Below are positions 1 to 56,638 of a stretch of DNA of 56,638 nt, one piece after another; position 1 is the first letter of the stretch, and the number at the start of each line of letters is the position of its first letter. The position numbers were made by a program, and so were the translations under genes. The stretch is from positions 1 to 56,638 of the IMG/VR virus record IMGVR_UViG_3300009494_000003. One strand, given 5' to 3'. Under the pieces are notes generated by a model. It saw only the letters and a program-made list of their open reading frames with translations, made no database searches and was not told the origin of the DNA. Source of the stretch: a virus.

Positions 1-1
1 C

Positions 2-850
2 TTCACAGGCCTTGTTCTCGACCCCGTGAAGTGGGTTGATGGCTCCTTTGGCTCCGGTTTGGTCAGTACCGGTCCTTTTCACTTGGAGTTGGTAACGGGG
101 GCTGCCCCATTTTCGGCAGCAGGAGTTGAATCCGTGGCTCAGTGGGGTTCGACCCAGGGCGAAGTACGTTTTACACTGCCTCCAATTTCTGAGTATCCCA
201 CGGATGTCGTTATGCTCATGGTTCTCAGCCTCTGGGTTAGTGTCAATGACCACGCACTAATATATGTTGAGCTGGGTGCTGCGCCCGGGACGCTCGTGTT
301 GCGCTGTGAGATTTATCGCGGGGGTGTCATTATAGATGAACTGATTAAGCCCCTGCCTTGGACGACGGGCTTGTCCACGTTCAAGATCCTGCGCTGGGGT
401 AGCGATCTGTATTTCTATGCCAATGGGAACGAAGTCTGGCGAAGTCAGAGGTTTACCGACGCGGCGGCAAAGTTTCGTGTCGGTTCAACCAATGGTGCGA
501 CCACGTACAATCTTCAGGGCGTCAGGGTCCAGTGGTTCTATTACAGGCCTTTCGCGGTTTTCCAGGACCAGCCGGTTCATGATTCGGTCGTGGTCTCCGA
601 TTTCCGGATGCGTGGGTCTGTGTCTGCAAGCGCGGATGAAAGGCGTGTGCCCGCAGCCTATGCGGGTGATGTGGATGTTCACGCGGTGGGCAATGGTTCA
701 TTCACCAGTACGGATGCCTACGAGTACTACTATGTGGATGCGCTCAAGGTGATCAACAGTACCCAGGCCGATACCCGGTTCTCGATCATCGATGACCCTC
801 AGCTTCTCACGCCTTCGGGTGAGCAAAAAGGTCTTGGAGGGGGCACCTGA
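2..850 (+). CDS. Lectin-like virion (tail) protein, 5' end cut off
   Basis: The reading frame is open to the left edge, so the gene starts outside the window; the GTG at 26 is only the first possible start codon seen. The roughly 280 visible residues are rich in beta-strand-like alternation and aromatic residues, with a stretch around 75-190 (YVELGAAPG, LYFYANGNEVW, VQWFYYRPF) that looks like a concanavalin/LamG-type jelly-roll used for carbohydrate binding. It ends in a TGATG overlap with the next large structural gene, so both are probably co-translated parts of the tail or baseplate. Family assignment is by pattern only; a generic tail-associated adhesin is the safest reading. Confidence 0.55.
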   Translation, partial: FTGLVLDPVKWVDGSFGSGLVSTGPFHLELVTGAAPFSAAGVESVAQWGSTQGEVRFTLPPISEYPTDVVMLMVLSLWVSVNDHALIYVELGAAPGTLVLRCEIYRGGVIIDELIKPLPWTTGLSTFKILRWGSDLYFYANGNEVWRSQRFTDAAAKFRVGSTNGATTYNLQGVRVQWFYYRPFAVFQDQPVHDSVVVSDFRMRGSVSASADERRVPAAYAGDVDVHAVGNGSFTSTDAYEYYYVDALKVINSTQADTRFSIIDDPQLLTPSGEQKGLGGGT

Positions 851-3800
851 TGTCACTTGTTGGCGTGAATCGCTACGCGGAGATGATCAAGGCCATCCCT
901 ACGGGTCCTTTCTGGGATTCGAAGGGAATCGTCGTCCCTTATCGCCATGGCGATACCGAGATCAGGTTGGAGACGGGCAACGCGGCCACGACGTATACGC
1001 TGTACCTCAACGGAGTTTACTCGGGGTCCGTGGTTTCGGATGTCAACGGCAACGTAGTTTTCAGCCGTCATCTGGGGCTTGGGGAGAACGAAGTGAAGCT
1101 GGTCAACAGCATCACGGACAACAGTCTTCACAGCTACGTGACTGTCAGGGAGTACGCACTGTGGCTCATTGCCTACGCCGAGACGCTTGAGAGCATCGAT
1201 GACGACTGGCAGGAAGCCTACGACGATATTTTTATCGAGACCGTGACACTCAACGGTGCCGAAGGCCGGTTCGGGCGCGAGATTGATACGTTCAACAACC
1301 TTGGCCAGGATCTCGACGACTACCGAAAGCTTTTGCATGAGCTGCGGGCGGCGTACCGAAACCAGGGCGGGCGTTTCGGCGGTTTCGAAACAGCCGTGGC
1401 CGAGTTTACACAGGTTCCACCTTTTGGTTATTCCCGAAGAATGTGGGGGCCTAATTGGACTCTCGATCAGTCGATGTTGATCAATGCTCGTTGGAAAGAA
1501 CGTTCTCATGCGCTTTCCTGGACCGCTGCGGCAATCACCGGGGTAACCCTCATGGATGTCGAGCCTGATCTTGCCCAGGGGGCACCCGCGACCCAGATTG
1601 AGTACATGGCGGCCAGTAATGAGCTTCGTTGGAACAATGGCTTCTTTGTGGGTCCATGGGTCCCTGCCACGGACGGTCTCCTTTTTCTCCCGGGTCCGGT
1701 ATCGGCGGTCCCTGCGGTTATTTTGGGTTTGGCCGGGCCGTATGCTCTGGCACCCATGGAGACAACGATTTACCTGGACGATGGGACGGGCACGATCACG
1801 GTGCCGCTGCCCACCGGCTGGCCGGTGCCGACACCGCTTCAGGTTGCGGGCGACATCAACGCCGCGATGGGTTATGCGCTCGCGTCGGTTTACAACAGCA
1901 ACGTGCTTTTGACGAATCCGGCGATTCAACCGGTGTTGAAGATCGAAGATGGGGCCGCGAACGCAGCCATGCGAATCTTTGGTGCTCGGCCTGGGGACGT
2001 CAAGTTCGATCCTGCTATCATAAACGGCGTGACGATCCGTGTTGTTGAGGGCGCACCCGTGATCGCGCTGGATTCGGAGTTCGAGTATCGATATGACGGT
2101 TCTGTTTCGCCTCCGACACGGGAGCTTCGTTGGCATTCGCCTCTTGCGGCCTGGGGGCCATGGGTGCCGATCAGTGGCGACGGTGTTTACCAGATTGTGG
2201 ATTCGTTTCCGATCACCTTGGAGGTTCAGTGCTACGAGGACGAAATGGATGTCCTTGTTGGTCCCTGGCCCGCTGTTGACGCCTTTTTCTTCTCTCTTGG
2301 GTATGGCCGGGAGGCCAGGCAGATCGAGCAGACACAGGGCGTCTGGGTGGAGGTGAATACGAGCCAGTTGCCAGCGGTGGGCATGACCCATGGAATTGAT
2401 GTGATTGATGATGAAACTGCCGGATATGCGGAGCTTCCTGATAACTGGAAGCTCTCGGCTCAGACAGTGGGCACTCTTACGCGGATTTCGGAATCCAGGA
2501 TCGTGACTGACAAGGTCAACCTTTATGATCCGACCCCGGCTTTCCGGTTGTATCTGATAGACGCGACGGTTACCACTCACGAGTTGGTTTCGCGCGTGCT
2601 TCAGTACCCGATGCCTCGACCTGGTCCACGTGGCCAGAATTACCCTCAGCAGAGTCCGGGCCTGTTTTATGATTACGAAGGTTTTAGCGCGAAGTTGTCG
2701 GGCTGGGTCTCCAGTGCCACAGCAGGGGCCACAACAGCCACCCTGGGGTTCTCCTTCGATGACGGTGCTACTTGGGTCACGGGCGCGGCTATGCCGGTTG
2801 TGCAGGATACTGGAGGCTCCTGGTACGAAGACTTCACGTACATCGAATTCTCGACTATCATTCCTGCGGGACTCACGGATAACGGGGTTCTCGTGATGGT
2901 TGCTGTTGATGATCCGGTTTCCATTGAGGTGATGTTTGACAGTTTTCGTGTGGACGTGGAGCGCATCACGTCAAGGGTCCTGGCGAGCAATACTGTTGCG
3001 AGAACGCGGCATCGTCAATACTTTGGGGAGCTTGCATGGGTTTGGTCACCTGATCCGCTGTCGCTGACCGAGCAGGAATATATAGGTTTGCCACACAAGC
3101 GATCTGACAAGAGCGTGCCTGTTTCGGGCGTGACAATCACTCACATTTCGGCGGATACCGACGCAGGGAACGCCAGCTTGGATTACGAGTACAACAGTCT
3201 GGGTGACATTCGGCGTCTTCGTTGGAATTCCTATGGGGGTGCCTGGGGCGTGGGCTTCGGCTGGGTTTCGATTCTGAGCAGCGGGGCGTATATGTTGGCT
3301 GCGAGCGACGGTTCTTCAATTACAGTGCTTGTGGATTACGTCATGTTGCCCATCCTGGCGGGCACACCCCCGGCGACAACGGTAACTCGCGCGGTTGTCA
3401 TCACGGACACGACGGTTAACCAGGGCCATGTTCGCAAAATCTCACCTGCGCACTCATCCATCGATATTTTTGATGTCACCGAGTACGATGTTACCGGGAT
3501 ACCGATCAACCTCAAGGGCGCGGTTACCGAGGCTGATTTTTCTGCGTGTGACCTGGTGAATCTGGACATGCACGCATCGAATCCTTTCCGCTATTCGTAC
3601 TTGCTGCCCACGCTGTTGCCCGTCGAGGATGAGCCCATGGTGTTCGCGGCGATTGCTCCCCACGTGGCCACGCTTCTTTACGACTCGGACCAGGATCAGA
3701 CGCAGGCCATGCTGTTTGAGGATGGGGTCTTGGTGCCAAACACCGAGTGGGCATTCAACTCGGCGTCCGAGATCCAGGTGAACGCTCCTTACTACAATTC

Positions 3801-4434
3801 CAGCGCAGAGTACACGTTCAGCTACAACCCGATCTACCAGGTTACGACGGCGCTTCTCGATTTAGGCGGCCTGACGTTCCAGGATTATGCCTGGTTCGCG
3901 GACTACATGCTCTGGGATCGCATGGAGCACAACGTTGTAGGGCAGATACTCACGGTGCCACTGTTTTTCAACCCGGATACCGGACGCAGCGTGCTGGCGC
4001 ACAGGTCCTCGATGGATATGGCGACGGCCAAGCTCTACATTGAGGATCCGGACGGACGCAGGGAGATTTCGACTTCAAACTGGAGGTTTGTCAACCCGAC
4101 AACGGTTGAGATGGATGCCTCACAGTTCATCAGCGGCGCGGTCTACTACCTGGAGCACGAAGAGATCCGAATGTACCGGCAGAGCGAGCTGACTGTCACT
4201 TTCGAGCATCGGTCCGGGGTGGACGCCCCCGCGTGTCTGGTAGCGGCCTGGACGACCGTGCAGCGAAACGAGAACGTTGACGTGAATCAGACAGTGGGGC
4301 ACCATATTCACCAGCTTCGGCTATCGGTCAGTAGTATTCGAGATTTACGGGATTTTAGAATCAGGTCGTTGGTGCTCAAAGGGCTGCACTTGTTCGGGGT
4401 TAGCCCGAGTGTGCCAGGATTGACCAATGTTTGA
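850..4434 (+). CDS. Large tail/baseplate structural protein (unknown family)
   Basis: An 1194-residue protein starting at an ATG that overlaps the previous stop by one base (TGATG). Composition is typical of phage tail appendages: Gly/Asp/Thr/Val-rich, few Cys, many short beta-type segments. An N-terminal region (about 100-200) is charged and helical and contains a segment around EAYDDIFIETVTLNG. Several similar segments of the form 'ELRW..GPWVP' recur (near residues 255, 425 and 785), suggesting repeated beta-sandwich modules. It sits between a lectin-like gene and a beta-helix tail spike, so a role as baseplate or spike-connecting protein is inferred. I recognise no enzymatic motif. Confidence 0.6.
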   Translation: MSLVGVNRYAEMIKAIPTGPFWDSKGIVVPYRHGDTEIRLETGNAATTYTLYLNGVYSGSVVSDVNGNVVFSRHLGLGENEVKLVNSITDNSLHSYVTVREYALWLIAYAETLESIDDDWQEAYDDIFIETVTLNGAEGRFGREIDTFNNLGQDLDDYRKLLHELRAAYRNQGGRFGGFETAVAEFTQVPPFGYSRRMWGPNWTLDQSMLINARWKERSHALSWTAAAITGVTLMDVEPDLAQGAPATQIEYMAASNELRWNNGFFVGPWVPATDGLLFLPGPVSAVPAVILGLAGPYALAPMETTIYLDDGTGTITVPLPTGWPVPTPLQVAGDINAAMGYALASVYNSNVLLTNPAIQPVLKIEDGAANAAMRIFGARPGDVKFDPAIINGVTIRVVEGAPVIALDSEFEYRYDGSVSPPTRELRWHSPLAAWGPWVPISGDGVYQIVDSFPITLEVQCYEDEMDVLVGPWPAVDAFFFSLGYGREARQIEQTQGVWVEVNTSQLPAVGMTHGIDVIDDETAGYAELPDNWKLSAQTVGTLTRISESRIVTDKVNLYDPTPAFRLYLIDATVTTHELVSRVLQYPMPRPGPRGQNYPQQSPGLFYDYEGFSAKLSGWVSSATAGATTATLGFSFDDGATWVTGAAMPVVQDTGGSWYEDFTYIEFSTIIPAGLTDNGVLVMVAVDDPVSIEVMFDSFRVDVERITSRVLASNTVARTRHRQYFGELAWVWSPDPLSLTEQEYIGLPHKRSDKSVPVSGVTITHISADTDAGNASLDYEYNSLGDIRRLRWNSYGGAWGVGFGWVSILSSGAYMLAASDGSSITVLVDYVMLPILAGTPPATTVTRAVVITDTTVNQGHVRKISPAHSSIDIFDVTEYDVTGIPINLKGAVTEADFSACDLVNLDMHASNPFRYSYLLPTLLPVEDEPMVFAAIAPHVATLLYDSDQDQTQAMLFEDGVLVPNTEWAFNSASEIQVNAPYYNSSAEYTFSYNPIYQVTTALLDLGGLTFQDYAWFADYMLWDRMEHNVVGQILTVPLFFNPDTGRSVLAHRSSMDMATAKLYIEDPDGRREISTSNWRFVNPTTVEMDASQFISGAVYYLEHEEIRMYRQSELTVTFEHRSGVDAPACLVAAWTTVQRNENVDVNQTVGHHIHQLRLSVSSIRDLRDFRIRSLVLKGLHLFGVSPSVPGLTNV

Positions 4435-4491
4435 TGATTTTGGCGAAATTAGCTTTCATCATTTTTCGACGAGATGTTCAGGAGGTTTGTC

Positions 4492-7400
4492 ATGAGAGGC
4501 AGCTTGTTCCCTAATGGTGTCAACGTAGACCACGCGGCGCTCAGGCGCACGGAAACCACCAAGGCCGAGGAGATTCTTCGGAATCGTTTGAATTGGACCT
4601 CACGCGGAATGTATACGGGCGGAGTAATCACGGTAAACACGACCGGGGCACCCCCTTATCTTCATATTGACGTGGCGCAGTTGTCCGGTTTTACCCCGTC
4701 TGGCGATTTCATCGAGACTTCGAGCGATTATTACGACATTTCACTCGATGACGAGACCAACGGAGTCGTCAATCTCGTGTGCGCCGTGTATACAGAGTCT
4801 GAGATCCACCGGCAGCCTCACGAAACAGATGGCGAAACTTGGCCGACGCATTCCGAAGGCGCTTGGCGAATCAGGGTTTACTCCGCAGCCAATTATGCAG
4901 CGTTGCCCACAACTGACGGAAACTTGGCCAGTGATGCCAAGGATCGCTGTCTCATCGTTGGCGAAGTTACGGCAAATGGCCCAGCTTCGTCATTGACGGC
5001 AAGTAGCATCGAGGGGCCTGCTACGTTCTCGAACATCTTGTACGCCAATCCGCGCATCCCCGTGACGATTCCGGGTGTAACCATTTCAGGTGTTTCTCCA
5101 GGTATGTCGACCGGATTGGGAACGCTCGACTATACGTGGGCCGTAGGCCCGGTATACGGCCTCCAGTGGATCTCTTTTGCGGGCGGTGCAGGTGCGGTGG
5201 TGAACCCTACGGTGGATGGCGCGATTGACGTTTTGGACGGAGCGGGTGAATTTCTCACTCTGGAAATCGTTATCTCCCAATTGTCTACAATCAGTCCGAT
5301 CAGCGAGGCTATCGACATCATAAATATGTACGAGCAGGATATTCCGCGTTTGACTGGTGAGGACGATCTGCACAGGAATATGCAGGGCACGGGGACACCG
5401 ACACCGCAGAACCCACACGGGCAAACTCTGGATGATTTTGGTGGAGCCAGCTTTGGGTTGTTGGAAGAGCACCAAGATGTCATGCATGCAGTGGGCATTT
5501 GGCGAGGATCCTCACCCGCAATCTTCAGCGGGTCGATTACCTTCCCCATGGGAGGTGACCTGTTTTCCATCATGAGCCCAGCGTTGTCTGACCTTTATTA
5601 CATCAACGGCAGGAAGCTGAATACACTGACCCCGCTGTCTTTCCAGTTCACCCCGTCAGTGATTCCTAGTTCTGCGTCGGGATCGCACTTCTACGAAATT
5701 TTTGCGGATGACGACGGCGTGGCGGGCGTGACGCTCAAGATGAGCTTCCCTGATCCGCGAACTGTATCAGGTTGCTGGATCGTTGACGCGAGCGACGAGT
5801 ACCCGGTTGGTGCTGCCGACCTGGCGCTGACTGTGACCAACCCGGCAGGTATTTTCCAGTACGCGTTTTCGTGGGACGGCGGTGAGAATGTGACTGCGAA
5901 TGACACCCAGTTGCCTCATATAATAAGGCTCTTTGCTTCGGATGCGAAAAAATGGATTGACGTGTACGTGAATACGGTAGGTGGCGTTGCGAATCCTGAC
6001 GGCGTCTTACCTGGACTTGGCGTGTATTCCGATGTGATCACTATTTTTGCGAGCGCAGATCTTTCGCAGAATTTGCCGATAGCCAGCGTGTGTGGCTGGT
6101 ACGATGCGCTTACTCCAAGGTTCAAAATTGGGTACGCACCTTATAGTGGAACCCGGGACTTTGTTGATAAGCGGATATGGGGCACGCTTGCGACGGAGAA
6201 TATCGCAGATAGTGCTTTGCAGGAGCTTGTGTACAGCCCACAGGATGAACTTCACTACTCTGGTATACTATACTCACGGAGTGCATTGCACGACAACTTC
6301 GAAATTTGGGGGGCTGCGGCCTTGAACATCAATATACGTGGCGGCGCGTATTACTGTCGGGGCGAGCGAATTGATTATGGGGGGGATACGGGGTACGCGC
6401 TAATAGACAATACGGTGAACCTTCTGTATCTGAACCCTGACGGTCAGCTCGGTCTTCTCGATGTTACGGTGGACTTTGTGGGTATGAGCGAAGCCTTGGA
6501 GTACTTGCTAGGTAGGAGCCAATTGATGGAGGACGGGCACACCTCCCAGTATCCTGAGCGCGGAGTCCCTCTTTTTGAGTTTACCACGGCTGGCGGAGCG
6601 ATTACGAATACTCAAAACTTGATGCGTAACGTGAATGGTCCAGTTGAACCCTGGTCAGTCGCGATGTTCACTGCCCAGACGCATCCGGTGTCAGCGTTTG
6701 ATAATTTACGTGCCGCTTTCCTGTATGCGGGGTTAGCCGCAGGTGAATGTGAAATCACATTGACCGGACCAAGCTTTATCACAGAAAAAATAGTCCAGCC
6801 CTTGGGCGTTAACGTTCGAGGGGTCGTGCACGGGTCTATCGCCATGGGTGTTGCATATGGATCCGTGGTGTCTATCGCAGCCATAGACGCTACAGGAATC
6901 TGGGAACTCAGCGCAGGCTGCAAGGTCAAGGACGTGTACATAGATATGCAGGCCGACGCAGGGGCTGTGATCGAGGTCGCAGACAACACTGAGGTCTCTG
7001 GCTGTACATATGTTTCAGGTACACCGAACGCTGATGTTTTCTGTATCTCTGCCCTGGCGGTTTCGAATGTGAGGGTTGAGGGAAACACGGTCACGACTCT
7101 GAGTGGTGCCGTGGTTCTGACTCACGCCAACTGCTCCAACATCAGTGTGACGGGCAACATCATAAATCAGACAGCGAACAATAGCGGACTGGGATACGGA
7201 TTAATCGATGTTGTAGGCACAAACCTATATATTGATGACAACACCCTGACAACGGATAACTCGGTAGACTTTACCACGGGTATCAATATTGCTTCGGGCT
7301 CTTCCCAGGTGCATATCACCGGGAATGCGTTACGGATCGGCGACGGAACCGCAGCGGCAGCGGCAGCGGAGTATGGTATTCGACTCGTTGACAACGTTTT

Positions 7401-9033
7401 CTCAGCCTGGGTCAATAACAACTTCATCAGTAGGGTTGTGGGGGACACCTCGCAGGTAGGCATTGGTATCTCCTCTGAGGCAGGGTCAGACGTTTTCATT
7501 TCAGAAAACACAATCTACTCGTTGGGTGTTGGTATCCAGTTTTACAGTTCGGTTGGTGCTCCCGTCTTTACAAATATCCAAGTTTGTAAAAACGACATCG
7601 TTGCGTGTTACCATCGAGGGATTGACTTTGACATCACTGCGGCACACACACCAGTTATGTCAGGTATTCAGGTAGATGGTAATCGTATTTTCTCGATGAC
7701 CAAGGGGGCCGCAGGGTTGCTTGTCTTTGGTGCCCAATTGTTTGGCATTCGATTTGAAGTGATGGTTGTTGGGGCGGGACACACCACGTACTTTGAAGGC
7801 ATCTCCTTTTCTAATAATAGTCTGTCCTGGTTGGACAACGCGGCGGATGGCACATGGGGTATCTATGCTCAACATTTAGCCAACATTGGTGACGCCACTA
7901 CGGTACTTGGCCTGCGCATAAATGATAACCAGGTGGTGGACTTCATGGCGGATGGTGGCCCGGATGCGGCTGGAGTGTTTGTTGACTTCGCGAATCTGGA
8001 CACAACTCGTGGGGCCACCGTGTCAAACAACGTGATCTCTACTACGTCTTCTGTGAGCAACGTGGGCTCGGCGGTGTGGGGCATCGCCGTGAGCCTTGAT
8101 GAGTGCTGCATTGATGGCAATGTAGTTAAGATCTTGGGTACGACTACAGCAAAACAGGGTAGTGGTATTCTGTCAGCGGGCACGCGGAGCGTGGTCTCTT
8201 CCAATGTCGTGCGTGCGAACTGGGTTGGTATATCCAACCTGGGGCCAGGAGCGGTGGTCAACTCTAACCAGATCGAGGCCTATGGGGTAGGCATATTGAA
8301 TGATGTGGCTGCGACCTTGACTTCGATTAAGGACAATACCGTGGACGTAACAACTGTGAACTCAGTGATAACCGTTCAACCTGCGGATTCATGTGGATGT
8401 ATTGTGGGGGGTGGCGATGTTTCGATCCTGGACAACACGCTTTCGATTTCAGGATCAGGCGTGCCGATTAATGTTCCTGATTACTGTGCCCACATCTATG
8501 TGGCTTCCACCTCAGCCAAGATCTGTGGGAACAAGACTCGGCTCGGAAATACTTTGAAGGCCGTGGGCGGAGTGTCTGGCCCAGGATCTGGAAATCCCGC
8601 CTACCACATTTTTTTTGGGTCGACCGGGGCGATTAACAATGCATTGATAAGCGACAACTTTGTAAACAATTTTGATAATGTTGGCGGGGCAAAATGTGTT
8701 AATGGAATCTGGTTTGAAGATCTGGGGGGTGTGACAAGTCTTACCCACGTTACGGTTAACTCAAACCATATTCGCGGGAGTAACTTGATGCTTCCTGCCC
8801 CTGGGGCGGCTGCATGGGGTGACTACCCCTTTGAATATTGTAATTTGTTGCAAGTGTTAGTTGGCTCGTCATATGCTGTAACGCACAGTAATACAATTTT
8901 GGCCGAGGGTGCAGGTGCGCTCGACTATCCAGCAATATACTGGGCTAACGCGGCAACACAACAACCTTTCCAAGGTGCTCCCTTAATTAAAAGTAGTTGG
9001 GCGACAAAGCTTTCGCCAGTAGCTTATTGGTAG
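4492..9033 (+). CDS. Beta-helix tail spike / receptor-binding protein
   Basis: A protein of 1513 residues. An ATG at 4474 is in frame, but the ATG at 4492 is preceded by a perfect AGGAGG (4480-4485) with a 6-base spacer, so I place the start there. From about residue 750 to 1440 the sequence is a run of short strands ending in Asn/Gly turns (VEGNTV, VTGNII, IDDNTL, ITGNAL, ISENTI, VDGNRI), the hallmark of a right-handed parallel beta-helix as in pectate-lyase-like tail spikes. The N-terminal part (about 1-300) has virion-attachment character, with an alpha/beta segment before the helix. The likely role is binding, and perhaps cleavage, of the host surface polysaccharide. It ends the tail module; a promoter follows. 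Confidence 0.8.
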   Translation: MRGSLFPNGVNVDHAALRRTETTKAEEILRNRLNWTSRGMYTGGVITVNTTGAPPYLHIDVAQLSGFTPSGDFIETSSDYYDISLDDETNGVVNLVCAVYTESEIHRQPHETDGETWPTHSEGAWRIRVYSAANYAALPTTDGNLASDAKDRCLIVGEVTANGPASSLTASSIEGPATFSNILYANPRIPVTIPGVTISGVSPGMSTGLGTLDYTWAVGPVYGLQWISFAGGAGAVVNPTVDGAIDVLDGAGEFLTLEIVISQLSTISPISEAIDIINMYEQDIPRLTGEDDLHRNMQGTGTPTPQNPHGQTLDDFGGASFGLLEEHQDVMHAVGIWRGSSPAIFSGSITFPMGGDLFSIMSPALSDLYYINGRKLNTLTPLSFQFTPSVIPSSASGSHFYEIFADDDGVAGVTLKMSFPDPRTVSGCWIVDASDEYPVGAADLALTVTNPAGIFQYAFSWDGGENVTANDTQLPHIIRLFASDAKKWIDVYVNTVGGVANPDGVLPGLGVYSDVITIFASADLSQNLPIASVCGWYDALTPRFKIGYAPYSGTRDFVDKRIWGTLATENIADSALQELVYSPQDELHYSGILYSRSALHDNFEIWGAAALNINIRGGAYYCRGERIDYGGDTGYALIDNTVNLLYLNPDGQLGLLDVTVDFVGMSEALEYLLGRSQLMEDGHTSQYPERGVPLFEFTTAGGAITNTQNLMRNVNGPVEPWSVAMFTAQTHPVSAFDNLRAAFLYAGLAAGECEITLTGPSFITEKIVQPLGVNVRGVVHGSIAMGVAYGSVVSIAAIDATGIWELSAGCKVKDVYIDMQADAGAVIEVADNTEVSGCTYVSGTPNADVFCISALAVSNVRVEGNTVTTLSGAVVLTHANCSNISVTGNIINQTANNSGLGYGLIDVVGTNLYIDDNTLTTDNSVDFTTGINIASGSSQVHITGNALRIGDGTAAAAAAEYGIRLVDNVFSAWVNNNFISRVVGDTSQVGIGISSEAGSDVFISENTIYSLGVGIQFYSSVGAPVFTNIQVCKNDIVACYHRGIDFDITAAHTPVMSGIQVDGNRIFSMTKGAAGLLVFGAQLFGIRFEVMVVGAGHTTYFEGISFSNNSLSWLDNAADGTWGIYAQHLANIGDATTVLGLRINDNQVVDFMADGGPDAAGVFVDFANLDTTRGATVSNNVISTTSSVSNVGSAVWGIAVSLDECCIDGNVVKILGTTTAKQGSGILSAGTRSVVSSNVVRANWVGISNLGPGAVVNSNQIEAYGVGILNDVAATLTSIKDNTVDVTTVNSVITVQPADSCGCIVGGGDVSILDNTLSISGSGVPINVPDYCAHIYVASTSAKICGNKTRLGNTLKAVGGVSGPGSGNPAYHIFFGSTGAINNALISDNFVNNFDNVGGAKCVNGIWFEDLGGVTSLTHVTVNSNHIRGSNLMLPAPGAAAWGDYPFEYCNLLQVLVGSSYAVTHSNTILAEGAGALDYPAIYWANAATQQPFQGAPLIKSSWATKLSPVAYW

Positions 9034-9055
9034 ACCTCTTTTTTAGGAATAATTG

Positions 9056-9084
9056 TTGACATCAGGTGGACTTTCCTGTATATA
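9056..9084 (+). promoter_or_regulatory. Sigma-70 type promoter for the lipoprotein gene
   Basis: TTGACA (9056-9061), a 17-base spacer and TATATA (9079-9084) match the housekeeping consensus closely, in the 105-base gap after the tail spike. The lipoprotein start codon lies about 48 bases after the expected transcription start, behind an AAAAAAAGGAGATG leader. This suggests the downstream gene can be transcribed by host RNA polymerase separately from the tail genes. Confidence 0.65.
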
Positions 9085-9138
9085 TAAAGGTGACTTGTTC
9101 TTCTCATAAATAGGTGGAGCAAAAAAAGGAGATGTCCC

Positions 9139-9786
9139 ATGAGAAAGTTTATGTTTGGGTTGCTCGTGTCGGCGTGCTGCACTTGCCTGGCCTGCCAACA
9201 TGAGGGGGATATGTATATCACATATCTTTCGGACGGTGGTACAAATGACGCAGGTACGGGTGGTCTGGATGGTGGTGATGCTGACTCAGACTCGGATACA
9301 GACAGTGAAACTGAGACTGACACAGGTGAGCCCGATGCGGGGTCAGATGCAGGGGATATGGGTTGCTTGGAGGGGGACTACACGATTACGAATAGTTTGG
9401 AAGCTCTTTTGTTGCAGCCTTACACCTGTATAACTGGTGGTCTAAGGGTTCAGGCTCCGGGGCTTACAAGTTTGGACCTACCCAATCTTGAGGTGGTTGA
9501 AGGGGATTTGCAAATTATAGGTAACGGCAGTTTGCCGAGTTTTAGCCTGAGCAATCTTGTTTCTGTGGGGGGCCTCAATCACATCATGTATAATGATGTA
9601 TTGACAAGTTTTGATCTGGGCAGTCTTATTTCGTTGGCGGGCGAGTTAGTCGTCTATGATAATGTCGTTTTACCTGATTGTGTGGCATGTGACCTACTTG
9701 GACAGCTTACAAGTGGCCCAGCCTCGGTCTCGGTTTTTAACAATTTTGAAGATTCCTGCTCCCCTGTGCCCACCAACTGCCCCTAG
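9139..9786 (+). CDS. Secreted lipoprotein with acidic linker and receptor-L-like repeats
   Basis: 215 residues. The N-terminus has a basic start (MRK), a short hydrophobic core and a Cys-rich lipobox region: VSAC (Cys13) or CLAC (Cys19) would be the lipidated cysteine. Residues about 40-75 form an Asp/Ser/Thr/Glu-rich low-complexity linker (DADSDSDTDSETETDT). The rest (about 80-200) has repeated leucine-type strands (LTSLDLPNLEVVEGDL, LSNLVSVGGL, LGSLISLAGELVVYDN) like receptor L-domain proteins. Such lipoproteins are familiar from Myxococcota and relatives. It has its own strong promoter and a different style from the flanking phage genes, so it may be a host-derived moron, for example one changing the cell surface or blocking superinfection. 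That role is inference. Confidence 0.65.
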   Translation: MRKFMFGLLVSACCTCLACQHEGDMYITYLSDGGTNDAGTGGLDGGDADSDSDTDSETETDTGEPDAGSDAGDMGCLEGDYTITNSLEALLLQPYTCITGGLRVQAPGLTSLDLPNLEVVEGDLQIIGNGSLPSFSLSNLVSVGGLNHIMYNDVLTSFDLGSLISLAGELVVYDNVVLPDCVACDLLGQLTSGPASVSVFNNFEDSCSPVPTNCP

Positions 9787-9801
9787 CCCTAATCTTTCCT
9801 C

Positions 9802-9830
9802 TTGACATCCTCTTTCCTTCTATATAGTAT
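9802..9830 (+). promoter_or_regulatory. Probable sigma-70 promoter before the winged-helix gene
   Basis: TTGACA (9802-9807) is followed after 17 bases by TAGTAT (9825-9830); an overlapping TATAGT at 9823 is also possible with a short spacer. It lies in the 106-base gap between the lipoprotein and the winged-helix regulator. The -10 element is less certain than the -35. Confidence 0.45.
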
Positions 9831-9892
9831 ACATGAAGAGTCATGGGTCGCCCTCTCAATATGTCAGCAGGGGCCTCGAACGGAGACGCTGA

Positions 9893-10465
9893 ATGCCACA
9901 AGCAAACACACAACCAACAGACCTCATTGAGATCAGAACCAAACTTATCGATGCCCTGGGGGCGCTAGCGCCCGAACATCCCCGCGCTTCGGCGGAAATT
10001 CTCCGAACGTTCCTGGAGATGCAGAGCGGCGTCGATTATTCCCTCTCTCAGATCGGCAACAATTTGCGGATTCTCAAGCGCAAGGGTGTCGTCGAGTGCA
10101 TCCGTATCAAAGGTCACAAATTCTGGGAACTTACCGGCAAAGATTACGTAGAGGATGAGGTCGTCAAGGTCCTGATCGCTTTCCCAAAGCAGATGCATGA
10201 CGATATCGTTTTCTTCAAGAAACTCGGGGGCAAGGAGAAACCCCTTAGCAAGACCGCGTTTGTCGTCAACATGGTCGCCATGGGTCTGCGAAACCTTGAC
10301 CTTTTCAAGGAACAGGTGGAGTACACGTCGCAGGCTCGGGAGGAGGCCAATGCTTTGGCCCAGCCTGACAACAACGCTCCCGGCCAAGTCTTGGCCGATG
10401 ATGTGGAGGGTCTTCAACCTTCCGGCCAACCTCCCGGCCAACCCCCGGCTGTAGAACCTCAATAA
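9893..10465 (+). CDS. Winged helix-turn-helix DNA-binding regulator
   Basis: 190 residues. Residues about 12-85 have the length and pattern of a winged helix: helices (TDLIEIRTKLIDAL, SAEILRTFLEM), a recognition segment (SLSQIGNNLRILKRKGVV) and a wing (IRIKGHKFWEL), similar in layout to MarR/ArsR-like repressors. The middle (90-150) is helical. The last 35 residues are a Pro/Gln/Gly-rich tail with a degenerate repeat (PSGQPPGQPP). It has its own promoter and sits at the border between structural and early genes, so a transcriptional switch role is plausible. The start at 9893 follows a GGAGA-like ribosome site. Confidence 0.6.
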   Translation: MPQANTQPTDLIEIRTKLIDALGALAPEHPRASAEILRTFLEMQSGVDYSLSQIGNNLRILKRKGVVECIRIKGHKFWELTGKDYVEDEVVKVLIAFPKQMHDDIVFFKKLGGKEKPLSKTAFVVNMVAMGLRNLDLFKEQVEYTSQAREEANALAQPDNNAPGQVLADDVEGLQPSGQPPGQPPAVEPQ

Positions 10466-10645
10466 TTTCAGTTCCCTACATGAAAGGTATTTTTTAATAT
10501 TGACAGAGTCCTGACAATATAGTAAGCCTATTGGTGGAAGGTCACCATGAACTTACATTCAGGTCTCGCAAGAATCGAAAAAGCAATTGTTCCGATTTTG
10601 AATACCGCACTTATGCAGGTGCGTGCCAAGAAAAAGGAGATCACT

Positions 10646-11248
10646 ATGTCCCACGAATGGAGTTGTCCCGTGGAAGGTTGTTCGCATACGGGCCAGACTG
10701 AAAAAGCGATAAAAATCCACATAACGACCAAGCACAAGATACCCAAGAATGCGCCGAATCGTCCGTCGCCTGTGCGTTTGTCAGGAGGCACGCCCACGCC
10801 CGAGCCCGAGCCGGAATTCACGCCCGCGTCTGGACCCGTGCCACCCCCGAGCCGTCTCAGCCTGCGGGGGCACCAATCGTTGCTCCCGAGCCCACACCAG
10901 CTGCTCCGAGCACCCCCGAGCCCATACCAGCGCCTGTGGACGATTCTGATAGGTTTGTACCCAGGCCTGCGGCCCCCGTCGTTCAGGAGCCTGCTCTCCA
11001 GGTTGTGCCTGAAGTCACACCCGAGTCTGTCCCCCAGATCACTCGTGAGCCAGATCAGTTCGCACCCGATGATGCGATCAATCCGGGGCTATCCTTGGCC
11101 AAGCCTGAGCCCCCTGCGGTCCAACCTCCATTTACAGCCCCGGTGCCCGAGCCTCAGCTCGTCAACGTACCCCTCGGCTCTGCGTTGCTTCTCGAAGGTC
11201 CCACGTGGTGGCAGCACCCCGGCACAGGTGCCTGGGAATCAGCCATAG
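10646..11248 (+). CDS. C2H2 zinc-finger protein, N-terminal part (frameshifted)
   Basis: I prefer the ATG at 10646, which has AAGGAG 7 bases upstream, over the longer in-frame ATG at 10547. The first 30 residues contain a classical C2H2 finger (CPVEGCSHTG ... HITTKH: Cys-x4-Cys, His-x4-His). A Pro/Glu-rich linker follows (TPTPEPEPEF). From about base 10844 the frame turns into Arg/Ser/Leu-rich nonsense-like sequence up to the stop at 11248, while the Pro/Glu-rich pattern continues one frame back. So the real protein most likely continues in the next entry through a -1 shift at the run of five C (10844-10848). Probable DNA- or RNA-binding phage protein. Confidence 0.5.
   Translation: MSHEWSCPVEGCSHTGQTEKAIKIHITTKHKIPKNAPNRPSPVRLSGGTPTPEPEPEFTPASGPVPPPSRLSLRGHQSLLPSPHQLLRAPPSPYQRLWTILIGLYPGLRPPSFRSLLSRLCLKSHPSLSPRSLVSQISSHPMMRSIRGYPWPSLSPLRSNLHLQPRCPSLSSSTYPSALRCFSKVPRGGSTPAQVPGNQP
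10844..10848 (+). other. Apparent -1 frameshift site (C5 run)
   Basis: Upstream frame: CCA CCC CCG AGC. A shift back by one base, or one extra C, gives CCA CCC CCC GAG CCG and continues as PPPEPSQPAGAP in the frame of the downstream 10936-11943 gene, whose Pro/Glu-rich sequence is already readable from about 10831. It could be a true mutation, a slippery site, or a base missed in a homopolymer during sequencing. Confidence 0.5.
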
Positions 11249-11943
11249 CCGACAAGCTCACGGTACAGGTCGTGGCCAAGGAGGTTTCGGGTACAGGTGA
11301 CGTGATGTTGATCTGTCGCACCGAGGGCGGGAATGCACTGTGGTCGGTGCAAGAGCAGCAGGTGCTTTCCGGTGCGATAAAGCTCGTGCGGGCTGCCCCG
11401 GTTTCGCCAACGCTTGAATCTGAGGCCGCGCGTCCGGCGGATGGCCAGCGTGAGATCGAAAAACCCGATTTTGACTATTTTGAAGAACAGCGTGTGGAGC
11501 AGGAAAAACGCGAGGCGCTGGAGGAGGAGCGAAAAGAGTATGGGGCTCGCCTGGGGCGGTTTACGGACGCCAATCGGCGCAAGCTGAACGCGGAAAAGGA
11601 GTTCAAGCAGGTCAGGGGTGAGGAATATGAAAAGCTCGTTGAGTACGTCAAGCAGTACGGGGAGCCCTCGGAGCCGGGCAAGCAGGACGTGCAGGTTGTC
11701 GACTTCAACTACCAGGCTCGCGTGACTACGAAGCCTGGTGACAGCGGTATCCGGCGCAAGACGGAGATCATCGTCCAGTGGCTCCTTGACCACGAGATGG
11801 ACGAGTGCCTGACGCAGAACCTGAATCTCGTTGAGTGGGAGAAGGCGAAAAAGGACGGGCGTATTCCCGCCGATCTTGTTCGCGAGGTCGAAGAGCCGTA
11901 CAAGAATGCTGATACCTTTCAGTTCCGTACCGATCCGGTCTAG
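10936..11943 (+). CDS. Pro-rich linker plus charged C-terminal domain (rest of zinc-finger protein)
   Basis: 335 residues counted from the ATG at 10936, but there is no good ribosome site there, and the frame upstream to about 10831 already reads Pro/Glu/Ala-rich protein (APEPTPAAPSTPEPIPAP), so this is probably the C-terminal part of the 10646 gene. Residues 1-80 are Pro/Glu/Val-rich. Residues 85-145 look like a small beta-domain (WWQHPGTGAWE, GDVMLICRTEGGNALWSV). Residues 180-250 are a highly charged helix or coiled coil (EQEKREALEEERKEYG). The last 70 residues are compact (ARVTTKPGDSGIRRKTEI). No enzyme signature is visible. Confidence that it is coding is high; function unknown. Confidence 0.6.
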   Translation: MDDSDRFVPRPAAPVVQEPALQVVPEVTPESVPQITREPDQFAPDDAINPGLSLAKPEPPAVQPPFTAPVPEPQLVNVPLGSALLLEGPTWWQHPGTGAWESAIADKLTVQVVAKEVSGTGDVMLICRTEGGNALWSVQEQQVLSGAIKLVRAAPVSPTLESEAARPADGQREIEKPDFDYFEEQRVEQEKREALEEERKEYGARLGRFTDANRRKLNAEKEFKQVRGEEYEKLVEYVKQYGEPSEPGKQDVQVVDFNYQARVTTKPGDSGIRRKTEIIVQWLLDHEMDECLTQNLNLVEWEKAKKDGRIPADLVREVEEPYKNADTFQFRTDPV

Positions 11944-11986
11944 TTTTTGAAGGAACAGGAGCCCTAACCAAGAAAAGGGGTACAAA

Positions 11987-12469
11987 ATGAAATGGTCCAA
12001 ATTTTTACAAGCCCTCGACCACACTGATAAAGAGGTAATGGAGGCGGTCAAGCGCAACGGGGATGCACTCCAATATGTCAATGACCCGACTGAGGCTATA
12101 TGCATGGAGGCGGTCAAGCAAGATGGGTTTGTGCTTTCGTACATCAATGACCAGACTCTGGAGTTGTGCATGGAAGCGGTTAAGCAAAACGGTTGTGCGC
12201 TCCTACATGTCAATGACCAGACTCTGGAGTTGTGTATGGAAGCGGTTAAGCAAAACGGAAATGCGCTTCGATTTGCCAAGGACCAGACGCCTGAGCTGTG
12301 CATGGAGGCGGTCAGGCAAAACGGTTATGCGCTTTCAGATGTGAAGAAGCAGACGCCGGAATTGTGTTTAGCAGCCGTGAAGCAAAACAGGGACGTGCTT
12401 CGATTCATCGATAGGGGCATTTTCGAGCCAGATGGCGAAGAGATTGACACAAGTACGTCAAAACCTTGA
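11987..12469 (+). CDS. DUF4116 repeat protein 1
   Basis: 160 residues made of about six 22-residue repeats of the pattern 'EAVKQNGxALxYVxDQTxELCM' after a short start (MKWSKFLQALDHTDKEVM). This matches the DUF4116 repeat known from phages, bacteria and giant viruses, for which no function is established. The repeats would form stacked helix pairs giving a solenoid. The C-terminal cap is FIDRGIFEPDGEE followed by a polar tail ending STSKP. It is the first of three tandem paralogues; the join to the next gene carries a conserved leader (AGGAG, then ATG) also seen before the relatives at 12500, 13226, 14184 and 30919. Confidence 0.75.
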   Translation: MKWSKFLQALDHTDKEVMEAVKRNGDALQYVNDPTEAICMEAVKQDGFVLSYINDQTLELCMEAVKQNGCALLHVNDQTLELCMEAVKQNGNALRFAKDQTPELCMEAVRQNGYALSDVKKQTPELCLAAVKQNRDVLRFIDRGIFEPDGEEIDTSTSKP

Positions 12470-12499
12470 ACACAATAGAGGAACGCAGGAGAAAAACCA

Positions 12500-13201
12500 A
12501 TGAAATTGTCCGAATTTTTAAAGGCTGTTGGTGGCGACGAATCGGCAATAATCAATTATGCAGGCGAGGAGGCCATGAGGGCGGTCAGGTGTAGCGGAAA
12601 TGCGCTTCGATTTGCTAAGGACCAGACGCCTGAGTTGTGTATGGAGGCGGTCAAGCAAAACGTATTTGCGCTCCATTACGTCCATGGCCAGACGCCGGAG
12701 TTGTGTATGAAGGCGGTCAGGCAAAACGGTTATGCACTTCGCTACGCCCGGAACCAGACGCCTGAGTTGTGCATGGAAGCCATCAAGCAAAACGGAAATG
12801 CGCTTCAATACGCCCAGAACCAGACGCCTGAGTTGTGCATGGAGGCGGTTAAGCAAGATGGGTTTGCGCTTCGATACGTCAAGGATCAAATCGAGGCGGT
12901 GTGTATGGAAGCCATCAAGCAAAACGGAAATGCGCTTCAATACGCCCGGAACCAGACGCCTGAGTTGTGCATGGAGGCGGTTAAGCAAGATGGGTTTGCG
13001 CTCCTAGATGTGAAGAAGCAGACGCTGGAATTGTGTATGGAGGCGGTCAAGCAAGAGGGATACACGCTTTCATATGTCAAGGATCAGACGCCGGAACTGT
13101 GCATGGCAGCTGTGAGGCAAAACAGGGACGCGCTCCGCTACGTCAATAAGGGTATTTTTGATGCGCTGTCACGCTTGCCAGGCCAAGCTGAAAAACCTTG
13201 A
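12500..13201 (+). CDS. DUF4116 repeat protein 2
   Basis: 233 residues with nine or so 22-residue DUF4116-type repeats (AVKQNGNALQYAQNQTPELC and variants). The N-terminal cap is MKLSEFLKAVGGDES, of the same type as the relative at 30919 rather than the MKWSEFL type of its two neighbours, so two sub-lineages are interleaved. Repeats at about residues 95-115 and 140-160 are nearly identical at DNA level, showing recent internal duplication. It ends DALSRLPGQAEKP, a tail whose DNA is duplicated after the next gene. The start codon follows AGGAG. Function unknown; a protein-protein interaction scaffold is the usual guess for such solenoids. Confidence 0.75.
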   Translation: MKLSEFLKAVGGDESAIINYAGEEAMRAVRCSGNALRFAKDQTPELCMEAVKQNVFALHYVHGQTPELCMKAVRQNGYALRYARNQTPELCMEAIKQNGNALQYAQNQTPELCMEAVKQDGFALRYVKDQIEAVCMEAIKQNGNALQYARNQTPELCMEAVKQDGFALLDVKKQTLELCMEAVKQEGYTLSYVKDQTPELCMAAVRQNRDALRYVNKGIFDALSRLPGQAEKP

Positions 13202-13275
13202 GAGAGAAACACAGGAGGGAAGCTAATGAAGTGGTCAGAATTTTTAAAGGCTCTTGATTACACTGATAAAGAGGA
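13157..13275 (+). repeat. 119-bp direct repeat, copy 1
   Basis: This segment covers the end of DUF4116 gene 2, the ribosome site and the first 17 codons of DUF4116 gene 3. It recurs 958 bases downstream (14115-14233) with about one mismatch (C/T at 13173/14131). It marks a duplication of a gene junction. Confidence 0.85.
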
Positions 13276-14119
13276 GATGGAGGCGGTCAAGCACAATGGG
13301 TTCGCGCTTCAATACGTCCGGGAACCGACGTTGGAGTTGTGCATGGCGGCGGTTAAGCAAGATGGTTATGCGCTCGCATATGTAAAGGATCAAACCGAGG
13401 CGGTGTGCATAGCGGCGGTTAAGCAAGATGGGAAGGCGCTTCAATACGTCCAGGAACCGACGTTGGAGTTGTGCATGGCGGCGGTTAAGCAAGATGGTTA
13501 TGCGCTCCGACACGTCAAGGACCAGACGTTGGAGTTGTGCATGGCGGCGGTTAAGCAAGACGGGAAGGCGCTCCGATTTGTTAAAGACCAGACGTTGGAG
13601 TTGTGTATGGAGGCGGTTAAGCAAGACGGGAAGGCGCTTTTAGATGTGAAGAAGCAGACGCCGGAATTGTGTTTAGCAGTCGTGAGGCAAAATAGAGATG
13701 CGCTCCGATTTATCGATATGGGCGTTTTTGAGCCAGAAAGTAATGTTAACAAAGAAGCTCTTCGCCCCGAGTTTATCCAATTGCGCAAATGGGTTGGCGC
13801 AATGGATATCCGATTTGTTTCGTGGGAAGAGAGTGTTGAGGTAGAGATCAAGGCCGACCACGTAAACATATACCTGTACACAAATAAATATAAATACGCG
13901 ATTCAAGCCCGATGCAAGAGCCCAGACCGGTCCTCCTATCTTGGGTGTACTGTTGGGGGTCATGGCAAGTTTTCTGGTGGAAGGGACCTGGCGGATGGTG
14001 ACTTTTCAGAAGGCACGTGGCGTAAAATATTGTCCGATATCGTAAGCTGGGAGATGATCCCCGCTTCTACGGGGAGAACCCGGATAAACTGGGACAAGGC
14101 TTCTCCTGATCCTGTTTGA
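13226..14119 (+). CDS. DUF4116 repeat protein 3 with extra C-terminal domain
   Basis: 297 residues. Residues 1-165 are a cap (MKWSEFLKALDYTDKEE) and about seven DUF4116-type 22-residue repeats (AVKQDGKALRFVKDQTLELC). Unlike its neighbours it continues with about 130 residues of a different, beta-rich domain (SVEVEIKADHVNIYLYTN, YAIQARCKSPDRSS, GCTVGGHGKFSGG) ending in SWEMIPASTGRTRINWDKA. The stop codon lies inside the second copy of the 119-bp junction repeat, which suggests that the C-terminal domain was once followed by, or recombined with, another paralogue. Function unknown. Confidence 0.75.
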   Translation: MKWSEFLKALDYTDKEEMEAVKHNGFALQYVREPTLELCMAAVKQDGYALAYVKDQTEAVCIAAVKQDGKALQYVQEPTLELCMAAVKQDGYALRHVKDQTLELCMAAVKQDGKALRFVKDQTLELCMEAVKQDGKALLDVKKQTPELCLAVVRQNRDALRFIDMGVFEPESNVNKEALRPEFIQLRKWVGAMDIRFVSWEESVEVEIKADHVNIYLYTNKYKYAIQARCKSPDRSSYLGCTVGGHGKFSGGRDLADGDFSEGTWRKILSDIVSWEMIPASTGRTRINWDKASPDPV

Positions 14120-14233
14120 TGCGCTGTCACGTTTGCCAGGCCAAGCTGAAAAACCTTGAGAGAGAAACACAGGAGGGAAGCTAATGAAGTGGTCAGAATT
14201 TTTAAAGGCTCTTGATTACACTGATAAAGAGGA
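14115..14233 (+). repeat. 119-bp direct repeat, copy 2
   Basis: Second copy of the 13157-13275 segment. It carries the former end of a DUF4116 gene, its ribosome site and the first 17 codons of another DUF4116 gene, and stops abruptly at 14233, seven bases before the ATG of the Tat-signal gene. Confidence 0.85.
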
Positions 14234-14243
14234 AACAGCATGA
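14184..14243 (+). pseudogene. Stub of a fourth DUF4116 gene
   Basis: The ATG at 14184 with its AGGAGG site reads MKWSEFLKALDYTDKEETA and stops. The first 17 codons equal those of DUF4116 gene 3, then the paralogue is lost. The stop TGA overlaps the ATG of the following Tat-signal gene (ATGA), so the stub now looks like a translated leader coupling ribosomes into that gene. It is either a relic or a working leader peptide. Confidence 0.7.
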
Positions 14244-14791
14244 AACCAAGTAAAAGCACAACGAACCCGACTCGTCGAGGCTTCTTTCGGTCAACAGGGC
14301 TGGTCTTGGGCGCGGCAATCGTGGCCCCGGGGGTCCTGGCCTCGGGGCTTATACAGGGTAAGGGTGGCAATCCAGGTGATATCCTGTGTAAGGGTTGTGG
14401 GGGGAAATTGTATGATGCCGAGCGGCACCTGAAATACCATTTTGAGTACTGGCCGATCAGCGACACACTCAAAGTTTCAGGGCCAAACGGATCGGGGTTG
14501 AAGTGCGTTCATTGTGGTTATTTGTCCTCCTGGGTGACAGGACAGACTTGGCCACAGGCGGCGCACACTGCACCCGAGGATATTCAGGTGTTTGATGACA
14601 TGGCCGACGAGCGGAATATAGTTCCACCCACAGTGCAAGCCCGGTTTGATGTTAGGATAGATAAACTAGAGAAACCTGAATGGACGCGAGATGCCTGTAA
14701 AGCGTATGGACTAAGGATTCAGGCCGCGTTTGATGATGAAATGGACATTTGGAGACGCGAGCGAGCTGCTTTGGGCTTGGCAGGGTGCTGA
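14240..14791 (+). CDS. Tat-signal zinc-binding protein of unknown function
   Basis: 183 residues. Residues 11-17 (TRRGFFR) followed by a hydrophobic stretch (GLVLGAAIVAPGVLASG, 18-34) form a textbook twin-arginine export signal. After it come two Cys pairs, CKGCGG (about 50-55) and CVHCGY (about 91-96), flanking a His-containing segment (HLKYHFEYW), which suggests a structural zinc site; folded metal-bound cargo is what the Tat system exports. The C-terminal half is helical and charged. There is no own ribosome site: its ATG overlaps the stop of the DUF4116 stub. Tat-exported phage proteins are uncommon. It may be a periplasmic protein modifying the host, or a captured host gene. Confidence 0.6.
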   Translation: MKPSKSTTNPTRRGFFRSTGLVLGAAIVAPGVLASGLIQGKGGNPGDILCKGCGGKLYDAERHLKYHFEYWPISDTLKVSGPNGSGLKCVHCGYLSSWVTGQTWPQAAHTAPEDIQVFDDMADERNIVPPTVQARFDVRIDKLEKPEWTRDACKAYGLRIQAAFDDEMDIWRRERAALGLAGC

Positions 14792-14825
14792 CACCCTGCT
14801 CCCCCTTCCCCGTGGAGGACAGGCA

Positions 14826-15137
14826 ATGAAAAAGCGGTTTTTGTGCAAGATCGGTGTTCACTCGTGGGTAGTCCAGCGGTCACGTGTGTTTGGGGGACCG
14901 CAGCCCATGGTGACTTGGGTAACCAAGTGCAAGCATTGCGACGCTGAGGCGGCTGTGTCGGTGCCCATTATATTGGATATGAAGAATATGGTGAGAGTGA
15001 ACGTGACATTTGCCAAGAGTATGATTGGGGCGGGTGATGAGTCAATAAAAGTCGTGGATAACCGAGCGCGAATTGTAGGGTTCGATCTTCATCTTCCTAC
15101 CCCTCACCCTAGATCTAAACAAATCCACATCCTGTAA
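14826..15137 (+). CDS. Small Cys/His protein, unknown
   Basis: The ATG at 14826 follows GGAGGA closely, so I use it rather than the longer frame from 14730. The 103 residues have a possible metal site made of CKIGVHSW near the start and CKHC at about 38-41 (FLCKIGVH ... TKCKHCDAE). The rest (VPIILDMKNMVRVNVTF) is beta-like. It is preceded by the Tat-signal gene and followed by the nuclease-UDG fusion. No family recognised. Confidence 0.5.
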   Translation: MKKRFLCKIGVHSWVVQRSRVFGGPQPMVTWVTKCKHCDAEAAVSVPIILDMKNMVRVNVTFAKSMIGAGDESIKVVDNRARIVGFDLHLPTPHPRSKQIHIL

Positions 15138-15146
15138 TTTATCTAC

Positions 15147-16724
15147 ATGTCTGTTGTCCTTCTCATTGATGGGAACCCCCTCGTCTGGCGCGCGGCCTAT
15201 GCCGGATACGGCGTGCGTGGCAACAGTAGCGTTTCCAAAGGGGTCCTGGGCTATTTCTATGCAATGATTGACAAATTCAGGCCTCGGGACCTTGTGGTTT
15301 GCTGGGACAAGGGCCGTTCTCGCTGGCGTTCTGAAATCTATCCTGATTACAAAGCCCACCGGATGGAAAAAAAGCGAGAGTCCGACCTCGATCTGGAGAT
15401 GGTCAAGGAACAATCTGGATACGTTCAGCGTTATCTGGAGGCCCTGGGGGTACGCCAGGTCGTCATTCCCGGTGTCGAGGCGGACGACACCTTGTCGTTG
15501 CTCTCAGAGCATTATTTTCACCTCGTGAAGGACCTTCCCGGTGCCCAGGTCATTATCGCAACCGGTGATCATGACCTCTGGCAATTGGTTCGCGAGGACG
15601 GCAAGATCGTGGTCTGGGATCCTCAAAAAGAATCTCTGATCGATCACGCGACTGTCGTGGAAACTCACGGGGTTCCACCAGGGCTGCTCCCTGATCTGAA
15701 GGCCCTGATGGGGGATGCGTCCGACAACTTGAAGGGAGTCAAGGGCATCGGTCAAAAAATTGGCTCAAAGCTGCTCCAAGATTACAAAAACCTGGGAGAA
15801 CTTTTGAGCCATGATTCTGGAATGTTGAAAGAACTTGGTAAACGTGTGGTAACCTTGCGGATCCTTGACGCAGATGACCTTCTGGGTGAAATGTACAGGC
15901 TCGTCAAGCTTCCGCATGTGGTCGAGGCCGTACATCTCCTTTCCACTACCGAATTTGGCCACCTCTCCCAGCAACTGACACAGCCGTTGGTGCGCGATGG
16001 TTTTCGCACACGTGTGATGGCCGAGCGGATTGGCAAGTCTTGCGCCGAGAGCGAGCCCTTGGTACCCGTTTCGACTCAGGATTTATCGAACATGGTGAGG
16101 CACATGGAAGCATATAAAGATCCGGGAACCGAGTGGACTTGCTTGCGCGAGGTTGATCAGGCTGTTATGGGTTGCAACGCGTGCCCCCTACGGCCCGACA
16201 CTGGGCAACACGGGTCAACGTTACCTGCCGGGCATGAACAGGCAGACATCATGCTCATCGGGCGTAATCCGGGGGCGCAGGAGCTGGAGAATGGATCTCC
16301 ATTTTGGCCTCAGGCCCCAGCCGGGGCCAGGTTGGACAAGTTTTTGGACGCCGTGGGTCTCACGCGGGGGGAATGCTGGATCACGAACGCCTGCAAATGT
16401 TACTCAATGTCGAACCGGGTGCCCACCTGGCCCGAGGTCATAGCGTGTTCTCGGTACTTGCGGGCTGAGATCGACTTGGTCAAGCCCGGGCTCATCATTT
16501 GCTTCGGGAACGAGGCCATGTCGCTCGTGACGCCGTATAAGAGCCGCGTGACGAAGCATTGTGGAGAGATCCTGACGCATCCGTCGAGTATTCTGGGTCG
16601 GATTCAGGCCATGGTGGCCATCAGTGTTCATCCGTCAGCCGCGTGCAGGGGTGGAGCGGGTGAGGCGAACATGAAGTACGCAGAGACGCAGGTGAAAGCC
16701 CTGCTGGAAAAGGTGACAGAATGA
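15147..16724 (+). CDS. Fusion: 5'-3' exonuclease (FEN/Pol I type) + family 4 uracil-DNA glycosylase
   Basis: 525 residues in two domains. Residues 1-290 are a 5'-nuclease like that of DNA polymerase I: LLIDGN near the start, YPDYKAHR (about 69-76), VEADDTLSLL (about 109), TGDHDLW (about 142) and GDASDNLKGVKGIG (about 190), giving the metal-binding acids and the helix-hairpin-helix. Residues 335-525 match family 4 uracil-DNA glycosylase: CNACPL (about 342), GRNPGAQE (about 371), TNACKCYS then IACSRY (Fe-S cysteines) and VHPS (about 493). The phage polymerase at 34.8 kb lacks a 5'-nuclease, so this protein would supply primer removal with uracil excision in one chain. The start lacks a strong ribosome site. 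Confidence 0.88.
   Translation: MSVVLLIDGNPLVWRAAYAGYGVRGNSSVSKGVLGYFYAMIDKFRPRDLVVCWDKGRSRWRSEIYPDYKAHRMEKKRESDLDLEMVKEQSGYVQRYLEALGVRQVVIPGVEADDTLSLLSEHYFHLVKDLPGAQVIIATGDHDLWQLVREDGKIVVWDPQKESLIDHATVVETHGVPPGLLPDLKALMGDASDNLKGVKGIGQKIGSKLLQDYKNLGELLSHDSGMLKELGKRVVTLRILDADDLLGEMYRLVKLPHVVEAVHLLSTTEFGHLSQQLTQPLVRDGFRTRVMAERIGKSCAESEPLVPVSTQDLSNMVRHMEAYKDPGTEWTCLREVDQAVMGCNACPLRPDTGQHGSTLPAGHEQADIMLIGRNPGAQELENGSPFWPQAPAGARLDKFLDAVGLTRGECWITNACKCYSMSNRVPTWPEVIACSRYLRAEIDLVKPGLIICFGNEAMSLVTPYKSRVTKHCGEILTHPSSILGRIQAMVAISVHPSAACRGGAGEANMKYAETQVKALLEKVTE
16641..16690 (+). repeat. 50-bp segment copied to 24136-24185
   Basis: The C-terminal coding region of the uracil-glycosylase domain is repeated with 47 of 50 bases identical at 24136-24185, where it forms part of the leader of the C5 methyltransferase gene. 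Confidence 0.8.
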
Positions 16725-16822
16725 AAATTTCAAGTAAGCGAATCGAGGAGATTGAGGCGGTGGACGAGGCTGCTCCAAGACCCAAAGCAACCCGCGACAT
16801 CCTTGATGGGGAGGGGGAGTGA
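16721..16822 (+). CDS. 33-residue remnant of the ILDGEGE coiled-coil family
   Basis: Its ATG overlaps the stop of the nuclease-glycosylase gene (ATGA). The 33 residues begin MKISSKRIEEIE, like the starts at 17495 (MKLTNDRIKEIE) and 17974 (MKIPDERIREIK), and end ILDGEGE, like the ends at 17495 (ILDGKGK) and 17974 (ILDGEGE). It therefore keeps the head and tail of the family but has lost the middle, by an in-frame deletion. Whether it is functional is unknown. Confidence 0.55.
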   Translation: MKISSKRIEEIEAVDEAAPRPKATRDILDGEGE

Positions 16823-16953
16823 TGAATGAAGAAACGATATTCATCCTCGTTCTTATATTTTTTGGCATACCCATTTTCACGATGGTGATAGTCGCAATAT
16901 CGGCGGTGATGCTGGAATCTGTTGGTAAAACCGACGACGAGAAGGGGGAGTGA
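16822..16953 (+). CDS. 43-residue single-span membrane protein
   Basis: The ATG at 16822 overlaps the previous stop. The 43 residues are MNEE, then about 27 hydrophobic residues (IFILVLIFFGIPIFTMVIV and on) and a polar tail (ESVGKTDDEKGE), so one transmembrane helix with an acidic cytoplasmic or periplasmic tail. The next gene overlaps by one base. Small membrane proteins in phage early operons may act in host inhibition or lysis control; nothing here decides. Confidence 0.55.
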   Translation: MNEETIFILVLIFFGIPIFTMVIVAISAVMLESVGKTDDEKGE

Positions 16954-17495
16954 TGGAAAACCAAGCAGCAAGAGAAATGACCTTGGTGGAAGTGGTAAAC
17001 GACTTGCCACCCAACCATCAGGCAAGGCGGGAATTTGCCGCGCTCATCACCCGCGCCGAAATAGCCGAAGCCAATAGCGAGCGGCTGGATGAGAAGCGCA
17101 AGTCCACCGAAGCTGATAACAGGCAGTTGGATATGCAATTACAGGTGGCGCTTGACAACGGCGATGAGAACGAAAAGGAAATAGAAAAAGCTGAGGCCGA
17201 TAATGAGCGGTTGCGGGAACTAACGTGCTGCAAGTGCGGTCGCAGTCTCGCACCTGATGGCGATTGTCACGGATGTCGGGCGGATAGGTTGGAGAAAGCG
17301 TTGGAGGCGGTGAAGAGGGATCGAAACCGGTTGCGCGACGTGGTTGCTGGGGGTGACACTGCCATTCGAAATGCTGCTTACGCCTTGAACGCTCGCGGAA
17401 CACCGCCCACAGACAGCGCCATCGTCCGAGAGTTGAAGGGTTATGATGACGGCATAAACATCGTTAACGTCATCCTCGACGGGAAGGGGAAGTGA
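16953..17495 (+). CDS. Coiled-coil protein with zinc ribbon, ILDGEGE family
   Basis: 180 residues from the ATG at 16953 (a GTG three bases earlier is also in frame). Residues 25-90 are a heptad-like charged coiled coil (AEIAEANSERLDEKRKS, NEKEIEKAEADNERL). CCKCGRS (about 90-96) and CHGC (about 104-107) form a zinc-ribbon-like pair. Another helix follows, and the protein ends in VNVILDGKGK, shared with its neighbours. It belongs to a run of tail-to-head paralogues separated by a conserved GGGGAAGTGATG joint. Function unknown; these may be adaptor proteins. Confidence 0.6.
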   Translation: MENQAAREMTLVEVVNDLPPNHQARREFAALITRAEIAEANSERLDEKRKSTEADNRQLDMQLQVALDNGDENEKEIEKAEADNERLRELTCCKCGRSLAPDGDCHGCRADRLEKALEAVKRDRNRLRDVVAGGDTAIRNAAYALNARGTPPTDSAIVRELKGYDDGINIVNVILDGKGK

Positions 17496-17974
17496 TGAAA
17501 CTCACAAACGACAGAATCAAGGAGATTGAGAAGGAAATGGCAGGCCCGGCCTATCCGGAATGGGCATGTAACGAGGACGAGGCGATGCACCTGGCTACTG
17601 AACTCCTGGCAGAACACAAGGAGCAGGAGCGGAAGATCGAGCGGTTGGAGGGAGAACGAGATCAGGCGTATTTGGCGGGTCATTTGGCGCGTCCTGGTGC
17701 GATACCCGAGGACGTGATGACAGCGGCCCTTTCGGTGTGCGCTGTGCAAGAAGCCGAAACCCGCGCCGATGCCGCCGAGAAAGCGTTGAAGGCGGAAACA
17801 GCCCGCCTCGATTACATTCTGAGTTACTGCGAGATCGCCGATGTCGGCGACGTGGATGTGGTGATGGGTGTAATCGGACGGTGGGAGGATTTAGAGCATG
17901 CGCTGACCGGGAACGAGGCGGCAACAATCAGAGAATATCTCACCCGCGCCATCCTCGACGGGGAGGGGGAGTGA
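17495..17974 (+). CDS. Coiled-coil protein, ILDGEGE family
   Basis: 159 residues, starting with the shared MKLTNDRIKEIEKEM head and ending AILDGEGE. The middle (45-110) is a charged helix (HKEQERKIERLEGERDQ, RADAAEKALKAETARL). The ATG overlaps the upstream TGA. The same head-coil-tail layout as its neighbours shows local duplication. No enzymatic motif. Confidence 0.6.
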   Translation: MKLTNDRIKEIEKEMAGPAYPEWACNEDEAMHLATELLAEHKEQERKIERLEGERDQAYLAGHLARPGAIPEDVMTAALSVCAVQEAETRADAAEKALKAETARLDYILSYCEIADVGDVDVVMGVIGRWEDLEHALTGNEAATIREYLTRAILDGEGE

Positions 17975-18591
17975 TGAAAATTCCAGACGAACGAATCAGG
18001 GAGATTAAGGCGGACAGCGAACGTGATGCTGGAAGGTTGGCGGGATATGTTTTTGAACTCCTATCCGAGCGCAAGGAGCAGAAGCAGGAGATCGAGCACC
18101 TAGAATCCCAATGGATATTGGTCCCTGACATGCTTGAACGCGCCAAGTCCGCCGAGAAAGACAACGTTACACTGCGCGAGGAGATTGAGCGGTTGCGCAA
18201 GATGGTAGGCAACCGGGCTGATTACAGCGACGAGGAATTTGAAACTGCGTGGAAGCATTATCTGACCCTGCGGCGGCAGATCAGAGAGTCCGACAGTGAT
18301 GATGAAAAAGGCTCCTTGATGACCCAGGCCATGGAGCATGCCAAGAAGTACAGTATTTCTGTTTCCAAGGAAGAGGCTAAGAGGTTAGGGGGAGCGGCCT
18401 ATTCACTTGTGGTGGGTTTATTCGGCTTAGGCATTTGGGATCATATGACCGGGTTGGAGCTGAGGGAGATGCTTGGACGCTGCGGCTTTGTTGAGGGTGA
18501 TCTTGTTTTTAAGTGCCGTTCTACCGACGCCAAGAAGGCAGTACCCATAGATGACCTGCGTGAATATCAATGGGCAATCAAAGATCGATGA
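17974..18591 (+). CDS. Coiled-coil protein with extra C-terminal domain, ILDGEGE family head
   Basis: 205 residues from the ATG at 17974; the longer frame from 17737 overlaps the previous gene and is Arg/Cys-rich noise. The head MKIPDERIREIKADSER is that of the family. A coiled coil spans about 25-80 (KEQKQEIEHLESQW, EEIERLRKM). The second half is different: SVSKEEAKRLGGAAYSLVV and MTGLELREMLGRCGF look like a small helical domain. It overlaps the next gene by four bases. Function unknown. Confidence 0.6.
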   Translation: MKIPDERIREIKADSERDAGRLAGYVFELLSERKEQKQEIEHLESQWILVPDMLERAKSAEKDNVTLREEIERLRKMVGNRADYSDEEFETAWKHYLTLRRQIRESDSDDEKGSLMTQAMEHAKKYSISVSKEEAKRLGGAAYSLVVGLFGLGIWDHMTGLELREMLGRCGFVEGDLVFKCRSTDAKKAVPIDDLREYQWAIKDR

Positions 18592-19151
18592 TACAGCGCC
18601 TCATACGCTCCAAGCCTGAGTACTATGCCCTTGCAGCCAGGGGGCTTGCTGGCAACAGTCCACGTATTTGGACCTCGGCATCGGCATTCTGTCTTGAGTC
18701 AGAAGATGCCATGGCGGGTCTGCGCATGACCAAAGCAGCGTCCGGTAAGTTTCGACCATATGTTCCACGGGGAAAGCTTCGGAAGACTATACAAAAGTTA
18801 GGGCTCAAGCCGGGTGAGTTCTACATATCGGAAATTTTGCCTCCCGATAACGCTCTGATTGCTGGTGAAGTAGGTTGTCCTCACGGAGATTGGGTTTTCT
18901 ACTACACGTATCAGAAGGATCAGATGCGGAAGGCCCTGGTCGAGAGCGGTCAGTATGTGTACGGGCGTTTGGCGGTGTGGGGATTGCTGGGTAAATACTG
19001 CTCGCCATCTGACGTGGACGATCTGCATGCGTTGTTCGATCTGTACTCCCCTGGTGGCATGTCACCAATAATTGAGTTGACCGCAGCGAGTAAGAATCTA
19101 GGCATGTTTCCACATCGAAATACACTCATATGGGAGATCCGGCATTATTAA
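18588..19151 (+). CDS. Hypothetical protein
   Basis: 187 residues using the ATG at 18588, which overlaps the previous stop as ATGA; an in-frame ATG at 18570 is less likely. Basic N-terminus (MIQRLIRSKPEYYALAARGL). The middle has alternating strands and helices (LKPGEFYISEILPPDN, CPHGDWVFYYTY). I recognise no family. A GAGGAGGAGAGGGA ribosome site after it serves the next gene. Confidence 0.5.
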   Translation: MIQRLIRSKPEYYALAARGLAGNSPRIWTSASAFCLESEDAMAGLRMTKAASGKFRPYVPRGKLRKTIQKLGLKPGEFYISEILPPDNALIAGEVGCPHGDWVFYYTYQKDQMRKALVESGQYVYGRLAVWGLLGKYCSPSDVDDLHALFDLYSPGGMSPIIELTAASKNLGMFPHRNTLIWEIRHY

Positions 19152-19167
19152 TCGAGGAGGAGAGGGA

Positions 19168-20091
19168 ATGAGTAAGCTTCTGAACATCGACAAGAACTCA
19201 CCTGGGAATGAGGACAAGCACTATTCAGGCAAGTACCAGCCCATTGACTTCATCGAGGACTGGCGACTGGGTTTCACCGAGGGCAGCATTGTTAAGTATC
19301 TTTCTCGCCACAAAATGAAGGGTGGAGTGGGGGATGTGAAAAAGATAATTTGGTACCTGAACGTCCTCAAAGCAAGATTCAAGGCGGGCAAAAACTTGAA
19401 GCTGAAGCAAGATGGTTCGATTTCTGTTAAAGAGTACATTGAGGTGCAGGATCTGGGTGTCTTGGGGGGCAATCTTCTCAGCAGTTTGATGGACGCTCTC
19501 TGTTTTGGCTATGCGAATAGGCTGGACGACGCTATCAATTATGCGAATGATTTGGTGAATTGGTACGAGGCCACCGGCGAGGAATACGATAAGTATTTTG
19601 GTGGCGACGACCCCCAGGTTGCGCCCCGTATCGAAGACCAGATTTTTGATGCCCGTCCCTCTCCCCAGGGTGCGCCGTCACCCATGCGTTTTCATCTTGA
19701 CGATGAGCGTGAGAGTACGACGCTGCGGTTTCAGATGGAGGATGTTCACGGTTTTTTCACCGTGGGTTTTTTTGCCGACGGTATTCCCGGTGAGGTTTTT
19801 GTCAGGCTCGGCAAGGAGGGTGCCGAGAGCCACGGGTGGGCCGATGCGTGGGCGATTGCGATCTCGATGCTGCTTCAGTACGGGGTCGATCCGAAGAAGC
19901 TCTACAAGAAGTTTAAGCATATGCAATTCGAGCCCGATGGTTTGACCGGTGTGCGGGGTGTGACGTTCTGCAAGTCCATCCCAGACTTGATCATGAAATG
20001 GATGGAGAAGCACCTGCCTCCTACTTGTGAAGAGCTGACTGAGGGCGACGATTACAGCAGCATGATCGAGCAGGTGGTGGAAAAACCGTGA
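19168..20091 (+). CDS. Fusion: DUF3310 domain + C-terminal (NrdJ-b-like) domain of B12-dependent ribonucleotide reductase
   Basis: 307 residues. Residues about 15-70 (DKHYSGKYQPIDFIEDW ... SIVKYLSRHKMKGG ... DVKKIIWYLN) match the DUF3310 family common in phages near nucleotide-metabolism genes. Residues about 170-285 match the tail of class II ribonucleotide reductase: TLRFQMEDVHGFFTVGFF, GIPGEVFVRLGKEGAESHG, AIAISMLLQYGV, FKHMQFEPDGLTGV and KSIPDLIMKWM. In some bacteria this tail is a separate NrdJb subunit. No catalytic NrdJ gene is in the window. The protein may be an accessory or regulatory subunit for a host or phage reductase. The start follows GGAGGAGAGGG. Confidence 0.75.
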   Translation: MSKLLNIDKNSPGNEDKHYSGKYQPIDFIEDWRLGFTEGSIVKYLSRHKMKGGVGDVKKIIWYLNVLKARFKAGKNLKLKQDGSISVKEYIEVQDLGVLGGNLLSSLMDALCFGYANRLDDAINYANDLVNWYEATGEEYDKYFGGDDPQVAPRIEDQIFDARPSPQGAPSPMRFHLDDERESTTLRFQMEDVHGFFTVGFFADGIPGEVFVRLGKEGAESHGWADAWAIAISMLLQYGVDPKKLYKKFKHMQFEPDGLTGVRGVTFCKSIPDLIMKWMEKHLPPTCEELTEGDDYSSMIEQVVEKP

Positions 20092-20516
20092 GAGTCATCA
20101 TCCAGATCGGGTACCTGAAGTCAGGGGGTAGACGCAGGGAGGGCCAGTTGATTCGTGCGTGGGTCGATGAGATCGAATGCTCATGGCAGGACGACGCTGG
20201 CCGGTATCTTACGTCCAGGGCCGAGGCTGCCAAGGGAACTCTCTGGTATCTTTGGCAGGGTGAGGTGGAGCCCGAGGGTGTTATCCGCGTGCAGGTGAAA
20301 ACTGCGCTGCGGGGGATAGGTGCTGATGAAGGTCGTACGTTCGAGAGCCTGTATTACCTTAACTCGGAGGCTCCCGTGAGGGAGATTGAGGTGCGCGGCG
20401 TAGGGTACAAGGGCTATCCGCTTTTAAAGGGCAGGCTTGTGGAGATGGGTACGGTCTCAAAACAGGATGAGCGCGAGGCTGAGATTGAGGAATTTTTGAG
20501 GGGCACTTTTGATTGA
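20088..20516 (+). CDS. Hypothetical protein
   Basis: 142 residues starting at GTG (20088), which overlaps the previous TGA. The N-terminal half is beta-like (VIIQIGYLKSGG, LIRAWVDEIECSW) and the middle contains VEPEGVIRVQVKTALRG. The last 20 residues are acidic (EREAEIEEFLRGTFD). Its end overlaps the helicase start by eight bases, so it is translationally linked to the helicase. No family recognised. Confidence 0.5.
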   Translation: MRVIIQIGYLKSGGRRREGQLIRAWVDEIECSWQDDAGRYLTSRAEAAKGTLWYLWQGEVEPEGVIRVQVKTALRGIGADEGRTFESLYYLNSEAPVREIEVRGVGYKGYPLLKGRLVEMGTVSKQDEREAEIEEFLRGTFD

Positions 20517-22317
20517 CGTTTTTCTAAGGCAGCGACGAATTTGTGTTCGTCTCGACCCGAAAAGTCCTTATTACGAGCGGGCGTATATTCTTGTACGCTC
20601 AACCCTAACAGCCTACGAGATCGAAGAGAACCTGTGGACTCTCAGTTTCCATGATCTGAACATGCTCCGGACTCGTCTGGACCAGGTGGGGCTTGTCGAA
20701 GGCCGGACGATGACTGAGGACGCCTATGACTGGATTTCTTACCTAACTTCGCGCAATGTTCTCAACCTTGACCTAAAAAAGGGGGTCAATAATGAGCAGG
20801 TTCGCGCGGCTTTGGCGGGGAAGATGAAGCACAGGCTCTATGAGGATCAGGTGCCTGCTGTTGCTTACGCAGTGGGCAATCGCCGGGCTGGAATCTTTGA
20901 CGAGATGGGCGCAGGCAAGACGTTGACCTCGTTAAGCGCCATGATTGCTCTCGGTTCAGACATTCGCCGAACGCTCGTCATCTGTCCCTATACTGCGCAA
21001 ATTTCGTTTCGGCGCGAGGTGGGAAAGCATACGAATCTTGTGGCAATTCAGGTGCCGTCCGGGCGCAAGCTCGCGTTCCAGTTTGTTGAGGACAATCAGG
21101 ATACCGAGTGGAACATAATGCTCACGCACCCCGAGAATTTGATCGGGGGTTCCGGTCGCGGGAATGTATATGGCAACCTCACGAAGCTTCTGCGTTCGAT
21201 GATATGGGACATGGTTATCGTCGACGAGTTTCACCTATACAAGAACCTGTCGGCCAAGCGCACGAAGTGCGTTGTGTCCATCTTGAATGAATCCCAGGAC
21301 CGAGAGGGGAAGTGGCCGCGCGCCCTCCTGCTGACGGGTACACCGGTTTCGGAAAGCCCTATGAATGCCTATGTTGCGCTCAAGGTATTGAGCCGGGATT
21401 ACCTGCCTCATATTTCCAAGTTCGAGCATCATTTTGTGGTCAAGCAGTCGATCAGTTATGGCTCCAAGGGTACTCACCCGAAGGTAGTCGGTTTCAAAAA
21501 CTTGGATGAGCTGAAATCGATGATCGAGGCTGTCTCCATCCGTCGGATCAAGGCGGATATGACGGGCTTTCCCGACCGGGTATCCATGATTCGCGATGTG
21601 GAGCTTTCGGGGAAGCAGCTGGCGCTGTACAAGACGATCTGTGGTGAAATCGTCGCGGGTTTGCCTCGCTCGACTCGGATCAATCTTTTGCGATTCTTGT
21701 CCGATACCACAACCGTGCTCAGGCTCAGGCAAGTGATGAACCATCCGAGTTTGTTGGACGAGGATGGGGATTCCGCGAAGTACATTGAGATCGATAGTAT
21801 CCTGGAGGAGGTCCTGGCCGACCCGGAGCAAAAGGTTATTATCTGGACCGAGTTTCGCAAGGCTGTGAATAGCCTGTATGAGCGGTACAATCCGATTTAT
21901 GGGGCGTGCAAGCTCTACGGTGGGGTTACAAACGATCAGATGGAGCAGATTGCTTTCGACTTTGAAAACCTGGACACTCCCAGGGTAGCTGTGGCAATTC
22001 CGGCCAAGGCTGGGACAGGCCTCGATTTCCTGGCCAGGGCCAGGACTGCCATTTATGTTGAGCGCCCATATTCGTTTACGCTGTATAAGCAGAGCATCGA
22101 CCGTATCCATCGGCGTATCACGAGTGGCACAATGTCGAAGTTGGACACCATCCGGGCCAAGCCCGCGACTATGATTTTTCTTGACGTGGTGAGGTCTGTC
22201 GATGAATTGATTCGAGATCGTCTGTTTGGGAAACAGGACATGGCGGACGCGCTCACGATTCCGGATGCGCGCCTGGCGGAGATGGGCCGGGACGATCTTT
22301 TGGAGTACCTCAGATGA
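20509..22317 (+). CDS. SNF2-type DEAD/H helicase
   Basis: 602 residues, with a TTG start at 20509 overlapping the previous gene. Residues about 110-330 hold the first RecA fold: RLYEDQVPAV (Q-like motif), DEMGAGKT (Walker A, about 130), VDEFH (Walker B, about 240) and LLTGTP (about 277). The second fold has KVIIWTEF (about 443) and a final arginine-rich motif (QSIDRIHRR, about 530), as in SNF2 enzymes. The substrate is expected to be duplex DNA, translocated for remodelling, branch migration or recombination (T4 UvsW is an analogue). It lies upstream of nucleotide and modification genes. Confidence 0.85.
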   Translation: MIDVFLRQRRICVRLDPKSPYYERAYILVRSTLTAYEIEENLWTLSFHDLNMLRTRLDQVGLVEGRTMTEDAYDWISYLTSRNVLNLDLKKGVNNEQVRAALAGKMKHRLYEDQVPAVAYAVGNRRAGIFDEMGAGKTLTSLSAMIALGSDIRRTLVICPYTAQISFRREVGKHTNLVAIQVPSGRKLAFQFVEDNQDTEWNIMLTHPENLIGGSGRGNVYGNLTKLLRSMIWDMVIVDEFHLYKNLSAKRTKCVVSILNESQDREGKWPRALLLTGTPVSESPMNAYVALKVLSRDYLPHISKFEHHFVVKQSISYGSKGTHPKVVGFKNLDELKSMIEAVSIRRIKADMTGFPDRVSMIRDVELSGKQLALYKTICGEIVAGLPRSTRINLLRFLSDTTTVLRLRQVMNHPSLLDEDGDSAKYIEIDSILEEVLADPEQKVIIWTEFRKAVNSLYERYNPIYGACKLYGGVTNDQMEQIAFDFENLDTPRVAVAIPAKAGTGLDFLARARTAIYVERPYSFTLYKQSIDRIHRRITSGTMSKLDTIRAKPATMIFLDVVRSVDELIRDRLFGKQDMADALTIPDARLAEMGRDDLLEYLR

Positions 22318-23462
22318 ACGATTTTGTATCCGATCAGGTTCGTGCCGACCTTCTGGGTCATTCGTTGTCGCTCGCACAGACGCACGGTGTGCGTCCGGTT
22401 TACTTCTCGAAGCAAAATCGCCTCGATCCTGATTTCGCTTTTTCCGAGGTCATAAATCTTAGTCGCTACTTTTGGACGTGCATGGGCTTCACGGGCCTCA
22501 TGCTGCCCTGGCACGAGGATCCTGAGTGCATCAGGACGCTGAAGAAGCAGCGGGATTACATTCGCAAGTGGCTGTGGACCTGTGAGGATATGGATGTCGA
22601 CTGGCGCAGCTACTGCGTTCTCTCATTCTGCATGACCGATTACATATTTTTTGAACGCCCGACGCTTCTTCTGGGGCAGCGCCCGCACTGGACGTGGATG
22701 CGTGCGTTTCGCGAGCACGTGGGCAGCAGGAAGCTCGTGGATGAGACCGCGTTTTTCATGCTGGACTTTGTCAGGCTGCAAGTCGAGCACCGGGGGCGCG
22801 CGTACTTTCATCGCCGGGCTTTTCTGGAGGTGGATCTGGATAAGCATACGAGGTCCAAAAAGAAGTCCCTGCGGCTTGGTCTGTATGTCAAGATCGCGAA
22901 TCGAATTCGGCAACTTCGGGGGCAGGGGGTGGACTATCTGGATTGGCTGGCGGCCAAGTGCCTCAACCACAGACGCATGGATCCCGAGTCTTCAATTGGG
23001 ATTCGGGCCATTGTGAACGCCAACTCGCTCGATCCGCCTATAGATGGCCTGCTCGCGGCGGCGGCGGATGAGTGGCGTGCGATTCGCGAGTTTTTGGGCT
23101 TGTCTCCCGCGTGCGAGTTTCCGGACGAGTGTATCCCCAAGGGGTGGCAACCGGCGTCGGACGATGTGGACAACCGGCAGAAGATTCAGAGAATTACGGC
23201 AGACGGCTATTACTACCTAGTGGATGGTACGCAGCGGCGTGGCAAGCGTCACTACGCGACGAACAAGTACCTGACAATCAAGGTCGGTCCCGCGAATTTT
23301 GCAGAATTCCAGGCGTCGTGGAATGACCCGCGTTACCTGTCGGGTAGGCCCACGTGGGCCGACTACGAGCGGTATGCGCTGTATCCGGGGCTGTGGAATG
23401 AGAAGGGTGAGAACGTGTCGGCGTATCCGATGATTAAGGGGATAAAATGGCGAAAGAATTGA
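22314..23462 (+). CDS. Hypothetical protein, conserved-looking
   Basis: 382 residues, ATGA overlap with the helicase. It is rich in Trp, Arg and aromatic residues and mostly helical in the first 250 residues (SRYFWTCMGFTGLMLPW, TMDYIFFERP-like segments, HHRRAFLEVDL-like segments). The C-terminal 90 residues carry a beta-type module (GYYYLVDGTQRRGKRHYATNKY). I do not recognise a family. Its position between a helicase and a Nudix hydrolase suggests a role in DNA or nucleotide metabolism. Confidence 0.5.
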   Translation: MNDFVSDQVRADLLGHSLSLAQTHGVRPVYFSKQNRLDPDFAFSEVINLSRYFWTCMGFTGLMLPWHEDPECIRTLKKQRDYIRKWLWTCEDMDVDWRSYCVLSFCMTDYIFFERPTLLLGQRPHWTWMRAFREHVGSRKLVDETAFFMLDFVRLQVEHRGRAYFHRRAFLEVDLDKHTRSKKKSLRLGLYVKIANRIRQLRGQGVDYLDWLAAKCLNHRRMDPESSIGIRAIVNANSLDPPIDGLLAAAADEWRAIREFLGLSPACEFPDECIPKGWQPASDDVDNRQKIQRITADGYYYLVDGTQRRGKRHYATNKYLTIKVGPANFAEFQASWNDPRYLSGRPTWADYERYALYPGLWNEKGENVSAYPMIKGIKWRKN

Positions 23463-24109
23463 AACACGAGTGGGTACTGGTAGTGGATGCGAAGGTCCTG
23501 AATGAATTTCGTGGTCTGGACGATGGGCCGATCACAACGCTCCGGGCAGATATTGATCGGATTGTCGGAATTCTTGGGCGCTCGTTTTTCATGGCGCGAA
23601 GCGAAGCCGAGGAGGCACCTGAATACAAGCAGGTCATCCCCTATCTGATTATCTCCTCGGGTAGTACGTTTTTGACGTATCGACGTTCTGGGTCCGAGAA
23701 GCGCCTTACGGATCTTGTTTCTATCGGCATCGGGGGACACATAAATCTGGAAGACAGCGACGAGCGCAAGCTGGATGTCATCAAGAAGAATGTCCGGCGA
23801 GAGGTCTCGGAGGAGCTGAGACTCGTGGGCGTACCCGAGTTCTGGCAGGAGTTTCCGGATTGTTTTGCCACGGTGGGCATTCTCTATGATGGTTCGGATG
23901 ACGTGGGTCGAGTCCATCTTGGGATCGTCTTGCGCTGTGATGTCAGTCTCGGCACGGCTCAGAAAATCCGGCTGACGAACGAGGGCAAGGATCTTGAATG
24001 GAAGACGCTCAAGGAACTTGAAGCGGGATACGAACACCTGGAGGGCTGGTCTCAGATTTGCGTCAAGGCGCTTCCGTCTTTTTGCGCAGCGGACGCGGGA
24101 ATGGGATGA
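23447..24109 (+). CDS. Nudix hydrolase
   Basis: 220 residues. The Nudix box is present at about 95-125: GGHINLED..., then the key REVSEEL with the metal-binding glutamates and a closing LVG, slightly longer than the classical 23-residue box. Members hydrolyse nucleoside diphosphates linked to another group, for instance to clean the nucleotide pool or to release NAD- or cap-like products. It overlaps the previous gene by 16 bases and ends in ATGA with the methyltransferase leader, so it belongs to the same operon. Confidence 0.75.
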   Translation: MAKELKHEWVLVVDAKVLNEFRGLDDGPITTLRADIDRIVGILGRSFFMARSEAEEAPEYKQVIPYLIISSGSTFLTYRRSGSEKRLTDLVSIGIGGHINLEDSDERKLDVIKKNVRREVSEELRLVGVPEFWQEFPDCFATVGILYDGSDDVGRVHLGIVLRCDVSLGTAQKIRLTNEGKDLEWKTLKELEAGYEHLEGWSQICVKALPSFCAADAGMG

Positions 24110-25251
24110 TCTCGTTGAAGGAAAAAATCGTTGGCGCGTGCAGGGGTGGCGCGAGTGAGGCGAACATGAAGTACGCAGAAACGCAAAAACAACGGGAAGG
24201 GGAAGTGATGGGTGCCGTTTATTACAACGATAATGATAAACATTGCTGCGATTGGCTGAGAAATCTGATTGATGCTGACTTGATTTCCGATGGTTATGTG
24301 GATGAGCGAGGAATTGAGGATGTGCGTTCTCTTGAAGAATTTGATCGGGTGCACCTGTTTGCAGGCATCGGCGGATGGGAATATGCACTTGACCTTGCTT
24401 GCTGGCCTTCAAACCTGAAGGTCATGACGGGAAGTTGTCCGTGTCAACCTTTCTCTATCGCAGGAAGGCAAAAAGGAGTTAAAGATGAACGACACCTCTG
24501 GCCAAAAATGCTCAGGCTCATTAAAGAGTCAGGAGTTAACTACATCTTTGGCGAACAAGTTGCAAGCCCTCTTGGAAGGGCATGGCTCGCCAGAGTACAA
24601 ACTGACTTGGAAGCAGTGGGTTATACCTTCGGGGCTTCGGATTTGTGCGCTGCGGGCATCGGTGCCCCACACATCCGTCAAAGACTGTACTGGGTGGCCT
24701 ACTACGACGGGCGAAGACGGAAAAACGGATGGCCCAAAAACAATGCAAAGAATGAAAATTTGTTTAGCACAGGGGAAGGTATTTCCAACGAGTGTACAAC
24801 GTCTTCGCAATATAGTTCAATTAACGGGATGGCCCACAGCGAGGGCGCAGGAAGATGGGCGAACGCTGGCACAGTACGCAAGTGCTCGGATGCGTGCATA
24901 CGAGAAACGAAAGGGGAAGACGCGGGATGGACCCTCCTCCAAACAAGGCGGCCTCTCGATTGCGGTTCAATTAACCTCTTCTCTCCCTGGAACGCCACCA
25001 CTCACATTCTCTGCGCAGACGGAAAAGCACGGCGTATTGAATCCGGCTCTGAGCCTTTGGTTACAGGGGTTCCCTTCCGATTGGCTGATGGCCGCACCCG
25101 TGAGGACGCCTCGCGGTCGCAAGTCCTCAAAGGCATAGGCAATAGCATCGTTCCGCTTCTGGCAGCGGTGTTTATACGGGCTTTCATGGAGAGCGTTGGT
25201 ATTTATCCGATAGGGGTAAAAGCGGGTGCCCAGGATCAGGAAGGTCAATGA
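24106..25251 (+). CDS. dcm: C5-cytosine DNA methyltransferase
   Basis: 381 residues from the ATG at 24106 (ATGA overlap with Nudix); the true catalytic protein may start at 24208 (MGAVYYNDND), since the first 34 codons are a mosaic of sequences copied from elsewhere. Motif I is HLFAGIGGWE (about 82-91), motif IV GSCPCQPFS with the catalytic Cys (about 107-115), motif VI the variant GEQV (about 148), and motif VIII IGAPHIRQRLYWVA (about 184). KGIGNSIVPLLAAVF (about 345) is motif X. The target-recognition part between is short and overlaps another long open frame (24485-25138). Expected to methylate cytosine at C5 against host restriction. Confidence 0.85.
   Translation: MISLKEKIVGACRGGASEANMKYAETQKQREGEVMGAVYYNDNDKHCCDWLRNLIDADLISDGYVDERGIEDVRSLEEFDRVHLFAGIGGWEYALDLACWPSNLKVMTGSCPCQPFSIAGRQKGVKDERHLWPKMLRLIKESGVNYIFGEQVASPLGRAWLARVQTDLEAVGYTFGASDLCAAGIGAPHIRQRLYWVAYYDGRRRKNGWPKNNAKNENLFSTGEGISNECTTSSQYSSINGMAHSEGAGRWANAGTVRKCSDACIRETKGEDAGWTLLQTRRPLDCGSINLFSPWNATTHILCADGKARRIESGSEPLVTGVPFRLADGRTREDASRSQVLKGIGNSIVPLLAAVFIRAFMESVGIYPIGVKAGAQDQEGQ
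24136..24185 (+). repeat. Copy of the glycosylase-gene 3' segment
   Basis: 47 of 50 bases match 16641-16690. It lies directly after a copy of the SLKEKIV gene start (24106-24140) and just before a 19-base exact copy of the GGGAAGGGGAAGTGATG joint found at 17479-17497 (here 24192-24210), making a three-piece mosaic leader. Confidence 0.8.
24485..25138 (+). CDS. Overlapping gene nested in the methyltransferase gene, WPT-repeat protein
   Basis: A 217-residue open frame in the +1 frame inside the C5 methyltransferase gene. It has its own ribosome site, AAGGAG (24473-24478), six bases before the ATG. The product is Ser/Thr/Trp/Arg-rich, with features that read like a conserved protein: ALLEGHGSPEYKLTWKQW, ICALRASVPHTS, repeats of GWPT (CTGWPTTTGEDG, LTGWPTARAQEDG) and a tail LNPALSLWLQGFPSDW. 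I believe similar segments occur in many phage methyltransferase loci, but cannot verify it here. If made, it is a second product of the same DNA. Function unknown. Confidence 0.55.
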   Translation: MNDTSGQKCSGSLKSQELTTSLANKLQALLEGHGSPEYKLTWKQWVIPSGLRICALRASVPHTSVKDCTGWPTTTGEDGKTDGPKTMQRMKICLAQGKVFPTSVQRLRNIVQLTGWPTARAQEDGRTLAQYASARMRAYEKRKGKTRDGPSSKQGGLSIAVQLTSSLPGTPPLTFSAQTEKHGVLNPALSLWLQGFPSDWLMAAPVRTPRGRKSSKA

Positions 25252-25273
25252 CCTCGTTGAAGGAAAAAATCGT
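25231..25273 (+). repeat. 43-bp direct repeat flanking the second methyltransferase, left copy
   Basis: Matches 27461-27503 with one mismatch (G/A). The repeat spans the end of a coding frame (QDQEGQ), the AAGGT ribosome region and the start codons MTSLKEKIV. The two copies bracket exactly the second methyltransferase gene. Confidence 0.85.
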
Positions 25274-25322
25274 TTTAAGTTGCAACACGATGTATTTGTG
25301 CCACATCCGAGGAGAAGCATGA
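25248..25322 (+). pseudogene. Stub of the DnaC-like gene start
   Basis: ATG 25248 reads MTSLKEKIV, as in the DnaC-like loader at 27478, then diverges and stops after 24 codons. The stop TGA overlaps the methyltransferase ATG at 25319 (ATGA), so the stub acts as a coupled leader, just like the DUF4116 stub at 14184. Confidence 0.65.
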
Positions 25323-27481
25323 GGGGTACATTATTCACAGGTGACTGCGTGCAGATCATGGAGACCATGGATGAGAGTTCCGTGGACGCGGTTGTGACCG
25401 ATCCTCCCTATGGATTGGAGTTCATGGGCCGGGAGTTTGATAAGCTCGGTAAGGGTACGGCACAGAGGGCGTGGCATGCACGGTGGGCGAAGCAGGCCCT
25501 GCGAGTCTTGAAACCCGGGGGTTATCTACTCGCGTTTGGGGGCACCAGAACTTATCATCATCTGGCGACTGCCGTGGAGGAAGCCGGGTTTGAGATCCGT
25601 GATATGATCCAGTGGAATTATGGGTCGGGATTTCCCAAATCGTTGAATATTGGGAAGGCGATTGACAAGGCGGCGGGGGTGGAGCGTGAGGTGATTGGGC
25701 ATGAAAGCAAGATACCGGAGCGACCCATAACGGACAATTGGAAGCGGGCTGCAACAACTCCAACCGAAATGCCGCTGCCGGGTCAAGGAAGCAATTCAGG
25801 GTGTGTCCGTATCATAACCGCCCCCGCAACCGAAGCCGCGAAGCAATGGGACGGATGGGGCACGGCGTTGAAGCCCGCAAACGAGCCAATCTTATGGGCA
25901 ACAAAGCCCCTGATTGTGGTTCCCCCAGGTGATATGATACAGGCAGCCAACCTGATTGGAGGTTTGATATGCCTGTCACTATCATCTGTGAAACATGTGG
26001 AGAGTCTTTTGATGTCAAGCCCTAACGGGTGCGAAGGGGATGTCGCTTTTGCTCTATGGCGTGCCGTCGAGTATCGTTCAAGCGAATTTCCAGAGTCATC
26101 AGGGGTGACGGATATGTTCAAATCACCGGAGGTGGCAGAAACTATCTTGAACATCGTCAAGTTATGGCGGATAGTTTGGGACGCAAACTTCGCACGGCAG
26201 AACACGTTCACCACATCAATGGCGACAGGGCTGACAACCGAATTGAAAACCTTCGTATCATTGATGTTGCCGATCATACAAGAATGCATCACCCCGGCAG
26301 GCATGAAGGCACTTGGTCAACCCTCGTATGTGAACATTGCGAGATCGAATTTGAGCGAGCAAACATCTACATCCAACGCCGTAACTTCTGCTCACGAGCT
26401 TGCTACGTTGCTCATGGGGCGAAATGGTGCGAGCGATGTGGGGCAGAGTTTCACGCATGCGGCACACGTCGCAAGTACTGTTCTGCAAAATGCTACCACG
26501 AGTCTAGGCGAAAATCTTAGTCCCGCCCATGAACCAATTGTTGTAGCCAGGAAGCCCTTGAGCGAGAAGACCGTGGCGGCGAACGTGTTGAAGCATGGGA
26601 CAGGCGGGATCAACATTGATGGGTGTAGGGTGGAAATTTCTTCTAACGATGTCATATATGCTAAGAATCCTCACACACAAAATACAGGCTCAAAAAACAG
26701 TAGTTCAATAACACTGGGTGAGGGAGCAAGTTACAAAGTACCCAAAGGTCGCTGGCCTGCGAACGTTTTATTTTCGCACCATCCAGATTGCGAATGTGTT
26801 GGGACGAAGAAGGTGAAGGGTAGTCAGCTGTCTCAGGTTATCAAGCGGAGTAATAGCGGTAGTGAATCAATAGGTAAACAGACGGACAGTTATTGCGAAG
26901 GTTTTACAGACGATGACGGCAACGAAGAAGTAGAAGCTTGGAATTGTCACCCTGATTGTCCGGTGGGGGTCCTGGACAAGCAGAGTGGAGTATTGAAGAG
27001 TGGAAAGCCAACTAAGGGAAAAGAGGAAACGACCAAAGATATTTATGGGAAATATGCAAAACGCTCCTTAGTTGGTGGAGGGGATTCTGGTGGTGCCTCC
27101 CGCTTTTTCTACCAGGCCAAGGCGAGTAGGTCCGAGCGGAACGTAGGCACTGAGGATCTCTTTTGGAGGAGGACGAAGGAGACTCCAAGTGGATACACGC
27201 AAGTCACGCGAGAGGAATGGGAGGTCCTGGATGAGAAGAAGCGTGCGGTGGGCAACATTCACAGCACGGTGAAGCCGGTCGACCTTATCGGGTATTTGAT
27301 CCGGCTCGTGGTTCCCCCAGGTGGAATCGTACTCGATCCTTTTTGCGGCTCAGGCACGGTGTTCCCTGCGGCAGTCAAAGAACAGGTCAAGGTGTTGGCC
27401 ATAGAGAAGGACGAACAGTACTCGGTAATCTCAGAAGCCAGGGCCTCCCATGCGTTTGCGCAGGATCAGGAAGGTCAATGA
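25319..27481 (+). CDS. Beta-class DNA (adenine-N6 or cytosine-N4) methyltransferase with inserted HNH frame
   Basis: 720 residues from the ATG at 25319, which has GAGGAG just upstream; a GTG at 25226 is in frame but overlaps the previous gene. Motif order is that of a beta-class enzyme: TDPPYGLEF near residue 25 (motif IV) and DPFCGSGTVFPAAV near 672 (motif I), with STVKPVDLIGYLIRL before it. Residues about 199-400 are a Ser/Thr/Ala-rich block not needed for catalysis; it coincides with an HNH endonuclease in another frame and is flanked by a 14-codon imperfect repeat (KPANEPI / SPAHEPI). The final residues QDQEGQ lie in the 43-bp direct repeat. Confidence 0.82.
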   Translation: MRGTLFTGDCVQIMETMDESSVDAVVTDPPYGLEFMGREFDKLGKGTAQRAWHARWAKQALRVLKPGGYLLAFGGTRTYHHLATAVEEAGFEIRDMIQWNYGSGFPKSLNIGKAIDKAAGVEREVIGHESKIPERPITDNWKRAATTPTEMPLPGQGSNSGCVRIITAPATEAAKQWDGWGTALKPANEPILWATKPLIVVPPGDMIQAANLIGGLICLSLSSVKHVESLLMSSPNGCEGDVAFALWRAVEYRSSEFPESSGVTDMFKSPEVAETILNIVKLWRIVWDANFARQNTFTTSMATGLTTELKTFVSLMLPIIQECITPAGMKALGQPSYVNIARSNLSEQTSTSNAVTSAHELATLLMGRNGASDVGQSFTHAAHVASTVLQNATTSLGENLSPAHEPIVVARKPLSEKTVAANVLKHGTGGINIDGCRVEISSNDVIYAKNPHTQNTGSKNSSSITLGEGASYKVPKGRWPANVLFSHHPDCECVGTKKVKGSQLSQVIKRSNSGSESIGKQTDSYCEGFTDDDGNEEVEAWNCHPDCPVGVLDKQSGVLKSGKPTKGKEETTKDIYGKYAKRSLVGGGDSGGASRFFYQAKASRSERNVGTEDLFWRRTKETPSGYTQVTREEWEVLDEKKRAVGNIHSTVKPVDLIGYLIRLVVPPGGIVLDPFCGSGTVFPAAVKEQVKVLAIEKDEQYSVISEARASHAFAQDQEGQ
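25871..25912 (+). repeat. 14-codon imperfect repeat, left side of HNH insertion
   Basis: Encodes KPANEPILWATKPL; the right copy at 26519-26560 encodes SPAHEPIVVARKPL. The offset is 648 bases, exactly 216 codons, so the inserted block keeps the methyltransferase frame. Confidence 0.7.
25969..26520 (+). pseudogene. HNH homing-type endonuclease nested in the methyltransferase gene, nonsense at codon 19
   Basis: In the frame other than the methyltransferase's, an ATG at 25969 follows a perfect GGAGG (25958-25962). It reads a zinc-knuckle start (CETCGESFDVKP) and then meets TAA at 26023-26025, where related proteins usually have Tyr. The frame resumes at once: CRFCSMACRR, YLEHRQVMADSLGRKL, the HNH core HVHHINGDRADNRIENL, and two more Cys pairs (CEHCEIEF ... 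CSRAC; CERCGAEF ... CSAKC), ending at TAG 26518-26520. A GTG at 26029, four bases after the stop, could permit reinitiation, giving 163 residues. It is an endonuclease element, damaged or expressed by reinitiation. Confidence 0.7.
26519..26560 (+). repeat. 14-codon imperfect repeat, right side of HNH insertion
   Basis: Right partner of 25871-25912. It begins on the last bases of the HNH stop codon, so the endonuclease frame ends exactly where the methyltransferase resumes. Confidence 0.7.
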
Positions 27482-27503
27482 CCTCATTGAAGGAAAAAAT
27501 CGT
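27461..27503 (+). repeat. 43-bp direct repeat, right copy
   Basis: Right copy of 25231-25273 (one mismatch). It covers the end of the second methyltransferase gene and the start of the DnaC-like gene, likely the original location of the MTSLKEKIV start. Confidence 0.85.
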
Positions 27504-28215
27504 GGGCGCGTGTCGCGTCTGTGGCGGCGACGGTTACGAGGGCAACCGGCTTTGCAACTGTTCGATCAAGTTCAGGGTGTACAACCGTCTTGTCGATAAC
27601 GGGTTTAACGAGAGCCTGCTGGATCTGGTCAGCTCACCCGCGTACACGTTGCCCATGCTGGAAACCGGGTCTGAATCGATAAATTATTTTTTACATCATC
27701 CGTTTGACGTGATGGACAAGGGCTTGAGCCTCTACATCCTCTCGAAAGAGAATGGGCGGGGCAAGACGACCCTGGCCCATTATCTCGTTTATGTGCTGGC
27801 GTGGCCGTTCGCCCAGACCGAGAATTACAACCGGAGGCGTACGTACGCGTTTGTGGATATGCATGCGCTCCTGGAGTCATTCTTGGGCGGTGATGAGATG
27901 CACAACACGTGGAAGGCCACGGTGCTGGTGCTCGACGATTTGGGCAGTGAGAGCCGCTCGGCGGCGTGGAAGATCGATACGGCCACGTCAATGCTCCACC
28001 GTATTCTCCATTACCGACGTGATCGGAGGCTGCCGACAATCATTACCTCGAACTTTGTTGCCGAGAGCCTTACGGGCTTTTACAATGGCGTTCTTGACTC
28101 GGTGCTGGAGATCAGGCCTGACGGTGTGATCGGTGGCCAGGTCTTCCGCCAGGTTGAGGTCGGTGGTGGCGAGGATTTTCGCATTGCGCACGGCTCAAGT
28201 GACTGGCCAACTTGA
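27478..28215 (+). CDS. DnaC/DnaI-like helicase loader ATPase
   Basis: 245 residues starting at ATG 27478 (ATGA overlap with the methyltransferase; the longer frame from 27343 is noise). Residues 12-27 carry a zinc motif (CRVCGGDG ... LCNC). The ATPase has Walker A ENGRGKTT (about 89-96) and Walker B VLVLDDLGSE (about 144-153), then TIITSN (sensor, about 183). This is the layout of DnaC-type loaders, which place the replicative helicase on DNA. The next gene encodes the DnaB-like helicase, with a one-base overlap, which supports the call. Confidence 0.8.
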   Translation: MTSLKEKIVGACRVCGGDGYEGNRLCNCSIKFRVYNRLVDNGFNESLLDLVSSPAYTLPMLETGSESINYFLHHPFDVMDKGLSLYILSKENGRGKTTLAHYLVYVLAWPFAQTENYNRRRTYAFVDMHALLESFLGGDEMHNTWKATVLVLDDLGSESRSAAWKIDTATSMLHRILHYRRDRRLPTIITSNFVAESLTGFYNGVLDSVLEIRPDGVIGGQVFRQVEVGGGEDFRIAHGSSDWPT

Positions 28216-29561
28216 TGCAGATTGATGTCAAAGTCGAGGCCGAATTTCTGGCCTCCATTCTCCAGGGCAAGAACATCGTAGAGCCCGACGTGCTGAGGTT
28301 TGTCGAGCCCGAGTATTTCCAGGTCGAATCGTATCAGTGGCTTGTCCAGCTCCTGAAGGAGCGCGAGTGGAAGCCCCTGGTGTTCGATTACCTTGACCAG
28401 GAGCTGCTTGCGTTGAAGGAAGACGAGACGCGGGAGAAGCACCGCAACCAGTTGTACGCCCTGTATGTTCGGGAATTGTCGTTCGCTGAGGATGCGGCGG
28501 ACAAGTTCAGGGCCTATGTTTCGTTTTGTGTCGTCAATTCCCGGGTGCGTGGGGCTTTTGAGGGCTTTGCGCGCACCGACCGTATCGATTTTCTTCTCGA
28601 TGAGATCGGGGACGCGACCCATGAGGCCAGGGACGTGGTGCGCGTCAATGCTCTGCCTGTGATTGATCTTGCGGATAATTACCTGGAGCGACAACACCTG
28701 CGACAACACCTGCGAGATAACCCGGCCATGAATCCCCGGTTGCTGACGGGCATTGTGGGTCTCGACCAGCAGTTTATTATTCGTGCTCCCATGCTGGTCG
28801 ATTTCCTGGCCCCGTTCAAGCGCTACAAGAGTATCTTTCTCAACGCACTCGGCTACGCGTTGCTTCTCCAGGGCCATGACGTTCTGCACGTCACGTACGA
28901 AAATTCGATAGAGTTGACGATGGATCGCTACGACTCAATGTTCTCGGAGCTGAATTATGATCGGATTTCGAATATGCTCATTACGCAGGAGGAGCGCGCT
29001 GCGCTTGACCAGACGTTTGCGTGGATGAAGCAGTGGAAGAACCGGTTGAAGGTTGTCAAGGGCGTTGCCAATAAGACGACGGTTGCGGAAGTGGAGGAGG
29101 AGGTCGAGCGCCTTCGGGACCGTCAGGGTTTTTCCGCGACTGTCGAGATCTGGGATTATTTGAACATCATAGCCCCATCCAAAGAGTTTCATCAGGAACG
29201 TCATGAGCAGAAACAGATCGTGTGGGACCTGAAGGTTCATGCCGAGAAATATGGGGTTGCAGTCATCGAAGCGAGTCAGGCGAACATGGTGGGTGTGCAG
29301 GCCGATAGACTGGATTTGAGTCACCGGGGGTTGTCAACGGACATCTCCCGTGGAATCGATTTGTGCATCGCAATCGACCAGACCGAGGATGAGAAGGAAG
29401 AAGGGATTATCGTGTTGTCTCCACAGTTTGTCAGGGGCGGGGCCATAACTATACCGGAGATAGTCCTAGATTCCGATTTGCCTCGGATGGTTGTGAGCCG
29501 TGAATTGCATCGCCTTTGGGAGCACGCTGCACGAATAAATCCTTATATTTCAACAGATTAG
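28215..29561 (+). CDS. DnaB-like replicative helicase with altered P-loop
   Basis: 448 residues. An N-terminal helical domain (about 1-150) is followed by a RecA-type core: TGIVGLDQQF (about 175), a P-loop region FLAPFKRYKSIFLNALGY (about 196-213), LHVTYENS (about 222), VEIWDYLNII (Walker B-like, about 312), and VIEASQANM and STDISRGIDL further on. The usual GxGKT/S is replaced by RYKS: lysine and serine stay, but the glycine before the lysine is gone. DnaB uses this loop to bind ATP, so the protein either belongs to a variant phage lineage or has reduced activity. It lies between loader and primase. Confidence 0.75.
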   Translation: MQIDVKVEAEFLASILQGKNIVEPDVLRFVEPEYFQVESYQWLVQLLKEREWKPLVFDYLDQELLALKEDETREKHRNQLYALYVRELSFAEDAADKFRAYVSFCVVNSRVRGAFEGFARTDRIDFLLDEIGDATHEARDVVRVNALPVIDLADNYLERQHLRQHLRDNPAMNPRLLTGIVGLDQQFIIRAPMLVDFLAPFKRYKSIFLNALGYALLLQGHDVLHVTYENSIELTMDRYDSMFSELNYDRISNMLITQEERAALDQTFAWMKQWKNRLKVVKGVANKTTVAEVEEEVERLRDRQGFSATVEIWDYLNIIAPSKEFHQERHEQKQIVWDLKVHAEKYGVAVIEASQANMVGVQADRLDLSHRGLSTDISRGIDLCIAIDQTEDEKEEGIIVLSPQFVRGGAITIPEIVLDSDLPRMVVSRELHRLWEHAARINPYISTD

Positions 29562-29602
29562 AGCTTTTTTGGCACTGAACAAAAATTTAGCATAGAATTT
29601 TC

Positions 29603-29637
29603 TTGACACCGGTTTTTCAGGTTGCTACTTATATAGT
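29603..29637 (+). promoter_or_regulatory. Possible promoter before the primase gene
   Basis: In the 134-base gap before the primase there is TTGACA (29603-29608) and an AT-rich TATATAGT (29630-29637). The spacing (21-23 bases) is too long for a standard sigma-70 promoter, so this is only suggestive. A similar TATATAGT follows the TTGACA at 9802. Confidence 0.25.
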
Positions 29638-29695
29638 CTCAGTATGTGGATTTGATGGGTTTTTGGTGGACTTTTAGCGGATTTTAGGGGCAGGC

Positions 29696-30640
29696 ATGGT
29701 CGATCCTCAATCGTATATTCTGTCGAAATTTCCTGATAAATCGCCTAATTCGGCTGGCGAGATACACGCGTCCTGTCCGTTCCATGATGATCGCAATCCA
29801 AGTTTTTCAATCAACGTAGAGCGCGGTGTCTTTGTTTGCGGCTCGGGTCGGTGCGGGGTTCGCGGCAATTTTGCTCTTTTTTACAAGATGATGGAGAACA
29901 TTACCTCCTGGCGTGAGGTCTATGAACGCCTGAAGGTGAACCGGATCGCGCTCGACATCGAAGAGCTGTTGGCCACCAAACCCGTGGGGCAAAAGCAGTA
30001 CGAAGTCAGTCAATTTCCTGCCGCGCCACACGCATGGGTCGAGGAGATCGGCCACATCGCGTATCTCGATGAACGCGGCCTGGGAAAAGACGTGATCGAC
30101 GCCTACGGGCTCCTCTACGGGCGTCTGGGTGCCTCGGCCAACATCGGCATTACGGACTCGATAATTCTACCCGTGTACGACCTCAACGGCGCGTACCTGA
30201 CGTTCCAGGTGCGCTACCTGAGTCCAACATCCCGGTTACGGTGGCGCACGCCCTCGAATTCGCCTATCCAGCGTCTCCTCTATGGTGGCTGGATCATCCC
30301 GTGGAATCGGGATCGGCAATTGTGGATAGTTGAGGGCGCGAGCGATGTCTGGGGGCTCTTTAGGCACGGTGTGCAGAGCGTGGGTCTTTTTACCAAAGCT
30401 GCGTCGGATGCGCAGCTGAACCGTGTTGCTGAAGTATGTCGCGATTTTGGTCTGATTCCCGTCGTGTGCCTCGATGGAGACGCTATAACCGACAGTAAAG
30501 ACTTTGGGCAGGTCATCCAGCACGAGCTTATCGCCTCGGGCCTGGATGCCCGTCTTGTTCACCTGGAGCGCCATGAGGATCCGGGCGCTCTACCAGCGGA
30601 GAGACTGGCGTCCCTGCGTCAGGAACTCGGAGAAATGTGA
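29696..30640 (+). CDS. DnaG-like primase (CHC2 zinc finger + TOPRIM)
   Basis: 314 residues. A CHC2-type zinc domain opens the protein: CPFHDDRNPSFSI (about 27-39) and CGSGRCGVRGNF (about 48-59). The centre (about 125-190) is the primase core (YGLLYGRLG, ITDSIILPVYD, TFQVRYLSP). TOPRIM motifs are WIVEGASDVWGL (about 209-220) and VCLDGDAITDSKD (about 256). It would synthesise RNA primers for the phage polymerase. It is shorter than bacterial DnaG and lacks the C-terminal helicase-binding domain. The 3' end contains a 25-base sequence repeated in the next gene. Confidence 0.8.
   Translation: MVDPQSYILSKFPDKSPNSAGEIHASCPFHDDRNPSFSINVERGVFVCGSGRCGVRGNFALFYKMMENITSWREVYERLKVNRIALDIEELLATKPVGQKQYEVSQFPAAPHAWVEEIGHIAYLDERGLGKDVIDAYGLLYGRLGASANIGITDSIILPVYDLNGAYLTFQVRYLSPTSRLRWRTPSNSPIQRLLYGGWIIPWNRDRQLWIVEGASDVWGLFRHGVQSVGLFTKAASDAQLNRVAEVCRDFGLIPVVCLDGDAITDSKDFGQVIQHELIASGLDARLVHLERHEDPGALPAERLASLRQELGEM
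30583..30607 (+). repeat. 25-bp repeat shared with 30847-30871
   Basis: An exact copy of this stretch from the primase 3' end lies 264 bases downstream, directly before the imported DUF4116 leader in the next gene. It probably marks the recombination joint of that import. Confidence 0.75.
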
Positions 30641-31521
30641 TGCAGAACGAAGATACCTTATCCGGGCGAAGGCAAGAGTCCATATCCATAATTCATAATG
30701 CAATTGCTGGCGCGAAGATTTTGGCATTCGAGTTGGACGTATCTCATCGGGATTCAAAAGTTATAATGAAAGCGTGTCTGAGCATCGAAGGCGGAAGGAA
30801 GCTGATATACGACATGGACACCGGACACATTACCTTTGAGGACAGCGGGCGCTCTACCAGCGGAGAGACTGACGCAAGTACGTCAAAACCTCGAAAGAGA
30901 AACACAGGAGAAAAACTGATGAAACTGTCAGAATTTTTACAGGCCGTTGGAGACGAAGCGTCTGCAATAATAAATTATGTTGGAGAGGAGGCTTTAAAGG
31001 CCGTCAAGCAAGACGGAGACGCGCTCAAGTACGTGAAGGACCAGACGCCCGAAATCTGTACCGAGGCCGTTAAGCGTAACGGATACGCGCTCAAGTACGT
31101 GAAGGACCAGACGCCCGAAATCTGTACCGAGGCCGTTAAGCGTAACGGATACGCGCTCAGGTACGTGAAGGACCAGACGCCCGAAATCTGTACCGAGGCC
31201 GTTAAGCGTAACGGATACGCGCTCAAGTACGTGAAGGACCAGACGCCCGAAATCTGTACCGAGGCCGTTAAGCGTAACGGATACGCGCTCAGGTACGTGA
31301 AGGACCAGACGCCCGAAATCTGTACCGAGGCCGTTAAGCGTAACGGATACGCGCTCAGGTACGTGAAGGACCAGACGCCCGAAATCTGTACCGAGGCCGT
31401 CAAGCAAGACGGAGACGCGCTCAAGTACGTGAACAAAAGTATTTTTGAGCCGGATGGCAACACAAAAACCAAGCAACCGTGTCCGCGATGTAATGGAACG
31501 GGTATCGTGGAGGAAGCCTGA
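30640..31521 (+). CDS. Chimeric DUF4116 repeat protein (internal start at 30919 likely)
   Basis: 293 residues from ATG 30640 (overlapping the primase stop). Residues 1-70 are an unrelated domain (ISIIHNAIAGAKILAFELDV). Then comes a piece (SGRSTSGETDASTSKP) that copies the junction before DUF4116 gene 2, except that the old stop TGA is now CGA, fusing the frames. The AGGAG ribosome site and the start MKLSEFLQAVGDEAS at 30919 are kept, so a 200-residue protein can also be made. The repeats are six near-identical 66-base units (KDQTPEICTEAVKRNGYALK). The C-terminus has a zinc-knuckle (CPRCNGTG). Function unknown. Confidence 0.7.
   Translation: MQNEDTLSGRRQESISIIHNAIAGAKILAFELDVSHRDSKVIMKACLSIEGGRKLIYDMDTGHITFEDSGRSTSGETDASTSKPRKRNTGEKLMKLSEFLQAVGDEASAIINYVGEEALKAVKQDGDALKYVKDQTPEICTEAVKRNGYALKYVKDQTPEICTEAVKRNGYALRYVKDQTPEICTEAVKRNGYALKYVKDQTPEICTEAVKRNGYALRYVKDQTPEICTEAVKRNGYALRYVKDQTPEICTEAVKQDGDALKYVNKSIFEPDGNTKTKQPCPRCNGTGIVEEA
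31036..31431 (+). repeat. Tandem 6 x 66-bp coding repeat
   Basis: Six 22-codon units, nearly identical in DNA, differing mainly at one Lys/Arg codon (AAG/AGG). The order of variants (K, R, K, R, R) suggests duplication of a two-unit block. Such low divergence means recent expansion or ongoing gene conversion, and copy number is expected to vary between isolates. Confidence 0.95.
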
Positions 31522-32420
31522 TGCAACTCGACGTCATGGTCAACAATACGATTGCAGGTCTTCAGGGGGAGTATCCTGATCTTGCGCGGGGGATAAAAAA
31601 ATGGTCACAGTTTCTTCGGCATTCCATCGCGCGCGTATCGCAGATCACGGGCTCGCCGCCAGAGGACGTTCTCGGTGACATTCTTCTCGGACTGGTCAAG
31701 GTCAATGAGATGTATCGTCGGAATCTCTACCGCTACTCAGGGAACCTATTTCGCATCGCTGCTTTCGATGGCAAGGCCGTGCTGATCGAGACCCTGCCTC
31801 ACAACAAAAAACTTCATCTTCGTTTCTGGACTCATTGTTCGAATCTTGAGCCGGTGAAGCGCGCGAAGATGGAGTCGACCATCTACCGCGAGATTCATCA
31901 GCAATATGTCAACTTACTGGCCGTGCATTTCACGTCAAAACACGGGTATGAATCGGCGGGTTTCGACGAGCGTACTGTGGTGGTGCGTGGCGGCACGGAG
32001 GGGGTCTTTACTGAAAAGCGTCGGGTCAAAAACGTGCGGAAGGTTGTTCACCTGGTGGACATTGATGTTCCTGCGGGTGACTTCCAGGACTTAGGGAAAG
32101 CGCTGTATCCGTCATCCGCAGAAGTAGTAGACTACCTGTCTGATTTCAAGTCCAACCCGGAGCAGCAGTTGATTTCAGACGAGGTGGTCGGAAGTCTTGG
32201 GTCCACCCTGTCGGCGGACGCGCTTGTCGTGATGGGCTGTCTCCTCGATGAGCCTGGGATGAACACTCGTTTTATTTCGGAGACAACGGGCCTGTCGCAC
32301 AAGAAGGTGCACGTTGCGCGTCATGAAATCATGCGGGGGTACACCACGATTGCGGGTGCCCGGCAACCATTCGTTCATGGCACGGCACCTGTCTATCTCA
32401 GGGCGGACCAAGTATGCTGA
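31521..32420 (+). CDS. HTH protein, possibly sigma-factor-like
   Basis: 299 residues, one-base overlap with the DUF4116 gene. An N-terminal helical part (SIARVSQITGSPPEDVLGDILLGLVKVNEMY, about 35-70) resembles sigma region 2 in layout, and near the C-terminus a helix-turn-helix is likely (MNTRFISETTGLSHKKVHVARHEI, about 245-270), as in sigma region 4. Between them lies a beta-rich part with charged segments. I am not sure of the family; it may be a phage transcription factor for later genes or a replication-initiation protein. Confidence 0.4.
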   Translation: MQLDVMVNNTIAGLQGEYPDLARGIKKWSQFLRHSIARVSQITGSPPEDVLGDILLGLVKVNEMYRRNLYRYSGNLFRIAAFDGKAVLIETLPHNKKLHLRFWTHCSNLEPVKRAKMESTIYREIHQQYVNLLAVHFTSKHGYESAGFDERTVVVRGGTEGVFTEKRRVKNVRKVVHLVDIDVPAGDFQDLGKALYPSSAEVVDYLSDFKSNPEQQLISDEVVGSLGSTLSADALVVMGCLLDEPGMNTRFISETTGLSHKKVHVARHEIMRGYTTIAGARQPFVHGTAPVYLRADQVC

Positions 32421-33544
32421 TCCAACCGACCAAAGACGGGTTCATTATCGACTACCAGTTTGGACTCGATTTTTGCAAGGCGGTCGAGCGCACGAATCCA
32501 AAGAATGAGCACATTTTTCTGGCCTGCGATGGTCAAATGTTTTCAATTTTTGCGCAGTCGTACACTGCGGCTGTCATGGCGAATGTCCCGGTCACAGGTG
32601 GCCTGCATTTTTGGCTCGGCCTGGATTCTGTCCGGTTCGTGTCGCTCTTCAAACGTCTTTATGCAGGGAGTGACATAGTCATCAAGCCCAGCGAGAGGCG
32701 CGTGGTTGTCAGCGAGGACAACATCTCGGTGAAATTTCCGGCCACACATTTCCATCGACTGTCTGCCCTTCCTCCCTTTGAGTCGATTCCCGGTGCCTCG
32801 GATGGGGCAGGCGCGTGGTTGGTACACGCACTCTCTAGTTGTTACTCAGCGCTCAGCAAGTCGAAGCGTTGGGCCGGGATCTTGGTAGACAACACGGGGG
32901 CGGTCGCGAGGGTAATGAAAATTACGGAGAGTGCGATCAAGATTTTGGCTGGCCCGAAACTTCCGTGTGCTGATCGCCGTTTTATCGTCTCGGACAGCAT
33001 GGCGAGCGCACTTGGTGGGTTCAAGGATTCGGTCGAGGACGTGTTCGTTGCACCTAATCACCTGGGAGTCCGGCTCAAGAACGACATTCTTGTTTACGCA
33101 CCACTCTTGGTGGACGATTACCCACCTCAGTACTTAGATGGTTTTGGGCTGGCCGATGCGCTCCCTCAGATGCTTCCTGCTCCGTCCAGATATGTTTTTG
33201 AACGCGAGGCGCTGGTCAATGTACTCAGTCTCGTATCCGGTGTTGTGGGTCAGCAAGAGTCTCAAGTGAAGTGCGCCTCGGTGGGGTATGCGACGAACAC
33301 CAAAAAGCCGATCTGGCGTGTCAGCGCCAAGGCCTTCAACGGGTGCGAGGCGATGGAGCAGGTGCAGTCTATTGAAGGTTTTCCACCACAGCTGAGCCCC
33401 CTGAGTATACACGCCAGCCGATTTCTGGGGTGTCTCAGGTCGTACGGGGAAACGGTGTATCTGTACAACAGCAGCAATGACTACATTGTGGTCACCGATG
33501 ACGAATCGTGTTCGGATGTCACGCTGCTCTACAAGTCGGCATAG
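32414..33544 (+). CDS. Probable DNA polymerase sliding clamp (DnaN-like)
   Basis: 376 residues, the same length as bacterial beta clamps (about 370). The pattern of three repeated folds is compatible: ACDGQMFSIFAQ (about 38) resembles the 'ATDGhRL' motif of domain 1, and the end (IHASRFLGCLRSYGE ... DYIVVTDDES ... VTLLYKSA) resembles the C-terminal strand set of DnaN. Sequence identity is low. The phage also encodes the clamp-loader DnaX at 40.0 kb and a polymerase at 34.8 kb, which makes a clamp functionally expected. Confidence 0.5.
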   Translation: MLIQPTKDGFIIDYQFGLDFCKAVERTNPKNEHIFLACDGQMFSIFAQSYTAAVMANVPVTGGLHFWLGLDSVRFVSLFKRLYAGSDIVIKPSERRVVVSEDNISVKFPATHFHRLSALPPFESIPGASDGAGAWLVHALSSCYSALSKSKRWAGILVDNTGAVARVMKITESAIKILAGPKLPCADRRFIVSDSMASALGGFKDSVEDVFVAPNHLGVRLKNDILVYAPLLVDDYPPQYLDGFGLADALPQMLPAPSRYVFEREALVNVLSLVSGVVGQQESQVKCASVGYATNTKKPIWRVSAKAFNGCEAMEQVQSIEGFPPQLSPLSIHASRFLGCLRSYGETVYLYNSSNDYIVVTDDESCSDVTLLYKSA

Positions 33545-33553
33545 GAGTAGGAT

Positions 33554-34243
33554 ATGGTTTCTAGGATAAAGCCAAAAATTGTGTTGGATCATGCGATGCG
33601 GGATCGGATCAATGAGTTTTACTCGGCGCGACTCGGGGAGGAGGTGATCGGCCTTGAGTGTTTTTCCGATCCGCAACTGGATTCACATATTTGCAGCATA
33701 CTGGCGCTGCCTGAGAATGGCCAGCCCTGTGAATACTGCAAGAACGTGTTCGGACGCCAGTGTCTGGTGACGTGTCATATTCACTATTTTTGTCTCGCAG
33801 TTTTTGCTTTTCGTCTGGGTATTGGCGAGGGCAAGAAGAAAACCACGCTCAATACCGCGCTCAAGCACAACCTCAAGACGCTTTCATACAAGAAGCTCCA
33901 TGCGCTTGTGTTGGAGGTCCTGGCGGCGGAGAAGACTTCGGAGTCCGAATCCCCGGTTACTTCGGGCGAACAGACAGTCCCCGTGTCCGGGGCGGAAGAT
34001 GCACCCATGAAAAAACGTGCGCGCAAGCGTCGTGAGCCTGCGTTCGATGATGCCGGGAACGAACTCATTACCATTACTCAGGCGGCAGAGGTCTATGGAT
34101 GTACGTATGTCAATATGTACAGCCACATTCGACGGGGGAATGTGGAGAAGGTGGTTTACGAGGGGATGAATTATGTCCGGAAAAAGGACGTTGAAGCTTT
34201 TCGAGATCGAAAAAAATCGGATGGCAGCGAGGTGTCCTCATGA
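33554..34243 (+). CDS. Cys-cluster protein with MerR/excisionase-type HTH
   Basis: 229 residues, ATG preceded by AGGAGTAGGAT. The N-terminal half has a Cys/His cluster (CEYCKNVFGRQCLVTCHIHYFC, split here as CEYCKNVFGRQC and VTCHIHYFC; about 55-77). A flexible linker (about 120-160) with basic KKRARKRRE follows. The C-terminus is a winged-helix of the excisionase/MerR kind (ITITQAAEVYGCTY, HIRRGNVEKVVYEG, YVRKKDVEAF). DNA-binding regulator is the likely role. Confidence 0.5.
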   Translation: MVSRIKPKIVLDHAMRDRINEFYSARLGEEVIGLECFSDPQLDSHICSILALPENGQPCEYCKNVFGRQCLVTCHIHYFCLAVFAFRLGIGEGKKKTTLNTALKHNLKTLSYKKLHALVLEVLAAEKTSESESPVTSGEQTVPVSGAEDAPMKKRARKRREPAFDDAGNELITITQAAEVYGCTYVNMYSHIRRGNVEKVVYEGMNYVRKKDVEAFRDRKKSDGSEVSS

Positions 34244-34845
34244 ATGATACATTTGAAAATTCAGACGGACAAAAAATCGCAGAGGCGCGCAATGACAAGG
34301 TAGTAGTGGAGATCTGGCGGAAGGATCACAGCGATGGCAAGACGTATTTCGATGTGCTCTGCAAGTCCGAGTCGAGATACCAGACGTCTATGGACGAGGG
34401 TCGGAGTCTTTCAGACTTACTTCGATGTGAACACATTCCCTCCTTGGTGATTGCTGTCGTGCGTGTAATGGAGTTCGTGGCGGGCTATCTTCGGGAGATT
34501 CGGCGATCTGAAGGTCGTGTACAGATAGTTGATACCCTGGACGTGGTAACCACGTGGGTAGAGCCCGGTTTCGAGTTTGACAGAGATGACGCGATACCTG
34601 CTCCCAGGCAGGTGAAGGAGATCAAGTGCGGGGCGGTTGTCACCGAGCTTCATGAGGGAGACACGGGCTTGTTCATCCGCTGTCGGCGTGAGTATCCGGT
34701 GGGTGGTCAATGGAAGCGCACGGGATTTATTCAGCAACGTGACCTCCGCGATTTGATTGTCTCGGTTACCGAGATGTGGAAGCATGTAGTAAATTCAGCG
34801 GACGGTAATGCACCTGGAACGCAGGGCGGTTTCTATCCGGGGTAA
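34240..34845 (+). CDS. Hypothetical protein
   Basis: 201 residues, overlapping the previous stop as ATGA. Alternating strands and helices (KVVVEIWRKDHSDG, TYFDVLCKSE; CGAVVTELHEGDTGLFIRC) suggest a small alpha/beta protein with a basic C-terminal half. No family recognised. It is placed just before the DNA polymerase gene. Confidence 0.5.
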   Translation: MNDTFENSDGQKIAEARNDKVVVEIWRKDHSDGKTYFDVLCKSESRYQTSMDEGRSLSDLLRCEHIPSLVIAVVRVMEFVAGYLREIRRSEGRVQIVDTLDVVTTWVEPGFEFDRDDAIPAPRQVKEIKCGAVVTELHEGDTGLFIRCRREYPVGGQWKRTGFIQQRDLRDLIVSVTEMWKHVVNSADGNAPGTQGGFYPG

Positions 34846-34848
34846 TTG

Positions 34849-37104
34849 ATGTTTTTTTCGAAGACAAAAATTCCGCCAACCTACTATCTGATTGATAATC
34901 CGAAGAAGCTCGCGTGGCTTCTCCAGGAGCTTCTTCAGTCCTCGGAATTTTCGTTCGACATCGAGACCAACTATCCAACGTGGAAGAACAAAAAACGGCT
35001 GCCTTCCGATTTCACCGAGTGTATCTGCGGCATTTCTTTTTCGTGGGGCCGTACGCATGTGGAGAGTCCCTGGATGCCGGGTCTCGCGGGTTACGTGCCG
35101 ATCACCAATTCCGATGACAGTCCTTACTGGGGAGATCGACAGAGCTATGTCGTGGGCGCGCTGCGCGAGGTACTGGAGTCTGACATTTCCAAGGTGGCGC
35201 AGAATGGTAAGTTCGATGTCTACAAGCTGATGTTTCTCTCGGATGTTCAGACAAGGGCTTTGGCTTTTGACACGATGTTGGCTCACGCCATCCTGGACGA
35301 GGACCGACGCCAGTGCTCGCACGCGTTGAAGTCGGACTTTGGGTTGGAGGGTCAGGTTCTCAAGCTTGGGATGTCAGACCGATACCTTTCGTCAGAAGGG
35401 AGTTTTTTCAAGGACGACCTCAACGAGGCGCTCAACTTCTATGACCAGCAGCTCCGGCGTTACTCGAAAGTGCCTCTCAACAAACTCTACCCCTACGGGT
35501 GTGCCGACGCGGACCTTACACTGTCACTGAAGTACGTTTTCGAGCCGATGCTTGCCGAGCAGGGGATGCTGCAATTGTTTAACGAGGTTGTGATGCCCTT
35601 GCAGCACGTACTGACCGTGATGGAGCTGCACGGTGTTCCCCTTGATATTCCGGTTGCCCAGCGTGTTCGCGAGGAGCACGGGTCGCTCATGCGAGAGGCT
35701 GAGAAGCTTATCTATGAGCTGGCTGCCAAGAGCGATCCGTCGTCCGAAAAAGAATCGAGGACATTGCGTTTCAACGTAGGCTCCCCTCAGCAGTTGGGCA
35801 AGATTCTTTTCTCTCCGATCAAAGAGGGGGGTATGGGCCTGAGCGGGAAACGTAACCAGCTCGGCAAATGGATAACCGATGGCGATGTGATAAAGGAGCT
35901 GGACCATCCCATCAGTGAACCGATTTTGAAATTTAGGCGCGCTGAGCAAATTCATGGTCACTATGCCGACGCCGCGCTGAATAAGGTTGTCGAGGTGACC
36001 AACGAGGGGCAGATCGGATGGGTTCACCCACAGTACTGGATGGATTCAGTCACGGGCAGGCTCAAGTGCACTGAGCCAAATTTGACAACGTTGCCCAAGC
36101 CCGAAAATGGGGGCATGATTGTCAAAGGCATGTGGCGTGCCGATGATGACCATCTTTTTGTTTTTTCCGATTTCTCACAGATCGAGCTGCGCGTGATTGC
36201 ACACATTTCAGGGGAGCCTGTCTGGGTTGATGGCTTTCGTGCCGGGCACGACATGCATTCGGCGATGGCGAAGCGTATCTGGAACCTTGATTGTCCTGTC
36301 GAGGAGGTCAAAAAGAAATATGGGAAGGAACGTTCGGACGCGAAGACTGTCAATTTCGGAATTGCGTACGGCGAGTCCGAGTATTCTCTGTCGCAGCAGT
36401 TGGGGATGACGGTGGAGGATGCGTACAAGCTCATCAATGAAGATTATTTTGGTGCTGCGCCTGTCCTGCGTCGGTGGATAGATGAGGTTCACGAAACGCT
36501 CAAGCAGTTTGGCTCTGTGCAGAACCTTTTCGGGCGCATTCGTCACCTGCCTGATGCCATGATCCATGTACCTGACGGGGTTCCCTGGCCTGACAAGCAG
36601 GTGCGTCCGAAATGCTATCGGCAGGGTCCGTATCCCGCAGCCCTGGATATCGATCCGTCTGACCTCTACCTGGTGACAGAGCGTCATCTGTGCGATCAGA
36701 TCAGGATGAAGCAAAAGAAGCACCTGTACCATTGTCTGGATTGTCCGCACATTCAATCGTGCTTCATCAACCGTGAGGTCAAGTACACGGGTGGTCTTGT
36801 GGCGCGAGCGTTGCGCCAGGGGGTCAATGCGCCGATCCAGGGGAGTGCCGTGGACATGACGAGCTTGGCGTTGACTTGGATTCACCAGGATTTTTTGAAG
36901 TACGAAATTCCAGCGTGTCCCATTCTTCATATCCACGATGAGTTGATGGTGTATGCGCGGAAGGATGTGATCCCGCAGGTGATTCACATCATGGAACACA
37001 ACATGATCAAGCGTCTGGGGGATCGCCTTCAGTTCAAGGTTCCCATCTTGACGGATACCAAGGTGGTCCAGCGTTGGTCGGACAAACACGATGATGAGGA
37101 GTAA
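34849..37104 (+). CDS. polA: Family A DNA polymerase with 3'-5' exonuclease domain
   Basis: 751 residues from ATG 34849. The N-terminal 3'-5' exonuclease shows FSFDIETNYP (about 34-43) and VAQNGKFDVYKLM, then YGCADADLTLSL. The polymerase motifs are A: FSDFSQIELRVIAH (about 438-451), B: RSDAKTVNFGIAYG (about 493-506) and C: ILHIHDELMV (about 691-700). Like the T7 enzyme it has no 5'-nuclease, which is supplied by the 15.1 kb fusion. An insertion between motifs B and C contains a Cys cluster (CLDCPHIQSC, about 628), unusual for the family. The motif B residue matching E. coli 762 is Phe. Confidence 0.92.
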   Translation: MFFSKTKIPPTYYLIDNPKKLAWLLQELLQSSEFSFDIETNYPTWKNKKRLPSDFTECICGISFSWGRTHVESPWMPGLAGYVPITNSDDSPYWGDRQSYVVGALREVLESDISKVAQNGKFDVYKLMFLSDVQTRALAFDTMLAHAILDEDRRQCSHALKSDFGLEGQVLKLGMSDRYLSSEGSFFKDDLNEALNFYDQQLRRYSKVPLNKLYPYGCADADLTLSLKYVFEPMLAEQGMLQLFNEVVMPLQHVLTVMELHGVPLDIPVAQRVREEHGSLMREAEKLIYELAAKSDPSSEKESRTLRFNVGSPQQLGKILFSPIKEGGMGLSGKRNQLGKWITDGDVIKELDHPISEPILKFRRAEQIHGHYADAALNKVVEVTNEGQIGWVHPQYWMDSVTGRLKCTEPNLTTLPKPENGGMIVKGMWRADDDHLFVFSDFSQIELRVIAHISGEPVWVDGFRAGHDMHSAMAKRIWNLDCPVEEVKKKYGKERSDAKTVNFGIAYGESEYSLSQQLGMTVEDAYKLINEDYFGAAPVLRRWIDEVHETLKQFGSVQNLFGRIRHLPDAMIHVPDGVPWPDKQVRPKCYRQGPYPAALDIDPSDLYLVTERHLCDQIRMKQKKHLYHCLDCPHIQSCFINREVKYTGGLVARALRQGVNAPIQGSAVDMTSLALTWIHQDFLKYEIPACPILHIHDELMVYARKDVIPQVIHIMEHNMIKRLGDRLQFKVPILTDTKVVQRWSDKHDDEE

Positions 37105-37109
37105 TCTCA

Positions 37110-38300
37110 TTGAACGGTGAATGGAATATTTTTGAAGGCGACTGCATTGAGGTGATGCGGCGCATGGAACCTCAGTCGGTCCATTGCTGCGTCACGTCGC
37201 CGCCTTATTTTGGGCTCAGAGATTATAAGGTTGATGGACAAGTTGGCCTTGAGCAAACGCCTGAAGAATACGTTGCCAAGCTGGTCGAGGTGTTTCGTGG
37301 AGTTTGGAATGTGTTGAGGGATGACGGAACTCTTTGGTTGGTCATTGGTGATTCCTATGCAAGCGATACGAAGTGGGGCGGTACAACCGGGGGCAAACAC
37401 GCAGCTGGACTCTACGGAGCTACTGGATTAGGACGCAACCATACTCGATCAGGATTGCCAGATAAGAATCTAGTTGGCATCCCCTGGCGGGTTGCGCTCG
37501 CGCTTCAGGCCGACGGGTGGTATCTTCGTAGTGACATAATTTGGGCCAAGTTGAATCCGATGCCGGAATCAGTAAGGGACAGGCCAACAAAATCCCACGA
37601 GTACATTTTCTTGCTGACAAAGAAACCTAAGTACTTTTATGATCAGGAGGCAGTGAAGGAAGATGCAGTAGGGGGGACAAAAGGTAAGGGTGCATCATTT
37701 AAGCGCGAGGGGAGTAAACGCGAGGCACCGAATCCTGGTCACTCAATGGGAACCCATCGTCCAGATAGAGATGATGTAGCTTACAACGGACCTAAGCGAA
37801 ACAAACGCGATGTGTGGGTGGTTGCGACACAACCGTTTAGGGGTGCGCACTTTGCAGTGTATCCACCGAAGTTGATTGAGCCTTGTATTTTGGCGGGGGT
37901 GCCCAAGCACTGTTGCCCTGTTTGCGGTGCTCCCTGGGTGCGGGTTGTGGAACGCCCAAAGATTGAACGTTCTGCCGAGGTTGGCCCGAGGAAACAAGAT
38001 GGGGGTTTGACCAGTAAGGCCGGGATGGATCGTACTGGTTTGTCACACTTTAAATATAATGAATGGCTGAGAGAAAACTCGTCTCGAACAGTTGGGTGGA
38101 AGCCTTCTTGTGGATGCAACGCGGGTGCTACAGCAGGCACAGTGCTTGACCCATTCTGTGGCACAGGAACAACAGGGGTGGTTGCTGTGCCTATGGGGTA
38201 TAATTTTAAAGGCATTGATTTGAATCCTGAGAGTGTGGAAATGGCTCGCAGGAGGATTACTGACACTTTGAGAAAGGAAGCTAGCTATGTCAAAAGATGA
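37110..38300 (+). CDS. Beta-class DNA methyltransferase, TSPPY type (N4-cytosine likely)
   Basis: 396 residues with a TTG start at 37110 behind GAGGAG. Motif IV is VTSPPYFGLRDY (about 27-38); the TSPPY form is typical of N4-cytosine enzymes, although adenine enzymes exist. Motif I comes late: DPFCGTGTTGVVA (about 346-358) and GIDLNPESVEMARRRI. A Cys pair (CCPVCGAPW, about 268) and CGCNAG (about 335) may bind zinc. It is the third methyltransferase in the window. The end overlaps the next gene by 14 bases. Confidence 0.85.
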   Translation: MNGEWNIFEGDCIEVMRRMEPQSVHCCVTSPPYFGLRDYKVDGQVGLEQTPEEYVAKLVEVFRGVWNVLRDDGTLWLVIGDSYASDTKWGGTTGGKHAAGLYGATGLGRNHTRSGLPDKNLVGIPWRVALALQADGWYLRSDIIWAKLNPMPESVRDRPTKSHEYIFLLTKKPKYFYDQEAVKEDAVGGTKGKGASFKREGSKREAPNPGHSMGTHRPDRDDVAYNGPKRNKRDVWVVATQPFRGAHFAVYPPKLIEPCILAGVPKHCCPVCGAPWVRVVERPKIERSAEVGPRKQDGGLTSKAGMDRTGLSHFKYNEWLRENSSRTVGWKPSCGCNAGATAGTVLDPFCGTGTTGVVAVPMGYNFKGIDLNPESVEMARRRITDTLRKEASYVKR

Positions 38301-39102
38301 AGTTCGGGAGCAAGTTGAAGAGTTGTTGTGCTTTGATGGGCCACAAGATCCCACTCACCCCGACGAAATTCGTGCACAGATCATTGAGAAGCATGGGGAG
38401 GAGTATCTCGACCAAAGGGTCTTATCGAAGCAGTTGGAAGAAGTGTTCGATGCGCTGAGTACTGAGAATGATGATCTCACTGAGGCCATCCAGGACCTTC
38501 AGGAACAACTGGATGATGCGCTTGACCGTAAGCGAGATGTTTTGGTTATTCTGGGCACATTGGAATGGCTCGATGAGAACATCATTAACCAAACCGTGTT
38601 ACGTGGCGCAATTCGGGATGTGCTTGACCAGGATCTTCCGGGGTACAAGAGCTTGTTGGCTCGTTACGGAGCCCTTTCTGCGTCCACGCATTTTGATGAG
38701 AACGGTCGTTTTATCTCTTGGAGGAAACGGCGTTTGTTGGACCCCACTAAGTTCTCGGGGGTTGCTGTGGAGAAGGACGTTCTCCGCTGCCCGAAGTGCC
38801 AGCTGGGTTTCCGGGACGAGGAAGACCTGGATCGGCATATCGCGTCAGAGTGTGAGTACCAGGACGAGGAGGCGTTTTTCCAGAAGCGGGAGGATGTGGA
38901 GAAGATGCGCAAGTCGCGCTTCGATCTGAGTAAGGAGCTTTACTGCGATGTTTGCGACTACACGGCCAAGAGTCCCGGTGGCCTGGCTTCGCATAAGCGG
39001 GGCAAGGCGCACAAGCGGCAGGTTGCACTATCAAAGCCGCCTCCGACCAAGCGGCGTCATAAGGCCAAGAAAAAAGCAAGGAAGGGGAAGAAAAATGCCT
39101 AA
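38287..39102 (+). CDS. Two-finger C2H2-type zinc-finger protein with coiled coil
   Basis: 271 residues. Residues 40-85 form a heptad-rich coiled coil (EEVFDALSTENDDLTEAIQ). Two zinc fingers follow: LRCPKCQLGF ... LDRHIASEC (about 165-188, C2HC type) and LYCDVCDYTA ... LASHKRGKAH (about 217-241, C2H2). The tail is strongly basic (KRRHKAKKKARKGKKNA). C2H2 fingers are rare in bacteria but recur in phages; nucleic-acid binding is probable. It starts inside the end of the methyltransferase and overlaps the next gene by eight bases. Confidence 0.65.
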   Translation: MSKDEVREQVEELLCFDGPQDPTHPDEIRAQIIEKHGEEYLDQRVLSKQLEEVFDALSTENDDLTEAIQDLQEQLDDALDRKRDVLVILGTLEWLDENIINQTVLRGAIRDVLDQDLPGYKSLLARYGALSASTHFDENGRFISWRKRRLLDPTKFSGVAVEKDVLRCPKCQLGFRDEEDLDRHIASECEYQDEEAFFQKREDVEKMRKSRFDLSKELYCDVCDYTAKSPGGLASHKRGKAHKRQVALSKPPPTKRRHKAKKKARKGKKNA

Positions 39103-40015
39103 AGCTCAATGGGTAAGATGGAAGAAGGGGGGAGGCCCGCGTGTCCGGGGTACGTTGAAGTATGATCCTCCTCAACCGTGGGGGCCATGGACAAAGATCA
39201 TGGGTGTTGTGGCCCGATGTGAGGGGGCGCATGACACAGTTGTATCGTATGACGAAACAGGCGTCACCTGGGGATATTTACAGTGGACGTTCAAGTCCGG
39301 GAGGCTTCAGAAGCTGTTGGAGAGCTTCAAGTCAATCCCTTCTTATGATTTCACGAACGAGGGCAAGCACCGCACACTTTTTGATCTAGTTTGTTGTGAG
39401 ATGAGCGTAATAGGGTTGATTCAAAAGTTCGAGCGTTTCGGTTTCAGAATCACGGGTGGCAAGTTCGTCGACTTGCGGACCGGACGTGCTCTCAACATGA
39501 ACAACCGGACACAGCGGAAACGATGCGTCGATATCTGTATGGGTCGTGTACAGTATCCTGGCAATCTCAAGAAGCAGCGGCAACATGCGATGGCTTTGGC
39601 CAACTTGTTCGCCATGATGGGCCAAGATTTCGCAGTGGCCGAAGCTCAGATACAGTTCGCCAAACAGGAGTTCAAGCGCCAGATGGGGTACAAGCGTCCT
39701 CCGCTCGGGGGCATGACCATTGCGGAGCTTTTGTACGCTGACAAGCCTGAAGCGTGGGAGACACCGTTAATCGCTCTCGCGCTTAACTTGTGGCAAAACT
39801 CCCCTGCTGCTGCCTACCGCTTGTTTTTGCGGGCTCGGAGAATGGATGGCAGTAGCGACCCCGAGACGTACTTTCAGCAGGCGTGGAAGCTCGCCAATCG
39901 ATCCAAGTTCGGAAACTGGGGTTGGGGTAAGCCTCAGAACAAGAGTCCTCGGGTGGTTCGTATCAAGAAGGCCATCAAGGAGTTTTACGGGATCAACATG
40001 AAGTATTTTAAGTGA
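39095..40015 (+). CDS. Possible lysozyme-like cell-wall hydrolase
   Basis: 306 residues from ATG 39095, behind GGAAGGGGAAG; longer frames upstream overlap the zinc-finger gene. The segment VVARCEGAHDTVVSYDETGVTW and GYLQWTFKSGRLQKLL (about 38-75) resembles lysozyme-like peptidoglycan hydrolases, where the Glu in CEGAHD would be catalytic. The rest is helical, ending in a basic tail. The position among replication genes is odd for an endolysin, so a virion-bound or other role, or a wrong call, is possible. Confidence 0.35.
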   Translation: MPKAQWVRWKKGGGPRVRGTLKYDPPQPWGPWTKIMGVVARCEGAHDTVVSYDETGVTWGYLQWTFKSGRLQKLLESFKSIPSYDFTNEGKHRTLFDLVCCEMSVIGLIQKFERFGFRITGGKFVDLRTGRALNMNNRTQRKRCVDICMGRVQYPGNLKKQRQHAMALANLFAMMGQDFAVAEAQIQFAKQEFKRQMGYKRPPLGGMTIAELLYADKPEAWETPLIALALNLWQNSPAAAYRLFLRARRMDGSSDPETYFQQAWKLANRSKFGNWGWGKPQNKSPRVVRIKKAIKEFYGINMKYFK

Positions 40016-40020
40016 GGCTG

Positions 40021-41118
40021 ATGCAGTTTTCGCTCAAATATCGACCTCGCCGGTTCTCCGAGGTCAAAGGTCAGGCGGTGTCTGTCCGAATCCTGGTCAA
40101 CTCTATCCGAATGTCCAGGGTCCCAACGGCACTCCTGTTTTCAGGTTTGAGAGGCACGGGCAAGACTACGCTGGCGCGCCTCTACGCGAAGGCGCTCAAT
40201 TGCCCAACTTTTCTCAAGGAGAACGAACCTTGTTGTCAGTGCGAATCGTGTGTGGATGCTGAGGCCTTGGCCCATCTGTCCATCCTTGAGCTGGACGCGG
40301 CATCTCATTCCGGTGTGGATGATATTCGGGACCTTGAATCAATCCTCGCCCAGGTCATTCCCCATGTGTATCGGGTTGTAATTCTTGATGAGGTTCACAT
40401 GCTTTCGAAGTCGGCCCAGGCCGCGCTCCTGAAGACCATTGAGGAACCCCCGAAGAACACTGTTTTTCTCCTGGTTACGACCGATCCCCAGCGCCTGGAG
40501 GATACGGTCAGGTCACGGTGCCTGAGCATGCCTCTTCAGGCGCTGTCTGAGGTGGATGTTGCCGAGAGTATCAGATTTATCCTCGATTCAGAGGCACGGG
40601 TTTACACGGAGGAGTTCGTAGAAACCCTCTCACGGCTCGGAGGAGGCTCTCTCAGGGACGTTCAGCAGATACTGGACGCACAGATCATTGCTGCGGGGGA
40701 TGGTCCCCTGGATGTCAACCTGCTCAAGGGGGCCGTGGGTGTAATCTCTCGCGAGGAGTATGGGAACCTGGCGGATGTTCTCGATCAGCGCAATCTACGG
40801 TTTTTCCTTGAGGAAATCCGCCGTTGGTACGCGGAAGGTAGGGACCTGAAGCACCTTTTCATCGAGGGTCTGCCGATTCTTATTCGTGATCTGGGCATCT
40901 TTTTGTCGGGCGTTGAGGAGGGTCAGGTTAACCTTTTGAGTGGCATACCCTACCGATCCCTTTCCAGTAATTTAACCTTGACACTCGCGGACCTCAAGAT
41001 GTTGAGTCACGAGTGGGAGGTTTCGATGAACTACATGCGGTACACATCTTTCCCGAGGGTTGTTTGGGGCATGTTTGCGGTCAAGGTGTGTGCAGGTGAA
41101 TCAACTACCCACGACTAA
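40021..41118 (+). CDS. dnaX: DnaX-like clamp loader ATPase
   Basis: 365 residues. I prefer ATG 40021 (MQFSLKYRPRRFSEVKGQ) over the GTG at 40012. AAA+ motifs: FSGLRGTGKTTLARLYAKAL (Walker A, about 42), CCQCESC (zinc module, about 69-75), VVILDEVHMLSK (Walker B, about 121), LLKTIEEPP (about 137), and SRCLSMPL as sensor/arginine finger (about 166). It would load the clamp encoded at 32.4 kb. The final codons and the stop (41096-41118) lie inside the right end of the TnpB transposon, so the original C-terminus may have been replaced. Confidence 0.88.
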   Translation: MQFSLKYRPRRFSEVKGQAVSVRILVNSIRMSRVPTALLFSGLRGTGKTTLARLYAKALNCPTFLKENEPCCQCESCVDAEALAHLSILELDAASHSGVDDIRDLESILAQVIPHVYRVVILDEVHMLSKSAQAALLKTIEEPPKNTVFLLVTTDPQRLEDTVRSRCLSMPLQALSEVDVAESIRFILDSEARVYTEEFVETLSRLGGGSLRDVQQILDAQIIAAGDGPLDVNLLKGAVGVISREEYGNLADVLDQRNLRFFLEEIRRWYAEGRDLKHLFIEGLPILIRDLGIFLSGVEEGQVNLLSGIPYRSLSSNLTLTLADLKMLSHEWEVSMNYMRYTSFPRVVWGMFAVKVCAGESTTHD

Positions 41119-41127
41119 AGCCGAGGG
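41096..41127 (-). other. Right end of the IS200/IS605-type element with subterminal hairpin
   Basis: Read on the minus strand, CCCTCGGC-TTTA-GTCGTGGG (41127-41108) folds as a hairpin with one mismatch and leads into GTAGTTGATTCAC, the usual right-end look of these elements. The 3' end of tnpB and this hairpin would form the scaffold of the omega-RNA; the guide would be the bases next to the tip, here dnaX sequence below 41096. Confidence 0.6.
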
Positions 41128-42242
41128 CTTGTAACTGAATCATGATTAGAAGAACCACAACTCGCTACCTTGGATCGAAACCCGTTAGGCTGGTTGACGA
41201 CAGCCCTGGCACTGATGTTCAGCGCCGCGATGTGATCGGCGGGTCCAGAGTGCCCACACGATCTACAGCAGAAAAGGTCTCTGCTCTTCCTGTTCCCCTT
41301 CTCGATATGCCCACAGACAGGACACTCCCGACTCGTGTTCCTCGGATCGACTTTGACCACGGGGACACCGGAGAGGACTGCCTTGTAGGAAATAAAGCTA
41401 CCGAGTTGAAAGAATCCCCAGTTAGACATCCTGTTTCTCTGGCTGCGACGGGCCTTGGCTCGGCCACGGATACCCCTGAGGTCCTCAAGAGCGATTCCAT
41501 GTCCGGTGCGTTTCGCAGTAGCGACGATGTCCTTGGAGATGATGTGGTTTGTATTGGTTTGGAACCGGGCCTGCTGCCCGGAGATCTGCCTCAGTTTTCG
41601 TTTGGCCGACTTCGTACCCTTGCGTTGCAAGTTCTTACGACGGTGGCCATATTTGCGGCGATTCTCTTCTACAGCAGCTCCGCTGTAGCTCTTCCCTCGG
41701 CTGTCGACCGCGAGATTGACAATCCCGAGATCGACACCCAGGAACTTCTCAATATCGATCTTGTCGGGCTCTTCGACATCGCAGGTGCAACCGAGATAGA
41801 AAACTCCGTTGATGAGCAGGAGGTCTACCTCACCCTTACGGTGTTCGAGGAGCTTCCGTTGGTGCTCGCCGCAAACAAAATCGATCTTCATCCGACCGTC
41901 CAGTGTCCATATGGACAGGCGGTTGTCACTGAGCAATCGGAAGATCCGATCATCATAGGGTTGGGCCGCGTGCTTTTTGAACGCACGGCGTTTCCCACTG
42001 AATACCTTATACGCATCAGAGACTTTTGCGATGCAGCGAACTGTCATCTGTGCCGCCAACCCGAATTGTCCACGGACCTCGTGGTATACAAGTTTATGAA
42101 GGTCATATTGTCTGAGCGTCTTGGCATTCCAAGCCTCGGACGATATCCAATTGCATGCCTCGTTGCAAGTCTCCAGTGTCCGTTTGAGAGCATCGAACTG
42201 CGTGGGCGTTGGATGGAGTTTGATGTTTGCAGTGAGTTTCAT
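41115..42242 (-). CDS. tnpB: TnpB, RNA-guided nuclease of IS605 family
   Basis: 375 residues from the ATG at 42242 on the minus strand; the longer frame to 42647 reads through the promoter and flanking DNA and is rejected. The start METMKL-like region (MKLTANIKLHPTPTQF) is typical. RuvC motifs are complete: FLGVDLGIVNLAVD (first Asp, about 170), ALEDLRGIRGR (Glu, about 258) and PADHIAALNISA (last Asp, about 345), with the zinc finger CPVCGHIEKG ... CCRSCG between. So the nuclease looks active. It cuts DNA next to a short motif using an omega-RNA from the element's right end. Confidence 0.9.
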   Translation of the reverse strand: MKLTANIKLHPTPTQFDALKRTLETCNEACNWISSEAWNAKTLRQYDLHKLVYHEVRGQFGLAAQMTVRCIAKVSDAYKVFSGKRRAFKKHAAQPYDDRIFRLLSDNRLSIWTLDGRMKIDFVCGEHQRKLLEHRKGEVDLLLINGVFYLGCTCDVEEPDKIDIEKFLGVDLGIVNLAVDSRGKSYSGAAVEENRRKYGHRRKNLQRKGTKSAKRKLRQISGQQARFQTNTNHIISKDIVATAKRTGHGIALEDLRGIRGRAKARRSQRNRMSNWGFFQLGSFISYKAVLSGVPVVKVDPRNTSRECPVCGHIEKGNRKSRDLFCCRSCGHSGPADHIAALNISARAVVNQPNGFRSKVASCGSSNHDSVTSPRL

Positions 42243-42249
42243 TGTTTCA

Positions 42250-42278
42250 AGTATAGAGGGGGAGTGGTTTAATGTCAA
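42250..42278 (-). promoter_or_regulatory. Consensus promoter of tnpB
   Basis: On the minus strand TTGACA (42278-42273), 17 bases and TATACT (42255-42250) match the sigma-70 consensus. The ATG follows only seven bases after the -10 box, so the mRNA would be nearly leaderless. Confidence 0.7.
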
Positions 42279-42328
42279 GAAGTTTGTTAATTTTTCAGGA
42301 GTGGAATTCCGCGTTGGAAAGACCATGA

Positions 42329-42631
42329 ATGAATGGAAGGGCAAAACTCCCGTGGCACTCGAATATAAAATGCCCAGAGTGTGGTCGGTGGATGCGTGTC
42401 CGTGCGTCGTCGATAACAGATCTGTACTATCACGCGGAGGTGATTTGCTTGCCCTGCGGGGTCTACGAGAAGTTGAAGGTGCCCATTGAGGAGTACAATT
42501 CGCGTTCGGCCCGGGAGATCGTACTGGATGAGGTTGGCGAGCAGAAATCTTCCGAGAGTGCAGGGAGGCGTATCTATGAAAGACGGGGTCGTGCTCCGGT
42601 TGCTCGGCGTGTGAAGAGGGAGAAGAAATGA
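42329..42631 (+). CDS. Small zinc-ribbon protein
   Basis: 100 residues. CPECGRW (about 15-21) and CLPCGV (about 40-45) give a four-cysteine zinc ribbon, and the C-terminal third is basic (RRIYERRGRAPVARRVKREKK). The first gene after the transposon; a GGAAAG site precedes the ATG. The zinc and basic tail suggest DNA or RNA binding. Its stop overlaps the next ATG. Confidence 0.55.
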   Translation: MNGRAKLPWHSNIKCPECGRWMRVRASSITDLYYHAEVICLPCGVYEKLKVPIEEYNSRSAREIVLDEVGEQKSSESAGRRIYERRGRAPVARRVKREKK

Positions 42632-43287
42632 AGTTTGGCATAGGCATAAATCAGGGACGCGCGAACATCGTGCTCGACGAGCATCTTCCCGAGACGGACG
42701 TTTTGGAGATGCTCAGGTTCGACGATGCCGATGTTGAGAACCTGCTCCGCACTCATTCTGCAAACCAGTCCTACTGGGAGGCTCTGGCGGTTCGGTTAAA
42801 GACTCGTTGCGAGCGTTTCAAGGAAGAGTGGCAGCGGAAGTGGTGGGCACACAACCGGATGTACGGCAAGCTGGTTCTTGCTGCCTATGGTGAGTCGAAG
42901 CCCACGGGGGACACAGTCAAGGATATGGTCATTCAGATCTATTCCAGTGAAACCACTGAGAACGAGCGTGCGAAGTATGGTGAGGCTGCGTGGTCGGCGG
43001 CAGACCAGCGTCGGGGGTTTGCCGGGACTCAGGAAGAGTTTCGGAATTCCATGTACAAGTATCTCAGGGCTGAGCCGCCCTGGTATTTTGAGACTGTGGT
43101 TACACTGCTGACTCAGATGCAGGAGGAGTTCGAGACGGTGAAGGTGGTGGCCGAGCGTCTCAATTCACAATCGTTTCACCTGGACATGTATGCCAAGATG
43201 CAGATGGCTCGAAAGTACAACATTGATAGCGTGGGTCTGTCGGATGGGCAGGTCGCAAAACAAATCAGCAAGGGAGTAAGAAAATGA
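42628..43287 (+). CDS. Hypothetical recombination-cluster protein
   Basis: 219 residues, ATGA-overlapped on both sides and directly before the ssDNA-binding protein and RecA. The protein is helical and charged (RLKTRCERFKEEWQRKWWAHN; LTQMQEEFETVKVVAERLNSQS). By position and helix content it might be a UvsY-like recombination mediator, but I see no diagnostic motif. Confidence 0.4.
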   Translation: MKFGIGINQGRANIVLDEHLPETDVLEMLRFDDADVENLLRTHSANQSYWEALAVRLKTRCERFKEEWQRKWWAHNRMYGKLVLAAYGESKPTGDTVKDMVIQIYSSETTENERAKYGEAAWSAADQRRGFAGTQEEFRNSMYKYLRAEPPWYFETVVTLLTQMQEEFETVKVVAERLNSQSFHLDMYAKMQMARKYNIDSVGLSDGQVAKQISKGVRK

Positions 43288-44852
43288 GTGACTTCACGAT
43301 GCCCTATCAGAAGGAGAAGGAACTGGACGAGAAATCAGGTTCCACGCGAGACAAGCGGATCTACAAGCCGTTGCCGGACAAGGCTGGGCAGAGTATCAAC
43401 AACGATGTTGTTATCCCACTTTTCTCTCCGCATAACTGGAAACTTTTTAATCCGACGCCGGAGGACGCGCAGAAGTATGGAATGGTGGGGTCAGGGCTCG
43501 TGTCGATGAACCCGAGCGACCCCGTACACACCTTCTACTTCCGGCTCCCGGTGCACAATGTTCAGAACTTCAGCCATTCTGACGGTTCGGTGAAGCGTTT
43601 TGCGCAGGTGATATGTCCCATCGCGTTGAACCGGTACTTGATCGAGAGCCTTGGGCGCGGTCCGCTTTTCAATTCACCGCGTTGCGCTTTCTGTGAGCAG
43701 GAACAGCGTCATTGGGATGCTTTCAATGCCCGGTGGGAGACATGTGGGACCGACAAAAGCACGCTGTCCAAGGAAGGGTACTGGAAGTTCATTGATGGCG
43801 ATCTTATCCTGTCTGCGGAGAGAGAGGGTACTCGGAAGTTCGGCGTGGACACGCGCTTCGTGATCAGTATTTTCGATCACGCGAAGTTCGTGGGCACCCG
43901 GCCTCTCGATGATGGGGAGACGGGGGTAGAGCACCAGATTTGGTTCGCACCCAAGAGCATTAAGCAGGGATTGCTCCAGCTGTATGAAGCCGGTGCCGGA
44001 GGTTTCAGGTTCTTCAAGCCCACCGAACAGGGCTTTCCAATTCTCTACGTGAACAAGAACACCAAAGAGTGTAAGGCCACTGACATGCGGCCTACGAAGT
44101 ACGACGTAGGTTTCGCGAATAATTATCATCCGTACCCGCCCGAGTGGCTTGAATATCTCCAGAATTCGGGAGCCATGGTCGATCCTTCAGATTTTGTGTA
44201 CCTGGTTACCTACGAGGAGGCACGGTATCACGTGGCTTCGCAGCAATCGGTGTCTTCCAACGTCGTGAGTCCGTCTGCACAGCCAGCTGCTGGTGCTCCA
44301 CCCGCAGGGGTTCCCGGTGCGGTTGGTGCTCCTCCTGTTGCATTCTCTCCTCCAGGGGCTGCTCCTGCGTCCGCTGGTGTTCCTCCTGGATCGGTTTCAC
44401 CCGATGGCTACGCCGCTCCCCAGGGTGTCTTGCCTCAAGGTGCTCCACCCGTGGATACTGTGTCTCCGGGCGCTCCCCAGGGTGCTCCACCTGTTGCACC
44501 CCAAGGCGCTCCAATTCCGGCGCAACCTCCGGCAGCGGCAGGTGCGCCCCCGACCGCAACTCCCGGAGGACCGGTTCCGGTAGTGGGTCCCGTCACGACA
44601 CAGGGTGCACCTGCTTTTGGTGCTCCCCCGGCAGGGACACCACCGACGGTTCAGCCCCCTTCAGGGGTTCCAGGAGCCTCAGCCGCACCCACAGCAGCAC
44701 CACCCGCCGTTCCGGGCGCAGGCGTGCCAGCTGGTGCACCTGTCGCGGTTCCCGGTGCACCCCCGGCTACGACAGCTCCGGCCACGGGGACACCCCCTGA
44801 CAGGACTTCTCCGGCTGGAGGGGATCCTCCGGGCACACGACGGAAATGGTAG
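43284..44852 (+). CDS. gp32-like ssDNA-binding protein with long GAPP-rich tail
   Basis: 522 residues. Residues 1-320 look like a phage gp32-type ssDNA-binding protein: WKLFNPTPEDA, TFYFRLPVHNVQNF, CAFCEQEQRHWDAF (zinc-binding Cys pair, about 135) and a beta-rich core (FVISIFDHAKFVGT). The last about 190 residues are low-complexity Gly/Ala/Pro/Val (GAPPAGVPGA, QGAPPVAPQGAP). Normal gp32 ends in an acidic tail that recruits partners, but this one ends in GDPPGTRRKW, which is basic. The gene lies directly before recA, matching a recombination-dependent replication module. Confidence 0.6.
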   Translation: MSDFTMPYQKEKELDEKSGSTRDKRIYKPLPDKAGQSINNDVVIPLFSPHNWKLFNPTPEDAQKYGMVGSGLVSMNPSDPVHTFYFRLPVHNVQNFSHSDGSVKRFAQVICPIALNRYLIESLGRGPLFNSPRCAFCEQEQRHWDAFNARWETCGTDKSTLSKEGYWKFIDGDLILSAEREGTRKFGVDTRFVISIFDHAKFVGTRPLDDGETGVEHQIWFAPKSIKQGLLQLYEAGAGGFRFFKPTEQGFPILYVNKNTKECKATDMRPTKYDVGFANNYHPYPPEWLEYLQNSGAMVDPSDFVYLVTYEEARYHVASQQSVSSNVVSPSAQPAAGAPPAGVPGAVGAPPVAFSPPGAAPASAGVPPGSVSPDGYAAPQGVLPQGAPPVDTVSPGAPQGAPPVAPQGAPIPAQPPAAAGAPPTATPGGPVPVVGPVTTQGAPAFGAPPAGTPPTVQPPSGVPGASAAPTAAPPAVPGAGVPAGAPVAVPGAPPATTAPATGTPPDRTSPAGGDPPGTRRKW

Positions 44853-44864
44853 GGGAGGACAAAC

Positions 44865-45875
44865 ATGGCCAAGAAGAAAAAAACAGAGGCAGAGCCCGCA
44901 GCACCCAGTCGCACGGTTGATATCTTGAAAAAGGTGCAGTCGATTCCGGGACTGATGACCCTCGATTCGACCAAGATTGAGAATGTTCCACGAATTTCTA
45001 CGGGCATTCTCAGTCTCGATCTTGCTCTCGGTGGGGGCTATCCCCACGGGCGTATTATCGAGTTTTTTGGTTCTGAGGGGTCAGGTAAGACGACGGCCAC
45101 GCTTCACGCCATTGTCGCAGCGCAGCGAAATGGGGGTGTCGCGGCCTTCATCGACGCGGAGCACGCACTGGACAAAGCTTACGCAGCCCGGATCGGCGTA
45201 AATTTTTCTGATTTGCTCTTTGGCCAACCGGATAGTGGGGAAGAGGGCCTGGAGATGGTGGACGCCCTGTGTTCCAACATGAAGGGCGGCGACCTTGTTG
45301 TTATCGATTCGGTAGCGAATCTTGTGCCCAAGGTTGAGCTTGACGGGGATTATGGCGATTCTCATGTCGGCCTCCAGGCGCGAATGATGTCGCAAGCCAT
45401 GAGAAAGATGACTTCATTGGTATCGAAGCGCGGTGTGACAGTCATTTTTATCAACCAGATTCGGATGAAGATCGGTGTCATGTTCGGATCGAACGAAACG
45501 ACTACCGGAGGACGCGCGCTCAAGTTCTACGCCACGCAGCGCATCGAAGTGAAGCCCATGGGGCGTTCCAAGGCGGGTGACACCATCATCGGCATGAAGG
45601 CGAGATTCAAGGTGGTCAAAAACAAGGTTGCGCCACCCTTCAGGGAGGCCGAGGTTGAGCTTCGGTTCGGCCAGGGTTTTCCACGTTCGCTGGATCTTCT
45701 TCGAGTTGGTTCTACCGGCAATGTAGGTGTCATCGAGAAGGCCGGTGCGTGGTACTCGTACAAGTCCGAGCGTTTGGGTCAGGGCATTGAGAACTCGGCT
45801 GTAACGTTGGAGGCCAACCCGGCGCTCATGGCGAAGATTGAGCAAGAGGTCCTCGAACGCTACGAAAAGATTTAA
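44865..45875 (+). CDS. recA: RecA recombinase
   Basis: 336 residues after GGGGAGG. RecA motifs in order: [16 protein letters not shown] (about 48-63), Walker [12 protein letters not shown] (about 67-77), [11 protein letters not shown] (about 96), [11 protein letters not shown] (Walker B, about 145), [20 protein letters not shown] (about 183-202) and [18 protein letters not shown]. It has a short Lys-rich leader and no acidic C-terminal extension. It pairs homologous DNA and works with the neighbouring ssDNA-binding protein and SbcCD. Confidence 0.95.
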
Positions 45876-45876
45876 T

Positions 45877-46986
45877 ATGACGAACTCTTCAACTGATTTC
45901 ATCCGCTTCCTTGTGTACAGCGACATACATCACAGCCGTCTGGCTGCACGTTGTATCACGTTGGAGGACACACTGAGTATCGAACGCGCGGTTCACCAGC
46001 GTGTCATCGACGCCGGGTTTCATTTTTCGGTGTTCTGCGGCGACCGGTTCCTCAAGCGCGAGCCCGAGGATGAGGTCAAGGTCAGGGCTGACAGGGTCCT
46101 TGGGGAGATGCTCCGGGCACGTCCGGGCATCCCGCACTATCACCTGATCGGCAATCACGATTGGACCAAGAACAGCCGGGAGTGGCACACGTCGGAATCG
46201 TTGAAGGATCTTGAGAATCTCATTGTCTTGGACAAGCCAATAAGTGTCGCGGGGAAGGGTTATGCGGTTCACGCGTTGCCCGCCGACGTGCCTTTCGACA
46301 TGGCGAACTATGCGGCACACCATGGGCTCAACCTCTTCTTGTTCCACGGAATTGTGAAGGGCTCGTTTATGGAGGATGATGGTGACCGCACGTTCAAGGA
46401 CGGCATCGATGCTCGTGAGATCGACCGTCCCGAATGGGACCTTGTTTGTGCGGGGGATCTCCACGTGCCCCAGCAATTGAACTTCCAGAACACGCGCGGG
46501 GGTTACGCAGGGTCTGTTCTTCAGCGTACACGGGCCGATGCTGATAGGCAGCGCGGATGGCTGGAGGTGTCCGCAACTCGGAATGGTGATACCTGGGATG
46601 TTCAGACCGAGTTCGTCCCGACACGAAATTTCTTTCATAGAGAGACCATTGAGGTCGGCCCAGAAACCCAGTACAGCACGATTGTCATTGATGAGCAGGC
46701 TGTGCAGGATATGGCTGTTGAGGTCCGGCTTGTCGGCCATCGTGCTGATGTGGATCGCGTGGCGGATGATGAGCGTTGGAAGAACTATACGGACCTCCTG
46801 ATGGCCCGGAGTATCGAGGTTATCCGTGATTACCAGGTCGAGCAGAACGAGGCCGTGGTGGACATGAGCGCGTCGCAGAGTGTATTTGGTGATCTTGAGC
46901 TGTACCTGGAGAGTGGTTTTGCGAATATCGGGAATTTGTCGAAGGACAAAATTTTTGAGATGCTTCGAAAGATGCAGGAGGCATGA
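45877..46986 (+). CDS. sbcD: SbcD/Mre11-like nuclease (gp47 type)
   Basis: 369 residues from ATG 45877; the earlier in-frame ATG at 45838 lies in recA. The metallophosphoesterase motifs are complete: VYSDIHHS (about 12), FCGDRF (about 55), IGNHDW (about 91), LFHGIVKG (about 153) and CAGDLHVPQ (about 188). It lacks the usual DxxxxGD spacing of small phosphatases, but fits gp47/SbcD. It partners the ATPase at 47933, separated by four small genes. End resection of double-strand breaks is the expected job. Confidence 0.85.
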   Translation: MTNSSTDFIRFLVYSDIHHSRLAARCITLEDTLSIERAVHQRVIDAGFHFSVFCGDRFLKREPEDEVKVRADRVLGEMLRARPGIPHYHLIGNHDWTKNSREWHTSESLKDLENLIVLDKPISVAGKGYAVHALPADVPFDMANYAAHHGLNLFLFHGIVKGSFMEDDGDRTFKDGIDAREIDRPEWDLVCAGDLHVPQQLNFQNTRGGYAGSVLQRTRADADRQRGWLEVSATRNGDTWDVQTEFVPTRNFFHRETIEVGPETQYSTIVIDEQAVQDMAVEVRLVGHRADVDRVADDERWKNYTDLLMARSIEVIRDYQVEQNEAVVDMSASQSVFGDLELYLESGFANIGNLSKDKIFEMLRKMQEA

Positions 46987-46987
46987 A

Positions 46988-47365
46988 ATGAGCGATGATA
47001 ATGTAACGACGACGGGAGAATCGATGCAGCAGATAAAGCTGCGTGAAAAGCAGCAGTACGCCGAGGAGTTCGGGGTCGAACTTGGCGAGAATGGGGAGTG
47101 GCCTGCTCGGTGTGACAATTGTCGGTGCTGGGGTTCAGCTCCCATAGATGAGCCGCACAAGCTGGGAGGCACTGACATCGTAATGATGCCGTGTAGAATG
47201 AAACCCCCTCACATCATCTGGACGGAGGAGCATCTCATCGACACCACCGAGGAGAACTTTGGTCTCTCCCAGTGGCCCTACACGGCAGCGCACTGGTGCT
47301 GCGGGGGCTGGAAGTTGAAACCCGTGGAGGAGAACTGGAAGTTGAAACCCATGAAGGAGGTTTGA
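46988..47365 (+). CDS. Small Cys-rich protein with C-terminal duplication
   Basis: 125 residues starting after the sbcD stop (TGAAATG). Two cysteine groups, CDNCRCWG (about 42-49) and HWCCGGW (about 105-111), plus a single CRM between, suggest metal binding. The end is a tandem duplication: WKLKPVEEN then WKLKPMKE (27-base unit, 47309-47359). Unknown function; one of many small zinc-type proteins in this operon. Confidence 0.5.
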   Translation: MSDDNVTTTGESMQQIKLREKQQYAEEFGVELGENGEWPARCDNCRCWGSAPIDEPHKLGGTDIVMMPCRMKPPHIIWTEEHLIDTTEENFGLSQWPYTAAHWCCGGWKLKPVEENWKLKPMKEV

Positions 47366-47366
47366 G

Positions 47367-47495
47367 ATGGATGATCTCGAAATGTCAATTCTTTCGTTCA
47401 TCGGGGGTGTTGGGTTTGGTGTGTTGGCCATGTATCTGGTCTTGGGAGTAAAGTTCTTTCGTGATGCGGTGTCCAAGGCCCGGAAGGGTAAATGA
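47367..47495 (+). CDS. 42-residue membrane protein
   Basis: ATG 47367 follows an AGGAGGTTTGAG ribosome site. One hydrophobic span (ILSFIGGVGFGVLAMYLVL) is followed by a basic tail (KFFRDAVSKARKGK), so the C-terminus is probably cytoplasmic. Unknown role. Confidence 0.5.
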   Translation: MDDLEMSILSFIGGVGFGVLAMYLVLGVKFFRDAVSKARKGK

Positions 47496-47496
47496 A

Positions 47497-47679
47497 ATGA
47501 AAATGGTTGGATACAAGTGTATGAAGTGCGGAAAGCTGCACGAAGACCTTTTCAATGACACGGAGGAGCAGCCTGAGATTCATCCAACGATGAAGTGCGA
47601 GTGTGGTGCGAAGCTTCAGAAGTGGAATTTCAAGGGGAACACGCATCGCGCGTTTGTCTCCGATGCGAGGAAAGCGTGA
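47497..47679 (+). CDS. Zinc-ribbon protein, 60 residues
   Basis: ATG at 47497, one base after the previous stop. KCMKCGKLHEDLF and MKCECGAKLQKWNF provide two CxxC pairs, the typical small zinc ribbon. The ATG of the next gene overlaps its stop. Function unknown. Confidence 0.55.
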   Translation: MKMVGYKCMKCGKLHEDLFNDTEEQPEIHPTMKCECGAKLQKWNFKGNTHRAFVSDARKA

Positions 47680-47939
47680 TGAGTAAAAACGGACCGGATG
47701 GAACCCTCTTCTCACCGGATGGTGCCGTGTTGGATCAGGATCACACTCTTCTTTTCAGTCTTGCGCTTTTACCTCCTTGCAGGATTGCGTACACTGATTC
47801 TTGTATCGTGACACAGTCATCGGAGAGTGGGGACATTAGACGCACGCACGCGGCTCACGTAGGTGTTAACGGTGGTCTAGAGGAAGCGAAGAAGTGTGTC
47901 TGTGAAATGATCGACCGGATGTGGGAGCAGCGATGTTGA
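47679..47939 (+). CDS. Hypothetical protein, 86 residues
   Basis: Starts at ATG 47679, overlapping the upstream stop. Sequence MSKNGPDGTLFSPDG then a mixed strand region (HTLLFSLALLPPCRIAYTD) and a Cys-containing helix (EEAKKCVCEMIDRMW). No recognisable family. Its end overlaps the SbcC gene start. Confidence 0.45.
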   Translation: MSKNGPDGTLFSPDGAVLDQDHTLLFSLALLPPCRIAYTDSCIVTQSSESGDIRRTHAAHVGVNGGLEEAKKCVCEMIDRMWEQRC

Positions 47940-50023
47940 CCATTCGCTACATCAACCCAACAGGTTTTTTCAGCTACGGCAAGTCTGCCAATGTCGACAT
48001 CGAATGCCGAGGTCTCGTGAACCTTATTGGAATAAATCACGACACCGGCGGCGACTCGAACGGTTCTGGCAAGTCCAGCCTATTCAATGCCATGTGCGAG
48101 ATTCTCTACGGAGAGAACCCGACCGGCGTGAGTGGAAATGGCGTGGTCAATGGCGTACTGAGCCAGGGCTATGCCGGACGCGTGGAGTTCATCTCATGGG
48201 AGGGCGTTTACTATCGTGTGACCTCCTGTCGTGACTGGAAACAGGATTTCTATGCCGTGGATGCCAACACGGAGATTGCATACAAGGGGACGGACTTGTA
48301 CTTCGAGAAGTACGAGGGCGAGCAGTGGATCGACAAGCGGGGTGCGCGCATGTCTGAGACACGGAAGGACATTCTGAAGGCCCTGGGCATCACGTATACG
48401 CGCTTCCTGTCGATCTCTTACCTGAACCATCAGGTGGGCTCACGTTTCCTGCGCGGGACGAACAAGGAGCGTGTGGACATCCTGGCGGGCATTACCGGAG
48501 TTGAGGAGTGGGATCGAATTCTTTCGGGTTGTCGCACGGAGAAGAACGCGCGGGCCAAGAAGGTTGAAGAGGCCGAGCGTACGATTGCGTATGAACGCGG
48601 GGCACTGGAACAACTGCGTACACAACTTCAGCAGTTCAAGCAGACGGATTGGAGCGCCCAGGTGGTCAAATACGAGGCTCGGATCGAAGATGCCGAGGCG
48701 GCAGCTTTGAACCTCGGGGCTGACATCGATAAGCTCACGGCGCACGCGGAAACGCTCTCGCAGCAACAGCAGGAGATTTATTCGAAGTCCGGCATCACCG
48801 AGCTTTCTCAGGAAATTTCGGACCTGGCAGCCGAGGAGGCACGGTTGCGAAATCCGGGAAACCTGGAGGATAATCTCCCGGGTTTCGATCCGGTCATTGA
48901 GCAGCGGTTGCAGGACGCCCGGTCCGCTTTGGATACTGCTCGCGGGGAGGTCGCGGCTTTTTCCAGAGGGGGAGGTCTTCAAACCCTGGAGACTTGTCCT
49001 ACGTGTGGAGTGAGCATAGAGAAGTGTTCTGCGTGCGGGGCTGACATTGTCCAGGTCAGGAAGGCTGAGAGAGAGAAACAGCTCACCAACCTTCAGGACA
49101 AGGTCAAGAGCCTTGAGGGTATTCATCGGGAGGCTCTTACCAGCCGGGACGAGTACACCGCGCGCATGCAGGATGCACGGGCACAGGCGTATGCGGAGAT
49201 GAAGTTGAAGGCTGATAAAATTGCGCAACAGATTGAGACATTGCGCACGCGGATGAAGACGAGTAGTTCGGAGTACGAGCGCCTGACTGAGGAGATTCGC
49301 CAGGTTGGTGTCCAGGTCTCCCAGGTTCGCAGTAAACAGTCTTCGGTCCAGAGTGAGGTCGGCACCTACAGGCTTTGGGTTCAGCAGGCGCAGAAGGCCA
49401 TGGCAGATGCCGAGAGTCTTCAGGCCGATGTCGATAAGAAGTTGGCCACGATTGCCGGTATGGAATCCGGTATTTCCCGCTCAGAAGCCGGTCTCCTGGT
49501 GCTGGATTGGCTTATTTCGAACATCCCTTACATCAAGCTACATCGCCTTTCTTTGACAATGTCTGCGCTTTCCGAAAAAGTGAATCGTTATTTGGCGGAT
49601 ATGGGAGATACGATCCGGGTCAACATTTCGTCGTTCGAGGAGAAGAAGTCAACGCGCGGGGCCGGGGACTCGAAGGATCTGTTGAAATCTGATGTCAAGG
49701 TTGAGGTCATAGACGGCGAGAAGAACATTGATCCGCGCCTGTACTCGGGTGGTGAGACGGCCAAGATTTCCAATGCGTTGATTCGTGCACTGCACGAAAT
49801 GGCCCTCCAGGGCGGCCAGGGCTGCAATGTGATCCTACTTGATGAGATTTTCGCGTTTGTGGACATGACGAACTCACAGCGGATTGTGGATGGCCTTACG
49901 AGTATCTGTGCCGCGACAACGTTGGTGACGGACAACAGTGGACATGTCAACGATTTGCTGCCGTTCAATGAAGTTTGGACGGCGCGGAAACAAAATGATA
50001 TTACTACGTTGGAGGTGCAGTGA
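47933..50023 (+). CDS. sbcC: SbcC/Rad50-like ATPase (gp46 type)
   Basis: 696 residues from ATG 47933. ATPase head: TGFFSYGKSANVDIE and GSGKSSLFNAM (Walker A, about 43). Long coiled coils (about 190-330 and 380-510) surround a zinc hook at about 355-367, CPTCGVSIEKCSACG, which has two CxxC pairs rather than the single one of standard SbcC, so the hook may bind zinc within the monomer. The C-terminal head has the ABC signature YSGGETAKI (about 603) and Walker B VILLDEIFAFVD (about 632). It forms the nuclease complex with the 45.9 kb protein. Confidence 0.88.
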   Translation: MLTIRYINPTGFFSYGKSANVDIECRGLVNLIGINHDTGGDSNGSGKSSLFNAMCEILYGENPTGVSGNGVVNGVLSQGYAGRVEFISWEGVYYRVTSCRDWKQDFYAVDANTEIAYKGTDLYFEKYEGEQWIDKRGARMSETRKDILKALGITYTRFLSISYLNHQVGSRFLRGTNKERVDILAGITGVEEWDRILSGCRTEKNARAKKVEEAERTIAYERGALEQLRTQLQQFKQTDWSAQVVKYEARIEDAEAAALNLGADIDKLTAHAETLSQQQQEIYSKSGITELSQEISDLAAEEARLRNPGNLEDNLPGFDPVIEQRLQDARSALDTARGEVAAFSRGGGLQTLETCPTCGVSIEKCSACGADIVQVRKAEREKQLTNLQDKVKSLEGIHREALTSRDEYTARMQDARAQAYAEMKLKADKIAQQIETLRTRMKTSSSEYERLTEEIRQVGVQVSQVRSKQSSVQSEVGTYRLWVQQAQKAMADAESLQADVDKKLATIAGMESGISRSEAGLLVLDWLISNIPYIKLHRLSLTMSALSEKVNRYLADMGDTIRVNISSFEEKKSTRGAGDSKDLLKSDVKVEVIDGEKNIDPRLYSGGETAKISNALIRALHEMALQGGQGCNVILLDEIFAFVDMTNSQRIVDGLTSICAATTLVTDNSGHVNDLLPFNEVWTARKQNDITTLEVQ

Positions 50024-50589
50024 TGGCGAAAAAAACCAAAGGGAATGGAAAAGGGATGATCGATGGCCATAAAGGTCACCAAGATTGCGAGATGGATGAC
50101 CAGATCTACGAGGAAGAGGTTGAGGAGGATGGGGAACTGGTGAGTTTTGCTGAGTGGGTCGAGCATGTGTACGACATTCGCACGATTCGGAATCCGTATG
50201 ATGAGGATACCGTTATGGTGCTTGCCATTGTGGGTAATCGGGCAACCATGGGGAGTATTATAGAGATGCCCGATGGCTTGACACCTGTTTTTCATCCTTT
50301 GATGTTTGCCGAGGCCCCCGTCGACGTAGACCCGGTTACGAAGCAGATCAAGACTATCGGCCCGCAGTTCACCAAGCATTTCATGCTTCTTCAAGCGCTC
50401 GATTGGATGATGCTTCATATTGATTCAATGTATTTCATGCAGGCGAACCGGCCCAGGGACATGGCGCTTGTGGAGGAGTACGAAAAGGCGGTCAAGGCCA
50501 TCCAGGCTCAGGACTCCAATATTGAGATCGTTTCTGAGATGCCCTCGGATCTTCATCCGGACAATGTGCGCCCGTTGGGGCGTAAGTAG
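50023..50589 (+). CDS. Hypothetical acidic protein
   Basis: 188 residues with an ATG overlapping the previous TGA. A Lys/Gly-rich start (MAKKTKGNGKG) is followed by an acidic stretch (DDQIYEEEVEEDGELV) and a compact domain (VMVLAIVGNRATMGSIIEMP, about 65). Helical C-terminus. No family recognised. Confidence 0.45.
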   Translation: MAKKTKGNGKGMIDGHKGHQDCEMDDQIYEEEVEEDGELVSFAEWVEHVYDIRTIRNPYDEDTVMVLAIVGNRATMGSIIEMPDGLTPVFHPLMFAEAPVDVDPVTKQIKTIGPQFTKHFMLLQALDWMMLHIDSMYFMQANRPRDMALVEEYEKAVKAIQAQDSNIEIVSEMPSDLHPDNVRPLGRK

Positions 50590-50596
50590 GGGTCAG

Positions 50597-50827
50597 ATGG
50601 AAGAGGATATCTTAGCGGGGATCGAAGATCAAGAGCGAGTTAAAGATACGTGTGCTCATTGCGGCAAGGCAGTGGTGCCCGACAACGACTCAGGTTGGGA
50701 GGTCTTTGTTGAAGGAGGAACGCAGCCTCTCTGTTCAGACTGTAATGACAGTCCGGAATATTGCCGTTCCGTCGAAGAAGGTCTCAAAGAGATGGTGGAG
50801 AGAAGGAACAGGGAGGAGGGTCCCTGA
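50597..50827 (+). CDS. Small zinc-ribbon protein
   Basis: 76 residues from ATG 50597. CAHCGKAVVPD (about 19-29) and CSDCNDS (about 50-56) make a four-Cys zinc site. The C-terminal helix is charged (VEEGLKEMVERRNREEG). Its stop overlaps the next start. Confidence 0.5.
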   Translation: MEEDILAGIEDQERVKDTCAHCGKAVVPDNDSGWEVFVEGGTQPLCSDCNDSPEYCRSVEEGLKEMVERRNREEGP

Positions 50828-51015
50828 TGAGGATTGAAAACGCCAAGTGTGTCAGGGAGACGGAAAAAGCGATTTTGGTGGAGGCATCGGATTTTGACGA
50901 ACCCGTGTGGGTCCCCCAGAGCCAGATAGATGAGGACAGCGAAGTCTACAAGGTCGGAACCGAGGGTGACCTCATTGTTCTAGATTGGTGGGCTGAAAAG
51001 CAGGGTTGGGAATGA
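50827..51015 (+). CDS. Hypothetical protein, 62 residues
   Basis: ATG 50827 overlaps the upstream TGA. It reads MRIENAKCVRETEKAILVEA then VWVPQSQIDEDSEVY, ending LDWWAEKQGWE. A small beta-barrel-like fold is plausible. Unknown. Confidence 0.45.
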   Translation: MRIENAKCVRETEKAILVEASDFDEPVWVPQSQIDEDSEVYKVGTEGDLIVLDWWAEKQGWE

Positions 51016-51266
51016 CCAATCCGAATGTACAGGCCCGGCGCGAGGAGGCTGGGGAGAAGGCTCGGCGTGTTCGGCGTGAGCTTGCCACCATCGAGTTCCG
51101 TGTCGAGGGCGACGACATCTTGATCCAGAGTGGTCCGTACGTTGAGGATTATGTTCGTGAGCTGTGGACGCGCGGCCCCGTCGAACGGGATTACATCGTC
51201 AAGCACATATGGTTTCGGAACGATGAGCGTGTGAACCAGATTCTCAACAGCCTATGTTGCAAATGA
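51012..51266 (+). CDS. Hypothetical protein, 84 residues
   Basis: ATG 51012 in the ATGA overlap. A basic N-terminus (ARREEAGEKARRVRREL), a short alpha/beta part (EFRVEGDDILIQ) and a helical end with FRNDERVNQILNSL, resembling a small DNA-binding winged helix. Unknown function. Confidence 0.4.
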   Translation: MTNPNVQARREEAGEKARRVRRELATIEFRVEGDDILIQSGPYVEDYVRELWTRGPVERDYIVKHIWFRNDERVNQILNSLCCK

Positions 51267-51267
51267 G

Positions 51268-51756
51268 ATGGCCGAGCCCACCCCCATCTACTTCCCCGAA
51301 GATGACGACCCTCTGCATTTCGTAGTCATCAGCAAGCCCTGGGTTCAGAAGAACAATACACAGATCAGATACCGCAATCCCCGCCAAAAGACAGGGGCTT
51401 TTGTCGATCATGCTGAAGACATGAAGGCCGCGAGGCAGCGGATGTCGAGGCTGGTTTACGATCAATATTGTGCCCAGGGGAGATCCTCACCAATAGATTA
51501 CTTAATCTTTGCCAATCTGGTATTTTATGTGAGTAGGAGTCACGAACCTGATCTTGATAATCTCCCTGCATTCGTCTACGACGCCATGCAGGGGATTAGC
51601 GTAAAAGGTGTTAGGGGTTTGAAGGTGGCCCAGGTCCTGGTAGATGATAAACTGTTGCGAGAACAACATAGTCGCAAAATTGTAGAGGGAGACATTGGTT
51701 ATGACGGAGAACCCAGAACAGAAATCACAATCAGACGATACAAAGACGCCAGGTGA
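51268..51756 (+). CDS. rusA: RusA-type Holliday junction resolvase
   Basis: 162 residues. RusA motifs: SRSHEPDLDNLPAFVYDAM (acidic metal-binding residues, about 90-108) and VLVDDKLLREQHSRKIV (about 122-138), then the terminal strand GEPRTEITI. RusA cuts four-way junctions with paired acidic residues. It follows recA and sbcCD in the recombination block. The overlap with the following chaperone gene is 56 bases or more. Confidence 0.75.
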   Translation: MAEPTPIYFPEDDDPLHFVVISKPWVQKNNTQIRYRNPRQKTGAFVDHAEDMKAARQRMSRLVYDQYCAQGRSSPIDYLIFANLVFYVSRSHEPDLDNLPAFVYDAMQGISVKGVRGLKVAQVLVDDKLLREQHSRKIVEGDIGYDGEPRTEITIRRYKDAR

Positions 51757-52963
51757 GCCCCCTGCGATGATTGTCGAGCCTCTGGCTCCCCCGTACCGGA
51801 TAGTCCTATACTTCGAGTACGAGGCACTTAAGGCGAAGCTGGACGCGTTCTGGGACAAGCACGGGCTTGGGCTCATTGAGAAGTTCAAGATCAAGACCAA
51901 GAAGGAGAAGGGCGGCGCGCAGCCGAATGCCCGTAAGTTGCTGGAGAAGCGAATCAGACCCAGCAAACTCTACGGATCCGTGCTCTCTGAGATCGTCACC
52001 GACAAGGTTGAGGATGATATCATGTTTCTGGAGGGACTGGAGCTGTTCAACTATCCCCCAGGCAAGGATAATCCCTGGCCTCAGTTGGTCGCCGTGGTCT
52101 ACTTTGTGCCCGATCTGAAGATGAGGGGGACTCTCAATTGGGGCGCAAAGCATCCGCCGATCCCGCCCGAGGAGGAAGAATGGGAGCGTCGGCAGCAGGA
52201 GGTTCAACGTCAGTACCGGGTGATTGAACCCGATGAGGAAGCCACCGACATTACCATGGATCACCAGGTCCTTCTCGATGTCACGGCTAGCATCGAGGGT
52301 GAGCCTTATGCACATGGCACATTCCAGGGCCAGTGGCTCGAAGTAGGCGTCCTGTCCATCCCCGAGCTGAAGGACGCGCTGCTGGAGCACGCGCGCGGCG
52401 ATCTGTTCGAAACCAGGTTCGAACCCCAGCGTGATCCGGAAGTCCTGGGCAAGACTGTGGACGCCGTGGTCAAGGTTCATGACCTCAAGTTTATCAAGGT
52501 ACCTGAAATCGATGACGAGCTGGCAAAGGACGCGGGCTTTGATGACATGAAGGATTTTCGAAAGCGCTTTCACCAGGATTATGAAAAGTACATAAAGAAC
52601 GCGAGGCAGGCGACGGCAACTGATCACATCCTGGGTCAGATCATGATGCAGTCCAGGGTCCCGGCCTTTCCCGAGGAGTGGATCAATCGCAATGTCGAGC
52701 GCATGATTGAAGAACATCTCAAGCAATTCAAAGGTGATCGCCTGCGCGGCATGGCTGTGCTCGGGGTGAAGGACGAGGATAAGTTCCAGCAGGCTTTCAA
52801 GGGCCAACTGTACCGGGATTACATGCAGCAGCTGGCGGTGCGCACGTATTGTAAGATGCACAAGATTGATAAACAGGGTTCAGACGAGATGTTCGAGAGC
52901 ATCTTGTCTCAAGTGAAATGGATTCAAAATGAAAAAGAAACAGTGGAAGCAGTGGGCGGTTGA
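51701..52963 (+). CDS. Trigger-factor-like chaperone
   Basis: 420 residues from ATG 51701 (a TTG at 51695 is also in frame). It shows the three trigger-factor domains: N-terminal beta/alpha part (about 1-135), PPIase-like middle (about 180-255: DHQVLLDVTASIEGEPYA, ELKDALLEHARGDLFE) and the C-terminal chaperone arms (VPEIDDELAKDAGFDDMKDFRKRF, about 265-290; VPAFPEEWINRNVERMIEEHL). The conserved ribosome-docking GFRxGK loop is missing; instead there is a basic loop (KIKTKKEKGGAQPNARKLL, about 65-85). So it may fold phage proteins without binding the ribosome in the normal way. Phage trigger factors are rare. Confidence 0.7.
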   Translation: MTENPEQKSQSDDTKTPGEPPAMIVEPLAPPYRIVLYFEYEALKAKLDAFWDKHGLGLIEKFKIKTKKEKGGAQPNARKLLEKRIRPSKLYGSVLSEIVTDKVEDDIMFLEGLELFNYPPGKDNPWPQLVAVVYFVPDLKMRGTLNWGAKHPPIPPEEEEWERRQQEVQRQYRVIEPDEEATDITMDHQVLLDVTASIEGEPYAHGTFQGQWLEVGVLSIPELKDALLEHARGDLFETRFEPQRDPEVLGKTVDAVVKVHDLKFIKVPEIDDELAKDAGFDDMKDFRKRFHQDYEKYIKNARQATATDHILGQIMMQSRVPAFPEEWINRNVERMIEEHLKQFKGDRLRGMAVLGVKDEDKFQQAFKGQLYRDYMQQLAVRTYCKMHKIDKQGSDEMFESILSQVKWIQNEKETVEAVGG

Positions 52964-53360
52964 TCATATCCGGGCCACAGAACGGTGCCCCGGTGATCAT
53001 CCTTCATTCGGGGTAGCAACCGACTTGGTAACTCAAGAGGAGTTCCAGAGCAGCGTTCAGGCCGGTGGGACCCATCCGTACAATGATTGTCACTTCTTCG
53101 ATGAAGTGACGGGAACCGCGCCCCCTGCGGGCATGAAACGGATTGAGACGGATGATCCAAAGATCACTGAACGCGACAAGAAGTCCGTGGAGGAGGCTCT
53201 GACAGGTGATCAGGACTTGAAGACCGTGGAGCAGCTGAAGCGAAACCTGGGTGTGTATATCAACATGATCAGGTTCAAGGCTCCTGGTGTTCTGTACGTG
53301 CCGGAACCGCTGCTCAAGGTGGATGCATACATCAAGAAGTTTTTCGACTCAGGAGCGTGA
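52929..53360 (+). CDS. Hypothetical protein
   Basis: 143 residues, starting 35 bases inside the chaperone gene. A Lys/Trp-rich start (MKKKQWKQW) is followed by a Cys/His region (RCPGDHPSFG, HPYNDCHFFDE), then an acidic helix (DKKSVEEALTGDQDLKT) and a helical end. Metal binding is possible. Unknown. Confidence 0.45.
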   Translation: MKKKQWKQWAVDHIRATERCPGDHPSFGVATDLVTQEEFQSSVQAGGTHPYNDCHFFDEVTGTAPPAGMKRIETDDPKITERDKKSVEEALTGDQDLKTVEQLKRNLGVYINMIRFKAPGVLYVPEPLLKVDAYIKKFFDSGA

Positions 53361-54280
53361 TGCCTGTTTTCTGCGATTCTCCCGGGTGTGCCCAGTCGTT
53401 GCCTGACAATGGGTTTCGACGTGGAGCCCGTGGCTATGCTTTCTGCGATACGTGCAGGGCTGCACACTCCTACCGGGTACTCCTTACTCAGGTCTACCAT
53501 GAGGAGCCCATTGTTGATGTGATCCTTTCGGCCAGCAAGTTCAAGACCGCGAGTGGTATGGCCGATTACATCGGTGTTTCGTTCGTGACCATCTATCATT
53601 GGATCAAGCGGTACTTCAATTGCACGTTCCAGGAGTTCCGGCGCACCCACATCTGTAAGCAGCGGGGAGAGAAGTGCTACCTGCTGGACATTACAAGATC
53701 ATCGTACTCGCGCCATGACTACGTGCTGAAGAAGATCAGGAGCAAGCGGTACTGTGCGTGCATCAATGCGCTTGAAAACAACCTGATCATGACCAATGCG
53801 CCCATCCCCATTGTCCAGTCCATCTTGCGAGGGAAGCCCGCGATTGATCAGATTTCGGACGGAACATTTGCGCTCGTGCCCACGCCCGTGTATTTCGAGC
53901 ACGCCAAGACTCCCGTGTATTTCGATATACATTCGAAACGATCTGCGGGAGTCGTGGCTCAGCCTGAAGCCAAGTCCCGCGCCGCCCCCATGCCTTCGCG
54001 GGTCCGGAAGACCGTGCCTCAAAAGGTTGTATGCCGTGAGGCTTTAAACTTCAGACAGCGCGTGTTCGTGACCCTCCACAGGCTCGGAGGTCGTGTAGAG
54101 GTAGCGAAGCTTGTTGAACATTTGCGGACCGCCGGGGGCAATATTCCGCGAGCTAACAACACACGGCGCGAAGTTTACAGGAATTCCGGGCTCCTTGAAT
54201 TTGATCCTACCGACCGCCAGGTGATGATCCTGACCCGTGCCGGGCAGAAGGAAGCCGCGTCGATCCTGGCTGATCTGTAG
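53360..54280 (+). CDS. Zinc-knuckle and HTH DNA-binding protein
   Basis: 306 residues from ATG 53360 overlapping the preceding TGA. N-terminal zinc pair CDSPGC ... FCDTCRA (about 5-33). A helix-turn-helix is likely at about 60-80 (ASGMADYIGVSFVTIYHWI). Basic segments follow (KKIRSKRYCACIN). The C-terminal part (ALNFRQRVFVTLHRLGGRVEVAKL, about 220) looks like a second winged helix. Transcription regulation is plausible; a hairpin follows the stop. Confidence 0.5.
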   Translation: MPVFCDSPGCAQSLPDNGFRRGARGYAFCDTCRAAHSYRVLLTQVYHEEPIVDVILSASKFKTASGMADYIGVSFVTIYHWIKRYFNCTFQEFRRTHICKQRGEKCYLLDITRSSYSRHDYVLKKIRSKRYCACINALENNLIMTNAPIPIVQSILRGKPAIDQISDGTFALVPTPVYFEHAKTPVYFDIHSKRSAGVVAQPEAKSRAAPMPSRVRKTVPQKVVCREALNFRQRVFVTLHRLGGRVEVAKLVEHLRTAGGNIPRANNTRREVYRNSGLLEFDPTDRQVMILTRAGQKEAASILADL

Positions 54281-54290
54281 TCGGATCAGC
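54269..54290 (+). terminator. Possible terminator hairpin
   Basis: GCTGATC (54269-54275), an 8-base loop and GATCAGC (54284-54290) pair perfectly across the end of the upstream gene. A run of T comes only at 54305-54310, fifteen bases later, so termination is uncertain. Confidence 0.35.
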
Positions 54291-54337
54291 AACCGGGTAT
54301 TAACTTTTTTCAAGTTTACAATCCCCAAACACATTCA

Positions 54338-54346
54338 TGGTACTAT
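54338..54346 (+). promoter_or_regulatory. Possible extended -10 promoter
   Basis: TGG followed by TACTAT (54341-54346) is an extended -10 element. A TTTACA occurs further upstream, but at an over-long spacing. The first codon (54353) lies at the expected transcription start, suggesting a leaderless mRNA. Confidence 0.35.
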
Positions 54347-54352
54347 GTACAC

Positions 54353-54643
54353 ATGACGCCACGTGAAGAAAAATTCTTGCGTTCGATGGTCGCCGACTTG
54401 GAATCCACCAGGCGGACGGCGGGGAACCCACTCGACGATTCGTATCAGGCGAACCTGTTGCGCGGGGCTGCAAATGGGTTGACGCTCGTGGCCGGGCTTT
54501 GTCTGGATTGGAAGTTGGTCGCTATTGTCAAATTGTTGCAATCGTGGCTGGCTGACCGGGAGGCCGAGCAGGCGCAGGGGGAGATGACTCGCGGGGAGTC
54601 TCCGCAGTCTGTTGACGCATGGGATGGACATACATACTATTGA
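54353..54643 (+). CDS. Hypothetical protein, 96 residues
   Basis: ATG 54353, with no clear ribosome site but right after the possible extended -10 promoter. Sequence MTPREEKFLRSMVADLESTRRTAG then a hydrophobic helix (ANGLTLVAGLCLDWKLVAIVKLL) and an acidic/Gln tail. Unknown. Confidence 0.45.
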   Translation: MTPREEKFLRSMVADLESTRRTAGNPLDDSYQANLLRGAANGLTLVAGLCLDWKLVAIVKLLQSWLADREAEQAQGEMTRGESPQSVDAWDGHTYY

Positions 54644-54651
54644 GGTGAGTT

Positions 54652-55473
54652 ATGGAAAACAGGCAAAATAAGAGAACAACCAGGAGTGCCCACCATCTGT
54701 GGAATGCCGAGTTGGGTGAAGATGGGCGAAGGCGACTTCGCCGGAGCAAAGCCGAGGACAACATGTTCAATGAACAAAAAAAGGATGCGCGTCGAACGGC
54801 GTCCAAGAGGGCTGCGGCAGACACGGTCGCTGCCTATTTTGGCATCTTCGGGGCAGACCTTGTAGACGACCCCACGCTTTCGGATGACATTCCCGTGTCG
54901 GTATCGCGGAGATTCAACGCGGCTGCCAGGGACGAAGCTCCTCCGCGTATCCACACGTGGGACGAACTCCGGCGCGCCTTCGGTGACAAGAACATCCAGG
55001 AAGCACGGCAGGCCATCTCAGACGGCATGAAGGTTCGCATGGCAAGCAAGTACCTGGACGTGCCGTTCGTGGTCGCAGCTGAGATCCTGGCCAAGCTGGA
55101 GGGCACTGACAAGGTTGCGCTCAAGCTCGCGGTGGATGCCGTCAAGGACGGTCATCACAAGGCTGCCAATGCCCATGGCCCGACGCTCGGACACAAGGTT
55201 GCCGCAATTTTCGCTGAGTTTGCGGATGAGGGTTCGCACAGGATTGCGATTGATTCGCGAGCGAAGGCAATCCTCGAAGGCTACTATGGCCCGTATGGGG
55301 CTGAATTGACCAAAGAAATCAAGAAGCGAGTTCGCGCCGATTTGGCGGGCGCATGGTTGCGGAAAAATGGGGTAGACGAGGTAAGTGCCCGATATTGGTC
55401 GCAATATCTGGGGGCCTACGGCGAACAATGGGTAAAGATTGTCCCCAAGAAAATCTCTCCCGCCAAAAAGTAA
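54652..55473 (+). CDS. Hypothetical basic protein with repeated YG motif
   Basis: 273 residues behind GAGGTGAGTT. Positively charged N-terminus (MENRQNKRTTRSAHHLW). Motifs AYFGIFGADL (about 62), YYGPYGAEL (about 217) and YLGAYGEQW (about 252) look like a repeated module of helices, possibly a DNA-binding or structural fold. Basic C-terminal end (VKIVPKKISPAKK). No known family. Confidence 0.45.
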   Translation: MENRQNKRTTRSAHHLWNAELGEDGRRRLRRSKAEDNMFNEQKKDARRTASKRAAADTVAAYFGIFGADLVDDPTLSDDIPVSVSRRFNAAARDEAPPRIHTWDELRRAFGDKNIQEARQAISDGMKVRMASKYLDVPFVVAAEILAKLEGTDKVALKLAVDAVKDGHHKAANAHGPTLGHKVAAIFAEFADEGSHRIAIDSRAKAILEGYYGPYGAELTKEIKKRVRADLAGAWLRKNGVDEVSARYWSQYLGAYGEQWVKIVPKKISPAKK

Positions 55474-55865
55474 TGTCAAACCCTCCCCCATCTTCCCAAC
55501 TTCAGGACCAGGTTGAGCAACTCATTGGCTCAGATACGTCCTCGGGGGGAAAAGTTGGGGAACTCATGAAGCTCCTTGAAAAAGCCAGGTCCACGAAAGC
55601 GCAACCCAAGTCCGATCCTGAGTCCAAGTCCGATCCTGAGTCCAAGTCCGATCCTGAGTCCAAGTCCGATCCTGGATCCAACCCCGAGTCCAAGACAGGC
55701 GATTGCCTTGATCCGGATGACGAAGATTGTCGAGACATTCTGAGTCTGTGCTGCGGTGCCCAGGTTCGCACAGTCTTCGGCACGTTGCCCGTCATGGCCG
55801 AGTGCCAGGCGTGCGGGCATATTCAACCTCTTCGCGAGATCGTCCTGGCCCTGCCTGACGCCTAA
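55473..55865 (+). CDS. Zinc-ribbon protein with KSDPES tandem repeat
   Basis: 130 residues from ATG 55473 (overlap with the previous TAA). The middle is four KSDPES hexamers from an 18-base tandem repeat (55608-55679), followed by an acidic linker (CLDPDDEDCRD) and a zinc ribbon (CCGAQ ... CQACGH, about 92-118). The tail is short and hydrophobic. Unknown. Confidence 0.5.
   Translation: MSNPPPSSQLQDQVEQLIGSDTSSGGKVGELMKLLEKARSTKAQPKSDPESKSDPESKSDPESKSDPGSNPESKTGDCLDPDDEDCRDILSLCCGAQVRTVFGTLPVMAECQACGHIQPLREIVLALPDA
55608..55679 (+). repeat. Tandem 4 x 18-bp coding repeat (KSDPES)
   Basis: Three exact and one diverged copy of an 18-base unit, giving a flexible, charged linker in the protein. 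Likely to vary in copy number. Confidence 0.9.
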
Positions 55866-55893
55866 GAAATTTTGTTTCATCTTTAGAACCGCA

Positions 55894-55915
55894 CAACCTT
55901 ACTATGCTAAGGTTG
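55894..55915 (+). promoter_or_regulatory. Inverted repeat, possible operator
   Basis: CAACCTTA - ctatgc - TAAGGTTG (55894-55915) is a perfect 8-base palindrome with a 6-base spacer, lying 36 bases before the next ATG and without a T run, so it suits a repressor or activator site rather than a terminator. Confidence 0.4.
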
Positions 55916-55951
55916 GTAAATTGAAAAGAGAACTCCAACGAGGACAACATC

Positions 55952-56638
55952 ATGGATACTCGCTTCGGACACAACGTAATGCAGGACCTGGCCAATCTCA
56001 GCGACCAGGAAATTCCTGGCCTGGGGATCAACCGGCTGGCTGCGCGCTACAAGAAATCTATCGAGGGGCGCAAAGCTCGCGAACGTGCGCAAGCCAGCGA
56101 ATTCCAGCTGAACGTGCCGCACGCGCATCAAGTTCAGCAACGTCTTGCGCAACACCTCGCGGACGGCGCGGCGCAAATCAATGGCAAGCTGCCTGTCGCG
56201 TCCGTGTACGACGCGCTCCAGATCGTGAAGGCCTGCAAGAGCCTGGAGAAGGATGCGGGTCTTCGTGCGCTCCGTGGACATCTTGAGTCCATGTGGAAGC
56301 GCAATCGGACTGCGACCATCACGGCCTCGTCGTACCTCAAGCTCCACGATCACTATGCGCGTAATTTTCCGAAGTCGGTGGCGACTGATGTTATTGTCGA
56401 GATCGGCCAGCGCGGGTACACGACGTTGCCGCGTGCGGACCTTCACCACATCGCGTCCTTGATCGAGACTCGTGCGGACTACGACCGTGAGATTGTGAAA
56501 TACGGTCTGGAGGGTCCACAGCCTCACCAGGTCAAGGCCCGGAAGTATATCCTGGCGCTGGTCAACGGCGAGGACGACGACCTTCCTTTTGAAGGTAAGA
56601 CAAAGACTGCTACGGATTATGAGACCTGGGACCTCGGG
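55952..56638 (+). CDS. Hypothetical protein, 3' end beyond the window
   Basis: ATG 55952, with an ACGAGGACAAC ribosome region upstream, opens a frame of 229 codons still open at the right edge. The product is basic and helical in its first half (ALQIVKACKSLEKDAGLRAL, KRNRTATITASSYLKLHDH) and acidic near the end (VNGEDDDLPFEG). I recognise no family. The full length cannot be given. Confidence 0.6.
   Translation, partial: MDTRFGHNVMQDLANLSDQEIPGLGINRLAARYKKSIEGRKARERAQASEFQLNVPHAHQVQQRLAQHLADGAAQINGKLPVASVYDALQIVKACKSLEKDAGLRALRGHLESMWKRNRTATITASSYLKLHDHYARNFPKSVATDVIVEIGQRGYTTLPRADLHHIASLIETRADYDREIVKYGLEGPQPHQVKARKYILALVNGEDDDLPFEGKTKTATDYETWDLG

Follow-up and report, generated by a model that had tools for sequence, protein, structure and literature searches.

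New bacterial proteins classically meet trigger factor as their first chaperone, and finding a gene for such a protein on viral DNA raises the question of what it does for a phage and whether it still works at the ribosome. The DNA analysed here, referred to as the window, is a stretch of 56,638 nucleotides (positions 1–56,638 of the IMG/VR record IMGVR_UViG_3300009494_000003). The initial annotation had described one of its genes as a trigger factor without the ribosome-docking signature.

A Remote Trigger Factor Derivative in Large Phages

The gene product, P0001, carries an extension that precedes the N-terminal domain:

51701..52963, + strand: trigger-factor-derived protein P0001, ATG start, 420 aa; TIGR00115, E = 1.8e-28
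51701..51793, + strand: N-terminal extension, about 30 residues ahead of the N domain; residues 1–30 with pLDDT 42–69, mostly low

Relatives of P0001 were found in three large phages, namely L018 (188.6-kb contig, 65% identity), L112 (192 kb, 45%), and L113 (158 kb, 36%), and L019 carries the same gene as L018. These sister genes likewise begin at an ATG; in the window, a TTG located 6 nt upstream of the ATG would add two residues. The extension ends in a conserved (I/V)EPLA..YR motif in the alignment of the four members.

P0001 matched the NCBIfam family TIGR00115 over residues 79–392 with a score of 99.5 bits, and its sisters reached 104.7, 116.2, and 82.0 bits, all below the equivalog cut-off of 180.2 bits. 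We classed P0001 as a trigger factor derivative and not as trigger factor proper. It was not recognised by Pfam profiles alone, Trigger_N was undetected throughout the lineage, and a phmmer search of PDB sequences returned no match, showing that P0001 and trigger factor are only remotely related at the sequence level. Two AlphaFold models were built, one from 11 homologues (mean pLDDT 81.9) and one from 44 homologues (mean pLDDT 89.8, pTM 0.74), and the three-domain fold of trigger factor was present in both. When these models were compared with solved structures using Foldseek, the best eight were all trigger factors (E ~1e-14 to 6e-11), the structures matched being 1w26, 2vrh, 3gty, 1t11, 3gu0, and 7zgi, with 309–446 columns aligned. 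The global TM-scores were modest (maximum 0.49), in line with what a flexible protein of several domains would be expected to give. The structure comparison suggested in the initial annotation thus showed a trigger-factor-like protein over its full length, including the N-terminal and PPIase domains. P0001 is a genuine trigger factor homologue, with a similarity far beyond chance.

The distribution of the gene is narrow. Among 27 viral contigs with near UvsX relatives, P0001 matches were found in only the two sister contigs, indicating that the gene is lineage-specific. No near kin of the window lineage was found in a scan of bacterial genomes, no P0001 match in plasmids, none in a single-sequence scan of viral contigs, and none at E ≤ 0.001 in the viral structure library BFVD. 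A phage trigger factor was also not found in the open-access literature surveyed.

Several other candidates were rejected. Five phage-labelled records (OR844993.1, MT838073.1, MT835572.1, MT838321.1, and MT839851.1) showed a bacterial gene context and are likely mislabelled bacterial DNA: clpP and/or clpX adjoin tig in four of the five, and a threonine-synthase-like gene lies upstream of the trigger factor gene in MT838321.1, these gene names being read from the ORFs. The trigger-factor-like matches of viral contigs L011–L014 and L017 resemble ordinary bacterial Tig and were kept as comparison only. Finally, phrog_26774, annotated as "unknown function", is not a phage-specific family but trigger factor itself, since E. 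coli Tig matches it over its full length at 2e-121.

Gene Neighbourhood of P0001

The following genes lie near that of P0001:

44865..45875, + strand: UvsX/RecA-like recombinase, upstream (phrog_97, E = 3.7e-83)
45838..46986, + strand: SbcD-like exonuclease subunit, upstream (phrog_100, E = 6.6e-11); conserved
47921..50023, + strand: SbcC-like exonuclease subunit, upstream (phrog_77, E = 4.8e-48); conserved in L018, L112, and L113
51268..51756, + strand: RusA-like Holliday-junction resolvase (phrog_140; PF05866, E = 3.9e-4, just under the cut-off)
52929..53360, + strand: 143-aa protein, its gene overlapping the trigger factor gene at the 3' end of the latter; L018 and L112 have homologues, whereas L113 had none detected
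53357..54280, + strand: conserved 307-aa protein, downstream; homologues in L018, L112, and L113, weak HTH hits only

The RusA assignment relies on PF05866, which was above the cut-off in all three sisters (E = 1.9e-7 in L112). The trigger factor gene begins before the RusA gene has ended, the two sharing 56 nt in the window and about 50–59 nt across all four genomes, and the trigger factor gene lies in the same neighbourhood in L018, L112, and L113. The 143-aa protein had no Pfam or PHROG match. The window also encodes a polymerase, a clamp loader, a primase, and a helicase, and thus represents a replication and recombination region. This context of UvsX, SbcD, SbcC, and RusA lends no support to the earlier suggestion that the protein serves virion proteins.

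The related 192-kb contig carries a divergent terminase large subunit gene (phrog_17415) and tail-fibre genes, and the markers PF03237, phrog_2, and PF04984 had no match in the large contigs. Unlike in the mislabelled bacterial records, no tig-clpP-clpX context was found around the window gene. P0001 is phage-encoded and does not stem from host contamination.

Transfer RNA genes were absent from the loci scanned. Elsewhere in the window, three proteins (12500–13201, 13226–14119, and 30637–31521) match the same two PHROGs, phrog_5925 and phrog_17056, whose function is unannotated, and form a repeated gene family. Three DNA methyltransferase genes (24058–25251, 25226–27481, and 37110–38300) are also present within the 56.6 kb.

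Replacement of the Ribosome-Docking Loop

The N-terminal domain of P0001 differs from that of bacterial trigger factor at its tip:

51884..51925, + strand: basic loop FKIKTKKEKGGAQP, residues 62–75, standing in the alignments where the GFRxGxxP docking signature belongs

In the alignment, VRIDGFRKGKVP of E. coli trigger factor is found opposite IKTKKEKGGAQP of P0001. The P0001 loop, KIKTKKEKGG, is basic, about two residues longer than its E. coli counterpart, and devoid of GFRxGxxP; in the model, it is flanked by helices 40–61 and 75–84, as in trigger factor. The corresponding loops are KIKARKQKGG in L018, KVKGKKAKGG in L112, and RVKTRKKKGG in L113, the exact register being uncertain in the last, and yield the consensus [VI]Kx[KR]KxKGG, located at the N-domain tip of all four members. 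The basic, longer loop described earlier in place of GFRxGK was thus confirmed by the alignments and extended to the whole lineage. GFRxGxxP is absent from the four proteins, whereas G[FYL][RK]xG was found in each of the 100 other trigger factors compared. Eighty of these were genomic sequences, Bacillota-leaning and picked by similarity to P0001 via other peptide patterns, and so were not selected for the docking motif. Five of the nine loop core positions (residues 64–72) are invariant among the four members, compared to 22.5% of positions protein-wide, which argues that the loop was replaced and held rather than just decayed.

Is this replacement a mere consequence of carriage by a phage? 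A scan of viral contigs, likewise unselected for the docking motif, revealed a second phage lineage of trigger factors in eight contigs of 54–266 kb (L102–L109). Its members retain a PG[FY]R[KP]GKA loop, arm 2, and, nearly all of them, the PPIase aromatics. Among three members tested, two exceeded the TIGR00115 cut-off and two were above the Pfam cut-off for FKBP_C, and Trigger_N was detected. Like the window gene, these genes lie in a large-phage replication block near SbcC, directly after a nuclease gene, starting 2–9 nt past a PD-(D/E)XK nuclease gene in all eight contigs; unlike it, they keep the docking loop, arm 2, and, in nearly all members, the PPIase aromatics. Phage carriage in itself therefore does not account for the loss of the docking loop. 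In the phylogeny, each of the two lineages formed a supported clade (100 each), the window lineage on a very long stem, and the joint origin of both was neither supported nor rejected (p-AU 0.498). Both contigs of the second lineage that were searched (records L103 and L109, handles G031 and G037), whose trigger factors have an intact docking loop, encode ClpP, which was not found in the window-lineage contigs searched.

An E. coli trigger factor with AAA in place of FRK occupies the slow, ribosome-bound state at 20%, down from 85% (PMC11725819). Judging from the aligned loops, proteins of the window lineage would lack the canonical contact of F44-R45-K46 with ribosomal protein uL23. The altered targeting proposed in the initial annotation fits the conserved replacement in all four members, but the ribosome contact may instead have been re-tuned. 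The latter is the strongest rival explanation: docking at the ribosomal tunnel exit would persist via a re-tuned basic loop, and the protein would act co-translationally on phage proteins, beside the host trigger factor or replacing it. The helix-loop-helix and the positive charge of the loop are retained, and a basic residue stands near the R45 position in all four members. The net charge per 20 residues is +6 to +9 in the window lineage, against a mean of +5 (range +1 to +8) in other trigger factors, and this strongly basic loop makes an rRNA contact possible. A precedent is found in algal chloroplasts, where TIG1 proteins have lost most of the docking motif, keeping just its first Gly and last Pro, with matching variation of the Rpl23 site (PMC9527764). 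These proteins share with P0001 a degenerate ribosome signature on a trigger factor fold, but they are organellar, track the variation of their own Rpl23, and have a full-length chaperone domain. Against re-tuned docking, both F44 and the GFRxG frame, which the second phage lineage keeps, are gone from all four members, and no L23 gene with whose product the loop could co-evolve was found in the phage contigs searched, the host ribosome being presumably ordinary. We consider re-tuned docking less likely than not.

Loss of the PPIase Pocket and Shortening of the C-Terminal Domain

Two further regions distinguish P0001 from bacterial trigger factor:

52256..52498, + strand: FKBP-like PPIase domain, residues 186–266; fold kept, pocket aromatics replaced
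52499..52924, + strand: C-terminal core; linker helix and arm 1 retained, arm 2 and tail cut down (alignment and model)

The PPIase domain of the P0001 model had a TM-score of 0.64 to that of E. coli trigger factor (1l1p, used for normalisation), but FKBP_C of Pfam was undetected in the window lineage, though found in the second one. The pocket positions of P0001 are V194, Y203, L223, and A255 (F168, F177, F198, and F233 in E. coli numbering). Across the four members, F168 is replaced by V, V, I, and V, F198 by L in each, and F233 by A in each, and Y221 is lost too. We take the replaced aromatics other than F198 to line the PPIase pocket of trigger factor as well. The single F198A substitution is reported to abolish the PPIase activity of trigger factor (PMC7804408), and proteins of the window lineage are predicted to be devoid of proline isomerase activity. 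This loss of the pocket had been overlooked in the initial annotation.

Arm 2 of E. coli trigger factor spans Asn358–Ala410 (boundaries taken from PMC5402958), and we counted how many of its 53 residues were aligned. The counts for the four members were 34 (P0001), 33, 28, and 23. None of the 22 residues of the E. coli C-terminal tail was matched in P0001, the model of which has a single short helix in the ordered part beyond residue 386. Trigger_C was detected by Pfam in two of the four members (L112 and L113). Thus, of the PPIase-like and C-terminal arm patterns noted earlier, the PPIase fold and arm 1 were recovered, but arm 2 is reduced and the last 22 residues are gone.

The host trigger factor binds ClpX and speeds up the degradation by ClpXP of a phage replication protein, lambda O (PMC7804408). 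P0001 might act as a decoy for, or modulate, some host machine served by trigger factor (e.g., its interaction with ClpXP or the site at the tunnel exit), shielding phage proteins from degradation or displacing host factors; as most of arm 2, a ClpX contact region according to the same study, is missing, it could compete without stimulating. However, without most of arm 2 the protein could just as well be unable to bind ClpX, and contigs of the second lineage, but not the window contig, encode ClpP. We regard such a role as very unlikely.

A Putative Dedicated Chaperone for Replication and Recombination Proteins

The replaced docking loop, together with the loss of the enzyme pocket and of one arm, makes a re-purposing away from the usual ribosome site probable. 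Compared to bacterial Tig (TIGR00115; E. coli 1w26/2vrh), with which it is homologous over about 300 residues, P0001 has kept the helix-loop-helix tip, the FKBP-like domain, the C-terminal core, and arm 1, but with 14–21% identity it lacks GFRxGxxP, the pocket aromatics, and the tail, has a short arm 2, and carries an N-terminal extension. A scenario to which we give close to an even chance is that a large-phage lineage acquired a bacterial trigger factor, kept its fold, and shed its general-purpose features.

The explanation that we tentatively prefer, with slightly less than even confidence and from sequence and predicted structure, is that the P0001 lineage is a trigger-factor-derived, non-catalytic binding chaperone, which has probably left the canonical ribosome site and whose clients may be phage replication or recombination proteins. 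A phage trigger factor without isomerase activity or the canonical uL23 contact would work as a cradle-like holdase or an assembly chaperone, and its clients would be a single phage protein or a small number of them, encoded in the same operon, the first candidates being RusA or the SbcCD/UvsX machinery, and its basic loop would direct it to the client or to nucleic acid. In favour of a dedicated chaperone are the loop, replaced yet conserved in all four members, the lost pocket, the short arm 2 (4/4), and the overlap with RusA (4/4). A specific client, the other target proposed in the initial annotation, is plausible.

Alternatively, P0001 may itself have come to bind nucleic acid as part of the phage recombination machinery, its lysine/glycine loop contacting DNA or RNA. 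The charge of the KxKKxKGG loop and the location of the gene within the UvsX-SbcCD-RusA block are consistent with this role, but the chaperone core and the FKBP-like fold are preserved and no known DNA-binding domain was detected in P0001; it appears as improbable as the decoy.

Returning to the dedicated chaperone, in all 12 phage genomes a nuclease gene (RusA or PD-(D/E)XK) immediately precedes the trigger factor gene or overlaps with it. A broader, and in our opinion unlikely, generalisation is that large phages use trigger factor as an operon-coupled assembly chaperone of recombination nucleases, the window lineage being wholly off the ribosome. The adjacency could also stem from nothing more than the compactness of an early operon.

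Plant Tig2 sets a precedent for the re-purposing of trigger factor. It too is a derivative that has an extended docking loop and took up another task, but it retained the opposite part: Tig2 consists of the ribosome-binding domain alone with GFR kept, whereas P0001 has kept the other domains and lost the motif (PMC11731035). With the present data, trigger factor joins the chaperones carried by large phages. A natural trigger factor without docking loop, isomerase pocket, and one arm, alongside a phage lineage with all three, offers a ready comparison, which bears on the parts needed for ribosome-independent chaperone work.

In the second lineage, we also observed that the DnaE-like polymerase gene of L103, L104, L105, and L109 matches in two pieces about 1.2–1.6 kb apart, split at approximately residue 412 or 800; these interruptions are possibly inteins or introns.
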